The notes beneath the pieces are model-generated. The model worked only from the letters and a program-made list of their open reading frames with translations. It had not been told where the DNA came from and did not search any database. Below are positions 1 to 64,000 of a DNA stretch of 64,000 bases, in pieces. Position 1 is the stretch's first letter; every line of letters begins with the position of its first letter. The translations under genes were made by a program, and so were the position numbers. This DNA is from Persicimonas caeni (GTDB lineage: Bacteria; Myxococcota_A; Bradymonadia; Bradymonadales; Bradymonadaceae), in contig NZ_CP041186.1 in assembly GCF_006517175.1 (NCBI RefSeq), positions 372,001 through 436,000 on the forward strand, in the 5' to 3' direction.

Positions 1-558
1 GTAGACGAGTTCGGCACGACGTCGAGTATTCTGAGCTCGGCGGGGATCTCGCGCGTCGGCACCGAGATGATCGAGCAGGCGTTCGCGCCGATCGAGCAGC
101 CGATGCGCCTCGTCGGCGTCACCGTCGAGAAACGCCTCCTCTTCGGCGAGGAGAAGCGGCTCGAGCGCCTCTTCGTATTTGCCGGCTCGCTCGAGGTGGT
201 CGGCTCGCCGCCGGGCCACCCCGGCGTGCCGGGCCGAATAACGTTCGAAGAGCATTTGCGCGCAGGCGGCGTGGTGCGCCTCCCAGCGGCCCTGCCGACG
301 GGCGATCTGCTCGAGATCGTCGAGCAGTTCGTCGTCGAGAACCAGGCATTCGCCGTCACGACGCAGCAATTGACCCTCAGTGAACCTTGTCGTCCACGTC
401 TCCGACCACGGCACGCCGGCCACCTCACAGACGGCGCGCCACTCCGAGATCTCGACCGGAGATCCCAGAGCGGCGGCCACCTCGAGGCCGAGCTGCATCT
501 GCTGCGTACTCTGTTCGTCGGCGTCTATCGTCGCTGCAAGTCGGGAAATGAAGTTCAT
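1..558 (-). CDS. Partial protein of unknown function, runs off left edge
   Basis: An open frame on the minus strand begins at ATG 558 and reads without a stop to base 1, so the C-terminus is missing. The roughly 186 visible residues are acidic and helical. A segment near LEVAAALGSPVEISEW could be a small helical or winged-helix fold, and it is followed by Arg/Glu-rich helices (HLERAGKYEEALEPLLLAEE) that look TPR-like. This resembles the helical parts of regulatory ATPases, but no family is assigned. The start lies 15 bases after the stop of the DUF2059 lipoprotein gene and in the same frame, so the two are probably co-transcribed. An in-frame stop just upstream rules out a longer start. Confidence 0.6.
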   Translation of the reverse strand, partial: MNFISRLAATIDADEQSTQQMQLGLEVAAALGSPVEISEWRAVCEVAGVPWSETWTTRFTEGQLLRRDGECLVLDDELLDDLEQIARRQGRWEAHHAACAQMLFERYSARHAGVARRRADHLERAGKYEEALEPLLLAEEEAFLDGDADEAHRLLDRRERLLDHLGADARDPRRAQNTRRRAELVY

Positions 559-573
559 CGGGCTCCGTGGACG

Positions 574-1224
574 TTACTTGTAGCCCTTTTCCTGCAGGCG
601 CTTCTGGACCTTTTGGGCGATCTCGCGGCCCCACTTCTGGCCGGCCATCTGCGACTCGCGCGTGATGATGGGGAGCTTTTTGACGTAGCTCTTGCCCGCG
701 GGCGACTCGAAGAACTTGATGAGGGCCTTGATTTCGTCGTGGGTCAGGTGCTTGTCGTAGATCGGCACGATGATCTCGACGAGGCCGTCTTTGTTGATGT
801 CCTTTCGGAACTCGTCCCAGAACTCCGAAGGCACGTTCGGCGCCGACATCTTGAACTGGGCGATCATTTGGTCGACGACCTGCAGGCCGAGCTCGGCCGA
901 GCCGGTGATTTCGAGGAGCTTGCGAATGTCCTTGCGTTTGGCCGACTCACCTTTGCCGCCCGACTCGCCCGACTCTGCGGCCTCGGCCGCTTCAGCAGAT
1001 TCTGCCTCCGAGTCAGCCTTCTCGCCCTCTTCGTCGGCCGAAGCTTCTTCCTCTTGTGCTTTTTCCCCTTCAGCCGACGCCTCCTCTTCGACCGCGGGAC
1101 TCGACTCGGCCGTCGCCTCACCGCCCGATTCGCTCTTCGACGAATCGCACGCCACACCTGCCAGGCTCAGCGCCAAAACCATTAACGTGACAACCACTTT
1201 TGACTTACACAGCAAAGCACTCAT
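574..1224 (-). CDS. DUF2059 domain lipoprotein
   Basis: The protein has 216 residues with ATG at 1224, chosen because a signal sequence follows immediately (SKVVVTLMVLALSLAGVAC). The upstream GGGAGTGAG gives a ribosome site. The Cys after LAGVA is a plausible lipidation site. Residues about 25-95 form an Ala/Glu/Ser-rich acidic linker. The C-terminal 110 residues (LLEITGSAELGLQVVDQM, then FFESPAGKSYVKKLP) match the DUF2059 pattern of a helical periplasmic domain of unknown role. A surface lipoprotein displayed on a flexible acidic spacer is inferred. It leads a probable two-gene operon with the partial gene to its left. Confidence 0.85.
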   Translation of the reverse strand: MSALLCKSKVVVTLMVLALSLAGVACDSSKSESGGEATAESSPAVEEEASAEGEKAQEEEASADEEGEKADSEAESAEAAEAAESGESGGKGESAKRKDIRKLLEITGSAELGLQVVDQMIAQFKMSAPNVPSEFWDEFRKDINKDGLVEIIVPIYDKHLTHDEIKALIKFFESPAGKSYVKKLPIITRESQMAGQKWGREIAQKVQKRLQEKGYK

Positions 1225-1536
1225 TTCGCTCTCACTCCCACGGGGCAAAAGTACAGACGCCAGTTTTTCGTGTTTGGGTCTTTCGGTTTCGGGCACTTTA
1301 AAGGGATCGGCTGTAATTGTCGAAGGTCAGTGACATTTTCGTCACATGAAGTGCGCGCCCCCTTTGGATTTTTGGGGAGGTTTGGCTATGCTGTGGCGCA
1401 CGCAGCCAAAAGTATTCGACTGCCGTCGTGATCGAGGTGGTCCTCTGGTATCTGAGAGGACGACTCTATCCACCACCGCAGCCTGCGACATATCTGTAGA
1501 GCCCCCCATCTTCTTTTGCCACGGTAAGGACAAAGT
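1225..1536. promoter_or_regulatory. Divergent intergenic region with two inverted repeats
   Basis: This 312-bp gap separates two divergent genes and should hold both promoters. Two symmetric features are visible. GTGAC-N6-GTCAC lies at 1330-1345 and could be a regulator site. A perfect 7-bp stem GTCCTCT/AGAGGAC with an 8-nt loop lies at 1440-1461, in the likely leader of the rightward gene. A ribosome site TAAGGA is at 1525-1530. No convincing -35/-10 pair is called. Confidence 0.4.
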
Positions 1537-2466
1537 ATGAGCAACGACTGGTCAGACGAGCCCGGGTCCAACGACGGATTCGGCCACGAACAATCCCCCT
1601 GGGAGAGCCCCAACACCACCGACCCCGGCGAGCCGAGCGCGAGCTGGGAGACCGATCCGAACAACTACGACCCGGTGCCGATGGGCCCGGCAAGCATCAC
1701 CGACGTGTTCAACAACCTGGGCACGGTGATGAGCCGCTCGCTCAACTCGGGCGTCGTCGGCGCCTTCGCCGCCCTGATGATCGGTCAATTCGTCATCTCC
1801 ATTGGCGGCATGATCGCCGTCTTTGCGACGACGGTGGGAATCGGGGCCTTGACGGGCGGCGACTCCGACTTGGCCGCCGCCAGCATGGGCACCGGAATGT
1901 TCGTCGGCTTTGGCGCCATCGCGCTGTTCTCCATGGCCGTCCAACTGGTCCTGGTGGGGCTCTTCAACCCCATGCGCACGGCCCTGTTCGAAGGCCCGCA
2001 GCCGCATCACGGCTTCGGCTGGTCGCTGAGCAAAGCGACCGAGAATATCGGGGCCATCTTCGTGGCCGGCGCCGCCTACGTGCTTCTCGCGCTGCCGGCG
2101 GTCGGCCTGGCGGCGCTTATCGACCCGCTGGCCGCCTTGCTCTGGGTGCCGGTCGTCCTGGTCGCCCTCTTCTTGCTGATGCCCACGATGTACTACGCGG
2201 CCACCGGCCACGGCGTCGTCGGCTCGTTCACCAAGGCGTTCTCGACGGTCACGAGCAACCTGGTGCTCTTCATCCTCTTCTTCGTCACCGTCTTCGTGGC
2301 CTCGTTGGTGCTCGGTTGCGTCAACGCCATCCTCAACTTCATCCCGATTCTGGGTTGGCTCGCCAGCATGGCCATCGGCATCTTCTCCAACTACCTCGGC
2401 TGGGCCTTCTACGTGTCGACGCTGAGCACCGTCGAGTCGCACGAATTGGGTCGCCCGATGCAGTGA
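1537..2466 (+). CDS. Multi-pass membrane protein of unknown function
   Basis: The protein has 309 residues. It starts at ATG 1537 with TAAGGA six bases upstream. The first 55 residues are polar and rich in Asp, Ser, Gly, Asn and Trp, suggesting a disordered cytoplasmic tail. The rest has about six hydrophobic segments, for example GVVGAFAALMIGQFVISIGG, FVAGAAYVLLALPAVGLAAL and NLVLFILFFVTVFVASLVLG. The arrangement resembles small integral membrane proteins of the DUF975/glycerophosphodiester-phosphodiesterase membrane-domain type, but no motif fixes a family. The gene stands alone and is followed by a terminator. Confidence 0.8.
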   Translation: MSNDWSDEPGSNDGFGHEQSPWESPNTTDPGEPSASWETDPNNYDPVPMGPASITDVFNNLGTVMSRSLNSGVVGAFAALMIGQFVISIGGMIAVFATTVGIGALTGGDSDLAAASMGTGMFVGFGAIALFSMAVQLVLVGLFNPMRTALFEGPQPHHGFGWSLSKATENIGAIFVAGAAYVLLALPAVGLAALIDPLAALLWVPVVLVALFLLMPTMYYAATGHGVVGSFTKAFSTVTSNLVLFILFFVTVFVASLVLGCVNAILNFIPILGWLASMAIGIFSNYLGWAFYVSTLSTVESHELGRPMQ

Positions 2467-2500
2467 CACTCGCGCAGTCGCATCCCCGTCGAACCGATTC

Positions 2501-2540
2501 GCCGGCCCCGCCATTTGTGGGGTCGGCGAAATTTTTATTT
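2501..2540 (+). terminator. Rho-independent terminator
   Basis: A 9-bp stem GCCGGCCCC/GGGGTCGGC with one G-T pair is followed by GAAATTTTTATTT, 35 bases after the stop of the upstream membrane protein gene. Confidence 0.7.
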
Positions 2541-2632
2541 GCAACCATGCTTTACGCTTCAAACGCGAGCTACTACGGGTAGCTCACTCATAACTCTAAC
2601 AAGTCCACTCTTTCGCAGTGCGAGTCCGAACG

Positions 2633-4477
2633 ATGTCCGAGCAAAAGAGAGTCAACGTCGTCCCCATCGAGCCGCCGCCTGAAGATCAGCGCGCGGCACG
2701 TCCCCTGCGCTTTGCCGACGAAAGCGAAAAGAAGACGCGCTACCACATGCCCCGCGCGCTCGAATCGAGCTCACCAGTGGGTTATCGCGAGCGGGTCTGC
2801 TTTAGCCAAGAAGAGGCCGACCAGGTCGTCGAGCTGTTGTCGCTGGCGCGGCCGACCCAGTTTATCGAGCCCGAAGCACCGGTGACCGACGGGGAGATGT
2901 TCGAAGAGACCGCCCTCGGCGTGGTCACCTCCCGCCAGTCGACGAACTACCGCGGCCACAAGCAGATCACGCTCGGCCCGGAGGATTCGCGCAAGATGAA
3001 CGTCTTGCTACACCGGCTCCGCGGCTGCGAGGCTGCCCCACTCGACGGCGCCGAGTACACCCACGTGGTGTTGTCGCGCCCGTATCGCACCGCGTTCACG
3101 CTGTTGTTGACCTTTGTGGGCCACCTGCCGTTCATCAGCCCGCTGACGGTGCTCAAACGCGCGCTCGACAAGCGCTTCAAGCATATCGACGACATCCCGA
3201 CCATCGGCTACCTGCAGCAGTTGCATATCGGCATCTTGGCCGACGCCATGGAGCGCGCCGCGCCCATCGCCTCGGCGGGCAAGCGCAAGGCGCAGGTCTT
3301 CTCGGCCCCTTTCGCCGGTGACAACGCCGGGCAAAACACGCGGGTCATCCGCCAGATTGAAAAACTGGCCGGGCTGACGATGGCCGACCGCGCCAAAGGG
3401 TGGCGCGTGGCGCTTGTGGGCCAGGTGGGAACGGTGCCCGACGAGGAGCGCCCGTCCATCGCTCCCGACCTGTACCGCAAAATCGGCGCCAACATGCTCG
3501 CGTTTCGAAGCGAGCGCATCCAACCCGGCGTCAACGCCGAGGAGAGCGCACCCGAGGCGTATCAACAGCGCCAGGAGATGGACGTCCCCGACGAATTGAC
3601 CGTCATGGCCGGCCGCGCCGCCTACAACGCGTTCGTGCACTGGACCGACTGCGACCGCGAGCACAGCAAGGACTTGCTCCTGTTGGAGCGCATTGACGTG
3701 CTCACGCCCAACGGCAAGCGGCGACTGCGCGAGGTGCGCGACGCGCTGGGACAGGTCACCGAGGAGGTCATCGACGGCATCCCCACCTGGGCCGATTTGC
3801 TGACCGGCAAAGCGCTGAGCCGAAACGCCGCGCGCGGCCGCAAGGCCTTCGCCCTGGCCGGCCAGCGCATCTACGTGGGCGGACTCGACCGCAGCGAAGT
3901 CGCCGCGGCCGGCCTCGACTGGAACGTCGCCGTGCGCGCCACCGGCGCCGCCGCGGCTCGAAGCGCGCTCGTCGCCGAGCTCATGGGCTGCATCGACATC
4001 CCCGAGGGCTGCGACCTGCTCGCCGGCATCTGCTTGATGGCCGGGCCGGTCAACCAGAACGATATCGGCAAGGAGTTCTTCGGCCACGACGACCTGTTGT
4101 GCGGAGAGTTTCCCGACCGCGACCCCACTTCGCTTCTGGTGTGGACGCTCAAGGCCAAAACGGTCGCCGACCCCATCGGCAACGAGGAGCAACTGTTGAA
4201 CGCCAATCGCAAGGGCGCGCTGGTCGACCTGCGTCCGGGCCCGCACGAAGTCGTCGCCATCAAACGCGGCGACCGCCTCGTGCCGTTTCGCAAGCGAGGT
4301 GACCAAGCCGGAGGTGACCCATCCGGAGGTGACCAATTCGGAGGCAATAAGATCAGCCGCGAGCGCGCCTTCCACGATGTCGACAATTTCGTGGCCAGCG
4401 ACGACGGCCAGCCCATCGAGGGCAACCGCGGCGAGCCCTGGCCCAGCGAGTGGGCCTCGCAGCCGGTTTTCGAATAG
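2633..4477 (+). CDS. Conserved-looking large protein of unknown function
   Basis: The protein has about 614 residues. ATG 2633 is preferred to the GTG at 2618 because only it has a purine-rich stretch (GCGAG) upstream. It has no signal peptide or membrane segment and is probably cytoplasmic. Its codon usage and steady amino acid mix are those of a real gene. I recognise no family. The C-terminal part contains RGDQAGGDPSGGDQFGGN, encoded by three 15-bp direct repeats at 4296-4340, which looks like a small microsatellite-style expansion in a linker. It is flanked by a terminator upstream and by the cold shock gene leader downstream. Confidence 0.75.
   Translation: MSEQKRVNVVPIEPPPEDQRAARPLRFADESEKKTRYHMPRALESSSPVGYRERVCFSQEEADQVVELLSLARPTQFIEPEAPVTDGEMFEETALGVVTSRQSTNYRGHKQITLGPEDSRKMNVLLHRLRGCEAAPLDGAEYTHVVLSRPYRTAFTLLLTFVGHLPFISPLTVLKRALDKRFKHIDDIPTIGYLQQLHIGILADAMERAAPIASAGKRKAQVFSAPFAGDNAGQNTRVIRQIEKLAGLTMADRAKGWRVALVGQVGTVPDEERPSIAPDLYRKIGANMLAFRSERIQPGVNAEESAPEAYQQRQEMDVPDELTVMAGRAAYNAFVHWTDCDREHSKDLLLLERIDVLTPNGKRRLREVRDALGQVTEEVIDGIPTWADLLTGKALSRNAARGRKAFALAGQRIYVGGLDRSEVAAAGLDWNVAVRATGAAAARSALVAELMGCIDIPEGCDLLAGICLMAGPVNQNDIGKEFFGHDDLLCGEFPDRDPTSLLVWTLKAKTVADPIGNEEQLLNANRKGALVDLRPGPHEVVAIKRGDRLVPFRKRGDQAGGDPSGGDQFGGNKISRERAFHDVDNFVASDDGQPIEGNRGEPWPSEWASQPVFE
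4296..4344 (+). repeat. Three in-frame 15-bp tandem repeats
   Basis: Units GAGGTGACCAAGCCG, GAGGTGACCCATCCG and GAGGTGACCAATTCG, plus a truncated GAGG, encode a GGDxx pentapeptide repeat within the preceding gene. Confidence 0.85.
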
Positions 4478-4709
4478 ATGGCCCCTTAGACCGGCCGGGC
4501 CGGCGAGTCTGTTCGACCGAAAATGTCACACGAATGGCACGCTGGGCGGGTCCCGGCGGCGCGGACCTCATTTGACCTCGTCAATATCGACTGGTAAAAA
4601 GAGGGCGCTCACGGAAAATCCAAGAGCACTTTGTATGGCCAAGCCAAAGTGCTGAGTTGCATGGGGTGAGGCCAATTATTTGATTGCAGGATGAGAACAA
4701 GAGGACAGA

Positions 4710-4922
4710 ATGTCGAACAAGATTCAAGGTCGAGTGAAGTGGTTCAACGAGGACAAAGGTTACGGCTTCATCGAGCGTGACGACGGCGGTGAAGACGTCT
4801 TTCTTCACTACAGCGCCCTGAACCAGAGCGGATTCAAAACGATCGCCGAAGATGCGGCAGTCGAGTTCGAAGTCGAGCAAGGCCCCAAAGGCCCGAAAGC
4901 CGCCAACGTGATTCAGCTATGA
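4710..4922 (+). CDS. Cold shock domain protein (CspA family)
   Basis: This 70-residue single cold shock domain protein binds single-stranded RNA/DNA and usually melts RNA secondary structure. Both nucleic-acid-binding motifs are visible: KGYGFIER (RNP1) and DVFLHYSAL (RNP2, with Leu instead of the common Val). The N-terminal [15 protein letters not shown] is diagnostic. The length equals the family norm. A purine-rich GAGGACAG precedes the ATG. The 232-bp leader behind the previous gene is long, as is usual for cold shock genes, though I could not identify a thermosensor structure in it. A hairpin and a strong terminator follow. Confidence 0.96.
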
Positions 4923-4956
4923 GCGGATTTCGGCGTTCGACGCCATAGATAGATTC

Positions 4957-5015
4957 GCGCCCCTCGTGGGCGCGTCTCGAAAGAAAGCCCCGGCCCCTGC
5001 GGTCGGGGCTTTTTT
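4957..5015 (+). terminator. Terminator after cold shock gene
   Basis: A small GCGCCC/GGGCGC hairpin (4957-4973) precedes a strong intrinsic terminator with stem AAAGCCCCG/CGGGGCTTT and a run of T at 5010-5015. Confidence 0.88.
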
Positions 5016-5109
5016 GTGCGTGCATTTTGTGAGCGATTGTGAGGTGCTTGCCTCCGGCTTTGACCTAGTGTTACGGGCGCGTCGGGTCGTCTTTTCGCAA
5101 GGAGTGCAC

Positions 5110-5751
5110 GTGGACTGGCTGATTACCCTGTTCGACTATTTCGGCATCGTCATCTTCGCCATCAGTGGTGCCCTGGTCGGTGGCCGCAGGCGCATGGACC
5201 CGGTGGGCTTCGCCCTGGTGGGCACGGTCACCGGCGTGGGCGGCGGCACGCTGCGCGACCTTGTGCTGGGCGTGCGCCCGGTATTCTGGGTCGAGGACCC
5301 CAGCTATATCATCGTGTGCGTGGTCGCCTCGGTGGCGACCTATTTTGCGACCAGTCACATCTCCTCGTTGCGCCGCGCGCTGGTGTGGGCCGACGCCGTC
5401 GGCCTGGCCACCTTCGCCGTGCTCGGCACCCAGGCCGCCCTCGCCCAGCAGGTCTCACCGGTCATCGCCGTGGCGATGGGCGTGATGACCGCCACCTTCG
5501 GCGGCATCGTGCGCGACGTGCTGTGCGACGACGTCCCGCTGATCCTGCGCCGCGAGATCTACGCCACCGCCGCCCTGGTGGGCGCGGTGGTCTACGTCGG
5601 CCTCGACTGGACGGGCCTCGACCAGACGCTCGTCATGGCCGCCGGCTTCGCCGCCGCGCTGTCGGTGCGCGCGTTCGGCATCGTCTTCGGCGTGCACGGA
5701 AGCGACGCGGGCACCGGCGCCGGTACCGGTGAACTGGCAGCCGCCGAATAG
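5110..5751 (+). CDS. TRIC/UPF0126 family membrane channel or transporter
   Basis: The protein has 213 residues. The start is GTG 5110 with AAGGAG five bases upstream; the longer frame begins inside the previous terminator and is rejected. It has seven hydrophobic segments and two copies of the UPF0126 motif: GTVTGVGGGTLRDLVLG in the first half and MTATFGGIVRDVLCDDVP in the second. Bacterial members are homotrimeric cation channels of the TRIC type, and some (YicG) act in glycine uptake. The substrate here is unknown. The C-terminal tail is short and Gly/Ala-rich. Confidence 0.9.
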   Translation: MDWLITLFDYFGIVIFAISGALVGGRRRMDPVGFALVGTVTGVGGGTLRDLVLGVRPVFWVEDPSYIIVCVVASVATYFATSHISSLRRALVWADAVGLATFAVLGTQAALAQQVSPVIAVAMGVMTATFGGIVRDVLCDDVPLILRREIYATAALVGAVVYVGLDWTGLDQTLVMAAGFAAALSVRAFGIVFGVHGSDAGTGAGTGELAAAE

Positions 5752-5811
5752 CGCGTCGCCAGACAGGTCGCCCGAGGAATACTCGCCGCAGCGCACACCA
5801 TTCTAACCACC

Positions 5812-7068
5812 ATGCTCCGAACCAAGCTCCAGATCGGCCTGGCCGCCCTCCTCACCTTCGTCATCTTTTTGGGGAACTACCGGCTGCGCGCCGTCGACGT
5901 CGAGGCCTATCGCCCGGGCCACACAGGCCCCGACGTGCTCGCCCAGCTCGACGCGCTCGACGACGCCCTCGACGAGGGCGCCGCCGAGTCGATGCAGGAG
6001 ATTTTTCCGGAGGGCTACGTCTTCACCTGGGCGCTCTACGGGCTCGCCTGGGTGCAAGTCGGCATGAACGAGCCGCCGCACAGCGAACTGCGCGCGCGGG
6101 CCGTCGCCGAGGCGCGACGAGCCGTCGACGCCATCGACTCGGGGCAGGGAAAGGCCCCGTTCGTCGACCATACGCTGCTTCGATGGGGCGCCTTCTACAA
6201 CGGTTGGCTCGCCCGGCTTCGCGGCGGGGTGCTCGTGATCGACGAGCCGGCCTCCGCAGGCGAGGTCGAGGAGTTCGAGCGACGATGCGACCTCATCGCC
6301 GACGCACTGCGCGCGAGCGACACGCCCTTTCTCGAGTCCTACCGCGGCGGGACTTGGCCGGCCGACACGGTCGTCGCCGTGTCGGCGCTTCGCCTGCACG
6401 ACCACCTCTTCGAGCCCCGCTACACCGACGTGATCGACGCGTGGCTTGCCAAAGCCGACACGCGCATGGACTCGAAGACCGGCCTCATCGCCCACCGAAG
6501 CCACCCCGACACCGGTGAGCCGACGGTCTACGCCCGAGGCAGCAGCCAAGCGCTCATGCTTCGCTTCCTCATCGACATCGACCCCGAGCTCGCCCGAGAG
6601 CATTACGCCGTGTTTCGCCAGAGGTTCGCCGACGTCCGCGCCGGCATGGTGCCCGGCGTACGCGAGTACCGAAAGGGCCGCGACGGCCCCGCAGACGTCG
6701 ACTCGGGCCCGATCTTGCTGGGCTACTCCGGCCCGGCCACGGTCGTCGGCATGGGCACCGCGCTCAGCTTCGGCGACCGCGCGCTCGCCGAGCCGCTCCT
6801 GCGCGGCCTCGAACTCGTCGGCACTCCGCACACTTGGGACGGTAAGAAGCGCTACACCTTCGGGCTGCTGCCCGTCGGCGAGGCCTTCGTGGTCTGGTCG
6901 AAGACCGCGCAGCCGTGGGTCTCCCAGGTCCCGCAGGACATGGAATTCGAGCCGCTCATGAGCGACGGATGGCTGTGGCGCTGGCACCTGATCTCGCTCG
7001 CCCTGGTGCTCCTCATCTGGCTCGGGGTGTACTTTTTGTGGCGTGGTCGGAAGCTCGACACGCCTTAG
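5812..7068 (+). CDS. Membrane-anchored alpha/alpha-barrel-like protein
   Basis: The protein has 418 residues. It has an N-terminal hydrophobic segment (IGLAALLTFVIFLGNYRL) and a C-terminal one (LISLALVLLIWLGVYFLWRG), so it is probably anchored at both ends with a large extracytoplasmic domain. The middle has repeated helix pairs with aromatic and acidic residues (WALYGLAWVQVGM, LRWGAFYNGWLARLR, VDSGPILLGYSGPATVVGMG), typical of six-hairpin glycosidase or linalool-dehydratase-like toroids. No catalytic assignment is possible. The gene is monocistronic and convergent with the LOG-like gene; a large palindrome lies between them. Confidence 0.75.
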   Translation: MLRTKLQIGLAALLTFVIFLGNYRLRAVDVEAYRPGHTGPDVLAQLDALDDALDEGAAESMQEIFPEGYVFTWALYGLAWVQVGMNEPPHSELRARAVAEARRAVDAIDSGQGKAPFVDHTLLRWGAFYNGWLARLRGGVLVIDEPASAGEVEEFERRCDLIADALRASDTPFLESYRGGTWPADTVVAVSALRLHDHLFEPRYTDVIDAWLAKADTRMDSKTGLIAHRSHPDTGEPTVYARGSSQALMLRFLIDIDPELAREHYAVFRQRFADVRAGMVPGVREYRKGRDGPADVDSGPILLGYSGPATVVGMGTALSFGDRALAEPLLRGLELVGTPHTWDGKKRYTFGLLPVGEAFVVWSKTAQPWVSQVPQDMEFEPLMSDGWLWRWHLISLALVLLIWLGVYFLWRGRKLDTP

Positions 7069-7078
7069 GGCCTGTATG

Positions 7079-7219
7079 AAAATATATGCCCGAGCGAGGG
7101 CGAGCTGATTTTGAGGCCATTTTTGTCCGTAAAACGTAGGCTTAGCAGCGCTAAGTCGAGGCTTTACGGGCAAAAATGGACCAAAACTCAGCCGTCATTC
7201 GCGACCAAATTAATTTTCG
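7079..7219. repeat. Large imperfect palindrome (~140 bp)
   Basis: The core 7117-7179 pairs CCATTTTTGTCCGTAAAAC with GCTTTACGGGCAAAAATGG around CTTAGC-AGC-GCTAAG. Weaker pairing continues outward to GAAAAT/ATTTTC. It lies between two convergent genes and may be a REP/MITE-like element that also stops transcription from both sides. Confidence 0.7.
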
Positions 7220-7222
7220 TAC

Positions 7223-7747
7223 CTAGAACCACTCCTGCAACAACGCCATCGCCTCGTCGACCGAGTCGACGCCAAAGACTCGGTCTTCCTCGCCGGGAAA
7301 CCGCTCGCGCCGGTCGACCTTGCGGTCGGCCATCTCACCGCTCCACCCGTCGGTGCGAAAGGCGATGATGCGCCGGTCGTAGATCCAGGCAAACGCGATC
7401 TCACACAGCGTGCCCGCCCCGCCGCCGATGGCGATGACCGCGTCCGATTGGGCGACGAGCGCGTTGCGCATATGCCCGAGCGGCGTGGGGATGACCACGT
7501 CGACAAACTCGTTGGCCACCGCGGCGTCGGTCGTCGGCAAGATGCCGACCATGTCGCCCGCCTCGTACGCCGCGCTACTGCGCGCGCCGCGCCCGGCGGC
7601 CTCCATGATGCCGCCCTTGCCGCCGCACACGATGCGATAGCCGGCGTCGACGAGCGCGCGGCCCAGGTCTTCGGCGAGCTTTGCCTTCGGAGAGTCGACG
7701 GGCAACGTGCCGTCGCCGATGATGGAGACTGTCGGTTTACGGGTCAT
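7223..7747 (-). CDS. LOG/TIGR00725-like Rossmann protein
   Basis: The protein has 174 residues with ATG 7747 and GGGAG upstream. The fold markers are VSIIGDG at the N-terminus, GGKGGIMEAAGRGA near residue 45 and IAIGGGAGTLCEIAFAW near residue 105. These match the SLOG superfamily and specifically the TIGR00725 branch, related to the cytokinin-activating LOG phosphoribohydrolases. The LOG signature (PGGxGTxxE) is modified here to GGGAGTLCE, so nucleotide binding is expected but the reaction is uncertain. It lies downstream of the N-terminal glutamine amidase on the same strand, with a MITE inserted between them just upstream of its ribosome site. Confidence 0.85.
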   Translation of the reverse strand: MTRKPTVSIIGDGTLPVDSPKAKLAEDLGRALVDAGYRIVCGGKGGIMEAAGRGARSSAAYEAGDMVGILPTTDAAVANEFVDVVIPTPLGHMRNALVAQSDAVIAIGGGAGTLCEIAFAWIYDRRIIAFRTDGWSGEMADRKVDRRERFPGEEDRVFGVDSVDEAMALLQEWF

Positions 7748-7762
7748 AATACTCCCAGTTAG

Positions 7763-7927
7763 TACTACCTGTTCACTTTCGTGGCCCACATCTTAGCGAG
7801 GCCGGGGCCACGAGCGCGAGAAGGCATTCTGACAGTGATGCCGGTGCGCATCATGGAAGAATGACGCCGAAGCGATCGTGGCACTGGGCCGCTCCAGAGT
7901 GGGTTCATCGAAAGTGAACAGGTAGTA
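7763..7927. mobile_element. 165-bp MITE with perfect 19-bp inverted ends
   Basis: The ends TACTACCTGTTCACTTTCG (7763-7781) and its exact reverse complement (7909-7927) flank about 127 bp without a gene. A TTAG target duplication is present at 7759-7762 and 7928-7931. Size, perfect ends and target duplication fit a non-autonomous miniature element. It lies between the stop of the Nt-Gln amidase gene and the ribosome site of the LOG-like gene. Confidence 0.88.
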
Positions 7928-7931
7928 TTAG

Positions 7932-8492
7932 TCACTCTTGGCTCCCAAACCGACGCCGCATCGCCGCCGCGTCGAGCACCTCGCCGACAAAGTCGGAGTC
8001 CATGTCGATGAACCGGTCGAGGTTCATCCCCTCGTCGGGCCGAAAGATGGGCGCCCACTCGGGCGGCGGCGCCTGCCAGTGGCCCTGAGCGTCGCGCATA
8101 TGTGAGCGGTCCGACGAGAACGTCTGCAGAAAGACCCCCGCGGGCACTACCCGAAACTGCGGCTGGAACGGCTCGGGCACGGTCGCGCCGAACGGAAAGG
8201 TCGCCTGCCACCAGACGGCGAACGGCACCGGCGCGCCGACGAGCGTGTCGAGGTCCCACACCATCGCCTGCGGGCCGGAGGCGTCGACCAGCACCACGTG
8301 ATAGTCCCAGACCACCGGCGCGCCCTGCTCTCTCGCGGCCCGCTGCGCCCACAACGCGCACGTCCGGCCGGCGTTCGAGATGAACACCACCGAGGCGTCC
8401 CCGTCGGCGAAGCCGCCGTCGGCGCACAGCTGATAGATATTCTCCTCGCAGTAAAACGGTTGGTAGCGCGGGTTGGAGGTCGGCGTCGTCAT
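7932..8492 (-). CDS. Protein N-terminal glutamine amidohydrolase (Nt-Gln amidase)
   Basis: The protein has 186 residues with ATG 8492. It should deamidate N-terminal Gln of proteins to Glu, the first step of a glutamine N-degron branch known from eukaryotes (NTAQ1/Tungus). The three catalytic landmarks are conserved: Cys15 in YCEENIYQLC, His65 in WDYHVVL and Asp82 in WDLD. The length is close to the 200-residue eukaryotic enzyme. It has no signal peptide, so it is cytosolic. It probably shares a transcript with the LOG-like gene. Its targets in this bacterium are unknown. An upstream in-frame extension exists but has no family similarity. Confidence 0.88.
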   Translation of the reverse strand: MTTPTSNPRYQPFYCEENIYQLCADGGFADGDASVVFISNAGRTCALWAQRAAREQGAPVVWDYHVVLVDASGPQAMVWDLDTLVGAPVPFAVWWQATFPFGATVPEPFQPQFRVVPAGVFLQTFSSDRSHMRDAQGHWQAPPPEWAPIFRPDEGMNLDRFIDMDSDFVGEVLDAAAMRRRFGSQE

Positions 8493-8711
8493 GGCAGCGA
8501 ATATACCCACAATGCCGCAACCGGTCACCCGCAACGGAGCGCCAGAATTCGGGCGCCACGAACCAAAGAGGTGGGGCCGGAGTCGTGACTGCAAGGTTCG
8601 CGGCTCCCAACAAGTCGCGCAAAATACGAGGCGCGACGTTCCGGGAACTCGACAAACGCCGCAAAGGTCCGTCTGAAAGGTTCGATGAACAGATCATCTC
8701 GCGATTCGACC

Positions 8712-8954
8712 CTCAAATTTGGAGCCGATGGGCCTTCAAGCCGAGCCTCGAGGCTCATTTTTTGGGCTACGAAACGTTGGATCTACAACTCGTAGCTCGG
8801 CTGTGATGTTCATTGGGCGTTTGGCGTGCAACTCGAGGTTCGGCTTTTGTGTCCATTGGACGTTTGGCGTCGAACTCCGGCGGAACTCTTTGGTCCATCG
8901 AATATTTGGAATGAAGCTCCGGCCCGTTTTTTGGTCGTTTGGACCTTTTGTTGA
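8712..8954. repeat. Degenerate 42-43-bp tandem repeat array
   Basis: Successive units end in CTC at 8791, 8834, 8877 and 8919 (unit lengths 42, 43, 43 and 42), with decayed units on both sides. Shared features are a central GTCCATTGGACGTTTGGCG-like block and a terminal AACTC. The period is not a multiple of three, so this is not a coding repeat. Confidence 0.75.
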
Positions 8955-8957
8955 GGG

Positions 8958-8990
8958 CGTGGAGGAACATGGAATCGAACCGCCCGGGTG
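8958..8990 (-). other. tRNA 3'-end-like fragment
   Basis: Read on the minus strand, GGCGGTTCGATTCCATGTTC followed by CTCCA resembles a T-arm plus 3' acceptor strand. The T-stem pairs poorly and no matching 5' acceptor GGAGGAAC is found upstream. It may be a decayed attachment-site remnant or chance. Adjacent bases (GGTCGAGGTG/CACCTCGACC) form a perfect hairpin. Confidence 0.25.
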
Positions 8991-9054
8991 GTCGAGGTGC
9001 TCACCTCGACCACGTGCGGGGCCCGAGACGGACCCCGGCGGCCGAGACGAGGCC

Positions 9055-9162
9055 GTCGCAAAAGCCTTTGGAGGCAGGGCATCTTGCCCTGGGAGCAAGG
9101 CCGCACGCTGCTGCAACCAGCGCTGGAAGCGCTGCCTCCAAACGACGGCGACCCTTTGCGAC
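9055..9162. repeat. Nested imperfect palindrome
   Basis: The outer arms GTCGCAAA/TTTGCGAC and inner arms TTTGGAGGCAG/CTGCCTCCAAA (9067-9077 and 9132-9142) enclose a GC-rich centre with its own GGGCA/TGCCC hairpin. It is REP-like and non-coding. Confidence 0.6.
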
Positions 9163-9505
9163 AGCCTCGAGACGGCCGCGCCCCGACCGTCAATGCGGCG
9201 CATCAACTAAGATGTGTGGGGTCGTGAGACGGAGCCGGTTGCGGTCGCGGTCGCGGAGCCGGTCGCGGCTCACCATCCAACACAAATGGCGAAAGCGCAC
9301 AACCCGGTCGGGGCGCGCGGCTTGGCCGGGGCGCGGTCGTCTCGACCGCCGGCGGTGCCTCTGGCCCGCCGTACATGGACGACTGCTGGGAGGTTTCGAT
9401 CTGTAGGCATTGCCGACTCGCGGCGATGCCCCCGGCGGCCTCCGCCGCCTGCCCCCGAGCGATGCCCACTCGCTCCGAATCATCGAGGAGGCGTGGGGAC
9501 ATTCG

Positions 9506-9563
9506 AGTTTGGTGGCCTTGCAAGCGAGCGACGCCTGCTACATAGGGCGCCCTGAACTGCGGG
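9506..9563. repeat. Dispersed 58-bp repeat, copy 1
   Basis: This block begins GGTGGCCTTGCA and ends GCGCCCTGAACTGCGGGC. It matches 20766-20823 at about 51 of 58 positions. Both copies are intergenic. Confidence 0.8.
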
Positions 9564-9568
9564 CGTTA

Positions 9569-9655
9569 AAGACATAGGGGCTGCGTGTTGCGAGAGGTTC
9601 CAGGTTGCCGACCTGCGAATCGGAACCACCTCGCGACTCGCAGCCCCTATGTCCT
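9569..9655. repeat. 87-bp inverted-repeat element beside the IS
   Basis: Arms of about 33 bp begin with GACATAGGGGCTGCG on the left (9571 on) and end with CGCAGCCCCTATGTC on the right (up to 9653), with a 20-bp spacer. TTAA lies on both outer sides, so it may itself be a miniature element inserted at TA. The IS630 element starts immediately to its right. Confidence 0.7.
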
Positions 9656-10236
9656 TAAGTGCAAACACAGAAGTCTTGGTGCTTTGAGCCAATGATCGAT
9701 AGCACCTTATGGCGCAGTCGATTACAGCGATCGAAAAAGTCATTGGTGGCATCGACAAGCGCGTCGATGGTTTCAAACAGTTCGCAGTGAGTCACTTCCC
9801 GGCGCCAGTGCCTCCACAGCATCTCGATCGGATTGAGCCATGGTGAGTAGGTCGGCAGATACAGCAGCTTGAGTCTACCATTGCTCTGGTCGACGACGTG
9901 ATCGATTTCCTTTTTTGAGTGCATCGCAGCGTTGTCCCAGACGACGTAAACGGTCTTGTCGGGGTGCTTGGTAAGTAAGGCTTCGAGCAGCTCACATGCC
10001 TCGATGCGTCGTTTGCGCCTTCGCACCAGAACGATGCAGTCGCCGGTCTGCCAGTTGACCGCGCCGAGTCCGTAGCGTCGGGTGGTGATGCCAGGCGTCG
10101 GAATCATGACCTGTTGGCCGACGGGCGACCACATGGCTCGAAGCGTGGGCAGCCAGCTGATGTTGAATTCGTCTGCGTAGTAGAGCACCTCGTCGTCGCC
10201 TAAGTTTTCTCGGGTGGCTTCAATCTGCGCTTTTTT
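9655..10236 (-). CDS. IS630 transposase, C-terminal DDE part (orfB, by -1 frameshift)
   Basis: This frame carries the catalytic DDE core of an IS630/Tc1-mariner transposase: the first Asp in YYADEFNI, the second in VVWDNAAMH and the Glu in YSPWLNPIEMLW. It has no good start of its own. It joins orfA in the -1 frame at the heptamer A AAA AAG (10236 to 10230), giving a fusion of about 356 residues, the usual size for the family. The TAA stop is not inside the element: its TA comes from the target duplication and its last A from flanking DNA. Confidence 0.9.
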   Translation of the reverse strand, partial: KKAQIEATRENLGDDEVLYYADEFNISWLPTLRAMWSPVGQQVMIPTPGITTRRYGLGAVNWQTGDCIVLVRRRKRRIEACELLEALLTKHPDKTVYVVWDNAAMHSKKEIDHVVDQSNGRLKLLYLPTYSPWLNPIEMLWRHWRREVTHCELFETIDALVDATNDFFDRCNRLRHKVLSIIGSKHQDFCVCT

Positions 10237-10811
10237 ACGCGGTACAACGGATCGGGGCTTGTGATCTTGTGCTGTGGACGGCGCAAAACGATTCCATTGT
10301 CGGCGAGATGCCGGCGAATGGTCTCGCCACTGACCTCGATATCGAACTCTTCGGCCATGAACTCGGCAAGATGCTCGAGCGTCCAGGTCGAAACAGACTG
10401 GTCCAGGGCACGCGGGCGGTGGCGCACCACCTCGATGAGCCGCTCGACAAACTCCTCAGTTACTTTCGATGGAGCACCGGTTCGAGGCCGATCTGCAAAC
10501 CCATCAATGCCTTCATCGAGATATCGAGCAATCCATCTACCCACGGTCTGCTGGCTCATGTTCACGAGGCGTGCAATTTCAGGGGCAGACAGGCCTTGCT
10601 CGCCAGCGAGCAACACTATTTGGGCTCGCGTTCGCTCCCTGGCGACCTTGGCGTGGTGATAGAACTCGTGCAACTCGTTGATTTGCTCTTTTGCGAGCTG
10701 GATATGTTTGGCAGGACGTCCCATGATTTCGTCTCCGGTCAAGGTGGGGCTCATTCCCCAGCAAGACCCGAATCTAGACACCGTTTCTGCCAAAAATTAT
10801 GTGATTGCACT
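9658..10811 (-). mobile_element. IS630 family insertion sequence (1154 bp)
   Basis: The ends read AGTGCAA inward on the left and TTGCACT on the right. The inverted repeat extends to about 26 bp with four mismatches (CTTAAGTGCAAACACAG against CTTAAGTGCAATCACAT). TA duplications are at 9656-9657 and 10812-10813, the standard IS630 target. Both transposase frames are otherwise intact, so the copy may be active. It is flanked on both sides by small inverted-repeat elements. Confidence 0.9.
10200..10724 (-). CDS. IS630 transposase, N-terminal DNA-binding part (orfA)
   Basis: The frame encodes 174 residues from ATG 10724, with GGAG eight bases upstream. It contains the double helix-turn-helix of IS630 transposases: LSAPEIARLVNMSQQTVGRW near residue 45 and WTLEHLAEFMAEEFDIEVSG near residue 115, which bind the terminal repeats. 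Lys164-Lys165 are encoded on the slippery heptamer; without slippage translation ends nine residues later (KPPEKT). The short product could act as a repressor of transposition, as in other frameshift-controlled IS elements; this is inferred. Confidence 0.9.
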   Translation of the reverse strand: MGRPAKHIQLAKEQINELHEFYHHAKVARERTRAQIVLLAGEQGLSAPEIARLVNMSQQTVGRWIARYLDEGIDGFADRPRTGAPSKVTEEFVERLIEVVRHRPRALDQSVSTWTLEHLAEFMAEEFDIEVSGETIRRHLADNGIVLRRPQHKITSPDPLYRVKKRRLKPPEKT

Positions 10812-10978
10812 TAAGTAACTGCACGGAGATTGTGCGGGAAAGCTCGGCGAGCAATCGGCGGCAAGCACAAGGAGACAGCCCGCAGGCGATGCCAGCGGCA
10901 TCGTCGAGGGATGGCGACGCAGTGATTGGCGTCGAGAGCCGCCGAGATGACCGGCAGAATCTTCGTGTAGTTACTTAA
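10812..10978. mobile_element. 167-bp MITE abutting the IS630 element
   Basis: The left end TTAAGTAACTGCACGGAGAT (from 10811) and the right end (10958-10978) are inverted copies matching at 19 of 21 positions. TA is present at both edges (10812-10813 and 10976-10977), and the left TA is shared with the IS630 element. No gene is inside. The termini differ from those of the IS630 copy, so a different transposase probably moved it. Confidence 0.75.
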
Positions 10979-11288
10979 TTGCTTATGTAGCAGGCGTTTC
11001 TCACATCGAGGCCCACACAGCGCAGCTACCACGGTCGATTGACCCCGTGAACGTGACCGGTGCCGGACACCGTGACCGTGGCAGAGGCGCACAAACGAGT
11101 CGGGGCGCGCGGCGTCCTCGCCCGCCCCAGCTTGCGTGTCTTTTGCAAGGCGCACGCCTTGCTCGAACACGTGCGGGGCCCGAGACGGACCCCGGCGGTC
11201 GAGACGACCGCGCCCCAACCGTCAATGCGGCGCTTCGACTAAGATGTGCGGGATGGTGAGCCGCCCCCGCGACCGTGACCGCCCCCCA
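10979..11288. other. Gene-free stretch with blocks duplicated from the other side of the IS
   Basis: Three blocks recur from the left flank. 11089-11115 is like 9295-9321 (GCGCACAA..GTCGGGGCGCGCGGC). 11169-11207 is like 9011-9049 (ACGTGCGGGGCCCGAGACGG). 11209-11255 is like 9178-9222 (CCGTCAATGCGGCGC..ACTAAGATGTG). GTGACC/GCGACC-rich simple sequence fills the rest. No gene is seen. Confidence 0.65.
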
Positions 11289-11768
11289 TCACCCCCCCTT
11301 AAACGGCCCCTCAATATCCGATGTGATCCACCCGCCGTAAAACCCACCTTCCTGCGCGGCGACCTCCTCGCCGTCGACGGTGCAGCGGTCCATCTTGCCC
11401 GGATAAAACGCCACGTAGTCGGTCAGGTCGTCGAAGGCGGGGGCCGGCGAGGGGTAGGTCCAGGCGGCGTTCTCGGCGTGCTCGCCGTCGACGTCGACGT
11501 GGTAGTAGGCGGCGTGGCCTTTCCACTCGCAAAATGTGGAGCGTTTGGAGCGCTCCAAGAACTCCATGCGCACGTCTTCGGGCGGAATGTAGTAGGTGGG
11601 CGGATGGCTCGTCTCGAGGATCCGCAGGGCGCGGTCGGTCTCGGCGATGACCTCGCCGCCAAACTCGACGGTGATGCGGCGCCGACTCTGCTCGAGGCGT
11701 GGCGGGCGCGGGTAATCCCAGACGGATTCGGCGGGACGACCGGATTCTTCGGTTGGCAATGGCGACAT
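11289..11768 (-). CDS. DUF427 domain protein
   Basis: The protein has 159 residues from ATG 11768 (MSPLPTEES). A longer upstream frame exists on this strand but overlaps the SDR gene and is rejected. The body matches the DUF427 barrel: ITVEFGGEVIAETDRALRIL, then YYIPPEDVRMEFLERS, FCEWKGHAAYYHV and DYVAFYPGKMD. The family is a small beta-sandwich cytosolic protein of unknown function, often next to oxidoreductases. The divergent SDR gene shares the upstream region. The terminal sequence is bordered by a C-rich tract. Confidence 0.9.
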   Translation of the reverse strand: MSPLPTEESGRPAESVWDYPRPPRLEQSRRRITVEFGGEVIAETDRALRILETSHPPTYYIPPEDVRMEFLERSKRSTFCEWKGHAAYYHVDVDGEHAENAAWTYPSPAPAFDDLTDYVAFYPGKMDRCTVDGEEVAAQEGGFYGGWITSDIEGPFKGG

Positions 11769-11996
11769 CGGTGACTCCGTAGGTGGGTCGTAATCTGCCG
11801 ACAACTCACTCGAAAGATGGGCACGAGCGCGTCGGTTTCTGCCGCAACGGGCGGTATTTGCCGTATAATGGCGAGAAATTCGTGACAGTCTTGTGACAAG
11901 GGGTTGTCGGCCGCCGAGAAGCGTATAGCTTGTGGGCGCTCTAGAAATGGGCAGTTCGATGACCCATAGCACCAAATTGACTTGAGGGAGTTTTTG

Positions 11997-12767
11997 ATGG
12001 CACGACTCGACGAAAAGATTGCGATCATCACCGGCGCCGCCGGCGGCATTGGCGCGGCGACGGCCGAGAAGTTTTTGCAGGAAGGAGCTAAAGTGATGCT
12101 GGTCGATCTCGACCAGGACAAACTCGACGAGACCGCCGCGTCCCTCGACGCCGGCGACCGTGTCGCGACGTTCGCGGCCGACGTGAGTGACCCCGAGCAG
12201 GTCGCCGGGTATGTCGACGCCTGCGTCGAGCAGTTCGGCGGGGTGGATGTGCTGTTCGCCAACGCGGGCACCGAGGGCAAATTCGCCCCGCTGACCCAGG
12301 TCGACTTCGAAGCCTTCGATCGCGTCCAGAAGGTCAACGTGTACGGGTGCTGGCTCGGCATCAAGCACGCCGCCCCCAAAATCGCCGAGCGCGGCGGCGG
12401 GAGCATCATCATCACCTCGTCGGTCGCCGGCATCGTCGGCTCGGCGGGCCTGGGCCCCTACGTGACCAGCAAGCACGCCGTGGTCGGCCTGATGAAGACC
12501 GCCGCCCAGGAGTTGGCCGGTGTGAATATCCGGGTCAACACCATCAACCCGGGCCCCATCGCCAACCGCATGATGGAGTCGATCGAGCAGCAGGCCTCCC
12601 CCGAGGCGCCCGAGGCCGTCCACGAGGGCTTCGAGCAGCAAGTGCCCATGAAGCGCTACGGCCGCAACGAAGAGGTCGCCAACATGGCGCTGTTCCTGGC
12701 CAGTGACGAGAGCACTTACTCCACGGGCTCGCAGTTCGTCGTCGACGGTGGCTTCACCTCGATGTAG
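11997..12767 (+). CDS. Short-chain dehydrogenase/reductase (SDR)
   Basis: The protein has 256 residues with ATG 11997 and GGGAG six bases upstream. It is a classical SDR with NAD(P)-binding TGAAGGIG near residue 12, DVSD, the NAG motif (FANAGTE), catalytic Ser in IITSSVAG, YVTSK with the catalytic Tyr and Lys, and the PGP loop after them. The Asp at the end of the second strand (LVDLDQD) suggests NAD rather than NADP. The substrate cannot be named. A TATAAT at 11864-11869 could be a -10 box but lacks a -35. A GC-rich hairpin follows the stop. Confidence 0.93.
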   Translation: MARLDEKIAIITGAAGGIGAATAEKFLQEGAKVMLVDLDQDKLDETAASLDAGDRVATFAADVSDPEQVAGYVDACVEQFGGVDVLFANAGTEGKFAPLTQVDFEAFDRVQKVNVYGCWLGIKHAAPKIAERGGGSIIITSSVAGIVGSAGLGPYVTSKHAVVGLMKTAAQELAGVNIRVNTINPGPIANRMMESIEQQASPEAPEAVHEGFEQQVPMKRYGRNEEVANMALFLASDESTYSTGSQFVVDGGFTSM

Positions 12768-12781
12768 CAGCAAGAAGCACC

Positions 12782-12814
12782 GCAGCCGGCGGAGAACAAC
12801 GTCCCGCCGGCTGC
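12782..12814. terminator. GC-rich hairpin between convergent genes
   Basis: A perfect 11-bp stem GCAGCCGGCGG/CCGCCGGCTGC lies between the SDR stop and the kinase stop. There is no T-run, so intrinsic termination is uncertain, but the symmetric position suggests a two-way barrier. Confidence 0.5.
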
Positions 12815-12844
12815 ACGTCCCACCTGAAACACCCCTGCAATCCT

Positions 12845-15800
12845 CTACAACGATACGAGTTCTGCCCGGTGCAGGACGCGCGCGAAGCCCGGCATATACA
12901 ATTGGGTGATCCGCGCCGGCCTGACGATGCCCTGGTCTTCCATCCAGGCCCGGCTCGCTTCGACGAGCTCGGCGCCGCGCGCTTCGTCGACGCCGGTGTG
13001 ACACAACAGCTCGCCCAGCCGGGAGGTCATGGTGATCTCGCACAGCTTCATGTCAATCGCGGAGGCCGCCTCGATATGAATCTCGAGGGTGTCGATGCAC
13101 TCGCGCGCCTCGCCGGCCACCGCGTGGGCGCAAGCTTCGAGCATGCCGGCCCACAGTTGGACCATCCGGCTGTCCTCGCGGCGAAGCTTGCGCACAAGCC
13201 GCCTCAGGCGGCGAACAGACGGTCCCTGGCTGCGTCCCTCGTCGGCGGCCGCGGCGACCAGCCGCCCCTCTTCCCAGAGGTGCGAGCCGAGCGTCGAGCG
13301 CGCGCCGCGCAGCATGGGGCTGCGGGTAAACTTGCGAATCTCTGCCTCGTGGGCGGCCAAGAACGCCTCTGCCCTCCCCTCGTAGATGGCGACCTTGCTA
13401 CGAGCGGCAAAGTGGAACCAGTGCTGCAGGTGCACCGTGTCCGCTGAGGGCGTCCACGCCGCCGACTCGAGTTCGTGGCGGGCACGCCCCGGGTCGTCGA
13501 CGAACAGAAAATACGACGGCGCCGAGGCGCCAAGCGTCGTCAGCACGAGGCGGTCGTTGCGCCGGCGCGCGTCTCGGGTGATCTCCTCGAAGTAGCGTGT
13601 GCCGCGGCGCACCTCGCCCAGGTGGCGAAACGAGAACATCAAGAAGAGCCGCGCCGAGTTGACGATATACTGGTCGCCCGCCGACTCCTCGACGAACCAC
13701 CCAATCGCCTCCTCGAGCACGTCGACGGCCGCGCAGAATCGATCGGCAAAGAAGCAGATGATGCCCCACTGGACTGCCAGATAGTGGTCGACCCAGGGGT
13801 CGTCGAGCCCCTCAGCGAGGCGGCGCGCGCGAGTCAACAGCTCTTCGGCCTCCGTGATTGCACGCGTAGTCGATGCGCTCGACCGATAACTCGCCTCGGT
13901 GGCCAGCGCGCAGGCCAACTGACGGTCGTCGCCGTAGCGAAGCGCCAGGCGAAGCTCACGGTTCTGGAAGTCGAAGCCGCGCAGCGTATCGATCGGTGCC
14001 AGGCGCCGGGCGAGCGTCGAGAAGATCTCGAGGCGCCGCAGCATCGGCTCGGCGTCGGGTCCTTCGTGGCGACGGCGGCGCAGCCCGAAGAGCGAGAAAC
14101 GAAGGCGGTTCAACCCGATGCGCGCCATCGTGGTGAGCGTGCTCCCCAGCGGAGCCACGCCCACGCTCTGGAGCACCTCGTCGACGAGCTTCAGCCCCCG
14201 GTCGACGTCACCGTTGGTGATGAACTCGGCGGCTGCCCGATGCCGAAGCTCGAGGCGACGGTCCGGCGGGACGTCGTCGAGCGCGTCGAGGTAGAGCTCG
14301 GCGGCCTCGATGCCGTGGCCGGCGTTGCTCAGGGCGTCGGCGAGCGCCAGGCGAAGGCGACGCGCGTCGGCGGGGGCGTGCTCGGCGATGTCGAGCGCGG
14401 TGCGATAGAGCTCGGCGGCGCGCTCGAAGGCCATCGCCTGCGAGGCCCTCTGCGCGGCTTGGGCCGCAAAGTCGGCGGCGCGGCGGGACTCGCCGGCCCC
14501 GTCCAGGTGGCGCACCATCAGGTGGGGCCGCTCGGCGGCCTGCCCCGTCGCCTCGAGGGCGTCGGCCAACCTTTTGTGCAGCGAGGGGCGCGCGCCCGGG
14601 TCGAGGTGCGCGGCGACCGCCTCGCGGATGCGGTCGTGATAGGCCTCGACGAGCGACTGGCCGGCGCGGTTTTCGAGGCGCAGCAGCATCTCGAGCTGGG
14701 CGTGACGGGCAGCTTCGAGGCCGTCGGCAAAGCCTACGCCCAGCGCATGCGCCAAGACGTCGATTTCGAGCGGCACACCAGCCAGGGAGACGAGCTCGAT
14801 AAGCCCGCGCACGGCACCAGGGACCGTGTGCACGCGCTCGAGGAGCATTTTTTCGAGGGCGATCTCGCCGCTGACTTCGTCGCGGCCGCCGTGTTGGACG
14901 AGTTGGTGGACGAAGAGCGGGTGGCCCTGGGTCTCGCGCACGAGTTTGTCGATCTCCGAGCCCTCGCCCACGCCTAGCGAGCTGGCGAATTCGGCGACCT
15001 CGTCGTCGCTCAAGTTCTCGAGGCGAAGCTCGAGCAGGTGGTCGGCGAAGCCGTACTTGTCGAGCGTGCGGCTGGGACGCCGCGTCATCAAGAGCAACAT
15101 CGGCGGCGCGTCGGGCGGCGACATCAATTCGCCGAGCAGCGCCAAGCTGTCGGCGTCGGCCCACTGCAAGTCGTCGATGACGACCATCAGCCGGCGCTGG
15201 CGGGCGACGCGTGCGAGCAGCCCCTTGAGCGCCGCAAAGCCGCGGCGGCGAAGCTCGCGCGGGTTGCGAATGCGATGCGCCGACTCGAGGAGCGCGCGCA
15301 CCTCGTGGACCTGTTCGAGCACCGGGAAGAGCCGCGCCAAGGCGGCCACGTCATCGGTGAGCAAGTCATCAACCCCGTCGACGCGCTGCAAAAAGTGGCT
15401 GAGATCGTCGACGACGCGATCGACGCCCTTGTAGGGCACCATCTCGCGCTCGTAGCAGCGACCGTACAGGAGCAACAGGTCGTCGTTGGATGCCTCGCGC
15501 AGGTCGACGAAGCGACGGACGAGCGCGCTCTTGCCCACCCCGGCCTCGCCGACGACCATCACATTGGCCGCAGTCCCCTCGCAGACACCCTGCCAGGCCC
15601 GCTCGAGCACGCCCAACTCGGACTCGCGCCCCACGAAGAGCGCCGAGCGCCGTGGCGGTCCGGCGGCGCTTGTCGCGGGCGCATCTGCGCCCAGAAGGAT
15701 GCCCAAGATCTCGTCAGCCGACGGCCGCGCCTCGGGTTGAGGCGACAGCAGGCGGTCGCACAAACGGCTCAACTCCGGGGTCTGCGACGACGCCTCCACG

Positions 15801-16609
15801 GCGGACTCGAAGACTCCTCGATGCTTGGCCTGGATGACCTGGAGCAGATGGCCGGTGAACGGTAACTCGCCGCACAACACCTCGTAGAGCATCACGCCCA
15901 CGGCATACAGATCGGAGGCCGGCCCCAGCTCCTTCTCGAGCGCCTGCTCCGGAGACATGTACGGAACGGTGCCGCTGAACCCACCCTGCTCGGCGGGTCG
16001 GAAGCGCAGCCCATCGAGCTCGGCGATCAAGCCGAAGTCGAGCACCACCACCCGCCCCTCGGCGGTGACGAGCACGTTCGACGGCTTGACGTCGCGGTGA
16101 ACCCGCCCAGCCTTGTGGAGCGCGTCGAGGCCGCGCACGAGTTGAGCGAGCACGTCGCGGAGCCGCGCTTCATCGAGGGAACCGTCGGCGGGCCCATGCC
16201 AGCGACTCTCCACGTTGATCGGCGAGCCGGTGTCGAAGACGGCCGCGTCGGAGTCGAGCGTGGTGAGGAGTTGACCGGTGTCCAACAAGTCGATGCTGTC
16301 GCGGCTGCCGCGCACATAACGTCGAAAGTCCGCCCCCTCGACGAGATCCATGGTGAAGAACCACAACTCCCCCTCGCTGTGTAGCTCGCGCAGGTGGATC
16401 AGATTGGGGTGCTGGATATGCTCGAGCGCCCGAAACTCCTGCTTGAACTGGTAGAGCTTGCGCCCGCTGAGGTGATGCAGCGTCTTGAGGGCGACGCGCG
16501 CGCCGCCGCGACGGTCGATGGCCTCGAAGACCATCCCCATGCCGCCCTCGCCGATCTTGCGCACGACTTCGAAGCGCCCCCCGACCAACTGCTGTCCGAC
16601 CTGGATCAC
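12845..16609 (-). CDS. Ser/Thr kinase fused to AAA ATPase and TPR sensor region
   Basis: The protein has 1254 residues with a GTG start. Residues 12-300 are a Hanks-type kinase: the Gly loop GEGGMGMV, Lys42, HRDVKPSN (171-178), DFG (191-193) and MSPEQ. A linker leads to a P-loop ATPase with FVGRESEL, Walker A GEAGVGKS (354-361) and Walker B VVIDDLQWAD. The C-terminal 650 residues are helical, TPR-like arrays. This kinase-ATPase-TPR design is common in myxobacteria-like genomes and resembles AfsR/STAND-type signalling switches. There is no membrane segment. It follows the small lipoprotein gene on the same strand with a 21-bp gap, so the two are probably co-transcribed. Its target is unknown. 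Confidence 0.94.
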   Translation of the reverse strand: MIQVGQQLVGGRFEVVRKIGEGGMGMVFEAIDRRGGARVALKTLHHLSGRKLYQFKQEFRALEHIQHPNLIHLRELHSEGELWFFTMDLVEGADFRRYVRGSRDSIDLLDTGQLLTTLDSDAAVFDTGSPINVESRWHGPADGSLDEARLRDVLAQLVRGLDALHKAGRVHRDVKPSNVLVTAEGRVVVLDFGLIAELDGLRFRPAEQGGFSGTVPYMSPEQALEKELGPASDLYAVGVMLYEVLCGELPFTGHLLQVIQAKHRGVFESAVEASSQTPELSRLCDRLLSPQPEARPSADEILGILLGADAPATSAAGPPRRSALFVGRESELGVLERAWQGVCEGTAANVMVVGEAGVGKSALVRRFVDLREASNDDLLLLYGRCYEREMVPYKGVDRVVDDLSHFLQRVDGVDDLLTDDVAALARLFPVLEQVHEVRALLESAHRIRNPRELRRRGFAALKGLLARVARQRRLMVVIDDLQWADADSLALLGELMSPPDAPPMLLLMTRRPSRTLDKYGFADHLLELRLENLSDDEVAEFASSLGVGEGSEIDKLVRETQGHPLFVHQLVQHGGRDEVSGEIALEKMLLERVHTVPGAVRGLIELVSLAGVPLEIDVLAHALGVGFADGLEAARHAQLEMLLRLENRAGQSLVEAYHDRIREAVAAHLDPGARPSLHKRLADALEATGQAAERPHLMVRHLDGAGESRRAADFAAQAAQRASQAMAFERAAELYRTALDIAEHAPADARRLRLALADALSNAGHGIEAAELYLDALDDVPPDRRLELRHRAAAEFITNGDVDRGLKLVDEVLQSVGVAPLGSTLTTMARIGLNRLRFSLFGLRRRRHEGPDAEPMLRRLEIFSTLARRLAPIDTLRGFDFQNRELRLALRYGDDRQLACALATEASYRSSASTTRAITEAEELLTRARRLAEGLDDPWVDHYLAVQWGIICFFADRFCAAVDVLEEAIGWFVEESAGDQYIVNSARLFLMFSFRHLGEVRRGTRYFEEITRDARRRNDRLVLTTLGASAPSYFLFVDDPGRARHELESAAWTPSADTVHLQHWFHFAARSKVAIYEGRAEAFLAAHEAEIRKFTRSPMLRGARSTLGSHLWEEGRLVAAAADEGRSQGPSVRRLRRLVRKLRREDSRMVQLWAGMLEACAHAVAGEARECIDTLEIHIEAASAIDMKLCEITMTSRLGELLCHTGVDEARGAELVEASRAWMEDQGIVRPARITQLYMPGFARVLHRAELVSL

Positions 16610-16630
16610 GACGCTCTCTGTTCGGTTCTC

Positions 16631-17053
16631 TCAGTTCAAATTACAACCGCGCTCTTGGGCTTCCTGGGCGACAACCTGGTAAGCGGTCGAGGTGCCGGCC
16701 TGGGCGAGCGTGGAGGTGGCCGCGGCAACGCCCGCGACGTCTTTGACGTCGTCGTCATCCGAGAGCAGGCCGACGACAAGACTTACAACGCCGACGCCGA
16801 CCGAGGCGAGGTAGACTTTCTCGTATTTCTCCAGGGTCTCGCGGTACTCGCGACACTCCGCGGCGGTCGCCGGCAAGAGGGGGCCGTAGCCCACCCCGGT
16901 GGCCATCGGGCTGTAGTCCGCGGTCTCCGAGTAGTTCACCACGCGCTCGACGGGAATCATCTCGGGCTCGGTAGTCGCGCAGCCGAACGGCCCGACGGCA
17001 GTCGCGATCACGACACCTATCCCCAAAATGATGCGCCAGGTTCGTGATCTCAT
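16631..17053 (-). CDS. Small membrane-anchored lipoprotein, unknown function
   Basis: The protein has 140 residues from ATG 17053 with GGAGG upstream; longer starts run into the divergent promoter region. The N-terminal signal WRIILGIGVVIATAVG is followed by PFGCATTEP, a plausible but atypical lipobox. A second hydrophobic stretch (LASVGVGVVSLVVGLL) lies mid-protein after ECREYRETLEKYEK, with DDDDVKD after it. No family is recognised. It precedes the giant kinase gene on the same strand and is divergent from the ECF sigma gene. Confidence 0.75.
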   Translation of the reverse strand: MRSRTWRIILGIGVVIATAVGPFGCATTEPEMIPVERVVNYSETADYSPMATGVGYGPLLPATAAECREYRETLEKYEKVYLASVGVGVVSLVVGLLSDDDDVKDVAGVAAATSTLAQAGTSTAYQVVAQEAQERGCNLN

Positions 17054-17331
17054 GACAAACCTCCGGAAGACTCGCTCCAACAGTGGACTCCGAACCACTC
17101 CATTCAAGCGGACACGCCCGCGCGCATCAAGAGCCGAGCCGAGATCGGCTAAACCAATGAGCAAACGAACGAAACGCACAAGATTGTCACGTGCGTTGCT
17201 GCGCAACTTAACGTATTTAATCCCTCCCTTGGAAGCGCTCCCACACTTCCTTCGAAGAAAAAGTAACACCTTTGCCGGCCTCCGGTGTTTGACCTTGTGA
17301 GAGCCGCGAAGAGAGCCAAGAAGTACTCCCG
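17054..17331. promoter_or_regulatory. Divergent promoter region of ECF sigma gene
   Basis: This 278-bp gap must contain promoters for the leftward lipoprotein/kinase pair and the rightward sigma operon. AACACC...GGTGTT (17265-17289) forms an inverted repeat immediately followed by TTGACC. No ECF-type -35/-10 pair can be called with confidence. Confidence 0.35.
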
Positions 17332-17820
17332 ATGGCGATTGACACGAAAGACTATTACGAACGCTACGGTCCGATGGTCCTGCGTCGTTGCCGCGCGCTG
17401 TTGCGCAACGAGGACGATGCGCTCGATGCGATGCAAGAGACGTTCGTCAAGGTGCTCGAGAACGAAGAGCGCCTGTCGGACGACGCTCCGTCGAGCCTGT
17501 TGTACCGCATGGCGACGAACGTGTGTCTGAATCGCATCCGCGCGGCGTCGCGGCGCCCGGAGGTGGCCGCCAACGAGCTGGTCTACGAGATCGCTCAACT
17601 GGGCGACGCCGGCGGGCGCACCGAGGCGCGGAACTTCCTGCACCGGATCTTCCGGCGCGAGAAGGCATCGACGCGCCAAATCGCCGCGCTCTATTGGCTC
17701 GAAGACCGCACCTATCAAGAGGTCGCCGACGAGGTCGGCATGTCGGTCTCCGGGGTGCGAAAGCGCCTGCGGCAGTTGAGGCAATCGCTGGAGCGTCAGG
17801 GACTGGAGCTACGAGGGTAG
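17332..17820 (+). CDS. ECF-type RNA polymerase sigma factor
   Basis: The protein has 162 residues. Region 2 spans about residues 8-75 (YGPMVLRRCRALLRNEDDAL and DAMQETFVKVLE, the core-binding and -10 recognition part). Region 4 spans about residues 108-155 (ALYWLEDRTYQEVADEVGMSVSGVRKRL, the helix-turn-helix for the -35). No region 3 is present, which defines the ECF class. The upstream AAGAGAG gives a ribosome site. The next gene begins 7 bp after the stop and encodes a membrane protein that probably sequesters this factor. The downstream caspase and surface-repeat genes are the likely regulon; this is inferred from position. Confidence 0.94.
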   Translation: MAIDTKDYYERYGPMVLRRCRALLRNEDDALDAMQETFVKVLENEERLSDDAPSSLLYRMATNVCLNRIRAASRRPEVAANELVYEIAQLGDAGGRTEARNFLHRIFRREKASTRQIAALYWLEDRTYQEVADEVGMSVSGVRKRLRQLRQSLERQGLELRG

Positions 17821-17827
17821 ATCGACG

Positions 17828-18664
17828 ATGAGTGACGACGACCACAAAGAGGCCGGAGCAGGCCCCGACCTGCTGCTCGAGCGCGTGGCGCTGGGCGAGG
17901 CGACCGACGAGGAGCGACGCGCGTTGCAGGCCAAGCTGGCCGAGCGCGGCGAAGACCTCGACGAGCGTCTGGCCGCGCTGCGCTCCTCCGATGAGGAGAT
18001 CTTGGCGGAGTATCCCGCCGAGATGATGGCTGCGCGTATCGACGCGCGCCTCGACGAGCGACGCAAGGCCAAGGAGCGCGAGGCGCGACGGCCTAGCCGC
18101 GGCGGCTGGTATGCGGGCCTGGGCGTGTTGGCGACCGCGGCGGTGGCGGCGTTCTTCGTGCTGAATCTGCCAGGAGAGCAGAACACGGGACCGGTCGTCG
18201 CAGGCGACCAGTACACGGACCGAAACGGTGAGACGGTGCGCCTCAAAGGCGCCGAGCCCAAGCTCATCGTGTGGCGCAAGTCGGGCGAGGAGCCCGAGCG
18301 CCTGAGAGCCGGCGCGACCGCCGGCGAAGGCGACGTGCTCCAGCTCGAGTACAACGCCGCCGGCGCCGCCCACGGCGTCATCGCCTCCATCGACGGCCGC
18401 GGCGTGGTCACCCTGCACTACCCGGCGGCTGCAGACGGCAGCACGAAGCTCGACGACGGGGTCGTCGCCCTCGGCCACAGCTACGAGCTCGACGACGCGC
18501 CCGACTTCGAGCGGTTCTTCTTCGTCACCTCGAACGAGCCCGTCGACGTCGCCCGGGTGACCGGGGCGCTCGACGCACTCGTCGCCTCCGGAAAAGCACG
18601 CGCGGGGCTGCCCGAACTGCCCGAAGGCACCCAGCACACTGATTTCGCCGTGGAGAAGCAATAA
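17828..18664 (+). CDS. Membrane anti-sigma-like protein
   Basis: The protein has 278 residues. An acidic cytoplasmic N-terminus of about 95 residues is rich in charged helices (ERRALQAKLAERGEDLDERL). One membrane segment follows (WYAGLGVLATAAVAAFFVL) and then a periplasmic domain (LKGAEPKLIVWRKSGEEPER, GDVLQLEYNAAGAAHGV). This layout fits a single-pass anti-sigma factor and resembles ActD-like proteins of myxobacteria. The zinc-binding HxxxCxxC motif of ZAS anti-sigma factors is absent. Its stop codon overlaps the next start (TAATG at 18662-18666), so the caspase gene is translationally coupled. Confidence 0.75.
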   Translation: MSDDDHKEAGAGPDLLLERVALGEATDEERRALQAKLAERGEDLDERLAALRSSDEEILAEYPAEMMAARIDARLDERRKAKEREARRPSRGGWYAGLGVLATAAVAAFFVLNLPGEQNTGPVVAGDQYTDRNGETVRLKGAEPKLIVWRKSGEEPERLRAGATAGEGDVLQLEYNAAGAAHGVIASIDGRGVVTLHYPAAADGSTKLDDGVVALGHSYELDDAPDFERFFFVTSNEPVDVARVTGALDALVASGKARAGLPELPEGTQHTDFAVEKQ

Positions 18665-20751
18665 TGTCGCGGTCTACTTGCCTGACTATGAACCTCTTCG
18701 TCCGACTTGCCCTCGTGTGTGGCGGCCTCGTGTGTGGAGCCGCTCCGGCCCTCGCCGCCGGGGATGAACCCACCCAGCGCTACGTACTGCTGGTCGCAGC
18801 CAACGACGGCGGCAAGGAGCGCGTCAAATTGCGCTACGCGGCCACCGACGCCCAGGCGCTCGGCGAGGTGCTCGTGCAGATGGGCGGCGTGCCCGAAGGT
18901 AACACCGAGCTTGTCGCCGAGCCGTCGCCGAGCGAGCTCACCGACGCGATCGCCAAGCTCGAAAAGAAGATCGCCGCCCAAAACGCCAAGGGACGGCGCA
19001 CCGAGCTGCTCTTCTACTACTCGGGCCACTCCGACGAACGCGGCCTACTGCTGGGTGAGAACCGCTACGGCTACCGCAGCTTGCGCCGCAAGCTCGACAA
19101 GATCCCGGCCGACGTGCGCCTGATCATCTTGGACTCGTGCTCCTCGGGAGCGCTCACGCGCACCAAAGGCGGCAAGCGCGCGCCCGCTTTCCTGACCGAC
19201 CAGGCGAGTGAGGTCAAAGGCCACGCCATTTTGACGTCGAGCTCTCAAGACGAGGCCGCCCAGGAGTCCGACGCCATCGGCGCGTCGTTCTTCACCCACT
19301 TCTTGGTCTCGGGGCTTCGCGGCGCGGCCGACGCCAGCGGCGACCGGCGCGTCACCCTCAACGAGGCGTACCGCTACGCCTTCGACGAGACCCTGGCGCG
19401 CACCCAGAACACCCGCGGCGGCGCCCAGCACGCGGCCTACGACATCCAGATGACCGGCCACGGCGACCTCGTGCTCACCGAGCTTCAGAAGACCAACGCC
19501 ACGCTCGTCATCGACGAGAAGCTCACCGGGCGCGTGTGGGTGCGCACTCGGGACAACCGATTGGTCGCCGAGGTTACCAAGCACGCCGGGCGTGCGCTCG
19601 AGTTGGGGTTGGCCAGCGGCGCCTACAAGGTGCAACTGGCCGCCCACGGCAAAGCCTACGCGGCCGACGTGAGCCTGACGAAGGGCAAAAAGGCGACCGT
19701 CGGCGCCGACGCCTTCGAGATGATCGGCACCGAGGAGACGGTGCTTCGCGGCGACGTCTCACCGGCGCGCCCCGAGCCCATCTTCTTCGGCATCGACTTC
19801 GCTCCCGGCGTGGGCACCTCGTCCGTCGCCCCCGATCGACCGCGCAAGATCTCGTTCAATATCGTCGGCGGCATGAGCGGCGGCACCGAGTGGTTCGAGC
19901 TCGCCCCGGCGCTCAACATCGACAACGGCCCGGTCAGCGGCGTACAGATCGCCGGCGCGTTGAACTTGGACACCGACGAAGTCAACGGCGTGCAAGTCGC
20001 CGGTGGTCTGAACTTGAACCGCGGCACGACCCGCGGCGTGCAGTTCGCCGGCGGCGTCAACGTCGTGCCCGACTTCGCCGGCGTGCAATTCGCCGGGGGA
20101 CTCAACCTGGCGACGGGCGACGTGGCCGGCGTGCAAGTCGCCCCGGCGAATTTCGCCCGCAAGCTCGACGGGCTGCAACTCGGCGTGCTCAACATCTCCG
20201 AGGGCCACGTCGACGGGCTGCAACTCGGCGTCATCAACATCGCGCCGACCGCCGACGCCGGCGTAGGCCTACTGGGGATCTACTGGGACGGCTTCGTCCA
20301 GCCCGAAGCGGTGGGCAACTCCGAGGGCATCATGTTCACGGGCATCCGCCACGGCGGCGGGCCGTTCTACAACGTCTACTACGTCGGCACCCGCGCGCTG
20401 GTCGACGGCGGCGGGCCGCTCGCCTACGCGCTCGGCTTCGGCTGGCACACTCAACTCGGCGAGCGCTTCGAGTTCGCGACCGACCTGACGTTTGGCAACG
20501 TGCTCGGCGAAGGGGGCGATTGGAGGGCTCAAGGGAGCCTCGCGAGCCTCCGGCCCACGTTGTCGTACGCGGTTTTCGATGGGGTGACGGTCTTCGGCGG
20601 CCCGACGGCCAATCTGATGCTGTCCACCGGCGACGCGGACCGCGACCCGACGACTTGGGCGCCCACGGTCGCTTGGGAGCTCACCGACAGCGATGCGGCC
20701 AATCGAGTGGCGCTGTGGCCCGGGTTTACGGCGGGGTTGCGGTTCTTCTGA
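18664..20751 (+). CDS. Secreted caspase-like protease with GVQxAG surface repeats
   Basis: The protein has 695 residues. A signal peptide ends near residue 32 (PALAAG). Residues about 36-290 are a peptidase C14 domain: strand RYVLLVAAND, catalytic His122 in LFYYSGHSDERG and Cys159 in LIILDSCSSGA. A PEGA-like beta domain spans about 290-370. From about 395 come 16-residue repeats (GVQIAGALNL, GVQVAGGLNL, GVQFAGGVNV, GLQLGVINI), as in LA_2272-type surface repeat proteins, then a beta-strand-rich end finishing in Phe. The repeat part may form an outer-membrane or surface beta structure. It is coupled to the anti-sigma gene; the next gene repeats its C-terminal half. The substrate is unknown. Confidence 0.9.
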   Translation: MSRSTCLTMNLFVRLALVCGGLVCGAAPALAAGDEPTQRYVLLVAANDGGKERVKLRYAATDAQALGEVLVQMGGVPEGNTELVAEPSPSELTDAIAKLEKKIAAQNAKGRRTELLFYYSGHSDERGLLLGENRYGYRSLRRKLDKIPADVRLIILDSCSSGALTRTKGGKRAPAFLTDQASEVKGHAILTSSSQDEAAQESDAIGASFFTHFLVSGLRGAADASGDRRVTLNEAYRYAFDETLARTQNTRGGAQHAAYDIQMTGHGDLVLTELQKTNATLVIDEKLTGRVWVRTRDNRLVAEVTKHAGRALELGLASGAYKVQLAAHGKAYAADVSLTKGKKATVGADAFEMIGTEETVLRGDVSPARPEPIFFGIDFAPGVGTSSVAPDRPRKISFNIVGGMSGGTEWFELAPALNIDNGPVSGVQIAGALNLDTDEVNGVQVAGGLNLNRGTTRGVQFAGGVNVVPDFAGVQFAGGLNLATGDVAGVQVAPANFARKLDGLQLGVLNISEGHVDGLQLGVINIAPTADAGVGLLGIYWDGFVQPEAVGNSEGIMFTGIRHGGGPFYNVYYVGTRALVDGGGPLAYALGFGWHTQLGERFEFATDLTFGNVLGEGGDWRAQGSLASLRPTLSYAVFDGVTVFGGPTANLMLSTGDADRDPTTWAPTVAWELTDSDAANRVALWPGFTAGLRFF

Positions 20752-20765
20752 GGGTTGGCCATGGC

Positions 20766-20823
20766 GGTGGCCTTGCAGACCAGCAACACCTGCTACTTGG
20801 GGCGCCCTGAACTGCGGGCGTTA
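20766..20823. repeat. Dispersed 58-bp repeat, copy 2
   Basis: This block matches 9506-9563 at about 51 of 58 bases and ends in GCGCCCTGAACTGCGGGCGT. It starts 14 bp after the caspase gene stop. Confidence 0.8.
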
Positions 20824-20972
20824 GGGGGTTGCTTTTTTCAGACAACCATCATTTCCAAATAAAAGTGACGCCTATCTGGGGCTGCGGTGTTTCACCTTTC
20901 GAACGGGCGGCGATATGTCGCCCACACAAATATCCAGGTAAACCGAGTCTCATATATACCCCGGAGTACGTA

Positions 20973-22148
20973 ATGAAACGTCTTTTGATTTGCACCATCC
21001 TCGCCCTCCTCACCTTCAACGTATCGAGCGCATTCGCCGAAGAGTCTGCCGAAGAAGTTGCCGAAGAATCTGCCGAACAAGAGGAGAAAACGACCACCGA
21101 AGAAGAGCCCATCGCCATCGGCTTCGACCTGCTCCCCTACGTGGGCACCTCGAGCGCCGCGCCCGACCGACGACGCAACGTGTCGTTGAACCTGGGCGGC
21201 GGCTTGAGCGGGGGTATCAACTCGTTCGAAATCGCCGCGGGCTTCAATATCGCCACCGGTGAGGTGCGCGGAGCGCAGCTCGCCGGCGGGTTCAACATCG
21301 ACGGCGCCGACGTGCGCGCCGCGCAGTTTGCCGGCGGCTTCAACGTCGTCGGAGGAAGTGTCGATGGGGTACAGGCCGGCGGCGGCTTCAACGTCACCGG
21401 CGGCGACATCAACGGCGTGCAGGCCGCAGGCGGCTTCAACGTCACCGGCGGGGACGTCGACGGCGTGCAGGCCGGCGGCGGCTTCAACGTCACCGGCGGC
21501 ACGATCGACGGCGCCCAGCTCGCCGGCGGGTTCAACTTGGCCGGGGAAGGCGTCGACGGCGTGCAGATTGCGCCCATCAACATCGCCGGCGGCCATGTCG
21601 CCGGCGCCCAGATCGGCGTCATCAATATCGCCAAGTCGGCCGACGCCGGTGTGGGCATCATCGGCATCTACACCGACGGCTATGTGCAAGCCGAAGCGCT
21701 CGGCTCGGACGACGGGCTGATGATGGGCGGGATCCGCCACGGCAGCGGCTCGTTCTACAACGTCTATTACGTGGGCACCCGCCCCTTCGCAGATGAAGGC
21801 TTGCCGCTGGCGATGGGTCTGGGCTTTGGCTGGCGCGCCGAGATTGGCAGCCGCGCCGAGTTCTCCATCGACCTGATGGGAGCTTCGGTCACCGGCGGCG
21901 GCGAAGACTTCGACTGGGACGACAACTACAGCCTCATCAAGCTTCGCCCGATGGTCTCGGTCGACCTGGTCGACGGCCTCGCCCTGTTCGGCGGCCCCAC
22001 CGCCACGGTGCTCCTCGACGGTGACACCCAGAATACCAGCGTCGACGACCTGGCGCTCCTCGGCGGCTGGGAACTCGCCGACGGCGAGGGCGACGAGCCG
22101 TACGTGGGCATCTGGCCCGGGTTTACCGTGGGCGCGCGGTTCTTCTGA
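20973..22148 (+). CDS. Surface protein with GVQxAG repeats (paralogue of caspase C-terminus)
   Basis: The protein has 391 residues from ATG 20973 with GGAG upstream. The signal peptide is LLICTILALLTFNVSSAFA, followed by a Glu-rich spacer. It then follows the second half of the caspase protein: YVGTSSAAPDRRRNVSLNLG, eight or so 16-residue repeats (GVQAGGGFNVTGGDIN and variants), ADAGVGIIGIYTDGYVQ, GIRHGSGSFYNVYYVGTR and a C-terminus GFTVGARFF. Repeats are nearly identical at the DNA level (48-bp units, 21357-21540), implying recent expansion or conversion. The terminal Phe and alternating strands suggest an outer-membrane barrel or solenoid. It lacks the protease domain. Confidence 0.85.
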   Translation: MKRLLICTILALLTFNVSSAFAEESAEEVAEESAEQEEKTTTEEEPIAIGFDLLPYVGTSSAAPDRRRNVSLNLGGGLSGGINSFEIAAGFNIATGEVRGAQLAGGFNIDGADVRAAQFAGGFNVVGGSVDGVQAGGGFNVTGGDINGVQAAGGFNVTGGDVDGVQAGGGFNVTGGTIDGAQLAGGFNLAGEGVDGVQIAPINIAGGHVAGAQIGVINIAKSADAGVGIIGIYTDGYVQAEALGSDDGLMMGGIRHGSGSFYNVYYVGTRPFADEGLPLAMGLGFGWRAEIGSRAEFSIDLMGASVTGGGEDFDWDDNYSLIKLRPMVSVDLVDGLALFGGPTATVLLDGDTQNTSVDDLALLGGWELADGEGDEPYVGIWPGFTVGARFF

Positions 22149-22249
22149 GGAGCCTTGGCGCCTGGCGGCGTGGGTCGCGGGTTGCTTTGGCCAGGCGAAT
22201 CGGCCATCCTTCCGATGTCTTTTACAAACAGAGATATCGGAGCAGAGCG

Positions 22250-25200
22250 ATGGACGACCGTGTCGTAAATAGAGGAAAATTGTGGGCGGGAGTCGCCGCC
22301 GTGGCTGGCCTGACGCTGGTCTCGGCGAGCGCCTCGGCCCAGACGACCATCCCCGGCGGCAACCTGGGCAACCAGACCTGGACCCAGTCGAATAGCCCCT
22401 ACATCATCCAAGGCGACGCGACCGTGCAGGCGGGCGCGACCTTGACGATCGAAGCCGGCGTCGAGGTGCGCTTCTCGACCTCCGACAACCTCGGCTCGGG
22501 GCGCGACACCAGCCGCCCGGAGTTGACCGTCGCCGGCAGCATCGACGTCAACGGCACGGCCAACTCGCCGGTGGTGTTCCGCTCGAACGTGGGGAGCAAC
22601 GCCGGCAGCTGGTACGGCATTATCCTGACGTCGACGACGACCTCTGCGAGCTTCGACCACGCACGTGTCGAGCACGGCGTCGACGGGCTGACCACCGACG
22701 CTCCCGGCACGACGTTTACCGCCAACCACCTCATCTTGCAGAACAACTCCTCCGACGGCCTGGTCATCGACGCGGGTACCCCGTCGCTGAACGACGTCGC
22801 CACGTTGAACAACGGGGCCAAGGGCGTCACCATCGCCTCCTCTGCTGCGGCGACTCTGACCCGCCTTCGCTCTAGAGGTAACTCGAATGGCATCAGCATC
22901 ACCCAGACGTCGGCGACGCCCCAAGACACCGTCCTCGACTACGCGACCGTCTGGAGCAACAGCGGCGACGGGGTCTACCTGGGCGGCTCGGGCAGCTACA
23001 GCCGGTCGGTCAAGGTGCGCAATAGCATCGTGGTCGAAAACGGCTTGGACGGCATCGAGAAGTATTATTACTCGGACTCGTCGGTCGACATCACCTACAG
23101 CAACGTGTGGGGGAACGGCGACGATTACGACGACACCTCTCCGGGCACCGGCAGCTTTGGGTGCAACCCGCTCTTCGTCTCGCCGACCGACGCCACGCTG
23201 ACCGAGCGAAGCCCGGCGCGCAAAAGCAGCGATGTGGGGACCGACCTGGGAGCGCTGGCCTACGCGGGAGCTCCCACTCCGGGACTCTACGGCACGTTGT
23301 GGGAGGACACGGTGTTGGACGCGGCAGGCAGCCCGTACACCATCGACGGTGACCTGGCCGTCGGAGAAGGCTACACGCTTACCATCGAGAGCGGCGCCGA
23401 GCTTCGCTTCAACGCGGGCGACACGATGCAGTGTGGCCGCGACAGCAGCCTCGGCGAGCTCAAAGTCGACGGAACTCTGGTCGTCCAGGGCACGCTGTCG
23501 ACGCCGGCGGTGCTGCGCGGCGCGAGCACCTCGTCGGGCGCCTGGTGGGGTATCGACGTGCGAGAAGGCGGCACGGCCAATATCAGCGGCGCCGATATCG
23601 CCAACGCGGTCAACGGCGTGAGCCACAACTCCTCGACCACGCTCCAACTGTCGTATACCGACATCCACGACGGCTCCGGAGCAGGCATCGACCTCTCGCG
23701 GGGAAGTGCCATGCTCGATGGGGTCAAGAGCTACCGCAACTCCAAAGGCCTGCAGGTCGATTCGGCAGCTTGGTTCGAAGCGACCAACATGGTGTTGGCC
23801 CAGAACCAAAACGGCGTGCAAGTTACGCAGACCAGCAGCACGCCACAATCGTCGACCATCCACAGCTCGACGATCGACGGCAACTCGGGTGACGGCGTCT
23901 ACCTGGGCGGCAGCGGCTCCTATTCGCGAAGCCTGAAGATCATCAACTCGAATGTTACGAATAACGGGTTGGACGGCATCGAGAAGTACTATTACTCGGA
24001 CTCGTCAGTCGACATCACCTACAGCAACGTGTGGAGTAACGGCGACGACTACGACGACACATCGGCCGGCACCGGCTGCATCAGCGCCAACCCGTTTTAT
24101 ACCGACACGGCCAACCTCGACTACAGCTTGATGATGGGCAGCGTGTGCATCGACGCCGGTGACGGCGCCACCGCCCCCGACCACGACGCCCTGGGCAACG
24201 CTCGCCCGGCCGACGGCGACGGCGTCAACGGAGCCGCCTATGATATCGGCGCCTACGAGTACGGCGCGGCCAGCCAGTGTGGCGACGGCAACACGGGCCC
24301 CGGTGAGGTGTGCGACGACGGCGCCAACAACGGATCGTACGGCTATTGCCTGAGCGATTGCTCGGGGCTGGGCGCGCGCTGCGGCGACGGCACGGTGCAG
24401 TCGAGCCACGAAACCTGCGACGACGGCGCCGACAACGGCTCGTATGGCTTCTGCAACAACACATGTGACGGCCAGGCCGCCTACTGCGGCGACGGCACCG
24501 TCAACGGCAACGAGACCTGTGACGACGGCTCGAATAACGGCTCGTACGGCTACTGCCTGGGCGACTGCTCCGACATGGGCCCGTATTGCGGCGACGACAC
24601 GATCAACGGCAACGAGACCTGCGACGACGGCTCGAATAACGGCAGCCCCGGCTACTGCAATGCCAACTGCACCGGCCAAGTCGCCTCGTGTGGTGACGGC
24701 CAGGTCCAATCGGGCGAGGCGTGCGACGACGGCGCCAACAACGGCCAATACGGCTACTGCGCCGCCGACTGCTCGGGCCCCGGGCCGAGCTGCGGCGACG
24801 GCACCGTCAACGGCAACGAGGCTTGCGACGACGGTAACCTGAGCAACACCGACGACTGCCTGAACACCTGCGAGGCGCCCACCTGCGGTGACGGCTACGT
24901 GCACGCCGAGGTCGAAGAGTGCGACGACGCCAACAACGACAATACCGACGCGTGTGTCGAGGGCTGCGTGGCCGCGGTATGCGGCGACAGCTACGTGCAC
25001 CAGGGAGTGGAGGGATGCGATGACGGTAACGACGACAATACCGACGGCTGCACCGATGGATGCACCCTGGTCAGCTGCGGCGACGGCCAAGTCCAACCCG
25101 GCGAAGAGTGCGACGACGGCAACTCGAGCAACCTGGACAACTGCCTGAACACCTGCGTGCGCTCGAGCTGTGGCGACGGCCACCAGCAGCCCGGCGAGGC

Positions 25201-25726
25201 GTGTGATGACGGCAACGACGCCGACAACGACGCGTGTCTGTCGACCTGCCGTAACGCCGCCTGCGGCGACGGCATCGTCCACGACGGCGTCGAGGAGTGC
25301 GACGACGGCAACGGCTCGAACACCGACAGTTGCCTGGTCACCTGTGAAGCCGCTACGTGCGGCGACGGCTACCTAGAGGCCGACGTCGAGGAGTGCGATG
25401 ACGGCAACACGGACAACGGCGACGGGTGCAGCAGCGCATGTGTCGTGGAAGCCGGCGACGACGTGGGCACCGGCGGCGACGCCGGCACCGGAGCCGACGC
25501 GGGCACCGGCGGCGACGCAGGCATCGACAGCGACGCCGGCGGCGCCGATGCAGGCACCGGCGGCGACGTCGGCGACGGCACCGGCAACGTCGACCAAAAC
25601 GCAGGCGCGGCCGACGAAGGTTGCGGTTGCTCGTCGACCTCTGACTCTCCCGCTCCCGGCAACGCGGTCTACCTCGGCCTGGTCGTCCTCGGGCTGGCCG
25701 GCGCGCGGCTTCGCCGCCGCCGTTGA
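22250..25726 (+). CDS. Large surface protein: beta-helix, 12 DUF4215 Cys repeats, MYXO-CTERM-like tail
   Basis: The protein has 1158 residues from ATG 22250 with GGAG upstream and a signal peptide ending SASAQ. Residues 30-670 hold two similar right-handed beta-helix halves; both contain GVYLGGSGSYSRS and GLDGIEKYYYSDSSVDITYS. Twelve DUF4215 repeats follow (CGDG..NGNETCDDG..NNG pattern, Cys-rich). A Gly/Asp/Ala/Thr linker then leads to GCGCSSTSDSPAP, a hydrophobic segment and an Arg cluster, a MYXO-CTERM-like sorting signal. It is probably processed and anchored at the outer surface. Being downstream of the caspase and repeat genes, it may belong to the same sigma-controlled surface programme. 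Confidence 0.92.
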   Translation: MDDRVVNRGKLWAGVAAVAGLTLVSASASAQTTIPGGNLGNQTWTQSNSPYIIQGDATVQAGATLTIEAGVEVRFSTSDNLGSGRDTSRPELTVAGSIDVNGTANSPVVFRSNVGSNAGSWYGIILTSTTTSASFDHARVEHGVDGLTTDAPGTTFTANHLILQNNSSDGLVIDAGTPSLNDVATLNNGAKGVTIASSAAATLTRLRSRGNSNGISITQTSATPQDTVLDYATVWSNSGDGVYLGGSGSYSRSVKVRNSIVVENGLDGIEKYYYSDSSVDITYSNVWGNGDDYDDTSPGTGSFGCNPLFVSPTDATLTERSPARKSSDVGTDLGALAYAGAPTPGLYGTLWEDTVLDAAGSPYTIDGDLAVGEGYTLTIESGAELRFNAGDTMQCGRDSSLGELKVDGTLVVQGTLSTPAVLRGASTSSGAWWGIDVREGGTANISGADIANAVNGVSHNSSTTLQLSYTDIHDGSGAGIDLSRGSAMLDGVKSYRNSKGLQVDSAAWFEATNMVLAQNQNGVQVTQTSSTPQSSTIHSSTIDGNSGDGVYLGGSGSYSRSLKIINSNVTNNGLDGIEKYYYSDSSVDITYSNVWSNGDDYDDTSAGTGCISANPFYTDTANLDYSLMMGSVCIDAGDGATAPDHDALGNARPADGDGVNGAAYDIGAYEYGAASQCGDGNTGPGEVCDDGANNGSYGYCLSDCSGLGARCGDGTVQSSHETCDDGADNGSYGFCNNTCDGQAAYCGDGTVNGNETCDDGSNNGSYGYCLGDCSDMGPYCGDDTINGNETCDDGSNNGSPGYCNANCTGQVASCGDGQVQSGEACDDGANNGQYGYCAADCSGPGPSCGDGTVNGNEACDDGNLSNTDDCLNTCEAPTCGDGYVHAEVEECDDANNDNTDACVEGCVAAVCGDSYVHQGVEGCDDGNDDNTDGCTDGCTLVSCGDGQVQPGEECDDGNSSNLDNCLNTCVRSSCGDGHQQPGEACDDGNDADNDACLSTCRNAACGDGIVHDGVEECDDGNGSNTDSCLVTCEAATCGDGYLEADVEECDDGNTDNGDGCSSACVVEAGDDVGTGGDAGTGADAGTGGDAGIDSDAGGADAGTGGDVGDGTGNVDQNAGAADEGCGCSSTSDSPAPGNAVYLGLVVLGLAGARLRRRR

Positions 25727-25761
25727 GCCAGCTCCTCGAGAGCCGACCCAACCTTGGTCTC

Positions 25762-25859
25762 TAAGCGAGCGTGCCGACAATTCAACGGTTGACTCCCGCG
25801 GGGAACCCTCCCCGCGGGAGCGACCAGAATTGCTCACTGACCGGCGCCCTGCTCGCTTA
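25762..25859. repeat. 98-bp palindromic element touching a start codon
   Basis: Perfect outer arms TAAGCGAGC (25762-25770) and GCTCGCTTA (25851-25859), and a perfect 11-bp core CTCCCGCGGGG/CCCCGCGGGAG (25793-25803, 25810-25820). Its last base is the A of the next gene's ATG. The core hairpin could also terminate transcription of the surface protein gene. Confidence 0.75.
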
Positions 25860-27532
25860 TGGACACCACTGCACTCGTTCCAGCCTATACACCCCCGCAG
25901 CCGGCCAACGAGAAGGCGCGGCTGCAGGCCCTCGAGCGCTACAAGATCCTCGACACCGCCCCTGAGGAAGCGTTCGACAATATCGTGGAGGTCACCACGA
26001 TCATGTTCGATGCGCCCATCGGACTCATCACTTTCCTCGACGAGAGCCGTCAATGGTTCAAGGCCAGGCGCGGCATCAATCTGACGAGCAGCGAGCGGCG
26101 TATTGCGTTCTGCGCCTCCACCATCTTGGAGTCGAACGGCTTCATCGTGCCCGACACCCTCGACGACCCGCGGTTTCGGTACAATCCGTTCGTCTCAGGG
26201 GCGCCGTTCTTGCGGTTCTACGGCGGAGTGCCGCTGGTGTCGGCCGACGGATATGCCGTCGGGTCATTGGGGGTCGGAGACGTACGGCCACGCCACAATT
26301 TTGGCACCGAGCAACTCGACCGCCTCACCAAGCTCGCGAAGCTGGTCATGGATCAGGTCGAATTGCGCCTGCTGCAAGCACGTCTGCGCTCTGAGAAGCA
26401 GAAGCTACAATTCGCCATGACCAATGCGGGCATGGGCCATTGGATGTGGGATACAAGCTCCGACGACTTCGAGTTACCCAACACGATCGCGTCGCTGCTC
26501 ACCCGCCACGACCACCCCGTGAGTATCGGGCTGCACGAGGCCCCGGAGGACTTCCTCGAGTTGGTCCATGGCCACGACCGCGCTCGTATCCGTCGGCTGT
26601 TCATCGAGCTGAGACACGAGCGTGTGCCGATTTCGGCGACCTTTCGCATCGTGCTGCACGACGAGGTCTATTGGGTGGAGGTCAGCGCCGACTACTCACC
26701 TGACGACCCGCAATTGATCATCGGCACCGCCCGCGACGTCACAGATACCGAGAGGCTCAGAAACCAGGCGCTTCGCGCCGACCGATTGCACGCTCTGAGC
26801 CGGCTGGGCGCCGGGGTGGCCCACGAGATCAACAATCCGCTGTCGGTCATCTCGACCAATCTGTATCTGCTGGCCACCTGGTACAAGCGAAACCGCGAAT
26901 GGGTGACCGAAAAAGACCGCGAGTACGTCGACAAGCTCATCAGCATGGCCCAGCGCGGCGCCGAGCGCGTCGAGCACGTGGTCGACGCGATGCTGGAGTT
27001 GAGCCGCCCCGAAGAGACGGGTGAAGAGCGCACCGACCCGCGCGCAGTGCTCGAGTCGGTCGTACACCTGGTCCAGTCCGAGGTCCCCCCGGACTGCGCG
27101 CTGCACGCCGACCTGGAGCAAACGCCCACCGTACGCGGTCGGGCGAGCACGCTCACGCAGGTTTTCGTCAGCTTGTTGGTCAACGCCATCGACGCGGTCG
27201 AGTCGAGCCCGCCGCGCCCCGGGGGGCACTCCATTTCCGTCAAGAGCCGCACTCAGGGTCTGGATCGAGTGCTCATCGAAATCAGCGACACGGGCCCGGG
27301 ACTGGGCGCCGAGCAGAGCGCCCAGATCTTCAACCCGTTCTTCACCACCAAGTCGCCCGGCAAGGGAACCGGGCTGGGGCTGGCGATTGCCCACAGCATC
27401 GTCGACTCGCTGGGCGGCGAGATCACCATCGAGACGTGCAACGGCTACGGGACCTCGGCGCGCGTCTCTCTACCGGTGGACCGACGTCCGCTGGCGGCGA
27501 AACCCACCGAGAACCGCCCATTTCTGCGCTGA
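25859..27532 (+). CDS. GAF-PAS sensor histidine kinase
   Basis: The protein has 557 residues and is soluble. GAF domain at about 20-165 (LERYKILDTAPEEAFDNIVE, FYGGVPLVSADGYAVGSLGV), PAS-like domain at about 185-300 (MWDTSSDDFELPN, IIGTARDVTD), phospho-acceptor His322 in GVAHEINNPLSV, then an HATPase with N box VNAIDAV, DTGPGLG and GKGTGLGLAI. This is an orphan kinase; no response regulator is adjacent. The ATG has no visible ribosome site because a palindromic element runs right up to it. The N-terminal family motif begins only 20 residues in, so the start is still likely correct. Confidence 0.92.
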   Translation: MDTTALVPAYTPPQPANEKARLQALERYKILDTAPEEAFDNIVEVTTIMFDAPIGLITFLDESRQWFKARRGINLTSSERRIAFCASTILESNGFIVPDTLDDPRFRYNPFVSGAPFLRFYGGVPLVSADGYAVGSLGVGDVRPRHNFGTEQLDRLTKLAKLVMDQVELRLLQARLRSEKQKLQFAMTNAGMGHWMWDTSSDDFELPNTIASLLTRHDHPVSIGLHEAPEDFLELVHGHDRARIRRLFIELRHERVPISATFRIVLHDEVYWVEVSADYSPDDPQLIIGTARDVTDTERLRNQALRADRLHALSRLGAGVAHEINNPLSVISTNLYLLATWYKRNREWVTEKDREYVDKLISMAQRGAERVEHVVDAMLELSRPEETGEERTDPRAVLESVVHLVQSEVPPDCALHADLEQTPTVRGRASTLTQVFVSLLVNAIDAVESSPPRPGGHSISVKSRTQGLDRVLIEISDTGPGLGAEQSAQIFNPFFTTKSPGKGTGLGLAIAHSIVDSLGGEITIETCNGYGTSARVSLPVDRRPLAAKPTENRPFLR

Positions 27533-27588
27533 TTCGCGCGTGGGACGCTCCGTTCCAGATGGACGGCGTCTCCCGAACCTGCCACGGC

Positions 27589-28101
27589 TCAATCGCTCTC
27601 GTCTTGCGAACCTTTGCGGGCCTTGTCCGCGAGCGGCACCGCAAAGTGCAGCTCGGTGTCCCAGGGGAAGCGAATCCAGGTATCTTGTGAAACCTCCCGC
27701 ACGCAGGTGTCGACCAGCGGTCGACCTTTGGGTTTGGCGTATACGGTGGCGAAGGTCGCCTTCGGCAGGCACTCGCGCACGGTGCGAGCGGTCTTGCCCG
27801 TATCGACCAGGTCGTCGATGAGGAGCATCCCCTCCCCGTCGCCTTCGGGCGCCTTGAGCACCTTGGCCTGCTCCGTCTGTTGCTGGCCCTGCTCGCCGTG
27901 GTAGCTCACCACGCAGATCGTATCGACCAGACGAATGCCGAGTTCGCGGGCGACGATGGACGCCGGGATGAGCCCGCCGCGCGTCACCGCCACGATGCCC
28001 TTGTAGGCGTCGCGGTCGAGCAACTCCTCACAGAGCCGACGCGCGTCTCGGTGAAACTCCTCCCAAGAGATATACAGGTCTTTGTGGTACTGCGGGCTCA
28101 C
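27589..28101 (-). CDS. gpt: Xanthine/guanine-type phosphoribosyltransferase
   Basis: The protein has 170 residues. GTG 28101 is chosen because GGAGG sits five bases upstream; a longer TTG start would place that site inside the gene. It is a type I phosphoribosyltransferase of purine salvage that joins xanthine, guanine or hypoxanthine to PRPP. The PRPP loop MLLIDDLVDTGKT is clear, and YKGIVAVTRGGLIPAS is the first-loop motif typical of Gpt. WIRFPWDTE near the C-terminus also fits XGPRT. It is cytosolic and monocistronic, and convergent with the histidine kinase gene. Confidence 0.88.
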   Translation of the reverse strand: MSPQYHKDLYISWEEFHRDARRLCEELLDRDAYKGIVAVTRGGLIPASIVARELGIRLVDTICVVSYHGEQGQQQTEQAKVLKAPEGDGEGMLLIDDLVDTGKTARTVRECLPKATFATVYAKPKGRPLVDTCVREVSQDTWIRFPWDTELHFAVPLADKARKGSQDESD

Positions 28102-28191
28102 TGACTCCTCCGGTCGCAAAGTGATCGCCCGGGCGGGCGGCGGTTACTCTTCAAATAGTGCGCGAGTTCGCAGGAGACAAGCGAGGTTCAC

Positions 28192-28971
28192 GTGAAGGCC
28201 AAAGAGACTCGAGGAAAGACTGCGCAGGGGCGGCTTCGTCTGCTCGACGACTACCTGGCGCGCTACGAGCGCGACCTTCTCGCGAAGCCTGACGATGCAG
28301 TCTTCGTCGACGTCGGGTTTGGCGAGTATCCGTGGACGACGCTCGAGGCTGCCAGGGCGTTTCGCGAGCTCAACCCCGAGCTTGCCGTCGTCGGGGTCGA
28401 AAACGACGCGCGCCGCGTCGAGAACGCCCGAGAATATGCCGACGCCGATACGCGGTTTGTTCTAGCGGGCTTCGAGCTCGCCGACACCATCGAACGCCCT
28501 GCCCGCCTGGTGCGCGCGATGAACGTGCTTCGTCAATACCCGTTCGACGAGGTCGACGACGCGCGCAGGCGCTGGTCGCAGGTGCTTTGCGGCGGAGGTC
28601 TGCTCGTCGAGGGAACCTCCGACAAGCACGGCCATATCCTGACCGCCTGGCTCTTCCGCCGACGCGGCGAGGAGGCCGAGCGCGAGGCGCTCGTCTTCGC
28701 CACCGACTTCGAGCGCGGGTTCGCGCCGATGATGTTCCGCGACTGGCTGCCTCGCGATATCCGTCGAAAGGCGCAACCCGGCACCGCGATCCGCGACTTT
28801 TTGGACACTTGGACCGAGGTATTCGACGAGGTGCGCGCCGAGGGAATCCGCCAGCCCGTGCAGGCGTTCGAGGCGAGCGTCGAGCGCCTCGCTTCGTGTC
28901 GCGAAGACGCCGTGGCCGATGCCTGGATGGCATCTCACGGCCACCTTGTCTGGCGCCCCCACCTGGCTTAG
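28192..28971 (+). CDS. Probable SAM-dependent methyltransferase
   Basis: The protein has 259 residues, GTG start with GCGAGG upstream. VFVDVGFGEYPWTTLEAARAF is the glycine-rich SAM-binding motif I. VVGVENDARRVENA is motif II, with an acidic residue for the ribose. MNVLRQYPFDEV and CGGGLLVEGTSDK follow as later Rossmann elements. It resembles a bacterial family annotated only as class I methyltransferase; the substrate is unknown. The gene is divergent from gpt and followed after 72 bp by the exonuclease III gene, so the two may share a transcript. Confidence 0.8.
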   Translation: MKAKETRGKTAQGRLRLLDDYLARYERDLLAKPDDAVFVDVGFGEYPWTTLEAARAFRELNPELAVVGVENDARRVENAREYADADTRFVLAGFELADTIERPARLVRAMNVLRQYPFDEVDDARRRWSQVLCGGGLLVEGTSDKHGHILTAWLFRRRGEEAEREALVFATDFERGFAPMMFRDWLPRDIRRKAQPGTAIRDFLDTWTEVFDEVRAEGIRQPVQAFEASVERLASCREDAVADAWMASHGHLVWRPHLA

Positions 28972-29043
28972 CGCCCCCTTGACGCCGAAGTCCAAAACGA
29001 CCAACCTCGCGCCGCTCACATTCCCCGCACCCGCTGTACCGAA

Positions 29044-29853
29044 ATGACGAAGTCGAACGACCTGCTGAATATCTACTCGTGGAACGTCAACGGCCTTCGC
29101 GCCTGCACCCGCAAGGGATTTGTCGACTGGCTGCACGGCTCCGACGCCCACATCGTGGGGGTCCAGGAGATCCGCGCGCTCGAAGAGCAACTCCCCAAGA
29201 AGGTGCGTGAGCCCGAGAACTGGCACACCCACTTCTTTCCGGCGGCCTCCAAGAAGGGCTATAGCGGCGTGGGGCTCTTCTCGACGGTCGAGCCCGATCA
29301 GGTGCTCACCTCGGTCGACGAGGAGCGCTTCGATCGTGAAGGCCGCGTCCAGATCGCCCAGTACGGCAAACTGAAGGTCCTCAACGTCTACTTCCCCAAC
29401 GGAAGCGGCAAGAATCGCGACCTGAGCCGCATCCCCTACAAGCTCGACTTCTACAACCACCTGCTCGACATGCTCCAGCCGGCGGTCGACCGCGGCGAGC
29501 GCATCATCGTGATGGGAGATTTCAACACCGCCCACAAAGAGATCGACCTGGCGCGGCCCAAGGACAACACCGAGACGAGCGGATTCCGGCCCGAGGAGCG
29601 CGAGGCGTTCGAAGATTGGCTCGACGCCGGCTGGACCGACACGTTCCGTCATTTCTGTGACGAGCCCGAGCGCTACACCTGGTGGACCTACCGGGGCAAC
29701 TGCCGCGAGCGAAACGTCGGCTGGCGCATCGACTATGCGCTCGCCTCGCCGGCTGCGATGGAGTTCGTCGTCGACGCCGACATCCACCACGACGTGATGG
29801 GCTCGGACCACTGTCCGCTGAGCGTCACGCTTCGACGCGACGTGCTCGGTTGA
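29044..29853 (+). CDS. xth: Exodeoxyribonuclease III (AP endonuclease)
   Basis: The protein has 269 residues, the typical size. It cleaves DNA at abasic sites and removes 3' blocks in base excision repair. Motifs in order: YSWNVNGLRA with the metal-binding Asn, VQEIRA with the catalytic Glu, YFPNGSG with the conserved Tyr, MGDFNTAHKEIDL with the active Asp and Asn, then WRIDYALAS and SDHCPLSV with the catalytic Asp-His pair. IRA replaces the usual TKA after the Glu, a mild variation. The ExoIII subfamily (not EEP phosphatase) is supported by ARPKDN and by DTFRHF. Confidence 0.95.
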   Translation: MTKSNDLLNIYSWNVNGLRACTRKGFVDWLHGSDAHIVGVQEIRALEEQLPKKVREPENWHTHFFPAASKKGYSGVGLFSTVEPDQVLTSVDEERFDREGRVQIAQYGKLKVLNVYFPNGSGKNRDLSRIPYKLDFYNHLLDMLQPAVDRGERIIVMGDFNTAHKEIDLARPKDNTETSGFRPEEREAFEDWLDAGWTDTFRHFCDEPERYTWWTYRGNCRERNVGWRIDYALASPAAMEFVVDADIHHDVMGSDHCPLSVTLRRDVLG

Positions 29854-29877
29854 GCGAGTTCCACAGACTGACGCCCG

Positions 29878-31347
29878 TTATTGGACCAACAGGTATGCGA
29901 TCGCATCCCGGCTCGGATCGTACACCGCCACGTGCGGGGTACGCGTCGCGTCGAGCGCGATGCGCGGGTAGAACGCGCGGTCGACGCCGGGAAGCTGGTG
30001 GTGCTCCCACTGCGCGCCGTTCCAGCGTGCGTAGTACAACGGGTTGTCGGTCTGGGTGGCACCCTGTGCCATGTAGACGACGTGAGGGTCGCCGAGGGAG
30101 TCGACCGCCACATCCGGCGAGTAGCCGTGGGCGGGATCGGCGACGATGAGATCGTCTCGCCAGGTTTGGGCCTCGCGTCGAAGCAGGCGCAGCCCGTCGT
30201 TGGTCTCCTTGTGGTAGGCCACGACCGGCTGGTTGGCTGCGTCCACGGCCATCCCGTGCACCTGAGAGACGCCCTGCCCCACGGTTTCGTACGCCCAAGT
30301 TCCCGCGTTGCGCTCGGCCAAGACCACTGTCTTGTCGAGACCAATATGGAACGAGGCGACGGGTCGACCGTCGCTGGTCGCGTCGAGGTTGACCCACACG
30401 GGCGGATTCTGCGCGGGAAGCGTTAGGTACTCGTCGCTGCGCTGCCCCTGCGCGTTGTGGGTGGCGTAGAGCACCTCGGCGCCGTAATCGATCAACGCGA
30501 CCATGTGGATGGTCCCCTGATCGTCCGCCACAATGTCGACATAGCCCACCGATCCCGGACTCGCCAACAGGCTGTGCGACTGCCATCCCGACTGATCTCG
30601 CCAAAAATGAGTCAGCATCTGGTAGCGCCCCACGATGATATGAGGTGTGTCGTCAGGCGCGTAGGCCATCCGGATATTCGTCGACAAGCTGTTGGAGACC
30701 GATCCCACTTCTTGGCTCAACCACTGCCCGTTGATCGACTGTGCGAATTCGATCTTGTCGGTGTCTCCGTCCACAAACGCGATCGCCGGCGCGCCGGTGG
30801 AGTCGACCGCGATGTCGAAGCGGTTGTGGCTGTACGAGACGCTCGAGAAGCTGTCTTGCTGGGTGACGCTGTTGCAGCATGCGGGCACGCACACAGGTTC
30901 CCGGTCGTGGCACCGCCCGCCATTGGCACAATCATTGTCGGAGAGGCAGCCGACACACTGTCCGGTGCTCGGGTCGCAGACCCCGTCGGCGCAGTCGACG
31001 CTGGCGCAAGGGTCCGTAGAACCGCTATCGGCGTCTGATGCGCCGCTATCTTGCTGTCCGGAGTCCGAACCCGAGGGGCCTGAATCCGCCCCCGTGTCGA
31101 GCAGGGCGGCGTCCAAACGCGTGTCAGTGGCCGTGTCGGTCGTGTCGAGGCTGACGTCTACGCCGCCGTCGGAAGCGTCGGAAGCCCCGCTCCAAGTGTC
31201 GCGGCCGGTCTGCTCGTCGTCATCCCGCGCATCCTCCTCAGTCTGGGCAGCATTCTGCGGACCGATATCACCCGAGGCACACGCGCTCGCGCCAAGCGTC
31301 CATACCATCGAGACAACGAATAAGACGACAATCCGGAGTGACTTCAC
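29878..31347 (-). CDS. Lipoprotein with Asp/Ser-rich linker and beta-propeller-like repeats
   Basis: The protein has 489 residues, GTG 31347 with GAGGAG seven bases upstream. A signal sequence VVLFVVSMVWTLGASAC is followed by a linker of about 100 residues rich in Asp, Ser, Thr and Gly. A small Cys-rich unit comes next (CADGVCDPSTGQCVGCLSDN). The last 320 residues hold regular repeats with VDSTGAPAIAFVD, YAPDDTPHIIVG and VDSLGDPHVVYM, the pattern of a sialidase-like or six-bladed propeller. Ligand binding at the outer surface is inferred. It is convergent with the exonuclease gene. Confidence 0.85.
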   Translation of the reverse strand: MKSLRIVVLFVVSMVWTLGASACASGDIGPQNAAQTEEDARDDDEQTGRDTWSGASDASDGGVDVSLDTTDTATDTRLDAALLDTGADSGPSGSDSGQQDSGASDADSGSTDPCASVDCADGVCDPSTGQCVGCLSDNDCANGGRCHDREPVCVPACCNSVTQQDSFSSVSYSHNRFDIAVDSTGAPAIAFVDGDTDKIEFAQSINGQWLSQEVGSVSNSLSTNIRMAYAPDDTPHIIVGRYQMLTHFWRDQSGWQSHSLLASPGSVGYVDIVADDQGTIHMVALIDYGAEVLYATHNAQGQRSDEYLTLPAQNPPVWVNLDATSDGRPVASFHIGLDKTVVLAERNAGTWAYETVGQGVSQVHGMAVDAANQPVVAYHKETNDGLRLLRREAQTWRDDLIVADPAHGYSPDVAVDSLGDPHVVYMAQGATQTDNPLYYARWNGAQWEHHQLPGVDRAFYPRIALDATRTPHVAVYDPSRDAIAYLLVQ

Positions 31348-31547
31348 GGGACGCTCCTCATCGAAGGCGCGGAAACAGCTGATTGGTGTGGCAATGTCTT
31401 GGAGGAAATGTACCAAGCCGCCACCTCCCCGGCAAACTGCAGAAGACCTGCGCGCCCCCCGAGTCGGTGTTTAGCTTTGCATTGACGCACTCGATCCGCG
31501 GAAATCTCCGCCACACAAAGCTCCATCGACAGCCTGTGGAACCGTCT

Positions 31548-32108
31548 ATGACCACTCGAGCGCACGAGTCCGGAACCCTCGACAACCGAAACCAAGCCAA
31601 TCGCGAGCAGAAGAGAAACCCGGAGTGGACAGGGGAACTCGGACGAGAGCCCCTGCCGCTAAAGGGCTACGCCGCCCTGCTCTCCATCTACGGCACCGGA
31701 GTCACCAGCATCTTTAGCTGGGCGGTGCGCAACGAGCGCACGCTCGACAAGGTCTCCTATGCAGACCTCGTCGTTTTGGCGATGGGAAGTCAGAAGCTCG
31801 CGCGAATGGCGAGCAAGGATCGTGTGGGTACGCTCATTCGTCAGCCCTTTACCGAATACGACGGCACCGACGGCGCGCTGCCCGGCGAGGCGAGCGAGAG
31901 CGCACGCCGCGACCGAGGCCCGCTAGTCCAGGCAATCGGCGAGCTGCTGTGCTGCCCGTACTGCACCACAACGTGGGCGGCGACGGCGGTCTTCGGCACC
32001 TACTTGGCCAACCGCAAGCTCGGGCGCACGCTGGCGATGTTTCTGTCGACGGTCGGCATGGCCGACGTGGTGCAACGGCTCTACCACGACGTGCTCAGCC
32101 ACAGGTAG
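31548..32108 (+). CDS. DUF1360 domain membrane protein
   Basis: The protein has 186 residues from ATG 31548; a longer frame upstream is rejected because it overlaps the divergent promoter. DUF1360 markers are LLSIYGTGVTSIF near residue 43, YADLVVLAMGSQKLARMAS, then ELLCCPYCTTTWAATAVF with the conserved CPxC. The family is a small membrane protein linked to sporulation in Firmicutes but of unknown function in proteobacteria. Two to three membrane segments are expected. The polar first 35 residues are probably a cytoplasmic tail. Confidence 0.85.
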   Translation: MTTRAHESGTLDNRNQANREQKRNPEWTGELGREPLPLKGYAALLSIYGTGVTSIFSWAVRNERTLDKVSYADLVVLAMGSQKLARMASKDRVGTLIRQPFTEYDGTDGALPGEASESARRDRGPLVQAIGELLCCPYCTTTWAATAVFGTYLANRKLGRTLAMFLSTVGMADVVQRLYHDVLSHR

Positions 32109-32121
32109 CCACTGAAATCGT

Positions 32122-32376
32122 CTACAGCGAGCCGTCTTCACCGTCGGCGCATTCACCGCGCTCGGCCAACTTCTCCTTGGCCTTGCGCGACTTCCACATG
32201 CCGACGCCGACCATCGCCGGCGCGACGAAAAAGCACAGCGGACACGTCGCGCCGATGAGCGCCAGCGAGCCAGCGCCGAAGACACCGACGCCGATGCCCA
32301 TCTTGATATTGCGCTTGCCTTCGGCGAGCTGATCTTCGTACGAATCCCAATTAACCTTCAGCGTGCTCTCACTCAT
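32122..32376 (-). CDS. Small two-helix membrane protein
   Basis: The protein has 84 residues with AAGGAG upstream of the ATG. The central segment (MGIGVGVFGAGSLALIGATC then PLCFFVAPAMVGVGMWKSR) makes a hairpin of two hydrophobic helices with a Cys pair CPLC at the turn. The N-terminus is acidic and the C-terminus charged and cytoplasmic. No family is recognised. It is convergent with the DUF1360 gene, which also carries a CPxC motif in a membrane context. Confidence 0.75.
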   Translation of the reverse strand: MSESTLKVNWDSYEDQLAEGKRNIKMGIGVGVFGAGSLALIGATCPLCFFVAPAMVGVGMWKSRKAKEKLAERGECADGEDGSL

Positions 32377-32452
32377 CGCAAAAACTCCTTCTTTTCGTTG
32401 TTTCTCGAAGTAAACGGACGAGTAGAAGAAGTCATTCCCGCACCTCGAACAA

Positions 32453-33472
32453 TCATTGGTTGCTGGCGATCAACACCTCGGAGACGGGACGCCGCGGCGA
32501 GCGCTTCTCTTCACGCTCGGCGTGGCCAAGTCGGAAGGCTACCTGCGGCACCTGGTCCGTAAACTCGAGCGACGAGATGAGCTCCTCTTTGAGCTCGGGA
32601 AGCTGCAAGACTTGGTTCATCGGCTGCATCGCCAGACCGAGCGCCGCGGCTTCGAGCCAGATACGCTCGAATACTTGCCCGCAGCGAATCTGCGCGCGCC
32701 GGTCATGGTCGTTCGAACAGATGAACGCAAAGATGGGCGCACTCTCGAAAGCACGCGCGTCGGTCTTGGCCGTGCCCTTACCCATGTCGAGATATGTCAC
32801 CGCGAACTTGCTGATCTTGGCCATCAGCCATGAGTTGCCGAACGCCCCTTCCCCGATCCAGTGACCCAGCTCTCGGCGCCACTCGGGGTCGGCGAATTGG
32901 AGCGCATCGGCGCGCAGCGTCAGCTCTTCGATGCGCTGACGCTTGGCTTCGTCGGCGAAGAGGCGCAGCTCGACGTCATCCTCGGCCACACAGGCGGCGA
33001 GCGCGACGACCTCCTCGTCAGTGACCGGTGTGCGATCGTAGGGTTGGTGGTTGGTCTGGCGAACCTTGATGGCCTCGAAGTGTTCGGCCGACCGAACGTC
33101 GGAAGACTCGCCGGATGCCGAAAACTCGACGACCGCAGCAAGTGTCTCGTCGGACGACTCGGGCATGTACCGGGTGGTATGCCCCAAACCGAAGTGCTCG
33201 GCGGCGACCAACAAGTTTTCCAGGGCGCAGCCCAAGCTGACGTACAGCTCACGTTTGTCGGCGTCGGCCACCTTCAGCCATCGGCTGGTGTCGGCGAAAA
33301 GACGCACTCGATTCCCCTCGACGGCGAATTTCCACGGCTCGGAGTTGTGGCTCGACGGAGCGAGCGCGGCATAACCGAGCAGAAACCGAAGTTTGTCTTC
33401 CAAGGGTCGATCGACGGGAAACGCTTCGGCGTCGATCTCCCAAGGGCTCGAAGTGGGTTCGTACGGTGTCAT
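32453..33472 (-). CDS. Acg-type nitroreductase family protein
   Basis: The protein has 339 residues, ATG 33472 with GAGGAG upstream. It has the double-length nitroreductase-like layout of the Acg family: LLGYAALAPSSHNSEPWKF at residue 35 (FMN-binding Ser-His-Asn), LYVSLGCALENLLVAAEHFG, and a C-terminal FERIWLEAAALGLAMQPMNQ. Acg proteins of mycobacteria sequester FMN and respond to nitric oxide and low oxygen. The truncated haemoglobin gene lies just upstream, divergent, so a shared nitrosative or low-oxygen role is inferred. No signal peptide is present. Confidence 0.88.
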   Translation of the reverse strand: MTPYEPTSSPWEIDAEAFPVDRPLEDKLRFLLGYAALAPSSHNSEPWKFAVEGNRVRLFADTSRWLKVADADKRELYVSLGCALENLLVAAEHFGLGHTTRYMPESSDETLAAVVEFSASGESSDVRSAEHFEAIKVRQTNHQPYDRTPVTDEEVVALAACVAEDDVELRLFADEAKRQRIEELTLRADALQFADPEWRRELGHWIGEGAFGNSWLMAKISKFAVTYLDMGKGTAKTDARAFESAPIFAFICSNDHDRRAQIRCGQVFERIWLEAAALGLAMQPMNQVLQLPELKEELISSLEFTDQVPQVAFRLGHAEREEKRSPRRPVSEVLIASNQ

Positions 33473-33624
33473 GGCAGTTCTCCTCGAAAAAGTTATCTTC
33501 GAGGGGCAAAGTACGCGCATGACGTCGAGCGACAATCCATTCGGGCGCTTTGCTTTGACGAGATCTTTCGAGTGTGATTTTTTGGCGCTGTCAGCACGAG
33601 ACTTCAGCAAGGACCGATGTACCG

Positions 33625-34014
33625 ATGACTCCCGAAGAACCGACCCCCTACGACCTCATCGGCGGCGAAGAAGGCGTGCGGCGCCTGGTCGACCGCTTTT
33701 ACGACTTGATGGACGAGCTCGACGAAGTCACCGCGCTGCGCGACATGCACGCCAAGAGCCTGAAGGTCTCGCGCGAGAAGCTGTTCATGTTCATGTCCGG
33801 CTGGCTCGGTGGCCCGGCGCTGTACGTCGAAAAGTACGGCCATCCCATGCTGCGCGGGCGGCATATGCCGTTCGCCATCGACCAAGAGGCGCGCGACCAA
33901 TGGATGCTGTGCATGAGCCGCGCGCTCGAGGAGACGGTCGAGGACGAAGACCTGCGCCGTTATATCGACGTGTCGATCGGCCGTGTCGCCGACCATATGC
34001 GCAATCAGTTCTGA
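33625..34014 (+). CDS. Truncated haemoglobin, group II
   Basis: The protein has 129 residues, ATG 33625 with AAGGA upstream. The group II signature is clear: YDLIGGEEGVRRLVDRFYDL at the A/B helices, MHAKSLKVSREKLFMFMSGWLGGP with Trp, and YGHPMLRGRHMPFAI holding the proximal His at the F helix. Group II globins bind oxygen and detoxify nitric oxide or peroxide. The gene is divergent from the Acg-type nitroreductase (152 bp between starts) and its stop overlaps the MFS gene end by 10 bp tail to tail. Confidence 0.95.
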   Translation: MTPEEPTPYDLIGGEEGVRRLVDRFYDLMDELDEVTALRDMHAKSLKVSREKLFMFMSGWLGGPALYVEKYGHPMLRGRHMPFAIDQEARDQWMLCMSRALEETVEDEDLRRYIDVSIGRVADHMRNQF

Positions 34015-35255
34015 GTGCGTTTGCCGTTCAGCTCGACCAGCGGCAGCAAGCCCGCGAGCACCAGCCAGCCTGCCCCGCCGACGACCACCGCGACCACCAG
34101 GAGCTCCGAGAGCACCGGCCAGTGATCGACGCCGGCGTCACCGGCGACCAGGGACAAGCCGGCCAAAAGGCCGGTAAAGCCGAGTCGTCCGGCCAAACTC
34201 TGGATAGACAGGTAGGTGGCGCGCTCCTCCTGGGGGATGCGCGGCGTCACCGCCGCGTTGAGCGGCGCCTTGTACAGACCGCTGGGCACCCCGCGAAGCA
34301 GGATCAAAACGACCACCGCAGCGTGCAGCACCAGGGCCATCGAGCCGATGATGGCCAGCTGAATCACGGCCGCCAACAGGAGCGTGCGCCCCGTGCCGAG
34401 ACGCTTGTCGATGCGCGCGCTCCGACGCGCAAACCATGCACCGATGAGCGTGGCCACCGCCATATGCGCGCCGGCCGCCAGCGCAGTGTGCTCGCCCAGT
34501 CCCACTTGCGTGCCGAGCACGTCCAGATAGGGCTGATAGAACTCGTAGGGCACATGGTTGATGACGACCGCGAGCACGGCAAAGCCGAAGAGCCAGGCGA
34601 GCTGCGGCTGTTTGAGGTGGGCCAGGCAGTGGGCGATCTGGTGGACGAAGTCGCTGGCTTCTGCCTCTCTGTGCTCGGGCTCTGCAAAGGAGAAGACAAG
34701 CCCCAGGGCCACGACGGCCGTCAGCGCGCTCGCGCCGTAGGCGTAGCTCAAGTCGACGGAGGCGACCGCCCCGCCCAAGAGCGCAGCCGCGCCCGTCGCC
34801 ACGAGCGAGTTGCGGGCCACGATCGCCTCGCGCTCCTCGTACTCGACGGCGCGACCGAGCGTGGCCAGCGAATCGTAGTGAAACGACGTGTCCGTGCCGC
34901 TGTTGAAGGCGATACCGGCGGCCAAGAGCACCTGGGCGAGCGCAAACGCCGCAAATCCCGCCCCGAAAAAGAAGAGCAGATACGCCGCGATCAGCAAAAC
35001 CGAGGAAGTCAGAAGCGTGGTGCGCCGGCCCACTCGGTCGGAGAAATAGCCAGACGGCACCTCCAAGAGCACCACCGCGGCATAGTAAACCCCCTCGAGT
35101 TGCAGGACACGCGACAGCGGCAGGTGGGCGCCGAAGTACAAGAAGAAGACCGGCATCCAGAAGAACGCGTTGAAGAACGCGGCGTACCACGGGTAGAGGC
35201 GGATATTCCGCTCCATCCGTGTGATCGCGCCTTGGGTCGCGTGGTCGTCGGTCAT
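34005..35255 (-). CDS. MFS transporter
   Basis: The protein has 416 residues from ATG 35255. About twelve membrane helices are visible. The cytoplasmic loop between helices 2 and 3 has the MFS motif as SGYFSDRVGRRTTLL. In the second half the loop ARIDKRLGTGRTLLL is the weaker repeat. Helices contain few charges, and GLYKAPLNAAVTPRIPQEERATYLSI is a family-typical loop. Drug or sugar efflux cannot be told apart. It is divergent from the BlaI gene (137 bp between starts), so it might respond to the same repressor; its end overlaps the globin gene. Confidence 0.9.
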   Translation of the reverse strand: MTDDHATQGAITRMERNIRLYPWYAAFFNAFFWMPVFFLYFGAHLPLSRVLQLEGVYYAAVVLLEVPSGYFSDRVGRRTTLLTSSVLLIAAYLLFFFGAGFAAFALAQVLLAAGIAFNSGTDTSFHYDSLATLGRAVEYEEREAIVARNSLVATGAAALLGGAVASVDLSYAYGASALTAVVALGLVFSFAEPEHREAEASDFVHQIAHCLAHLKQPQLAWLFGFAVLAVVINHVPYEFYQPYLDVLGTQVGLGEHTALAAGAHMAVATLIGAWFARRSARIDKRLGTGRTLLLAAVIQLAIIGSMALVLHAAVVVLILLRGVPSGLYKAPLNAAVTPRIPQEERATYLSIQSLAGRLGFTGLLAGLSLVAGDAGVDHWPVLSELLVVAVVVGGAGWLVLAGLLPLVELNGKRTQN

Positions 35256-35323
35256 CGAAACCCCGGATTCGTCGTCGCCTCGAGGGCACATGGAACCAGC
35301 CCGTTCGAAGTACCACGAGCCAA

Positions 35324-35358
35324 AACCGATTGACAATCGGTTCTTGGCTCCATACCGT
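35324..35358 (+). promoter_or_regulatory. Putative promoter and operator of metal-efflux operon
   Basis: AACCGATTGACAATCGGTT (35324-35342) is a perfect palindrome with 8-bp arms. It overlaps a consensus -35 TTGACA (35330-35335). TACCGT lies 17 bp further on as a weak -10. A second, looser symmetry TTGT-N6-ACAA (35379-35392) sits at the start codon. A BlaI-type dimer could bind either site. Confidence 0.6.
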
Positions 35359-35392
35359 CTCAATCCCGCTTGGACGCACTTGTGGAGCTACA

Positions 35393-35794
35393 ATGAACGC
35401 CGACATATCCAACCTGGGTGAACTCGAAATGGCCGTGCTCGAGTACGTGTGGGAGCACAAAGAGAGCGACGTCAAGACGGCGCATCGCGCCATCGGCGAA
35501 GCTCGCGGCATCACCCACAATACCGTGCAGTCGACGTTCAAGAGGCTGTGGGAGAAAGGCCTGTTGCGCCGCCACAAAGATGGACACGCCTACATCTATG
35601 CCCCGCGCGTGAACCGGCGTGAGTTGACCGAGATGATGGTCGGTGACCTCGTCGACCAGGTCGCGGGCGCCGAGATGAACGTGGCGCTCGAGGCGTTCGT
35701 CAACCTGGCCGACCGCGCCGGAGAGGAGACCCTCGAGGCACTCGAGGCGCTCGTCGCCGCGCGCCGTCAGGCTCAAAACGAGCGAGACGAGTAA
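35393..35794 (+). CDS. BlaI/MecI/CopY family repressor
   Basis: The protein has 133 residues, ATG 35393 with GGAG upstream. The N-terminal winged helix is typical: LGELEMAVLEYVWEHKESDV, then ITHNTVQSTFKRLWEKGLLRR as the recognition helix, and YIYAPRVNRRE as the wing. The C-terminal 50 residues are the dimerisation helices. In BlaI/MecI the inducer is proteolysis by the partner M56 protease; in CopY it is copper binding to CxC motifs, which are absent here. The next gene, 5 bp downstream, encodes an M56 protein, so a proteolytic switch is expected. Confidence 0.93.
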   Translation: MNADISNLGELEMAVLEYVWEHKESDVKTAHRAIGEARGITHNTVQSTFKRLWEKGLLRRHKDGHAYIYAPRVNRRELTEMMVGDLVDQVAGAEMNVALEAFVNLADRAGEETLEALEALVAARRQAQNERDE

Positions 35795-35799
35795 GAGCC

Positions 35800-36780
35800 A
35801 TGGTGTATTTGGGATGGTTACAACTCGCGCTCATCATCGTCGCGGCCGGCGCCTTGCTGGGAGCGGCCCTGGGAGGCCTGGCTTCGAACCGATGGTTCGC
35901 GCGCCTCGAAAAGGTCGCCCCACGCCCTCGATTCGCCCTGCTGACGGCACTGGCGCTCATGCCTGCTGCGCTCGGCGCCCTGGCGCTGGGCGTCTCGTTT
36001 GCGCCCTCGGTGCTCGACGCGCTGGGGCTCGTCGCCGATCACTGCGGCCACCATGGCGGACACGCCTTCCATCTGTGCTTTATCCACGGTCACCCGCCGG
36101 CCGCCTCGCCGCTCGTCCTCGGCGCGGCGCTCGTGATCTCGTTGTGGTTTTTTGCCGGCTGGAGTGAAGAGCTCGAACTGGTGCGTGCGACGCGCGCCTG
36201 GGGTGAGCGGCTGCTCCAACTCGGCCACTACGATGATGATATCGACGGATGGACGGTCGCCAGCGAGCGACCTGTCGCCGTCACTTACGGGCTTCTCGAG
36301 CCGAGAATCTGCGTCTCCGAGCGTCTGCGAGAGGTGCTCTCGCCTGCGCAGTTCGAGGCCGTCTTGGCACACGAGCGCGCCCACGCCAAACGATTCGACT
36401 CGCTCGTCAAACTCGTGGCGCGCATGAGCGCCCGATTGCACTTCCCTTTTGTTCGCCAGCGCCTGCTCTCCGAGCTCGATCTCGCGAGTGAGCAGGCCTG
36501 CGACGAAGCCGCCGCGGAAGCCGTGGGCGACCGATTGACCGTCGCCGAGGCGATCCTGACCGTCGAGCGCTCCTTCGAGGGCACGCCTCCGCCGGCCTCC
36601 GCCCTGGCCTTCGGCGCCAAGCCCCTCGAGCGACGCGTCCGCGCCATGCTCGAAGGCAACTGGCGGCGCCCCTCGTGGCTGTCCCTCACTGTTTTCGGCT
36701 TGCTCGGAGCAGGGTTGCTTCTGACGTCTTACGACCTACTCCACCACACCATCGAGAGCCTTCTCGCGCTGGTATTCTAG
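35800..36780 (+). CDS. M56 family membrane metalloprotease with His/Cys-rich loop
   Basis: The protein has 326 residues. Zinc motif HERAH (191-195) lies in a cytoplasmic-type domain like that of BlaR1/MecR1, flanked by four or so membrane helices. Unlike BlaR1 it has no beta-lactam sensor domain. Instead the loop at residues 80-99 between helices has seven His and two Cys (DHCGHHGGHAFHLCFIHGHP), a likely periplasmic metal-binding sensor. Its position between a BlaI repressor and a metal-efflux system suggests that metal binding triggers repressor cleavage. The operon order supports this but it is not proven. Confidence 0.88.
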   Translation: MVYLGWLQLALIIVAAGALLGAALGGLASNRWFARLEKVAPRPRFALLTALALMPAALGALALGVSFAPSVLDALGLVADHCGHHGGHAFHLCFIHGHPPAASPLVLGAALVISLWFFAGWSEELELVRATRAWGERLLQLGHYDDDIDGWTVASERPVAVTYGLLEPRICVSERLREVLSPAQFEAVLAHERAHAKRFDSLVKLVARMSARLHFPFVRQRLLSELDLASEQACDEAAAEAVGDRLTVAEAILTVERSFEGTPPPASALAFGAKPLERRVRAMLEGNWRRPSWLSLTVFGLLGAGLLLTSYDLLHHTIESLLALVF

Positions 36781-36799
36781 CCTTCCCGCCGTCACAAAT

Positions 36800-38128
36800 A
36801 TGTCTCCGTTCTCCATTCAAGCCCTGCTTCGGCAAGACGCGCCCGTAAAACCGATCGCCGCTCGGTCTTTTGCCGTCACCGTACTCGCGGTGCTCGTCTG
36901 TGCGGCTCCGACCGCCACAGCCCAAGAGTCGACCGAAGCGCCCTCGCTCACCGAGGAACAGGCCATTCGCCTCGCACTCGAGCGCCCTGCCCTGTCCGAT
37001 TCGTGGGAGGCCCAGGTCGCCGACGCAGAGGCTGCCGCGCTCACTGAAGGAGCCTGGCCCAACCCGGAGGTCGCCTACACGCGCGAGCAAGTCTTCGAGG
37101 ATGCGGAGACCGTCTCGGAGAACGTCATCGTGCTGGAGCAGACCCTGCCCTTGTCTGGGCGGCGAGGCCTGCTCGCCGAGGCTGCCAAGACACGCGCCCG
37201 AGCCACCCAACTCGAGACGCGCGCCCACAGACGTCTAATCGAAGCTCACGTGCGACGGGCGTTTTATCGGGTCCTCGAGCTGCAGCGGCGAACGAAGGTG
37301 CGTGCCGAGTGGTTGGAGCGCATGGCCACGTTCGAAGACCAAATGATCCAGCGCGTCGAGGCCGGCGAGAACGCGCCGTTCGACCTGCAGCGCCTTCGGG
37401 CCGAGATCGCCCAGGTGCAGGCGTCCAACTCGGTCGACGAAGCCGCGCTGGCACGCCGGCGCGCGGCGCTGGCTGCCTTGCTCGGCCGCGGTCCCGGTGA
37501 GGTCGACGTGCAGGTGACCGGCAACCTCGCCCCCAAACGGCTCCCCAATCAGAGCACCGTGCGCCAGAGCGTCGAGCGCGTACCGGAGGTCGCCGCCGCC
37601 CGAAAGCAAGTCGAGGCCGCCGAGCTTCGCACCCGGGCCGCCTCCCGCTGGTGGGTGCCCGAGCCCACACTCGTCGGCGGGTACAAAGGCGAAACCCTCG
37701 GCGACGCCCAATTCCACGGCTTCGTGCTCGGCATCGGGCTCGCCCTGCCGGTCTTCAACCAGCTCGAGGGGGAGCAGATGGCCGCCGAAGCCGCGCTCGT
37801 GCGCGCCAAGAGCCGCCAGGAGCTCCTCGAGCAACGCCTTCTGGCCGAGCTTGCAGGCATCGCCGCCAAAACGCGCAAGCTCTCCGAGACGGCCGAGAGC
37901 TACCGCGAAGACGGCGTCGAGCGCTCCGAAGAGTTGCTAGACCTCGCCCGGCAAGCTTACGACGCCGGCGAAATCGACATCGACGCGCTCATGAACGCTT
38001 ACCGACGCGCAGTCGACTCACAACTTCGGCTCCTCGAGCTCGAAGCCGGCGCTCGCGCCAGCAAAATCGAATGGCAACAGATTGCCGAATCCATCACGGC
38101 TCATCCCTCCACGAGCGAGGACGAGTAG
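36800..38128 (+). CDS. TolC/CusC-like outer-membrane efflux channel
   Basis: The protein has 442 residues. A signal sequence follows an N-terminal extension (FAVTVLAVLVCAAPTATAQ); a GTG at 36845 is an alternative start. TolC features are long coiled-coil helices and two internal repeats: LTEEQAIRLALERPAL, NPEVAYTREQVFE and QTLPLSGRRGLLAEAAK in the first, VPEPTLVGGYKGETLG and GIGLALPVFNQLEGE in the second. It should form the outer-membrane duct for the adaptor and pump encoded next; the adaptor gene begins 4 bp after its stop. Confidence 0.92.
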   Translation: MSPFSIQALLRQDAPVKPIAARSFAVTVLAVLVCAAPTATAQESTEAPSLTEEQAIRLALERPALSDSWEAQVADAEAAALTEGAWPNPEVAYTREQVFEDAETVSENVIVLEQTLPLSGRRGLLAEAAKTRARATQLETRAHRRLIEAHVRRAFYRVLELQRRTKVRAEWLERMATFEDQMIQRVEAGENAPFDLQRLRAEIAQVQASNSVDEAALARRRAALAALLGRGPGEVDVQVTGNLAPKRLPNQSTVRQSVERVPEVAAARKQVEAAELRTRAASRWWVPEPTLVGGYKGETLGDAQFHGFVLGIGLALPVFNQLEGEQMAAEAALVRAKSRQELLEQRLLAELAGIAAKTRKLSETAESYREDGVERSEELLDLARQAYDAGEIDIDALMNAYRRAVDSQLRLLELEAGARASKIEWQQIAESITAHPSTSEDE

Positions 38129-38132
38129 TCGA

Positions 38133-39782
38133 ATGCAGATACGAACGAATCAATTTGTCGCGGTATGTGCTGCGTTGCTCATCGCGTTAGCGTTGGCTGG
38201 CTGTGAGGACGATCACGGCCACGAGCACGGGGACGAAGCCGGTCACGGCCACGGAGACGAACACGGCCACGGAGACGACCACGGTCACGAGGACGAACAC
38301 GGTCACGGCCACGGCGAGAGCGACCGGCCGACGCACGTGGTCACGCTTTTTGGCGAGCACACCGAGCTGTTCGTCGAGTTTCCCGCCTTCGTCGCCGGCC
38401 ACGGCTCGGAGTTTGCGGCCCACTTTACGACCCTCGACGACTACCAGCCGGTGCGCGAAGGCAAGCTGTCGGTGGTGTTGACCAGTGAGGGGTCACCCGG
38501 CGAGCGCTGGGAGGCCACCGAGCCCGCACGCCCCGGCATCTTCACGCCCACGGCGACGCCCAAGTACGTGGGCGAGCGCAAGCTCTTGCTCGTACTGCAG
38601 ACCGACGAGTTCACCGAGCGCTTCGACCTGGGTGAGCTGCAGGTCTTTGACGCCAAGGAAGCGGCCCGCGAGGTCGACATCGACAACCCCGAAGGCGATA
38701 TCTCGTTTCTCAAAGAGCAGCAGTGGAAGGTCGACTTCAACGTCGCGCCCGTCGCTCGCCGCAAGATGCGCCCGTCGGTGCCGGTCAACGCCACGATCCG
38801 GCCGTCGGCCGACGGTGAGGCGGTCGTCACCGCCCCCTTCGACGGTCGGCTCGGCGCCCCCAAAGAAGGCATCCCGCAGGTGGGCCAGCCGGTCGAGGCC
38901 GGCCAGATCGTCGCCTACGTGGTGCCGAGCCTGGGCGCCGGTGAGATTTCGCAGCTTCGCTCCGAGCTCCGCAAGGCAAAGGTCGAGCTCGGCCGCGCCG
39001 AGCGCGAACTTGCGCGCATCTCAGGCCTCGTCGACAGCGGCGCGCTGCCCCAAAAGCGGCTGACCGACGCCGAGAGCGCCAAGGCGCTCGCGAAGGCCGA
39101 GGTCGAGCAGGCCCAGCAGCGCCTTCGACAATACCGAAACCTCGAATCTCGTGGCGGCGGCGCCAACGGCCGCATCGCCATCCGAAGCCCCATCGACGGG
39201 ACCATCGCCCAGCGCAACGTCGTCGACGGCGGGTTCGTCTCGAGCGGAGACGAGCTCCTGCGCGTAGTCGATCGCTCGCAGCTGTGGCTCGAGGCGCACG
39301 TCCCCGAGGCCGACCTTCCTCGCATCTCGGCGCCCACCGGCGCCTGGTTCGAGCCGGCCGACGACCAAGCCCCCGTCGAGGTCGACATCGACGACGGCGG
39401 CGAACTCGTAAGCTTCGGCGAGGTCATCGACCCGCAGACGCGCACCGCGCCGCTTATCTTCGCGCTCGCCGAGGCCGACGCCCGCCCGAACCTGCGCATC
39501 GGCAGCTTCGTGCGCGCCCACATCTTCAGCGGAAAGCCCAAGGAGGTCGTCGCCATCCCGTCCTCGGCGGTGCTCGACGAAAAGGGCCTCGACGTCGTCT
39601 ACGTGATGGTCGGCGGTGAGTCCTTCGAGCGGCGCACCGTGCGCCTGGGCATACACGACCGCGGCAGGGTCGAGGTCCTCGACGGCCTCGCCCCGGGCGA
39701 GCACGTGGTGAGCCAAGGCGCCTACTACGTCAAACTCGCCAGCACCGCGACCGGCGCGGTCGGCCACGGCCACACCCACTGA
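38133..39782 (+). CDS. His-rich periplasmic adaptor lipoprotein (CusB/CzcB type)
   Basis: The protein has 549 residues from ATG 38133. Signal and lipobox LIALALAGC, then a run of about 40 residues with a dozen His in HGH and DH pairs (DDHGHEHGDEAGHGHGDEHG), clearly a metal-binding tail. The core has barrel-sandwich and hairpin parts: RPSVPVNATIRPSADGEAVV, SELRKAKVELGRAERELARI, and IAIRSPIDGTIAQRNVVDGG. The C-terminus ends GHGHTH. This adaptor should link the inner-membrane pump and TolC channel and may capture periplasmic metal. The coding DNA is low-complexity at 38209-38320. Confidence 0.93.
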   Translation: MQIRTNQFVAVCAALLIALALAGCEDDHGHEHGDEAGHGHGDEHGHGDDHGHEDEHGHGHGESDRPTHVVTLFGEHTELFVEFPAFVAGHGSEFAAHFTTLDDYQPVREGKLSVVLTSEGSPGERWEATEPARPGIFTPTATPKYVGERKLLLVLQTDEFTERFDLGELQVFDAKEAAREVDIDNPEGDISFLKEQQWKVDFNVAPVARRKMRPSVPVNATIRPSADGEAVVTAPFDGRLGAPKEGIPQVGQPVEAGQIVAYVVPSLGAGEISQLRSELRKAKVELGRAERELARISGLVDSGALPQKRLTDAESAKALAKAEVEQAQQRLRQYRNLESRGGGANGRIAIRSPIDGTIAQRNVVDGGFVSSGDELLRVVDRSQLWLEAHVPEADLPRISAPTGAWFEPADDQAPVEVDIDDGGELVSFGEVIDPQTRTAPLIFALAEADARPNLRIGSFVRAHIFSGKPKEVVAIPSSAVLDEKGLDVVYVMVGGESFERRTVRLGIHDRGRVEVLDGLAPGEHVVSQGAYYVKLASTATGAVGHGHTH

Positions 39783-39815
39783 GCCGTTCCATTCAGTAAG
39801 ACCACTGAGCAACCC

Positions 39816-42800
39816 ATGATCGACGGAATCATCAAATGGTCGCTACAGAACCGCTTCTTTGTGGTGCTCGCCGCCGCGGTGCTGTTCGTGTGGGGTTCCT
39901 GGCAGGCGCTGACGATGCCCGTCGACGTCTTCCCGAACCTGACCGCGCCCAGCGTCACCGTCGTCGTCGAGGCGCACGGCAAAGCGCCCGAAGAGGTCGA
40001 AAGCCAGATCACCTACCCCATCGAGACCGCCCTCAACGGCGCCACAGGCGTGCGCCGGGTGCGCTCGAATACCGGCATCGGCAACGCGGTCATCTACGCG
40101 GAGTTCGACTGGGGCACCGACATCTACCGCGCCCGCCAGATCGTCAGCGAGAAGCTGCAACTGGTGCGCTCCCAGCTGCCGCCCGACGTCGACCCGCCCA
40201 CCATGGGCCCCATCTCGTCGATCATGGGCGAGATCATGTTCGTCGCGCTCACCTCCGAGGAGCACACGCCCATCGAGCTTCGCACCGAGGCGGACTGGGT
40301 GGTGCGCCGGCGGCTGTTGGCCGTGCCGGGAGTCTCGCAGGTCATCCCGCTGGGCGGCGGCGTCAAGCAGTACCAAGTCCACGCCGACCCGGCGAAGCTG
40401 TCGGCCTACGGCATCGGGCTCAACGAAGTCGCCGACGCGCTTCGAGAGACCAACGAGAACGTCTCGGCGGGCTTCTACCGCGAAAACGGGCGCGAGTATC
40501 TCATCTACGGCCTCGGGCGCATCGAGCGCCTCGATGATATCGAGAAGACCGAGCTCGCCGTGCGCAAGGGCCAGCCCATCACCGTGGGCGATATTGGCGA
40601 GGTCCGGATCGCCCCGGCGCTCAAACGCGGCGAGGGCTCGTTCAACGGCCAGGACGCCGTCATCATCGGCATCCAAAAGCAGCCCGACGCGAATACCCTC
40701 GAGCTCACCGAGCGCCTCGACGGGGTGCTCGACGGGGTCGAAGGCTCGCTTCCCGAGGGCATGACGCTGCACCGCCACATCTTTCGCCAGGCCGACTTCA
40801 TCGACATCGCCGTCGACAACGTGGTCCACGCCCTGCGCGACGGCGCGATTCTGGTGGTGCTGATCATCCTGATCTTTTTGGCGAATCTCCGGGCGACCGC
40901 GATCACCATCACGGCGATTCCGCTGTCACTTTTGGCTGCGGTCATGGTGCTCGACTACTTCGGCGGCTCCATCAACACGATGACGCTGGGCGGCATGGCC
41001 ATCGCCGTGGGTGCGCTCGTCGACGACGCCATCATCGACGTCGAGAACGCAGTGCGAAGGCTGCGCGAAAACGCAGCTCGCCCGCCCGACCAACGCCGCC
41101 CCACCCTCGACATCATCTACGAATCGAGCGTCGAGATTCGACCCGCCATCGTCTTCGCGACGTTGATCATCGTGCTCGTCTTCTTGCCGCTCTTCTTTCT
41201 CACGGGCGTCGAGGGACGCCTGCTCGAGCCGCTCGGCATCGCCTACGTCGTGTCACTGACCGCGTCGCTGGTCGTAGCGCTCACGGTGACGCCCGCGCTC
41301 TGCTACTACTTGCTGCCGGGCACCAAAGCGATCGAGCAGAACGAGGAGAGCCGCGTGATGCGCGCGCTCAAGCGCGGCTACGAGCCCCTGCTGAACATCG
41401 CCCTGCCCCGCTGGAAGATGATCACGGCCGCCTCGGTGGTCGCGCTCGCCTTCGCAGGTTGGGGGCTGGCGCGCTCCGGCCAAGCCTTTTTGCCGGAGTT
41501 CAACGAAGGCACGCTCACCGTCAGCGCGGTCACGCTGCCGGGCACCTCGCTGGAGACCTCCGACGAGATGGGCGAGCGCATCGAGAAGATCATGCTCGAG
41601 CATCCGGAGGTCGTGTCGACCTCCAGGCGCACCGGGCGCGCCGAGCTCGACGAGCACGCCCAGGGCGTCAACGCGGCCGAGATCGACGTGAACCTGCAGA
41701 TGAAGGAGCGCAGCCAGGAAGACTTTTTGGCCGCGCTGCGCCAAGACCTGAGCCAGATGCCGGGGATGAATATCACCATCGGCCAGCCCATCAGCCACCG
41801 CATCGACCACATGTTATCGGGCACCCGCGCCAATATTGCGGTGAAGATCTTCGGCTCGAACCTCTACGAGCTTCGCCGCCTGGCCCAGGAGGTCAGTCTG
41901 GTGATGGAGGGGGTCGACGGCGTGGTCGACCTGAACGTCGAGCAGCAGATGGACATCCCGTTTTTGCTCGTCGACTTCGACCGCGACGCGATCGCCCGCC
42001 ACGGGCTTCGTGTGAGTGAGGTCGCCGAGACCATCGAGACCGCCTTTCGCGGCCACGAGGTCTCGCGGGTCATCGAAGGCCAGCGCGGCTTCGACCTATT
42101 GGTCCGCTACCCCGAGAGCGCCAAAGGGAGCGTCGAGGAGGTCCGCCAAACCCTCATCACCACGCCCGGCGGCGCCCAGGTGCCGCTGCACGCGCTCGCA
42201 GAGGTTCGCCGCGACCGACGCCCCAACCGCATCAGCCGCGAGAACGTCCAGCGCAAGATCGTGGTGTCGAGCAACGTCGCCGGCGCTGATCTGGTGGGCG
42301 TCGTCGAGCAGATTCGCAGCCGCGTGGGCGAACAGGTCGAGCTGCCCAGCGGCTACCACATCGAGTACGGCGGCCAATTCGAGAGCGCCACGCAGGCCTC
42401 GCAGACGCTCACGGTGCTCACCGGCGTGGTCATCGTCGGCATCTTCTTGCTCTTGTTCATCTCGCTGGGCTCGGGCCGCGACGCCCTGCTCGTGATGGCC
42501 AACCTGCCGCTGGCGCTCATCGGTGGCGTGGTGGGCGTCTACGTGCTCGACGGCGTCTTGTCGGTCGCCTCCCTCATCGGCTTCATCACCCTCTTTGGAA
42601 TCGCCACCCGAAACGGCCTGCTGATGGTCTCCCACATCCGCCACCTGCACCTCGAAGAGGGCGTGAGCGACGTGTGGCAGGCGGTCAAACAGGGCGCCAT
42701 GGAGCGACTGGCGCCCATCTTGATGACCGCGCTCGCCAGCGGGTTGGGCCTCATCCCGCTGGCCCTCAAAGCCGGTGAGCCCGGCAGTGAGATTCAGGCC

Positions 42801-42956
42801 CCGATGGCCATCGTCATTCTCTTTGGGTTGGTCTCGTCGACCGCCCTCAACATGATCGTCGTCCCCGCGCTGTACCTGCGCTTTGGCGACATCGCAGCCA
42901 AGAAGCATTCGTTCCCCCAACAACCCGAGACAGCTTCTCGAGAGGAGTCACCATGA
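39816..42956 (+). CDS. CusA/CzcA-type heavy-metal RND pump
   Basis: The protein has 1046 residues, a full-length RND pump of the heavy-metal efflux group. There are 12 helices and two large periplasmic domains. Markers: MPVDVFPNLTAPSVTVVVEA, GALVDDAIIDVENAVRRL in helix 4 (charged proton relay), EQNEESRVMRALKRGYEP, GTRANIAVKIFGSNL and GIATRNGLLMVSHIRHLHLEEG. Whether Cu/Ag or Zn/Co/Cd is carried cannot be settled from sequence by eye. It uses proton-motive force with the adaptor and TolC. Its stop overlaps the next gene's start (ATGA), so both are coupled. Confidence 0.94.
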   Translation: MIDGIIKWSLQNRFFVVLAAAVLFVWGSWQALTMPVDVFPNLTAPSVTVVVEAHGKAPEEVESQITYPIETALNGATGVRRVRSNTGIGNAVIYAEFDWGTDIYRARQIVSEKLQLVRSQLPPDVDPPTMGPISSIMGEIMFVALTSEEHTPIELRTEADWVVRRRLLAVPGVSQVIPLGGGVKQYQVHADPAKLSAYGIGLNEVADALRETNENVSAGFYRENGREYLIYGLGRIERLDDIEKTELAVRKGQPITVGDIGEVRIAPALKRGEGSFNGQDAVIIGIQKQPDANTLELTERLDGVLDGVEGSLPEGMTLHRHIFRQADFIDIAVDNVVHALRDGAILVVLIILIFLANLRATAITITAIPLSLLAAVMVLDYFGGSINTMTLGGMAIAVGALVDDAIIDVENAVRRLRENAARPPDQRRPTLDIIYESSVEIRPAIVFATLIIVLVFLPLFFLTGVEGRLLEPLGIAYVVSLTASLVVALTVTPALCYYLLPGTKAIEQNEESRVMRALKRGYEPLLNIALPRWKMITAASVVALAFAGWGLARSGQAFLPEFNEGTLTVSAVTLPGTSLETSDEMGERIEKIMLEHPEVVSTSRRTGRAELDEHAQGVNAAEIDVNLQMKERSQEDFLAALRQDLSQMPGMNITIGQPISHRIDHMLSGTRANIAVKIFGSNLYELRRLAQEVSLVMEGVDGVVDLNVEQQMDIPFLLVDFDRDAIARHGLRVSEVAETIETAFRGHEVSRVIEGQRGFDLLVRYPESAKGSVEEVRQTLITTPGGAQVPLHALAEVRRDRRPNRISRENVQRKIVVSSNVAGADLVGVVEQIRSRVGEQVELPSGYHIEYGGQFESATQASQTLTVLTGVVIVGIFLLLFISLGSGRDALLVMANLPLALIGGVVGVYVLDGVLSVASLIGFITLFGIATRNGLLMVSHIRHLHLEEGVSDVWQAVKQGAMERLAPILMTALASGLGLIPLALKAGEPGSEIQAPMAIVILFGLVSSTALNMIVVPALYLRFGDIAAKKHSFPQQPETASREESP

Positions 42957-43456
42957 AAGCACGTATCCTGACCATTCTTTGCCTGGCACTCACCCTCGTG
43001 GCGGTCGGTTGCGACAAAGCGCGAGCCGACAACCACGCCCACGACGAGGCGAACGCCGAGGCGCCGGCTGAACAGAAAGCTGGAGACGACGAAGAGGCAA
43101 AGCCGGAGGAAGCCAAACAGGAAGAGGCTAAGCAAGAGGAAGCCAAACAAGGAGAGCTCGAGCAGGTCGAGGTCGCCAAGGCCGGCCAGAAATTCGATCC
43201 TGCCATTCAGGCCGAGCAGCTTCCGGCCGGCGCCTGGTACTGCGACATGGGCACCGTGCACTGGGCGGCGATGGAGAAGCCCGAAGGCGGCAAATGCCCC
43301 GAATGCAACATGGCGCTCAAGCAGCACGACCCGGGCAAGCTCGCCGAGCAAAAAGAGAAGGCGGTCGAGGCCAAAGAAGACCACGGCCACGAGCACGGCG
43401 AGGGTGACGACCACGGTCACGAGCATGCTGAGGGCGACCACGGTCACGCACACTGA
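42953..43456 (+). CDS. Heavy-metal-binding lipoprotein
   Basis: The protein has 167 residues; its ATG overlaps the pump stop by 4 bp. Lipobox LVAVGC follows the signal. A repetitive linker of EEAKQ units comes next, then a heavy-metal-binding domain like YHS/HMBD: AWYCDMGTVHWAAMEKPEGG and KCPECNMALKQ (CPxCxM motif). The C-terminal 25 residues are His-rich (DHGHEHGEGDDHGHEH). It should buffer or hand metal to the pump at the periplasmic face. The linker DNA has short tandem copies. Confidence 0.9.
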   Translation: MKARILTILCLALTLVAVGCDKARADNHAHDEANAEAPAEQKAGDDEEAKPEEAKQEEAKQEEAKQGELEQVEVAKAGQKFDPAIQAEQLPAGAWYCDMGTVHWAAMEKPEGGKCPECNMALKQHDPGKLAEQKEKAVEAKEDHGHEHGEGDDHGHEHAEGDHGHAH

Positions 43457-43479
43457 ACCGGACTCCCCCCCCTAGTGGT

Positions 43480-43629
43480 GTGACACCGAGATTCGATTCA
43501 CCTTCGCCAGTCTAGCACCACCAGCTTCGGCGCTCACTCCTCGACGATGCGCTGCATCGCCTGCGGGGTTCGCATCCGAATCTGGCGGCGCTATCCTCGC
43601 CGAAAGGTTGATTCTCACTTCGGTGTCAC
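43480..43629. repeat. Possible 150-bp inverted-repeat element
   Basis: GTGACACCGA (43480-43489) and TCGGTGTCAC (43620-43629) are perfect inverted ends, with weaker pairing inward (GATTCACC/GGTTGATTC, CTTCG/CGAAAG). No target duplication is evident. It lies between the metal operon and the kinase gene. A MITE or a bidirectional hairpin are both possible. Confidence 0.4.
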
Positions 43630-43702
43630 CCCACTCGCGGGCTGTCGCATTTGCGCGCAGACAATCTATAATGGCGTCACACGCAGCCTTCTCGAGGACG
43701 CC

Positions 43703-44878
43703 ATGTCGATGATTTGCGCAAATTGCGGTGCACACTCGGACGCCCAGGACGCCTGTGAGTCCTGTGGCCAGTCTCCCCTGCTGCGGGAGCGTTACGTACT
43801 GCGGCAGGTGCTCGGCGAGGGAGCCTCCGGCACGACCTACTTGGCTCGAGACACCCAGGCCGCCGTCGACGTCGCGATCAAGGAGCTGGCGTTTCACCGG
43901 GTCGACTCGTTCAAGGCGCACGAGCTCTTCGAGCGCGAGGCGGCGGTGCTGTGTCGACTCGACCATCCGGGCGTGCCGTCGTTCTTCGACCACTTCGCCG
44001 CCGGCGAAGGCAAGGCGCTCCGCTTCTATCTGGTCATGGAGTTCATCGAGGGACACTCTCTCGAAGAGGAGCTCTCGCAGCGCCAATTCGACCAAGAAGA
44101 GGTGCTGGCGATTCTCGAGGAGCTCGGCGAGGTGACCGGCTACTTGCACTCGCTGTCGCCGCCAGTCATCCACCGCGATATCAAACCGTCGAACGTCATG
44201 CGCCGCGCGGACGGCTCGCTGGTCCTCATTGACTTCGGCTCGGTGCGCGACGCGCTCGAGCCCGAAGACGCCGGCAGCACCATCGCCGGCACCATCGGCT
44301 ACATGGCCCCCGAGCAGCTGCGCGGGTTGGCGACGCCGGCGAGCGACGTGTACGCGCTGGCGACGTGCGCACTGCACCTGTTGACGCGAAAACCGCCCGT
44401 CGAACTGCTAGACGCGCAGAACCAACTCCGTTGGGAAGGGCTTACAAAACAGTCTGCGGCGCTGACCCACCTGCTCGAGCACATGCTCTCGGGCGACCCG
44501 AGCGCGCGCCCCGGCGATGGCCATGCGCTCGTTCGCACGGTCCAGCGCGCCCGCCAGGCGCCGCGACCACAGCCCAAGGCCTCACCGGTCGAGCATCGGG
44601 AGCGTCGCCAGGGGCGTAAGGTCGTCCTATTCGCCGTCTTGGGCGTCGTTTTGATGGTCCTCGGGATGGCTCTGTCAGGTTGGCTGCTCATGTCGGGGAC
44701 GCCCGATCCGCCCTCGGATGCCTTTGCGCCGCCCAAGCTCGACTTCGAACCGGTCCCCACTCCCATCGAGGCCAACAGGCCCTTCGAGAGGAGGCCCCCC
44801 GACATCGGGCACATCGAAGTGCCGACGCTCGAGCGCGACGATGCCTCTCACGAGGGCACAGGCGCGCCGCGCCGTTGA
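43703..44878 (+). CDS. Ser/Thr kinase with zinc ribbon and one membrane helix
   Basis: The protein has 391 residues, ATG 43703 with GAGG upstream. An N-terminal zinc ribbon (CANCGAHSDAQDACESCG) is followed by a Hanks kinase (residues 28-290): glycine loop GEGASGTTYLAR, the Lys in VAIKEL, HRDIKPSNV, DFGSVRD and MAPEQL. A membrane helix (FAVLGVVLMVLGMALSGWLLM) lies near residue 320 and a Pro-rich extracytoplasmic tail follows. The zinc ribbon might sense redox or metal. It follows the metal operon on the same strand after a 246-bp gap. Confidence 0.93.
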   Translation: MSMICANCGAHSDAQDACESCGQSPLLRERYVLRQVLGEGASGTTYLARDTQAAVDVAIKELAFHRVDSFKAHELFEREAAVLCRLDHPGVPSFFDHFAAGEGKALRFYLVMEFIEGHSLEEELSQRQFDQEEVLAILEELGEVTGYLHSLSPPVIHRDIKPSNVMRRADGSLVLIDFGSVRDALEPEDAGSTIAGTIGYMAPEQLRGLATPASDVYALATCALHLLTRKPPVELLDAQNQLRWEGLTKQSAALTHLLEHMLSGDPSARPGDGHALVRTVQRARQAPRPQPKASPVEHRERRQGRKVVLFAVLGVVLMVLGMALSGWLLMSGTPDPPSDAFAPPKLDFEPVPTPIEANRPFERRPPDIGHIEVPTLERDDASHEGTGAPRR

Positions 44879-44938
44879 CAATCGCCTCTCGGCGCGCACT
44901 TTGGGCGTGTCGAATGAACATAAAACAGCGAGTTTGCC

Positions 44939-45520
44939 ATGCGTTACGACGACCTCGACGGACTGCTCGAGCATATCTGGAACTATATCGAATCGGGGGT
45001 CATCGATCGCGCCAACGCGATGACCACGCCGGCGTTTGCGACTGCGGGTCCCGAGGGCCCGAACGTGCGCACCGTCGCGCTGCGCCGGGCCAATCGCGGC
45101 AGCCGAGCGCTCATCTTCCACACCGACGCGCGCTCGAATAAGATCAGTGAGCTCGAGGAGACGCCGAGCGCGGTCTGGATGGGCTGGGACGCCGACAGCA
45201 GCGAGCAATTCCAGCTCAGAGGCCGCACCACCATCCACCGAAGCGACGAAGTCGCCGCGACCATGTGGGCGTCACTTCCGGACGACGAGCTTGCGTTTTA
45301 CTTCAAGCCGAAAGCCCCCGGCACGCCCGCCGAGGCCCCCGGCTCGGGGATCCAACCCGGCGCCATCGACGAAGCCGAGGCGCGCCGAAACTATGCGGTC
45401 GTGCGCACCGTCGTCGACGAGATCAAGTGGCTCTACGTGGGCCGTGACCCCGAGGAGGAGCGGCAGGCATTCTACCAGTGGGATGGCCAGGTGTTCTGCG
45501 GCGAGTGGGTGGTGCCCTAA
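44939..45520 (+). CDS. Pyridoxamine 5'-phosphate oxidase-like FMN protein
   Basis: The protein has 193 residues. The PNPOx split barrel is shown by FATAGPEGPNVRTVALRRAN, LIFHTDARSNKISELEETPS and AVWMGWDADSSEQFQLRGRT. The end (KWLYVGRDPEEERQAFY) matches the Alr4036-type branch. It binds FMN at the dimer interface; whether it makes PLP or is a general flavin oxidase is uncertain. Genuine PdxH ends with an Arg-rich motif that is not seen here, so the looser family name is used. It lies 60 bp after the kinase gene. Confidence 0.85.
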   Translation: MRYDDLDGLLEHIWNYIESGVIDRANAMTTPAFATAGPEGPNVRTVALRRANRGSRALIFHTDARSNKISELEETPSAVWMGWDADSSEQFQLRGRTTIHRSDEVAATMWASLPDDELAFYFKPKAPGTPAEAPGSGIQPGAIDEAEARRNYAVVRTVVDEIKWLYVGRDPEEERQAFYQWDGQVFCGEWVVP

Positions 45521-45588
45521 ACTGAAGCTCTAGAGTAGACCTTCGAGAAATTTCTTCGGCCCTCGATTGTTTACTCGAAGACAACACG

Positions 45589-45620
45589 GTTTCTGGCAGT
45601 AAGAGTTTCTAGCAGTAAGA
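45589..45620 (+). repeat. Two 16-bp direct repeats before rhodanese gene
   Basis: GTTTCTGGCAGTAAGA (45589-45604) and GTTTCTAGCAGTAAGA (45605-45620) adjoin the ribosome site AAGAG. The duplicated unit contains the AAGA part of that site, so the leader seems to have been copied. Confidence 0.75.
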
Positions 45621-45627
45621 GATGACA

Positions 45628-46074
45628 ATGAAGATTCGTTTCGTATCCGGTTGGCTCGCCACACTCGCCTGCATCGCCCTCTTGGCGGCGTCTGGCTGCT
45701 CCAGCAAAAAGGAAGCCTCGGCCGCCGAGCCGACGAAAAACACCGGGCAACAGGCAGTCGAAGAATCCGGCACGCCCGAGTCCGGCACGCCCGAACCTGG
45801 CAAGGTCGACGGCGAAACGGCGCGCCAGTTGGTCGAAGACGGCGCCGTTCTCCTCGACGTGCGCACGCCCGGCGAGTACCAGTCGGGCCATATCGACGGC
45901 GCGGTCAATATCCCCATCCAAGAATTCGGACAGCGAAAAGACGAGCTCAAAGAACTCGGCGAACCGCTCGTGGTCTACTGCCGCAGCGGTAACCGCAGCG
46001 CTCACGCCGCCAACGCCCTCGAAGATATGGGCGTCGACAAAGTCTACGACCTGGGCGGCATCGGCAGCTGGTGA
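45628..46074 (+). CDS. Rhodanese-domain lipoprotein
   Basis: The protein has 148 residues. ATG 45628 is preferred to 45622 because AAGAG is then six bases away. Lipobox LLAASGC follows the signal. A linker with two SGTPE repeats precedes a rhodanese domain: AVLLDVRTPGEYQSGHIDGA, then VVYCRSGNRSAHAANAL with the catalytic Cys. Single-domain rhodaneses carry persulfide sulfur; a periplasmic lipoprotein form could handle sulfide or cyanide outside the cytoplasm. The domain lacks obvious damage and ends at IGSW, a normal length. Confidence 0.92.
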   Translation: MKIRFVSGWLATLACIALLAASGCSSKKEASAAEPTKNTGQQAVEESGTPESGTPEPGKVDGETARQLVEDGAVLLDVRTPGEYQSGHIDGAVNIPIQEFGQRKDELKELGEPLVVYCRSGNRSAHAANALEDMGVDKVYDLGGIGSW

Positions 46075-46093
46075 GCTCCGTTTCCGTTCGGCC

Positions 46094-48124
46094 CTACTGG
46101 CTTGATTCCACCGTCGGGAGCACGACCGGCACGAACGAGCCCCACACGTACTCTTGCATCGATCCGCTGCCGAGTTCCCCGTCGACGCCCCATCCGCTGC
46201 AGTAGGCGTAGCCCTCTTCGTCGAGCGCGCACGTGAACTTGTAGCCGCCGGTGATTGCGCTCGCTTCGGCGAGGCCGCGCAGGCGCGTCGGTTCGGTGAC
46301 GGGTACAAACCCGGGGCTGGTCGGGTCGCCGTGAAAGTCCTCTCGCCAGCAATACGGTTTGCCGTCTCGAATGGCACAGGGATGATATCCGGCGGACACC
46401 GCCGTGTAGCTGACCGGGTCTTCGTGCAGGGACACCGGCCACGAAACGCTGCGAAAGCTCGTGATCACGTCCCCTCCGCTCGAATAGATGGTCCGGCCGA
46501 GTTGGTAGTCCACGTTACTCCCCCAACAAAAGATCTCTCCGTCGTCAGCGAGCGCACAACTAAAGTCGTCTCCGGCGCGCACTTGCTCGAATGAGCGGCT
46601 TTGGGTGACCACCCACGGCTCGGCGCTCGACGCCAAGTCGGTGCTGGCGAAGGTGAATTTGGGGGTCGCGCCAATCTCGCCATAGTCATTGTTGCCCCAA
46701 CAGTATGTCGCTTGGCCGTCTGTGGTGATCGCACAGGTGTGCTCGGCCGCATCGATCGCTCGGAAGCGCAGCCCGCCGACGACCGGCGACGGGGTCACGC
46801 TATCATCGGTGTGTCCAATCCCGAGCCGTCCGTCCGCCCCACTGCCCCAACACCATGCGTTACCGGCGAGGTCGAGGGCGCAGGCGTGCTGGAAGCCCGC
46901 GGTGATGGCGACGAACTTCACATGAGTTTGCACCGCGGTGGGTTCGGTGTGGCGACTGCGAGTGCCGTCACCAAGCTGGCCGTGTTCGTTGGCGCCCCAG
47001 CACCATGCGCGTCCATCGGCGTCGAGTCCGCACGAGAAATCTCCGCCCGCCGACACGCTGGTGAATCGGTGACCGCCGACAACCAACGTTGGCACGGCGC
47101 GCGACGTGAGATCGCCGGTGCCGAGCTGACCTCTCAGGTTCAGCCCCCAGCACACGGTGTAGATATCGTATATCCCGCACGTGTGACGCCGCCCCGAGTC
47201 GATACTCGAGTAGACGCCGACGACCAACACATCACGCTCGGCGCTTGCGCCGTGCGCCGACGCCCTCACTGAGACGGTGCCGAGGGCTTTCCCGGTCGCC
47301 AGACCCGTAGCCAGGCCAGCGGCATCGACCTCGAGAAGCGACGGGGCCTCGCTCTCCCAGTTTACGGCGACGTGGTCGAGTTCGATCTCTCCGCCGGGCC
47401 CGAGCACGCTCGCCGTGATCTCGAGCGTCTCACCGCGGTGTACGCGCCAACGCTCGGCGTCGAGGCGGATCTGGAGGTCGGCGTAGCCGCCCACCTCGAC
47501 CCGTGCGGCGGCGGACTTGCCCCCGACGACAACCGCGATTTCGGTCACCCCCGGCCGCAACGCAGCGAAGCGACCGTCGCCGAGGTGCTCGAGGACTTGG
47601 TCGTCGTCGCTCGACCAGTTGGGCGCCCAATCGTCCGGATCGAGCTCGTTTCCGAGCACGCCGGTCAATTGGAGAACCGGCTCGACAACCACGCCGGGTC
47701 GAAAGGTATCGTCGACGCCGGCTATCGCGACCGACTCGAGGGGCTCGTACACTTCGACTTCACAGCGACCGGTGTCGCCGTCGGCGACCGCCTCGATGAC
47801 AGCCTGACCTGCGCCGACCGCCTCGACCACGCCTTGCTGGTCGACACGAGCCACCGCCGGGTCGGTGCTCCGCCATAAAATGTCCGGATTGTCGACCTCT
47901 TCGATGGCCGCATCGCGTGCGTCAGCCTCGATGGTGGCCTGCTCGCCGACCGCCAGACGCAGCTTGGCAGGGCTCATCCAGACATGTTCGACATCGTAGA
48001 ACGGCCCCAGGTCGGGCGCGCCGTTGGAGTCCTCCGCCCCTCCGGCGCCGGGGGCGCCATCAGAGGGCGCCCCCGAACACGCAGCGACAAAGCAAACCAA
48101 CAAAACCAGCGTGTAGATTCTCAT
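46094..48124 (-). CDS. Lipoprotein with bacterial Ig-like domain and RCC1 repeats
   Basis: The protein has 676 residues, GAGAG before the ATG. Lipobox FVAAC, then a Gly/Pro-rich spacer. A Big_2-like Ig domain follows at about 48-120 (ARVDQQGVVEAVGAGQAVI), and two more weak Ig-like modules at 125-300. From about 300 to 670 come RCC1/ATS1 repeats: CWGLNLRGQLGTGD, CWGANEHGQLGDGT, CWGSGADGRLGIG and CWGNNDYGEIG, predicting a seven-bladed propeller. Cys pairs in each blade suggest disulfides. It is a secreted surface binder and its partner is unknown. A hairpin lies upstream of its start, after the dioxygenase gene. Confidence 0.9.
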   Translation of the reverse strand: MRIYTLVLLVCFVAACSGAPSDGAPGAGGAEDSNGAPDLGPFYDVEHVWMSPAKLRLAVGEQATIEADARDAAIEEVDNPDILWRSTDPAVARVDQQGVVEAVGAGQAVIEAVADGDTGRCEVEVYEPLESVAIAGVDDTFRPGVVVEPVLQLTGVLGNELDPDDWAPNWSSDDDQVLEHLGDGRFAALRPGVTEIAVVVGGKSAAARVEVGGYADLQIRLDAERWRVHRGETLEITASVLGPGGEIELDHVAVNWESEAPSLLEVDAAGLATGLATGKALGTVSVRASAHGASAERDVLVVGVYSSIDSGRRHTCGIYDIYTVCWGLNLRGQLGTGDLTSRAVPTLVVGGHRFTSVSAGGDFSCGLDADGRAWCWGANEHGQLGDGTRSRHTEPTAVQTHVKFVAITAGFQHACALDLAGNAWCWGSGADGRLGIGHTDDSVTPSPVVGGLRFRAIDAAEHTCAITTDGQATYCWGNNDYGEIGATPKFTFASTDLASSAEPWVVTQSRSFEQVRAGDDFSCALADDGEIFCWGSNVDYQLGRTIYSSGGDVITSFRSVSWPVSLHEDPVSYTAVSAGYHPCAIRDGKPYCWREDFHGDPTSPGFVPVTEPTRLRGLAEASAITGGYKFTCALDEEGYAYCSGWGVDGELGSGSMQEYVWGSFVPVVLPTVESSQ

Positions 48125-48134
48125 GCTCTCTCAG

Positions 48135-48182
48135 CCCCTGATCTGGCTTAGATTGACCTTCCACAAGATCTACAAGATCAGG
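48135..48182 (-). terminator. Hairpin between dioxygenase and RCC1 lipoprotein genes
   Basis: CCCTGATCT and AGATCAGGG arms enclose 30 bp with further AGAT symmetry. It lies 34 bp after the dioxygenase stop. A short run of T is not obvious, so termination is only likely. Confidence 0.4.
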
Positions 48183-48216
48183 GACTGACATGCCACTTCG
48201 ACCGACCTGCACGCAT

Positions 48217-49173
48217 TCAACCGAACTGCACGCACCGTCGGCTCAGGTTGCCGAACTCGAAACCCTCGACCGGAAAGCTGGTGCTCACCTCGTCGACGCT
48301 GGCCGCGCCGGCGGCGACGAGGATCGGCTCGAAGTGCTCCACGGTGGGGTGCGCGATGCGCAAGCCCGGCGCGTGGTTGCGATAGTCGATGAGTTCGTCG
48401 AAGTTGCGCTGCGCCAAGGTCTCGGCCGCCCACTGGTCGAACTCGACGGCCCAACTCTCCGGCGAAGACCGCTCGCTGAAGTCGATTCGGCGCAGGTTGT
48501 GCACCAGCGAGCCGCTTCCGAGCAAGAAGATGCCCTCGTCGCGAAGCGGCGCCAATTTCCGACCCAACTCGAAGAGCGCCTTCGGCCCGGCCTGGCTGGG
48601 CAGTGAGATCTGCAGAATCGGGATATCGGCCGCCGGCGCCATGTGGACCATCGGCACCCACACGCCGTGGTCCATGGCCCGGTCCTCGCGTTGGACCGGT
48701 TGTTTCTCACCGAGCAACGCCGCCACGCGGTCTGCGAGTTCAGGGGCCGCGGGCGCGTCGTACTCGACCTCGTAGAGCTCTTTGGGAAAACCGTAGAAGT
48801 CATACATCAACTCGCGCCGCTCGGTCGTCCCGATCGACACCGGCGTATCTTGCCAGTGTGCCGAAATCACCAGCATGGCGCGCGGCCGGGGCATCTCGTC
48901 GGCCCAGCGGCGAAGGTCGGCGCCCTTCTGCTTGTCGAACACGAGCGTGGGCGCGCCGTGCCCCACGTACCCTACAGGCATCTTGCCGGACGCCCTCGCG
49001 CCGGCTTCGTCGGTCTTCTCACTGCTCTTACGGCTCATCTGTCCTCCCCGGATCTTCGCGGTCGGGCGGTCGCAACCGACCACACCCGCCACGCCTGCAG
49101 CGCCCGCCAAGCCCATCAGGCCTGCCAGCACTTGGCGCCGCGAGAAATCATTATCGTCTTTTCGGTCACTCAT
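48217..49173 (-). CDS. Tat-exported DODA/LigB-type extradiol dioxygenase
   Basis: The protein has 318 residues from ATG 49173. The N-terminus has a twin-Arg signal (SRRQVLAGLMGLAGAAG then GVVGC), so it is exported and may be lipid-anchored. The 4,5-DOPA-dioxygenase family core follows: GYVGHGAPTLVFD, VISAHWQDTPVSI, MDHGVWVPMVHM and LGSGSLVHNLR, which supply the zinc- or iron-ligand His residues and catalytic His. YDFYGFPKELY is a family loop. An exported member is unusual, since YgiD-type proteins are cytosolic. Substrate unknown. Confidence 0.9.
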   Translation of the reverse strand: MSDRKDDNDFSRRQVLAGLMGLAGAAGVAGVVGCDRPTAKIRGGQMSRKSSEKTDEAGARASGKMPVGYVGHGAPTLVFDKQKGADLRRWADEMPRPRAMLVISAHWQDTPVSIGTTERRELMYDFYGFPKELYEVEYDAPAAPELADRVAALLGEKQPVQREDRAMDHGVWVPMVHMAPAADIPILQISLPSQAGPKALFELGRKLAPLRDEGIFLLGSGSLVHNLRRIDFSERSSPESWAVEFDQWAAETLAQRNFDELIDYRNHAPGLRIAHPTVEHFEPILVAAGAASVDEVSTSFPVEGFEFGNLSRRCVQFG

Positions 49174-49343
49174 CGGGCACGTCCACATCGAATTGCATCG
49201 TTCACACGAACAATGTGGCGCGATGCTCGCCGGCGGACAAGACCGCGAGACGAAACAGGCTGTTGTCTGTGAGTGAACAACTGCGAGCGAACAACAACTA
49301 AGAGCTTCGGCGGGCGCCGACATCGGTGGGAAAAGCTCGACAC

Positions 49344-49390
49344 AAAAAAACGCAGGCGGCGCCGGCGTAATCGACCGCGCCACCTGCGTT
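49344..49390 (-). terminator. Rho-independent terminator of Glu-rich lipoprotein gene
   Basis: On the minus strand ACGCAGGTGGCGCGG pairs with the arm ending GCCGCCTGCGT, followed by TTTTTTT. Confidence 0.85.
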
Positions 49391-49409
49391 GAAAACCGGG
49401 TTACTCGGC

Positions 49410-49682
49410 TTACTCCTCTTCGGCAGCCTCCTCTTCAACGGCCTCTTCGGCCTCTTGGGCCTCCTCTTCGACCGCCTCTCCGGCTTCCTCAGTCTCCTGT
49501 TCAACCTCTTCTCCAGCTTCCTCGAGCTCTTGCTCGGTCTCTTCGATGGCGCCCTCTTCCTCAACTTCCTCTTCTTCCATGACGCCTTCTTCCTCTTGCT
49601 CGGGCTGCTCACACGCGGTGGTGAAGCTGAGGGCTCCTAGCATCGCGAACAGCATCATCAACGCTTTCAAAGTCTTCTTCAT
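49410..49682 (-). CDS. Small, extremely Glu-rich lipoprotein
   Basis: The protein has 90 residues, ATG 49682 with AAGGAG upstream. The signal peptide ALMMLFAMLGALSFTTAC has Cys at the end of a weak lipobox. After it the mature chain is about half Glu, in EEAGEEVEQETEEAGEAVEEEA-like heptads, and is likely a coiled or disordered acidic rod; no basic residue breaks it. Metal or cation binding or a surface spacer role is conceivable, but no family is known. The gene has its own strong terminator. Confidence 0.85.
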   Translation of the reverse strand: MKKTLKALMMLFAMLGALSFTTACEQPEQEEEGVMEEEEVEEEGAIEETEQELEEAGEEVEQETEEAGEAVEEEAQEAEEAVEEEAAEEE

Positions 49683-49831
49683 GGCTGTCTCCTTATGGCT
49701 TTGGTGACAAATCCCCCCTTTCAGGCCCGAAGTTAGACGTGTGGCGCTACCTGACAAGCGAGCGCACCTTGTCTGCGACTCCTTGCATCACACATTTGTT
49801 AGGAGGATTGACGACCCATGAGGAGACCCGC

Positions 49832-50713
49832 ATGAAGTTGCGCTACATCGGCTACGCGTGCATCAACCGCACACTCGACTCGACCACTGGACGCACGCTC
49901 CGGCTCGGCAATCTCACCGCGGAGTACGTGGCCGAGATCATCACCGAAAACCTGTCGAACCTGCGTGAGATCCTCGCGTGGAACGTCGATCACGACCTGA
50001 AGATGTTTCGCATCAGCTCGAGCGTCATCCCCTTTGCCTCCCACCCCGAGTTCCCCCTCGACTGGCGGGCGCACTTCGTCGACGAGCTCGCCGAGATTCG
50101 GCAAATGGCCGAGCAGCACGAGCTGCGCCTATCGATGCACCCAGGCCAGTACACCGTGCTCAACTCCAAGAAGAACGACGTGGTCGAGCGCGCCATCGCC
50201 GAGATCGATTATCACGCGCGCTTCCTCGACGCGGTCACCCCGCGCGGCGGCGACATCATCATTCACGTGGGCGGCGCCTATGGCGACAAAGACAAGTCGC
50301 GGCAGCGCTTCGCCGACAACTTCACCCGCCTATCCACAGCCTCGCAGCGCCAACTCATCATCGAGAACGACGACACGGTCTACAACGTCGACGAGGTGCT
50401 CGAGCTGTGCGCCGACATCGGCCGCCCGCTGGTCTTCGACATCTTCCACCACCAATGCAACCCGGCCACCGAGGACTGGCGCGACGACCTGGTCGGCCGC
50501 CTCGAGGAAGTCGTGGCGACCTGGCAGGACCGCCCGCCCAAATGCCATATCTCGACCGGGCGCGAGGGCACCCGCACCTCCCACGCCGACTACATCTCGG
50601 CCGAGGACTTCGAGACTTTCGTCGGCTTGATGGCCCAGGTCGACGGCGACGCCCCCTTCGATCTGATGGTCGAGGCCAAGGAGAAAGACAAAGCCGCCCT
50701 GCGGCTTCTGTAA
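49832..50713 (+). CDS. uvsE: UV damage endonuclease UvsE
   Basis: The protein has 293 residues, ATG 49832 with GAGGAG upstream. It is a TIM-barrel endonuclease that nicks DNA 5' of UV photoproducts. Motifs: LRYIGYACINRTL at the N-terminus, FRISSSVIPFASHPE, LSMHPGQYTVLNS with a metal-binding His, DIIIHVGGAYGDK, LIIENDDTVYNVDEVL with the metal Glu, VFDIFHHQCNP and CHISTGREGTRTSHADYI. The size is typical. Photolyase and UvrABC cannot be judged here. The gene is monocistronic. Confidence 0.95.
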   Translation: MKLRYIGYACINRTLDSTTGRTLRLGNLTAEYVAEIITENLSNLREILAWNVDHDLKMFRISSSVIPFASHPEFPLDWRAHFVDELAEIRQMAEQHELRLSMHPGQYTVLNSKKNDVVERAIAEIDYHARFLDAVTPRGGDIIIHVGGAYGDKDKSRQRFADNFTRLSTASQRQLIIENDDTVYNVDEVLELCADIGRPLVFDIFHHQCNPATEDWRDDLVGRLEEVVATWQDRPPKCHISTGREGTRTSHADYISAEDFETFVGLMAQVDGDAPFDLMVEAKEKDKAALRLL

Positions 50714-50812
50714 GCGAGTACGCCGGCCCGCTTGTGACCCGGCAGGATTGGTCGTATCCTCCCCGTGCTCTACCTCCACAAATCGGATGGACCTCGCGCA
50801 CGGTGAACGCCC

Positions 50813-51922
50813 ATGAGACTCGCCCTCCAGCTCGCCTTCGTCTCGCTCATAGCCCTCCTCGCTGCTCCGGCTGTCGCGATGTCGGTCGAGGACGTGCCGA
50901 ACCCGCGCAACGCGAACTCCTGGGTCAGCGACACCGTCGACATCATCGACGCGGACCAAGAAGCGCATATCAACCAGACGATCGGCCGCCTCGAGCAGGA
51001 GACCGGCGTCGAGATCGCGGTGGTCACCGTCGAGCAGGTCGACACGCCCACGCCCAAGGATTTCGCCACCGAGCTGTTCAACTATTGGGGCATCGGCAAG
51101 GCCGACACCAATAACGGCCTGCTCGTCTTGCTCGTCCGCGGCGAGCGCCGCCTCGAGATGGAGACCGGCTACGGCCTCGAGTCGGTGCTCACCGACAGTT
51201 GGCTCAAACGCATGCAGGTCCAGACGATGATCCCCTACTTCAAGCGCGGAGATTATGGAGAGGGGCTGCTCGTCGGGGTGGGCGCCTGCGACGACCAAAT
51301 ACGCGAGCGTCTGAACAACCCGTCGCCCGCCGGTGGCCCTACGTCGGATTATGGAGCTTCGAACACCGACGACCGGTACTACACGCCGACCAACCCGGAG
51401 CCCAAACGGCAGTGGCCCTTCTTCCTCGCTCTCGGCATCGTGGCCGTGGCGGGCGCGGGCATCGGCAGATACATCTACAAAAAGAACCGAACCTGCCCCA
51501 ACTGCAATATCCGCATGCAGATGGTCCCCGACATCGACGACGACGAGCACCTCGACCGCGGCCAGAACACAGAAGAGGCGATCGGCTCGGTCGACTACCT
51601 CGTCTTCTTCTGCGAGCAGTGCGACTTCGACCGCATCTTGCGCAAGGCCAAGATGTTCTCGGGCTACACGCGGTGTCGCTCCTGTGGCTACAAGACGATG
51701 GACGTCGACACGACGACCGTCGAGCACGCGACGACCTATTCGACCGGCCGCAAGCGCATCACCGAAGACTGCACCCATTGCCCGCACCACGCGGTTCGCT
51801 ACGTGACCATCCCGCGCCGGCCGCGCTCGAGCTCCTCGAGCAGCAGCAGCAGTAGTGGCGGTGGTGGCGGCGGCTTTGGAGGCGGAAGCTCCGGAGGCGG
51901 CGGCGCCGGCTCGAGCTGGTAA
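50813..51922 (+). CDS. TPM-domain protein with zinc ribbons and Gly/Ser tail
   Basis: The protein has 369 residues. A signal peptide (LALQLAFVSLIALLAAPAVA) precedes a TPM domain at about 35-160 (WVSDTVDIIDADQEAHINQ, FNYWGIGKADTNNGLLVLL, ETGYGLESVLTD). A membrane helix near residue 205 (FFLALGIVAVAGAGIGRYIY) is followed by cytoplasmic zinc-ribbon-like Cys pairs (CPNCNIRM, CEQCDFD, CRSCGYK, CTHCPHH) and a poly-Ser/poly-Gly tail ending SSW. It is a YgcG-type protein, often linked with LemA; the next gene is LemA-like. Role unknown. Confidence 0.93.
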   Translation: MRLALQLAFVSLIALLAAPAVAMSVEDVPNPRNANSWVSDTVDIIDADQEAHINQTIGRLEQETGVEIAVVTVEQVDTPTPKDFATELFNYWGIGKADTNNGLLVLLVRGERRLEMETGYGLESVLTDSWLKRMQVQTMIPYFKRGDYGEGLLVGVGACDDQIRERLNNPSPAGGPTSDYGASNTDDRYYTPTNPEPKRQWPFFLALGIVAVAGAGIGRYIYKKNRTCPNCNIRMQMVPDIDDDEHLDRGQNTEEAIGSVDYLVFFCEQCDFDRILRKAKMFSGYTRCRSCGYKTMDVDTTTVEHATTYSTGRKRITEDCTHCPHHAVRYVTIPRRPRSSSSSSSSSSGGGGGGFGGGSSGGGGAGSSW

Positions 51923-52022
51923 GTGAGCAGCCTCGACGGCTCGCATTTGGAGCGAGTGCATCCCTGCTCTCGCACATGAGGGTCGCACCGAACCAAATAG
52001 AGAAGAACCAAACGGAGCCCAC

Positions 52023-52601
52023 GTGACCGACAAGATTGACTACGAGGACGTCGACGACATCATCGCCACCGCCGAGCGTCTGCGCGCAGACGCCGAGGAC
52101 GACCTGACGCCCCAGGAACTCGCCGACATCGGCGCCGAGCTGGGCATCCCCGCCGAGTACGTCGAGCAGGCGCGCCAAAAACTCGAGGCGCGCCGCGCCA
52201 AACAGGAGCGCGACGCCAAGCGCCGCGAGAAACGCCGCGCCAAGATTGCACTCATCGCCGGCGCGGTCATATTGAGCGCAGGCGCCATCTTCGGACTCTG
52301 GTCGTACAGCTCGCTGAGCGGGCTGCGCGACGCTTATGCCCTCGTCGAGCAGCAGCGCGCCCAGGTCGACAACGTGCGCGACCGCAAGGCGGCCATCGAG
52401 CGCCAATTCGAAGGTCGCGAGCCGTCGCTGGAGAAGGACGCCGAGCTCATCGGCGCTCAAAACCGGCTGCGCGTCGAGATCAAACGCCTCAACGAAGCTG
52501 CTGCTCACTACAACCGACAAGCTCGCGGGTTCCCAGCCTCGCTCTGGACGGGCTCGGAGGAACTCCCCGAGCAGGTCGAGATGGCATCGACGACCCACTG
52601 A
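52023..52601 (+). CDS. Membrane-anchored LemA-like coiled-coil protein
   Basis: The protein has 192 residues, GTG start with GGAG upstream. The cytoplasmic N-terminus has a small helical unit (LTPQELADIGAELGIPAEYV) and a basic, charged coil. One membrane helix follows (IALIAGAVILSAGAIFGLWSY). After it come coiled-coil helices and AHYNRQARGFPASLWTG, echoing the YN..R..FP signature at the end of LemA domains. The pairing with a TPM-domain gene 100 bp upstream supports a LemA/TPM module; the N-terminal extension is atypical for LemA. Confidence 0.7.
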   Translation: MTDKIDYEDVDDIIATAERLRADAEDDLTPQELADIGAELGIPAEYVEQARQKLEARRAKQERDAKRREKRRAKIALIAGAVILSAGAIFGLWSYSSLSGLRDAYALVEQQRAQVDNVRDRKAAIERQFEGREPSLEKDAELIGAQNRLRVEIKRLNEAAAHYNRQARGFPASLWTGSEELPEQVEMASTTH

Positions 52602-52619
52602 GCCCAGCCGGCTGTTGCC

Positions 52620-54176
52620 ATGAACTTCCTGGACGCCCTACTCGCCGCCCTGCCCATCCTGGTGGTCCTCGCGCTGATGGTCTTCGCCAAGCGCTCGGCC
52701 GCCCTGGCCGGCGCCTTCGGCCTGCTCACCAGCGTGGTCCTCGCCGCGACCTACTTCGACCCCGGCACTGCCGCCGCCCCGGGCCTCGTGCGCCCGCTCG
52801 TCGGCGCCGGCGCCGAAGCGGCGTTTACCGCCGGGACCATCCTCTGGATCATCTTCGGCGCGCTGTGCATCTACCAACTCCAACAAAAGACCCACGCCCT
52901 CGAGCAGCTCCGCTCGGCGCTGAGCTCCCTGTCGGACGACCCGCGCATCGTGGTCATCTTGGTCGCCTGGTTCTTCGCGCTCTTTAGCGAGGGCGCCGCC
53001 GGCTTCGGCACCGCGGTCGCCCTGTCGGCGCCCTTTTTGGTCGGCTTCGGATTTCGCCCCGCCGACGCGGTCGTCATCACCATGCTCGGCCACGGCATCG
53101 GCGTGTCGTTTGGCGCAGTCGGCATCCCCACGCTGGCCCAGGCCGAGCTCGTGCCGTTCGACGGCGACGCCATCTCGGTGCCCACGGCCACCTTCCACGC
53201 CCTCATCGGCTGGGTGATGCTCGTGGCCATGCTGCGGGTGGCCACCGGCGACGACGAGCCGTCAGAGAGCGACACAGATCCCAAGCCCCATATTTGGCGG
53301 TGGGCGGCCGTGGCGGCAGCTTGTTATCTGGTGCCGATGTACGTCATCGCCCGATTCGTCGGCCCCGAGTTGCCTACGCTAGGTGGATCGTTGGCCGGAG
53401 GGCTGCTCTTCGTCGGCCTGTATCGTTGGTTCGGAGGAAAGAAGGAGGCCGAACAGGGCAATGAAATGGACGCGGCCAAAATGGAGACGGGCACGGTGCT
53501 GCGAGCGGCGGCGCCCTACTTGGCCGTCATCGCACTCGTCCTGCTCACTCGCCTCGTCGCTCCCATCGCCGACACCCTCGGCGCGGTCACCTGGTCGTGG
53601 TCGCTCTGGGAGCGCTTCGAGGGGAGCATGCAGCCCATCTTGCACCCGGGCACGATCCTCATCGCCGGCTTCCTCATCGGCGCCGTCGCCCAGCGCGCCA
53701 CCGTCGAGGAGGTCAAGGACTCGACCCTCGAGGCGCTGCGCCAACTGCTGCCCGTCGCCCTCGCGCTCGGCGCGATGCTCGGCCTGTCGCGCGTGATGGC
53801 CCACTCGGGCATGATCGAAGCCCTGGCCGCCTTCACCGCCGTCGCCGCCGGCAGCGCCTGGCCCTTCTTCTCGCCGTGGGTCGGCATGCTCGGCACCTTC
53901 GTGACCGGCTCGGCGACCGCCTCCAACATCTTGTTCAGCGAGTTCCAGCTCTCGACGACGACCCGCTTGTCGATGCCCGCATTGACGCTCTTGGGCACCC
54001 AAAACGTCGGCGCCGCCGTCGGCAGCATCGTCGCCCCCTCAAAAATTATCGCCGGCGGTGCCACGGTGGGCATCGCCGGCGAAGAGGGCTCCATTTTGCG
54101 CCGCCTGATCGGCCCGGCCGCGCTCTATATCGGGCTTACGGGCATCATGGCGCTCGTGGCGGTGTATTTGTTGTGA
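52620..54176 (+). CDS. lldP: L-lactate permease
   Basis: The protein has 518 residues with about 13 membrane helices. Family motifs are ALLAALPILVVLALMVFAKR at the N-terminus, GAGAEAAFTAGTILWIIFGA, FSEGAAGFGTAVALSAPFL with the conserved Gly-rich loop, and MLGTFVTGSATASNILFSEF. The end contains IVAPSKIIAGGATVGIAGEEG. It should import lactate or glycolate with protons. The usual partner lactate dehydrogenase is not within the window. It sits 19 bp after the LemA-like gene and may share its transcript. Confidence 0.94.
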   Translation: MNFLDALLAALPILVVLALMVFAKRSAALAGAFGLLTSVVLAATYFDPGTAAAPGLVRPLVGAGAEAAFTAGTILWIIFGALCIYQLQQKTHALEQLRSALSSLSDDPRIVVILVAWFFALFSEGAAGFGTAVALSAPFLVGFGFRPADAVVITMLGHGIGVSFGAVGIPTLAQAELVPFDGDAISVPTATFHALIGWVMLVAMLRVATGDDEPSESDTDPKPHIWRWAAVAAACYLVPMYVIARFVGPELPTLGGSLAGGLLFVGLYRWFGGKKEAEQGNEMDAAKMETGTVLRAAAPYLAVIALVLLTRLVAPIADTLGAVTWSWSLWERFEGSMQPILHPGTILIAGFLIGAVAQRATVEEVKDSTLEALRQLLPVALALGAMLGLSRVMAHSGMIEALAAFTAVAAGSAWPFFSPWVGMLGTFVTGSATASNILFSEFQLSTTTRLSMPALTLLGTQNVGAAVGSIVAPSKIIAGGATVGIAGEEGSILRRLIGPAALYIGLTGIMALVAVYLL

Positions 54177-54224
54177 GGGGCGCGACCGCTCACACACTCC
54201 GCCCGCGCCCTAAACCCGAGGCGC

Positions 54225-60537
<6,313 letters not shown>

Positions 60538-60554
<17 letters not shown>

Positions 60555-62223
60555 GATCGATTCCTCGAAGAATGCGCTTCAGTTCGTCTGGACGAGCAGG
60601 TTTGACAATGTGGGCGTCGAAGCCGGCGGCCCGGGAGCGCTCACGATCACGTGAGCTTCCAAATCCGGTCATGGCGATGAGCCGTGGGGTCGACTCGCGA
60701 AGGGTCTGGCGCACTTGGCGTGCGGCCTCATACCCGTCGACGCCGGGCATGCCGATATCCATGAGGACGACGTCCGGACGCTGCGCGACGACGAGCTCGA
60801 CGCCCTCTTCGCCGCTCTTCGCGTCCGTCACCGTGTGCCCCCACGTCTCGAGAAGCATTCGCATCGGTTCGCGCACGTCTTGGTCATCGTCGACGAGCGC
60901 AATACTGAGCGGAGCATACTGCGGACTCTCGACCGCCTCCTTCTCCGCGCTCGGACCGCCGTCTTCGGCCGCCGATGCCTCGGTCACGAGCGGTAGACTC
61001 ACGACGAATTCGCTCCCCGTCCCGGGTCCGTCGCTGCGCACGTCGACCGTGCCGCCGTGCATCTGCACGAGCCGGTGCACGAGCGTCAGCCCGAGGCCCA
61101 GCCCCTGGCCGTCGGTCTTCTCCTGGGTGAACAGCTCGAAGATGTGGTCGATGGCCTGCGGCTCGATGCCTCGCCCGTTGTCGGCGACCCGCAGGTGGGT
61201 TTGTGTCGACTCGGCGGTCAGCTCGACCTCGATGTGTCCGTCGGCCTCGGTGTATCGCACCGCGTTGCTCAAGAGGTTGGCGACGACTTGAATGAGCCGG
61301 TCGCGGTCGCCGTGGACCCACACCGGTGACTCCGGCGAGCTTATCTCGACCGCATGGCCGCGATCGGAGGTCGACAAGCACACGCTCTCGACGGCGTGTT
61401 CGACCGCCTCGCGCAGGTCCATTTGGCACTTGTCGAGGGCAATCTTGCCTTGCGAGATTCGCGAAATGTCGAGCAGGTCGTCGACCAAGCGTGTCAGATG
61501 ATGGATCTGACGATTCATCAGCGTATGCGCCCCGGCAAACCTATCGTCGGGCACGTCGAGCGCGCCGATGAACTCGAGGCCTGCCACGATGGACGCCAGC
61601 GGGTTGCGAAGCTCGTGGCTGAGAATGGCCAGAAACTCGTCTTTGCGCCGATTCTCTTGACGAAGCTGCTCCGTCTCCCAGCGTCGGCGCTCTTCGGCCA
61701 GCTGCTGATCGTGTTCGCGGCGCTCCATCTCGCGGAGCCTGACCTGGTGGCTGCGCACCTCTTCCGTGCGCTCTTGGAGGGCGACGAAGACCGACGCCTT
61801 GGCTCTCAGCACCTCGGGCACGATCGGCTTGAACATGAAGTCGACCGCGCCCAGCCGGTAGCCGCGCAACACCTCGTCGTCGTCGCGTTCGTAGGCGGTG
61901 ATGAAGATGATGGGGACATGGGCGCTGCGGTCGCGGCTTCGAATCAACCGGGCCGTCTCGAAACCGTCCATCTCGGGCATCTGGACGTCGAGCAGGATCA
62001 GCGCAAAGTCTTGCTCCAGCAGATGGCGAAGCGCCTCTCGCCCGGACTGCGCCTTGACGATCCGCCGCCCCAGGTCGCCCAACGCCACCTCGACTGCGGT
62101 CAGGTTGGCGGGATCATCGTCGATGACCAGAATATCGCGCACTTCGGCCTCACTGGCCTCACTCAAAGTCTCCGACAGACCTTCGCTGTTCCCTTGCGAC
62201 ATCCGAACCACCATCCGAATCAT
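60538..62223 (-). CDS. Hybrid histidine kinase/response regulator (REC-HK-REC)
   Basis: The protein has 561 residues. Receiver 1 (residues 30-145): [22 protein letters not shown] and the MFKPI switch. A coiled coil joins it to HisKA with [15 protein letters not shown], then HATPase with [17 protein letters not shown] and GLGLGLTLV. Receiver 2 (residues 445-560): [24 protein letters not shown] and HIVKPARP. No membrane or sensor domain is present, so the input is probably phosphotransfer. ATG 62202 is an alternative start. The next gene's start lies within its last codons, so the poly-HAMP kinase is translationally coupled and likely a partner. Confidence 0.93.
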
Positions 62224-62348
62224 GAACTACAATAGAGTCAGGATTGGAGGTTCAGGCCAGCAGATCAACGGCACCAACGCATATTTTGCGCGATTTTAGG
62301 ACTTCCCGGCGGTCCTTTTTATAGCTCTTTGCCCATTCGACAACGACA

Positions 62349-62390
62349 GGGGCGCGCCGGAGCCGCTCGTACGCAACACCTGCACGCCCC
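62349..62390 (-). terminator. GC hairpin after the alpha/alpha-barrel gene
   Basis: GGGGCGTGC and GCGCGCCCC pair on the minus strand around a 24-nt loop, 18 bp after the stop. No T-run follows, so efficient intrinsic termination is uncertain. Confidence 0.4.
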
Positions 62391-62407
62391 GTCACATAAC
62401 CAAGCCT

Positions 62408-64000
62408 TTACAGGCACTTACCAGACCCGCCACCTTCACACGTCGCATCCCCCACGAGGTTGAATGGGAAGCTGCGCTCTCGGTTGGCGAGCTCGAGTCG
62501 ATCCGCCGCGTTTTTATGAGGAGCTACATGGCGTAAAAAGTCGACTGCGTTGTACATCGCCGACAGGTGGTGCTGGGTGAAGTCGATGCGAATCGACTCG
62601 TCGTCGAGTCCGCGGCCGAACCCGCCGTTGGCGGCTTCGGGGTTGCGCCACGGCCAGGTATTCGACGGGCGATGCTGGAAGCTGAGCTGCAGCGCGGCGG
62701 TGCGGCGCACGATGGGCGCGCAGCGGCGCGCGATCCCTTCGTCCTCACGGCCGAGCTCGGCGCAGATGGTCGTGAGCGCCTCGAGGCGCGTCGGCGAGAT
62801 GGAGAAATCGCCGTCTCGGCCTTCGTAGGCTCCGGCCACCACCGGGTCGTCGTCGAGCGTGGCCGACGTGGCCAGCATATGGTCGAGGTCGCGGTGCCAG
62901 ACCCAGTCGAACTGCTTGTTGTCGCAGTCGCGGCGGTGCTCGCGAATCGTGTAGGCGTTCCACTGGTTGACGAACCGGTACTCCGTCGCCGGCATGTTGC
63001 GCGGCTCGTCGCGCAGCATGAACTCGAGCCCCTTGCGGCTCACGTCGCACACCGGGATATCCTCGAGGAAGGGCCGCGCGCGGTGCAGCGCGAACATCGC
63101 TTCGCCGGGGTAATAATCAGAGTCGAAGTCGGGGGCGAAGACCTCGCCGTTCTGGTGGAAGCTCTCGAATTTGCCCGTCTTCGGGTCCTGGGCCAAGTAG
63201 ATATAGTTGGCGATCTGCTGCATCAGCTCGAGGTTGCTCGTGTCGCCGGTCAGCCGGGCGTGCTCGGCCAGGGCCAGCAGCCACAGCCCCGCCCCGCCCA
63301 GCTTGGCCTTGTTGTTCCACGGCTCGACCACGAAGCGAATCGTGCGCCCCTGCTTCTTCTCGGTGCGGCTGTGGCCGACGATCCAGTCGAGCGCGTACTC
63401 GCCGAGCTCGCGCAGCTTCTCGTCGCCGGTCAGCCCGTAGGCTTGCATGATCGACCAGCTCGAGCCGGCGTGGCGCAGCAGGTTGTACTCCTCGTCGACG
63501 TACTTGTCGCGGTAGGGATTGTACTCGTAATAAAAGCGCTTCTGCTCCTCGTCGCGCATCGTCTCGAACCACTTGGCGGCGCGGTGCACGCCCTCGGTCA
63601 GCGTCTCCTCGTCGATCTTGGCGTGGCGCTTGCGGTGGTAGCGAAACTCGGAGACCTCGCCGTCGCGCAGCACGAAGCCGCGCACGTCGTGCACCTGCAC
63701 CGGCGTCTCGGCGCGCATATAGTCGGCGTCGCGTGACTGGCGCCGATAGACGTGCGGCAGCAGCGCAATCGCCTCCACCGACTCACCGGGGCGAACGCCG
63801 GTGAAGTCGAGCGGCGTGACCGCCTCGTGTGGCGCCCGGCGAATCACCAGTCCGTCGACGGTCGGACGGTAGGTATCCATGGCGTCGACCGCCGCCCACG
63901 GCTCCTTGTCCCCGCGCGGCGTGAGCCACTCGGCGGCGTAGACGCAATCGTCGTCGGGCGCGCCCATGTTGAAGCGGTGGGCGACCGCCTTGGCGAGCGC
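62408..64000 (-). CDS. Partial alpha/alpha-barrel (six-hairpin) protein, runs off right edge
   Basis: At least 530 residues are visible. The frame stays open past Met 63967 to base 64000 (LAKAVAHRFNMGAPDD), so the N-terminus is missing. Repeated helix pairs with aromatic and acidic residues (YNLLRHAGSSWSIMQAYGLT, LGGAGLWLLALAEHARLTGD, YYPGEAMFALHRARPFLED, NGGFGRGLDDESIRIDFTQH) indicate a toroid as in glycosidases, epimerases and terpene cyclase-like enzymes. No catalytic pair is certain. It lies upstream of and on the same strand as the hybrid kinase gene, with a hairpin between. Confidence 0.8.
   Translation of the reverse strand, partial: ALAKAVAHRFNMGAPDDDCVYAAEWLTPRGDKEPWAAVDAMDTYRPTVDGLVIRRAPHEAVTPLDFTGVRPGESVEAIALLPHVYRRQSRDADYMRAETPVQVHDVRGFVLRDGEVSEFRYHRKRHAKIDEETLTEGVHRAAKWFETMRDEEQKRFYYEYNPYRDKYVDEEYNLLRHAGSSWSIMQAYGLTGDEKLRELGEYALDWIVGHSRTEKKQGRTIRFVVEPWNNKAKLGGAGLWLLALAEHARLTGDTSNLELMQQIANYIYLAQDPKTGKFESFHQNGEVFAPDFDSDYYPGEAMFALHRARPFLEDIPVCDVSRKGLEFMLRDEPRNMPATEYRFVNQWNAYTIREHRRDCDNKQFDWVWHRDLDHMLATSATLDDDPVVAGAYEGRDGDFSISPTRLEALTTICAELGREDEGIARRCAPIVRRTAALQLSFQHRPSNTWPWRNPEAANGGFGRGLDDESIRIDFTQHHLSAMYNAVDFLRHVAPHKNAADRLELANRERSFPFNLVGDATCEGGGSGKCL

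Follow-up and report, generated by a model that had tools for sequence, protein, structure and literature searches.

Positions 17332-20751 of the window (the whole stretch of 64,000 nucleotides of Persicimonas caeni DNA that was analysed) form an operon encoding an ECF sigma factor, a transmembrane anti-sigma factor and a secreted caspase. We are highly confident that these three genes and a repeat-only gene downstream of them make up one sigma-controlled module. Since the operon occurs in several phyla together with one common promoter sequence, it suggests an undescribed envelope-stress pathway. A literature search combining caspases with ECF or anti-sigma factors found no account of the system, and a caspase neighbour may be tabulated in the ECF group reclassification. 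A previous sequence-only reading of this DNA had proposed a system of five genes, and was correct for four of them, the exception being a MYXO-CTERM gene. The computations showed which genes make up the set and that the set is conserved, along with a promoter element common to them, a candidate regulon of that element, the catalytic residues and predicted folds, and the linkage of anti-sigma and caspase genes. The features, all on the + strand, are as follows.

17263-17290, +, promoter element 1, GTAACACC...CGGTGTT, -35/-10-like, 5′ of the ECF gene (31.3 bits)
17332-17820, +, ECF sigma factor (PF04542 4e-15, TIGR02937 1.5e-18)
17828-18664, +, transmembrane anti-sigma factor (weak NCBIfam anti-sigma match, 4e-5; structure model)
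18239-18250, +, R-L-K-G motif at the junction of the transmembrane helix and the DUF4384-type domain, a candidate caspase cleavage site
18664-20751, +, secreted orthocaspase (PF00656 7e-8, NF047436, NF047832; model pLDDT 86.8)
19027-19029, +, catalytic His122 (invariant in 17/17 and 38/38 aligned homologues)
19138-19140, +, catalytic Cys159 in the context D157-S158-C159 (invariant in 17/17 and 38/38 aligned homologues)
20865-20892, +, promoter element 2, GTGACGCC...CGGTGTT, 5′ of the repeat-only gene (19.3 bits; spacing identical to element 1)
20973-22148, +, repeat-only, outer-membrane-type protein with repeat and barrel and no protease (LA_2272 repeat above cut-off)
22250-25726, +, DUF4215/choice-of-anchor Q/MYXO-CTERM surface protein, outside the system (profile matches)

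Profile matches bore out the families that had been named for the operon: ECF sigma, membrane anti-sigma-like and caspase. ECF factors possess sigma-70 regions 2 and 4 only, in about 160-200 aa. The window sigma factor (162 aa) matched both PF04542 and PF04545 above their cut-offs and is thus an ECF (group IV sigma-70) factor. Its eight closest homologues were 47-60% identical to it. In class I anti-sigma factors, sigma is bound by a helical domain in the cytoplasm, which frequently carries a zinc motif (HxxxCxxC) and is followed by a transmembrane helix. As modelled (mean pLDDT 82.9), the window protein fits this layout, with a four-helix N-terminal domain (residues 13-87), a transmembrane helix (about 91-112) and an outer beta domain (145-277). 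The zinc motif was missing from it and was present in divergent homologues, which matched zf-HC2. The beta domain is predicted to be periplasmic and of DUF4384 type. The window protein was below the threshold of DUF4384 (PF14326), which was matched by five of 13 aligned homologues (best 6e-5) and by locus L194 (2e-5), and a fold search with the model returned weak, generic beta-sandwich matches alone.

The caspase start codon overlaps the anti-sigma stop codon in the sequence TAATG, the coupling reported earlier. The model of the protein consists of a signal peptide, a caspase domain (37-276), a beta-sandwich (about 279-346), LA_2272 repeats (about 394-480) and an outer-membrane-type beta-barrel (about 480-694). 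It aligned with metacaspase-4 over 208 aa (Z 20.9, rmsd 2.8). With its caspase fold and His-Cys dyad, and an Asp two residues N-terminal of Cys159 in the manner of metacaspases and orthocaspases, the protease is an orthocaspase of peptidase family C14. Its C-terminus had been described as a GVQxAG repeat solenoid. Short two-strand repeats of 16 aa are indeed found there, but in the model they are followed by a long-stranded barrel, so that a solenoid alone does not describe the region. The fold search with the barrel recovered OprF, NspA and OmpA, the non-protease matches listed being membrane barrels and the best being OprF at a moderate E-value (0.011, probability 1.00). The caspase is therefore predicted to sit in the outer membrane via its C-terminal barrel, and would face the periplasmic side.

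The next gene encodes this C-terminal module without the protease, as had been noticed before, at 48% identity to the caspase C-terminus over 346 aa and with a repeat unit of 16 aa (48 nt). The LA_2272 repeat (NF047436) scored 42.7 and 26.6 bits in the two window proteins, against a curated cut-off of 25. The start of the repeat-only gene is most likely the ATG at 20973, which lies 3′ of promoter element 2, and not the mechanically assigned TTG at 20829. The DUF4215/MYXO-CTERM gene is present downstream, as reported. It was rejected as a regulon member, and placed outside the unit, because no promoter element was found upstream of it (best score -7) and no DUF4215 gene adjoined the operon in the relatives scanned.

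The promoter-like element GTRACR-N15-GGTGTT lies upstream of both the sigma gene and the repeat-only gene. The repeat-only gene thus has a promoter of its own, a finding that bears on the earlier proposal that independent promoters would speak against the unit, yet this promoter is of the same type as that of the sigma gene. The best unrelated site within the window scored 12.0 bits, and no third site in the 8.05-Mb genome equalled the two window elements on the full pattern. Four genome matches with one mismatch (L133-L136) were examined and not counted, three being inside ORFs and the fourth having no clear target. Homologous operons in other phyla carried the same element, with the same spacing, 5′ of their sigma genes. 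A matrix trained on seven sites gave 126 matches when scanned over 76 loci. Half of these (63) were at sigma, anti-sigma or caspase gene starts, which made up 8.6% of the bases; permuted matrices gave a mean of 2.5 and shifted spacers between 1 and 9. Among 39 relatives, the stringent element was matched 12 times against one control match in the 11 genomes possessing a close sigma homologue, and five times against three, with no enrichment, in the 28 genomes lacking one. Two loci, L053 and L054, lacked a clear element by the sigma gene, and in L054 a 19.6-bit site instead preceded an upstream DUF2807 gene.

In the one whole genome of Myxococcus xanthus there were exactly four exact element sites. 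They precede an unlinked sigma copy, the anti-sigma-caspase pair, a repeat-family gene and exbB-exbD. The unlinked sigma gene with the element is the best homologue of the window sigma, and the anti-sigma-caspase pair retains its element in Myxococcus with an unlinked sigma gene. Repeat-family genes bearing the element were found in the window, L144, L167 and M. xanthus, with a weaker site in L153. Relatives that lack the caspase operon but have repeat-only homologues (L071-L083) served as a negative control, and these homologues had no element above threshold.

The co-occurrence of these genes was counted over 70 independent loci (non-edge, four duplicates removed). The sigma, anti-sigma and caspase genes were found in this order in 45 loci from several phyla, an arrangement far beyond chance given this recurrence. 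Loci lacking the sigma/anti-sigma pair were thus not the majority, contrary to what would count against the unit. The anti-sigma and caspase genes occurred together in 57 of the 70 loci, and their stop and start codons overlapped in 47 of 61. In the remaining 13 loci neither neighbour accompanied the caspase on its strand. A sigma gene lies close by in divergent orientation in three of them, and the others are mostly Myxococcus paralogues in exbB-type operons. Where sigma and caspase loci were separated, the anti-sigma gene stayed with the caspase and not with the sigma gene. In L153, L187 and L194 a DUF4384-type protein without a sigma-binding domain still preceded the caspase, the L187 partner being an apparent lipoprotein. 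The anti-sigma/caspase linkage is therefore tight, and persists where the sigma-binding part or the sigma gene has been lost.

We propose an autoregulated pathway in which, at rest, the transmembrane anti-sigma would keep the ECF sigma at the inner membrane. The caspase would leave the cytoplasm and be held in the outer membrane by its barrel, so that its catalytic domain would face the periplasm. Once the barrel/repeat part detects outer-membrane trouble, the caspase would cleave the anti-sigma on its periplasmic side, the Lys of R-x-K-G being the most likely residue to precede the cut. Removal of the remaining stump would then free the sigma factor, which would direct transcription of the operon that encodes it and of the repeat-only outer-membrane gene, both from GTRACR-N15-GGTGTT promoters. 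The membrane topology, the signal and the cleavage of the anti-sigma by the caspase are what we infer here, and we consider the whole mechanism, cleavage included, evenly balanced. That the sensor protease of an ECF pathway spread across phyla is a caspase anchored in the outer membrane, which cuts a DUF4384-type anti-sigma across the periplasm, is plausible and falls just short of probable. Sigma-controlled regulated proteolysis, as first suggested, is still the best reading, with action of the protease on surface proteins generally having weaker support than action on or with the anti-sigma.

The motif xKG was present in all 62 anti-sigma homologues and RxKG in 54 of them. It adjoins the domain's first strand, and a structural role instead of cleavage could account for its conservation. 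Among the variants lacking the sigma-binding part the motif was absent from L194, kept in L187 and reduced to R-G in L153, and since this status is mixed the variants favour neither view. Against the proposed mechanism, four relatives (L239-L242) had closely related sigma genes and a longer anti-sigma partner, and no caspase. The 13 caspase loci lacking both neighbours and the missing element of L053 and L054 also weigh against it.

The caspase could instead be an output of the pathway. The DUF4384-type domain would then sense stress, as other anti-sigma factors do themselves, and ordinary proteases would cut the anti-sigma. The freed sigma would raise a caspase and a repeat protein whose role would be to clear damaged envelope proteins by proteolysis, to alter the cell surface or to cause cell death. 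This is a serious candidate that we nonetheless think unlikely. The caspase is itself behind the sigma-type promoter, even in loci whose sigma gene is unlinked (L144, L167, L196, L212). Some caspases of this family have no anti-sigma gene beside them, and some (L175, L216) lie 3′ of exbB-type genes with the same promoter. The other regulon candidates are mostly envelope genes, which counts for an output role and for the proposed mechanism alike. Taken alone, an output role leaves unexplained the retention of the anti-sigma beside the caspase when the sigma gene separates, the DUF4384 partner that persists without its sigma-binding part, and the frequent stop-start overlap.

A role of the DUF4384-type domain as inhibitor or activation platform of the caspase, and not as its substrate, is improbable. 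One signal would in that case free the sigma inside and the caspase outside; the partners that kept this domain beside the caspase, among them the L187 lipoprotein, are consistent with it, as are the DUF4384-orthocaspase fusions described elsewhere in passages of PMC6426788 and PMC7475262. Both observations also speak for the proposed mechanism. It is very improbable that the element serves some other regulator as its operator and that sigma and caspase genes are linked as mere neighbours: AACAC/GTGTT within the element looks partly palindromic, but a dyad operator was rejected because the columns are asymmetric and the spacing is strict, as in sigma promoters, and the element precedes the sigma gene even when unlinked, no other regulator recurs across loci, and enrichment was limited to relatives with a close sigma homologue.

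To our knowledge, caspase-family proteases are common in bacteria, with native substrate and trigger mostly unknown. For this conserved family, genome context provides a likely substrate or partner in the adjacent anti-sigma, together with a predicted location at the outer membrane on the periplasmic side, a candidate motif for cleavage, a promoter sequence and a regulon of few genes. The system is present in the laboratory model M. xanthus with four predicted promoters only, and these clues therefore make the role of bacterial caspases directly testable. If the proposed mechanism is true, a family of death proteases would initiate transcriptional signalling from the outer membrane in bacteria, and the logic of Craspase, in which a protease cuts a sigma inhibitor, would have a widespread envelope counterpart unrelated to CRISPR.

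The closest analogues are DegS-RseA-sigmaE (RpoE) of E. coli and the Csx29-Csx30-CASP-sigma set of Craspase. Like the window system, the first combines an ECF sigma with a transmembrane anti-sigma and a periplasmic protease. The two also share a regulon of envelope genes, the sigma gene among them, and the -35/-10 geometry of ECF promoters. The parts and predicted topology fit activation of the DegS/RseA type, and the two may work alike. DegS is an inner-membrane serine protease with a PDZ domain, whereas here the first protease would be a clan CD caspase that the operon itself encodes and that would be held at the outer membrane, and the periplasmic domain of the anti-sigma is of DUF4384 type, unlike that of RseA. 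Because the encoded protease is a caspase and not a PDZ serine protease, the window system is no member of that group.

Both window repeat proteins belong with the LA_2272 surface-repeat family (NF047436; Leptospira LA2272) by repeats above cut-off and by their predicted outer-membrane or surface position. What sets them apart is the fusion of one of them to a caspase and the sigma-type promoter that both have in common. The His-Cys dyad, the Asp two before Cys and the association with a DUF4384-type domain are shared with bacterial orthocaspases (C14) as described in parts of PMC6426788 and PMC7475262. In some of those proteins DUF4384 is fused to the protease, whereas here the domain belongs to a separate anti-sigma and the protease carries LA_2272 repeats and an outer-membrane-type barrel; the system here is also under sigma control, a link that those parts of the two papers do not describe. 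ECF54 genes likewise adjoin caspase-type or other proteases (CHAT or subtilase context), and proteolytic control without an anti-sigma factor has been proposed for them (review, PMC8999054), whereas here an anti-sigma gene lies between the sigma and protease genes.

Craspase (type III-E CRISPR) also encodes together a caspase-fold protease (Csx29, TPR-CHAT), an inhibitor of an ECF sigma (Csx30) and the ECF sigma itself (CASP-sigma), with sigma motifs within the locus that indicate autoregulation and inhibitor cleavage proposed to free the sigma (PMC10028731). A Craspase locus carries a Cas7-11 effector and a crRNA array; profile searches found no match to cas families among the genes at 16.6-27.5 kb of the window. 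The trigger of Craspase is target RNA, acting through Cas7-11 (PMC10028731), whereas the caspase described here is predicted to be exported, with a signal peptide and a membrane barrel, and its putative substrate is a single-pass membrane inhibitor with a DUF4384-type domain.

The sequence-only reading had described an ECF sigma factor and a membrane anti-sigma-like gene joined to a secreted caspase by a TAATG overlap, with the caspase repeat module recurring without the protease in the next gene. Both observations held. The stop codon of the anti-sigma gene and the start codon of the caspase gene had one base in common, and the repeat-only protein was 48% identical to the caspase C-terminal module over 346 aa. 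The genes were as follows.

17332-17820, + strand, ECF sigma factor
17828-18664, + strand, membrane anti-sigma-like protein
18664-20751, + strand, secreted caspase-domain protein
20973-22148, + strand, repeat-only protein with the caspase-type C-terminal module and no caspase
22250-25726, + strand, DUF4215/MYXO-CTERM surface protein

The C-terminal module contained a run of 16-aa (48-nt) repeats, which in both the caspase and the repeat-only protein reached the curated cut-off of the LA_2272 surface-repeat family. In the MYXO-CTERM protein, about 10 cysteine-rich DUF4215-type repeats came after two N-terminal halves that resemble each other. Upstream of the operon, on the opposite strand (12845-16609, -), lay a large protein, an apparent serine/threonine kinase fused to an ATPase-like region. 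A second, distant operon of sigma, membrane protein and secreted protease-like genes was found in the same genome (L069, G000:C1:3758000-3773000, about 6676-10264, - strand). Its protease shared 26% identity with the caspase domain of the window and fell under the Pfam caspase threshold.

The caspase alignment retrieved 326 relatives from one-per-species genomes, and the best 80 of these were studied as loci. They came from Myxococcota (M. xanthus, Corallococcus, Archangium and others), Spirochaetes, Fibrobacter, Fermentibacteria, Aminicenantes, Goldiibacteriota and one Gemmatimonadetes record; several are metagenome bins, so individual taxonomic labels deserve caution. Removing 4 duplicates and 6 contig-edge loci left 70. 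The proposed coupling recurred in 45 of them, with sigma and anti-sigma immediately 5′ of the caspase on the same strand, while the caspase was preceded by the anti-sigma without the sigma in 12 and by neither in 13. Two loci from BNCN01 (L141 and L183, labelled Comamonas sp. KCTC 72670) closely resembled Myxococcus loci in layout, and this record is probably mislabelled or contaminated. At L239-L242, close relatives of the window sigma had a longer anti-sigma-like protein (396-698 aa) as partner, and there was no caspase. These form a sister subfamily that probably uses a different sensor.

Reading the upstream regions of the sigma and repeat-only genes side by side revealed a common element, GTAACACCT-N11-CGGTGTTT at 17263 and GTGACGCCT-N11-CGGTGTTT, identically spaced, at 20865. 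It is asymmetric, like a -35/-10 pair and unlike a dyad operator. Across the entire 8.05-Mb genome (8,047,206 bases, one contig), these two sites alone came within one mismatch of GTRACRCC-N12-CGGTGTT. Since the pattern was derived from the two sites themselves, it was tested on other genomes. Six of eight close relatives had the element, with unchanged spacing, upstream of their sigma homologue. A matrix trained on those six sites and the window sigma site was applied to 76 other loci, fetched by caspase similarity only. Of its 126 matches in these homology-picked loci, 63 fell where a sigma, anti-sigma or caspase gene begins, regions covering 8.6% of the bases searched. The mean over 30 column-permuted matrices was 2.5 matches (maximum 10), and matrices with the spacer altered by 1-4 bases found 1-9. 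Of 39 relatives, 11 had a close sigma homologue, and in these the stringent element gave 12 matches against 1 control match; the remaining 28 had 5 against 3.

The sigma gene was missing from nine Myxococcus-group loci (L138, L141, L143, L145, L147, L148, L150, L160 and L178), all of which kept the element before the anti-sigma-caspase pair. The M. xanthus AM003 genome had four exact sites, against none in the reversed control. They preceded the anti-sigma-caspase pair, an unlinked sigma gene, exbB-exbD, and a gene related to the repeat-only protein, a kinship resting on 57% identity over 46 aa as the gene is truncated by the contig end ahead of the repeats. The unlinked sigma gene was that genome's best sigma match (222 bits; next 101). 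AM003 thus has the window arrangement with its genes unlinked, and this ties the element to the window-type sigma factor more strongly than any other evidence.

The element also preceded repeat-only genes in L144 and L167 and, more weakly, in L153. It was not found at the homologous repeat-only genes of operon-less relatives (L071-L083). Other genomes had behind it ExbB-type proton-channel genes (several genomes), DUF2807 (GIN-domain) genes (L054, 5260-5913; L124, 4393-5139, -), a fatty-acid desaturase, an HlyD-type membrane-fusion protein and secreted lipoprotein-like proteins. Also behind the element, in L127 (3387-4097, -) and L132 (3369-4061, -), were outer-membrane barrel proteins that resemble each other, likely a conserved regulon member. 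The functions of these candidates as a set are mostly envelope-related. The L054 DUF2807 gene lay directly 5′ of the sigma gene. In Myxococcus-group paralogues (L175, L177, L180, L185, L216) a caspase-repeat gene lay several genes 3′ of an ExbB-type gene bearing the element, with a long open frame and a lipoprotein-like gene in between in L175 and L216.

The caspase model (mean pLDDT 86.8) comprised a caspase domain, a small beta-sandwich, short-strand repeats and C-terminal long strands. The caspase domain matched metacaspase 4 (Z 20.9, rmsd 2.8, 208 aligned), and the long strands matched the outer-membrane barrels OprF, NspA and OmpA. His122 and Cys159 were unchanged in 38/38 homologues, and Asp157 lies two residues N-terminal to Cys159. 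Metacaspases and orthocaspases with Asp at this position cleave after Arg or Lys. PMC6426788 reports the same preference. The anti-sigma model (pLDDT 82.9) had a four-helix domain, a TM helix and a periplasmic beta domain akin to DUF4384 (5/13 homologues match); the zinc motif typical of anti-sigma factors was still present in divergent homologues.

The anti-sigma stop overlapped the caspase start in 47 of 61 loci, the anti-sigma remained beside the caspase where the sigma was unlinked, and L153, L187 and L194 had lost the sigma-binding part and retained the DUF4384-type part before the caspase (an apparent lipoprotein in L187). The anti-sigma and the caspase therefore belong together. What computation shows is the operon, the element, its candidate regulon and the predicted folds; we infer the topology, a triggering signal and cleavage of the anti-sigma. 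In the favoured model, the sigma would be held by the membrane anti-sigma until a signal was felt by the repeats or barrel of an outer-membrane-tethered caspase. The repeat-only protein may buffer this signal or compete for it. The caspase would then cut the anti-sigma in the periplasm, and the freed sigma would transcribe the repeat-only gene as well as its own operon. A candidate cleavage site is the x-K-G motif at the start of the periplasmic domain (62/62 full anti-sigma homologues; R-x-K-G in 54/62). This motif adjoins the first strand of that domain and could be conserved for structure instead. The main rival to cleavage is that the caspase is purely an output of the sigma response. A second rival, that the DUF4384-type domain is an inhibitor or platform of the caspase, can be set beside the fusion of DUF4384 to orthocaspases elsewhere, described in PMC6426788 and PMC7475262.

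No description of the sigma/anti-sigma/caspase arrangement was found in the literature searched, which covered few subscription papers and did not extend to the ECF classification study. With cleavage of the anti-sigma by the caspase, the system would be expected to work similarly to DegS-RseA-sigmaE, and to Craspase, whose caspase-like protease cleaves the inhibitor of an ECF sigma (PMC10028731). It is not assigned to either, since its protease is a caspase and is exported, and the neighbouring genes examined included no cas genes.
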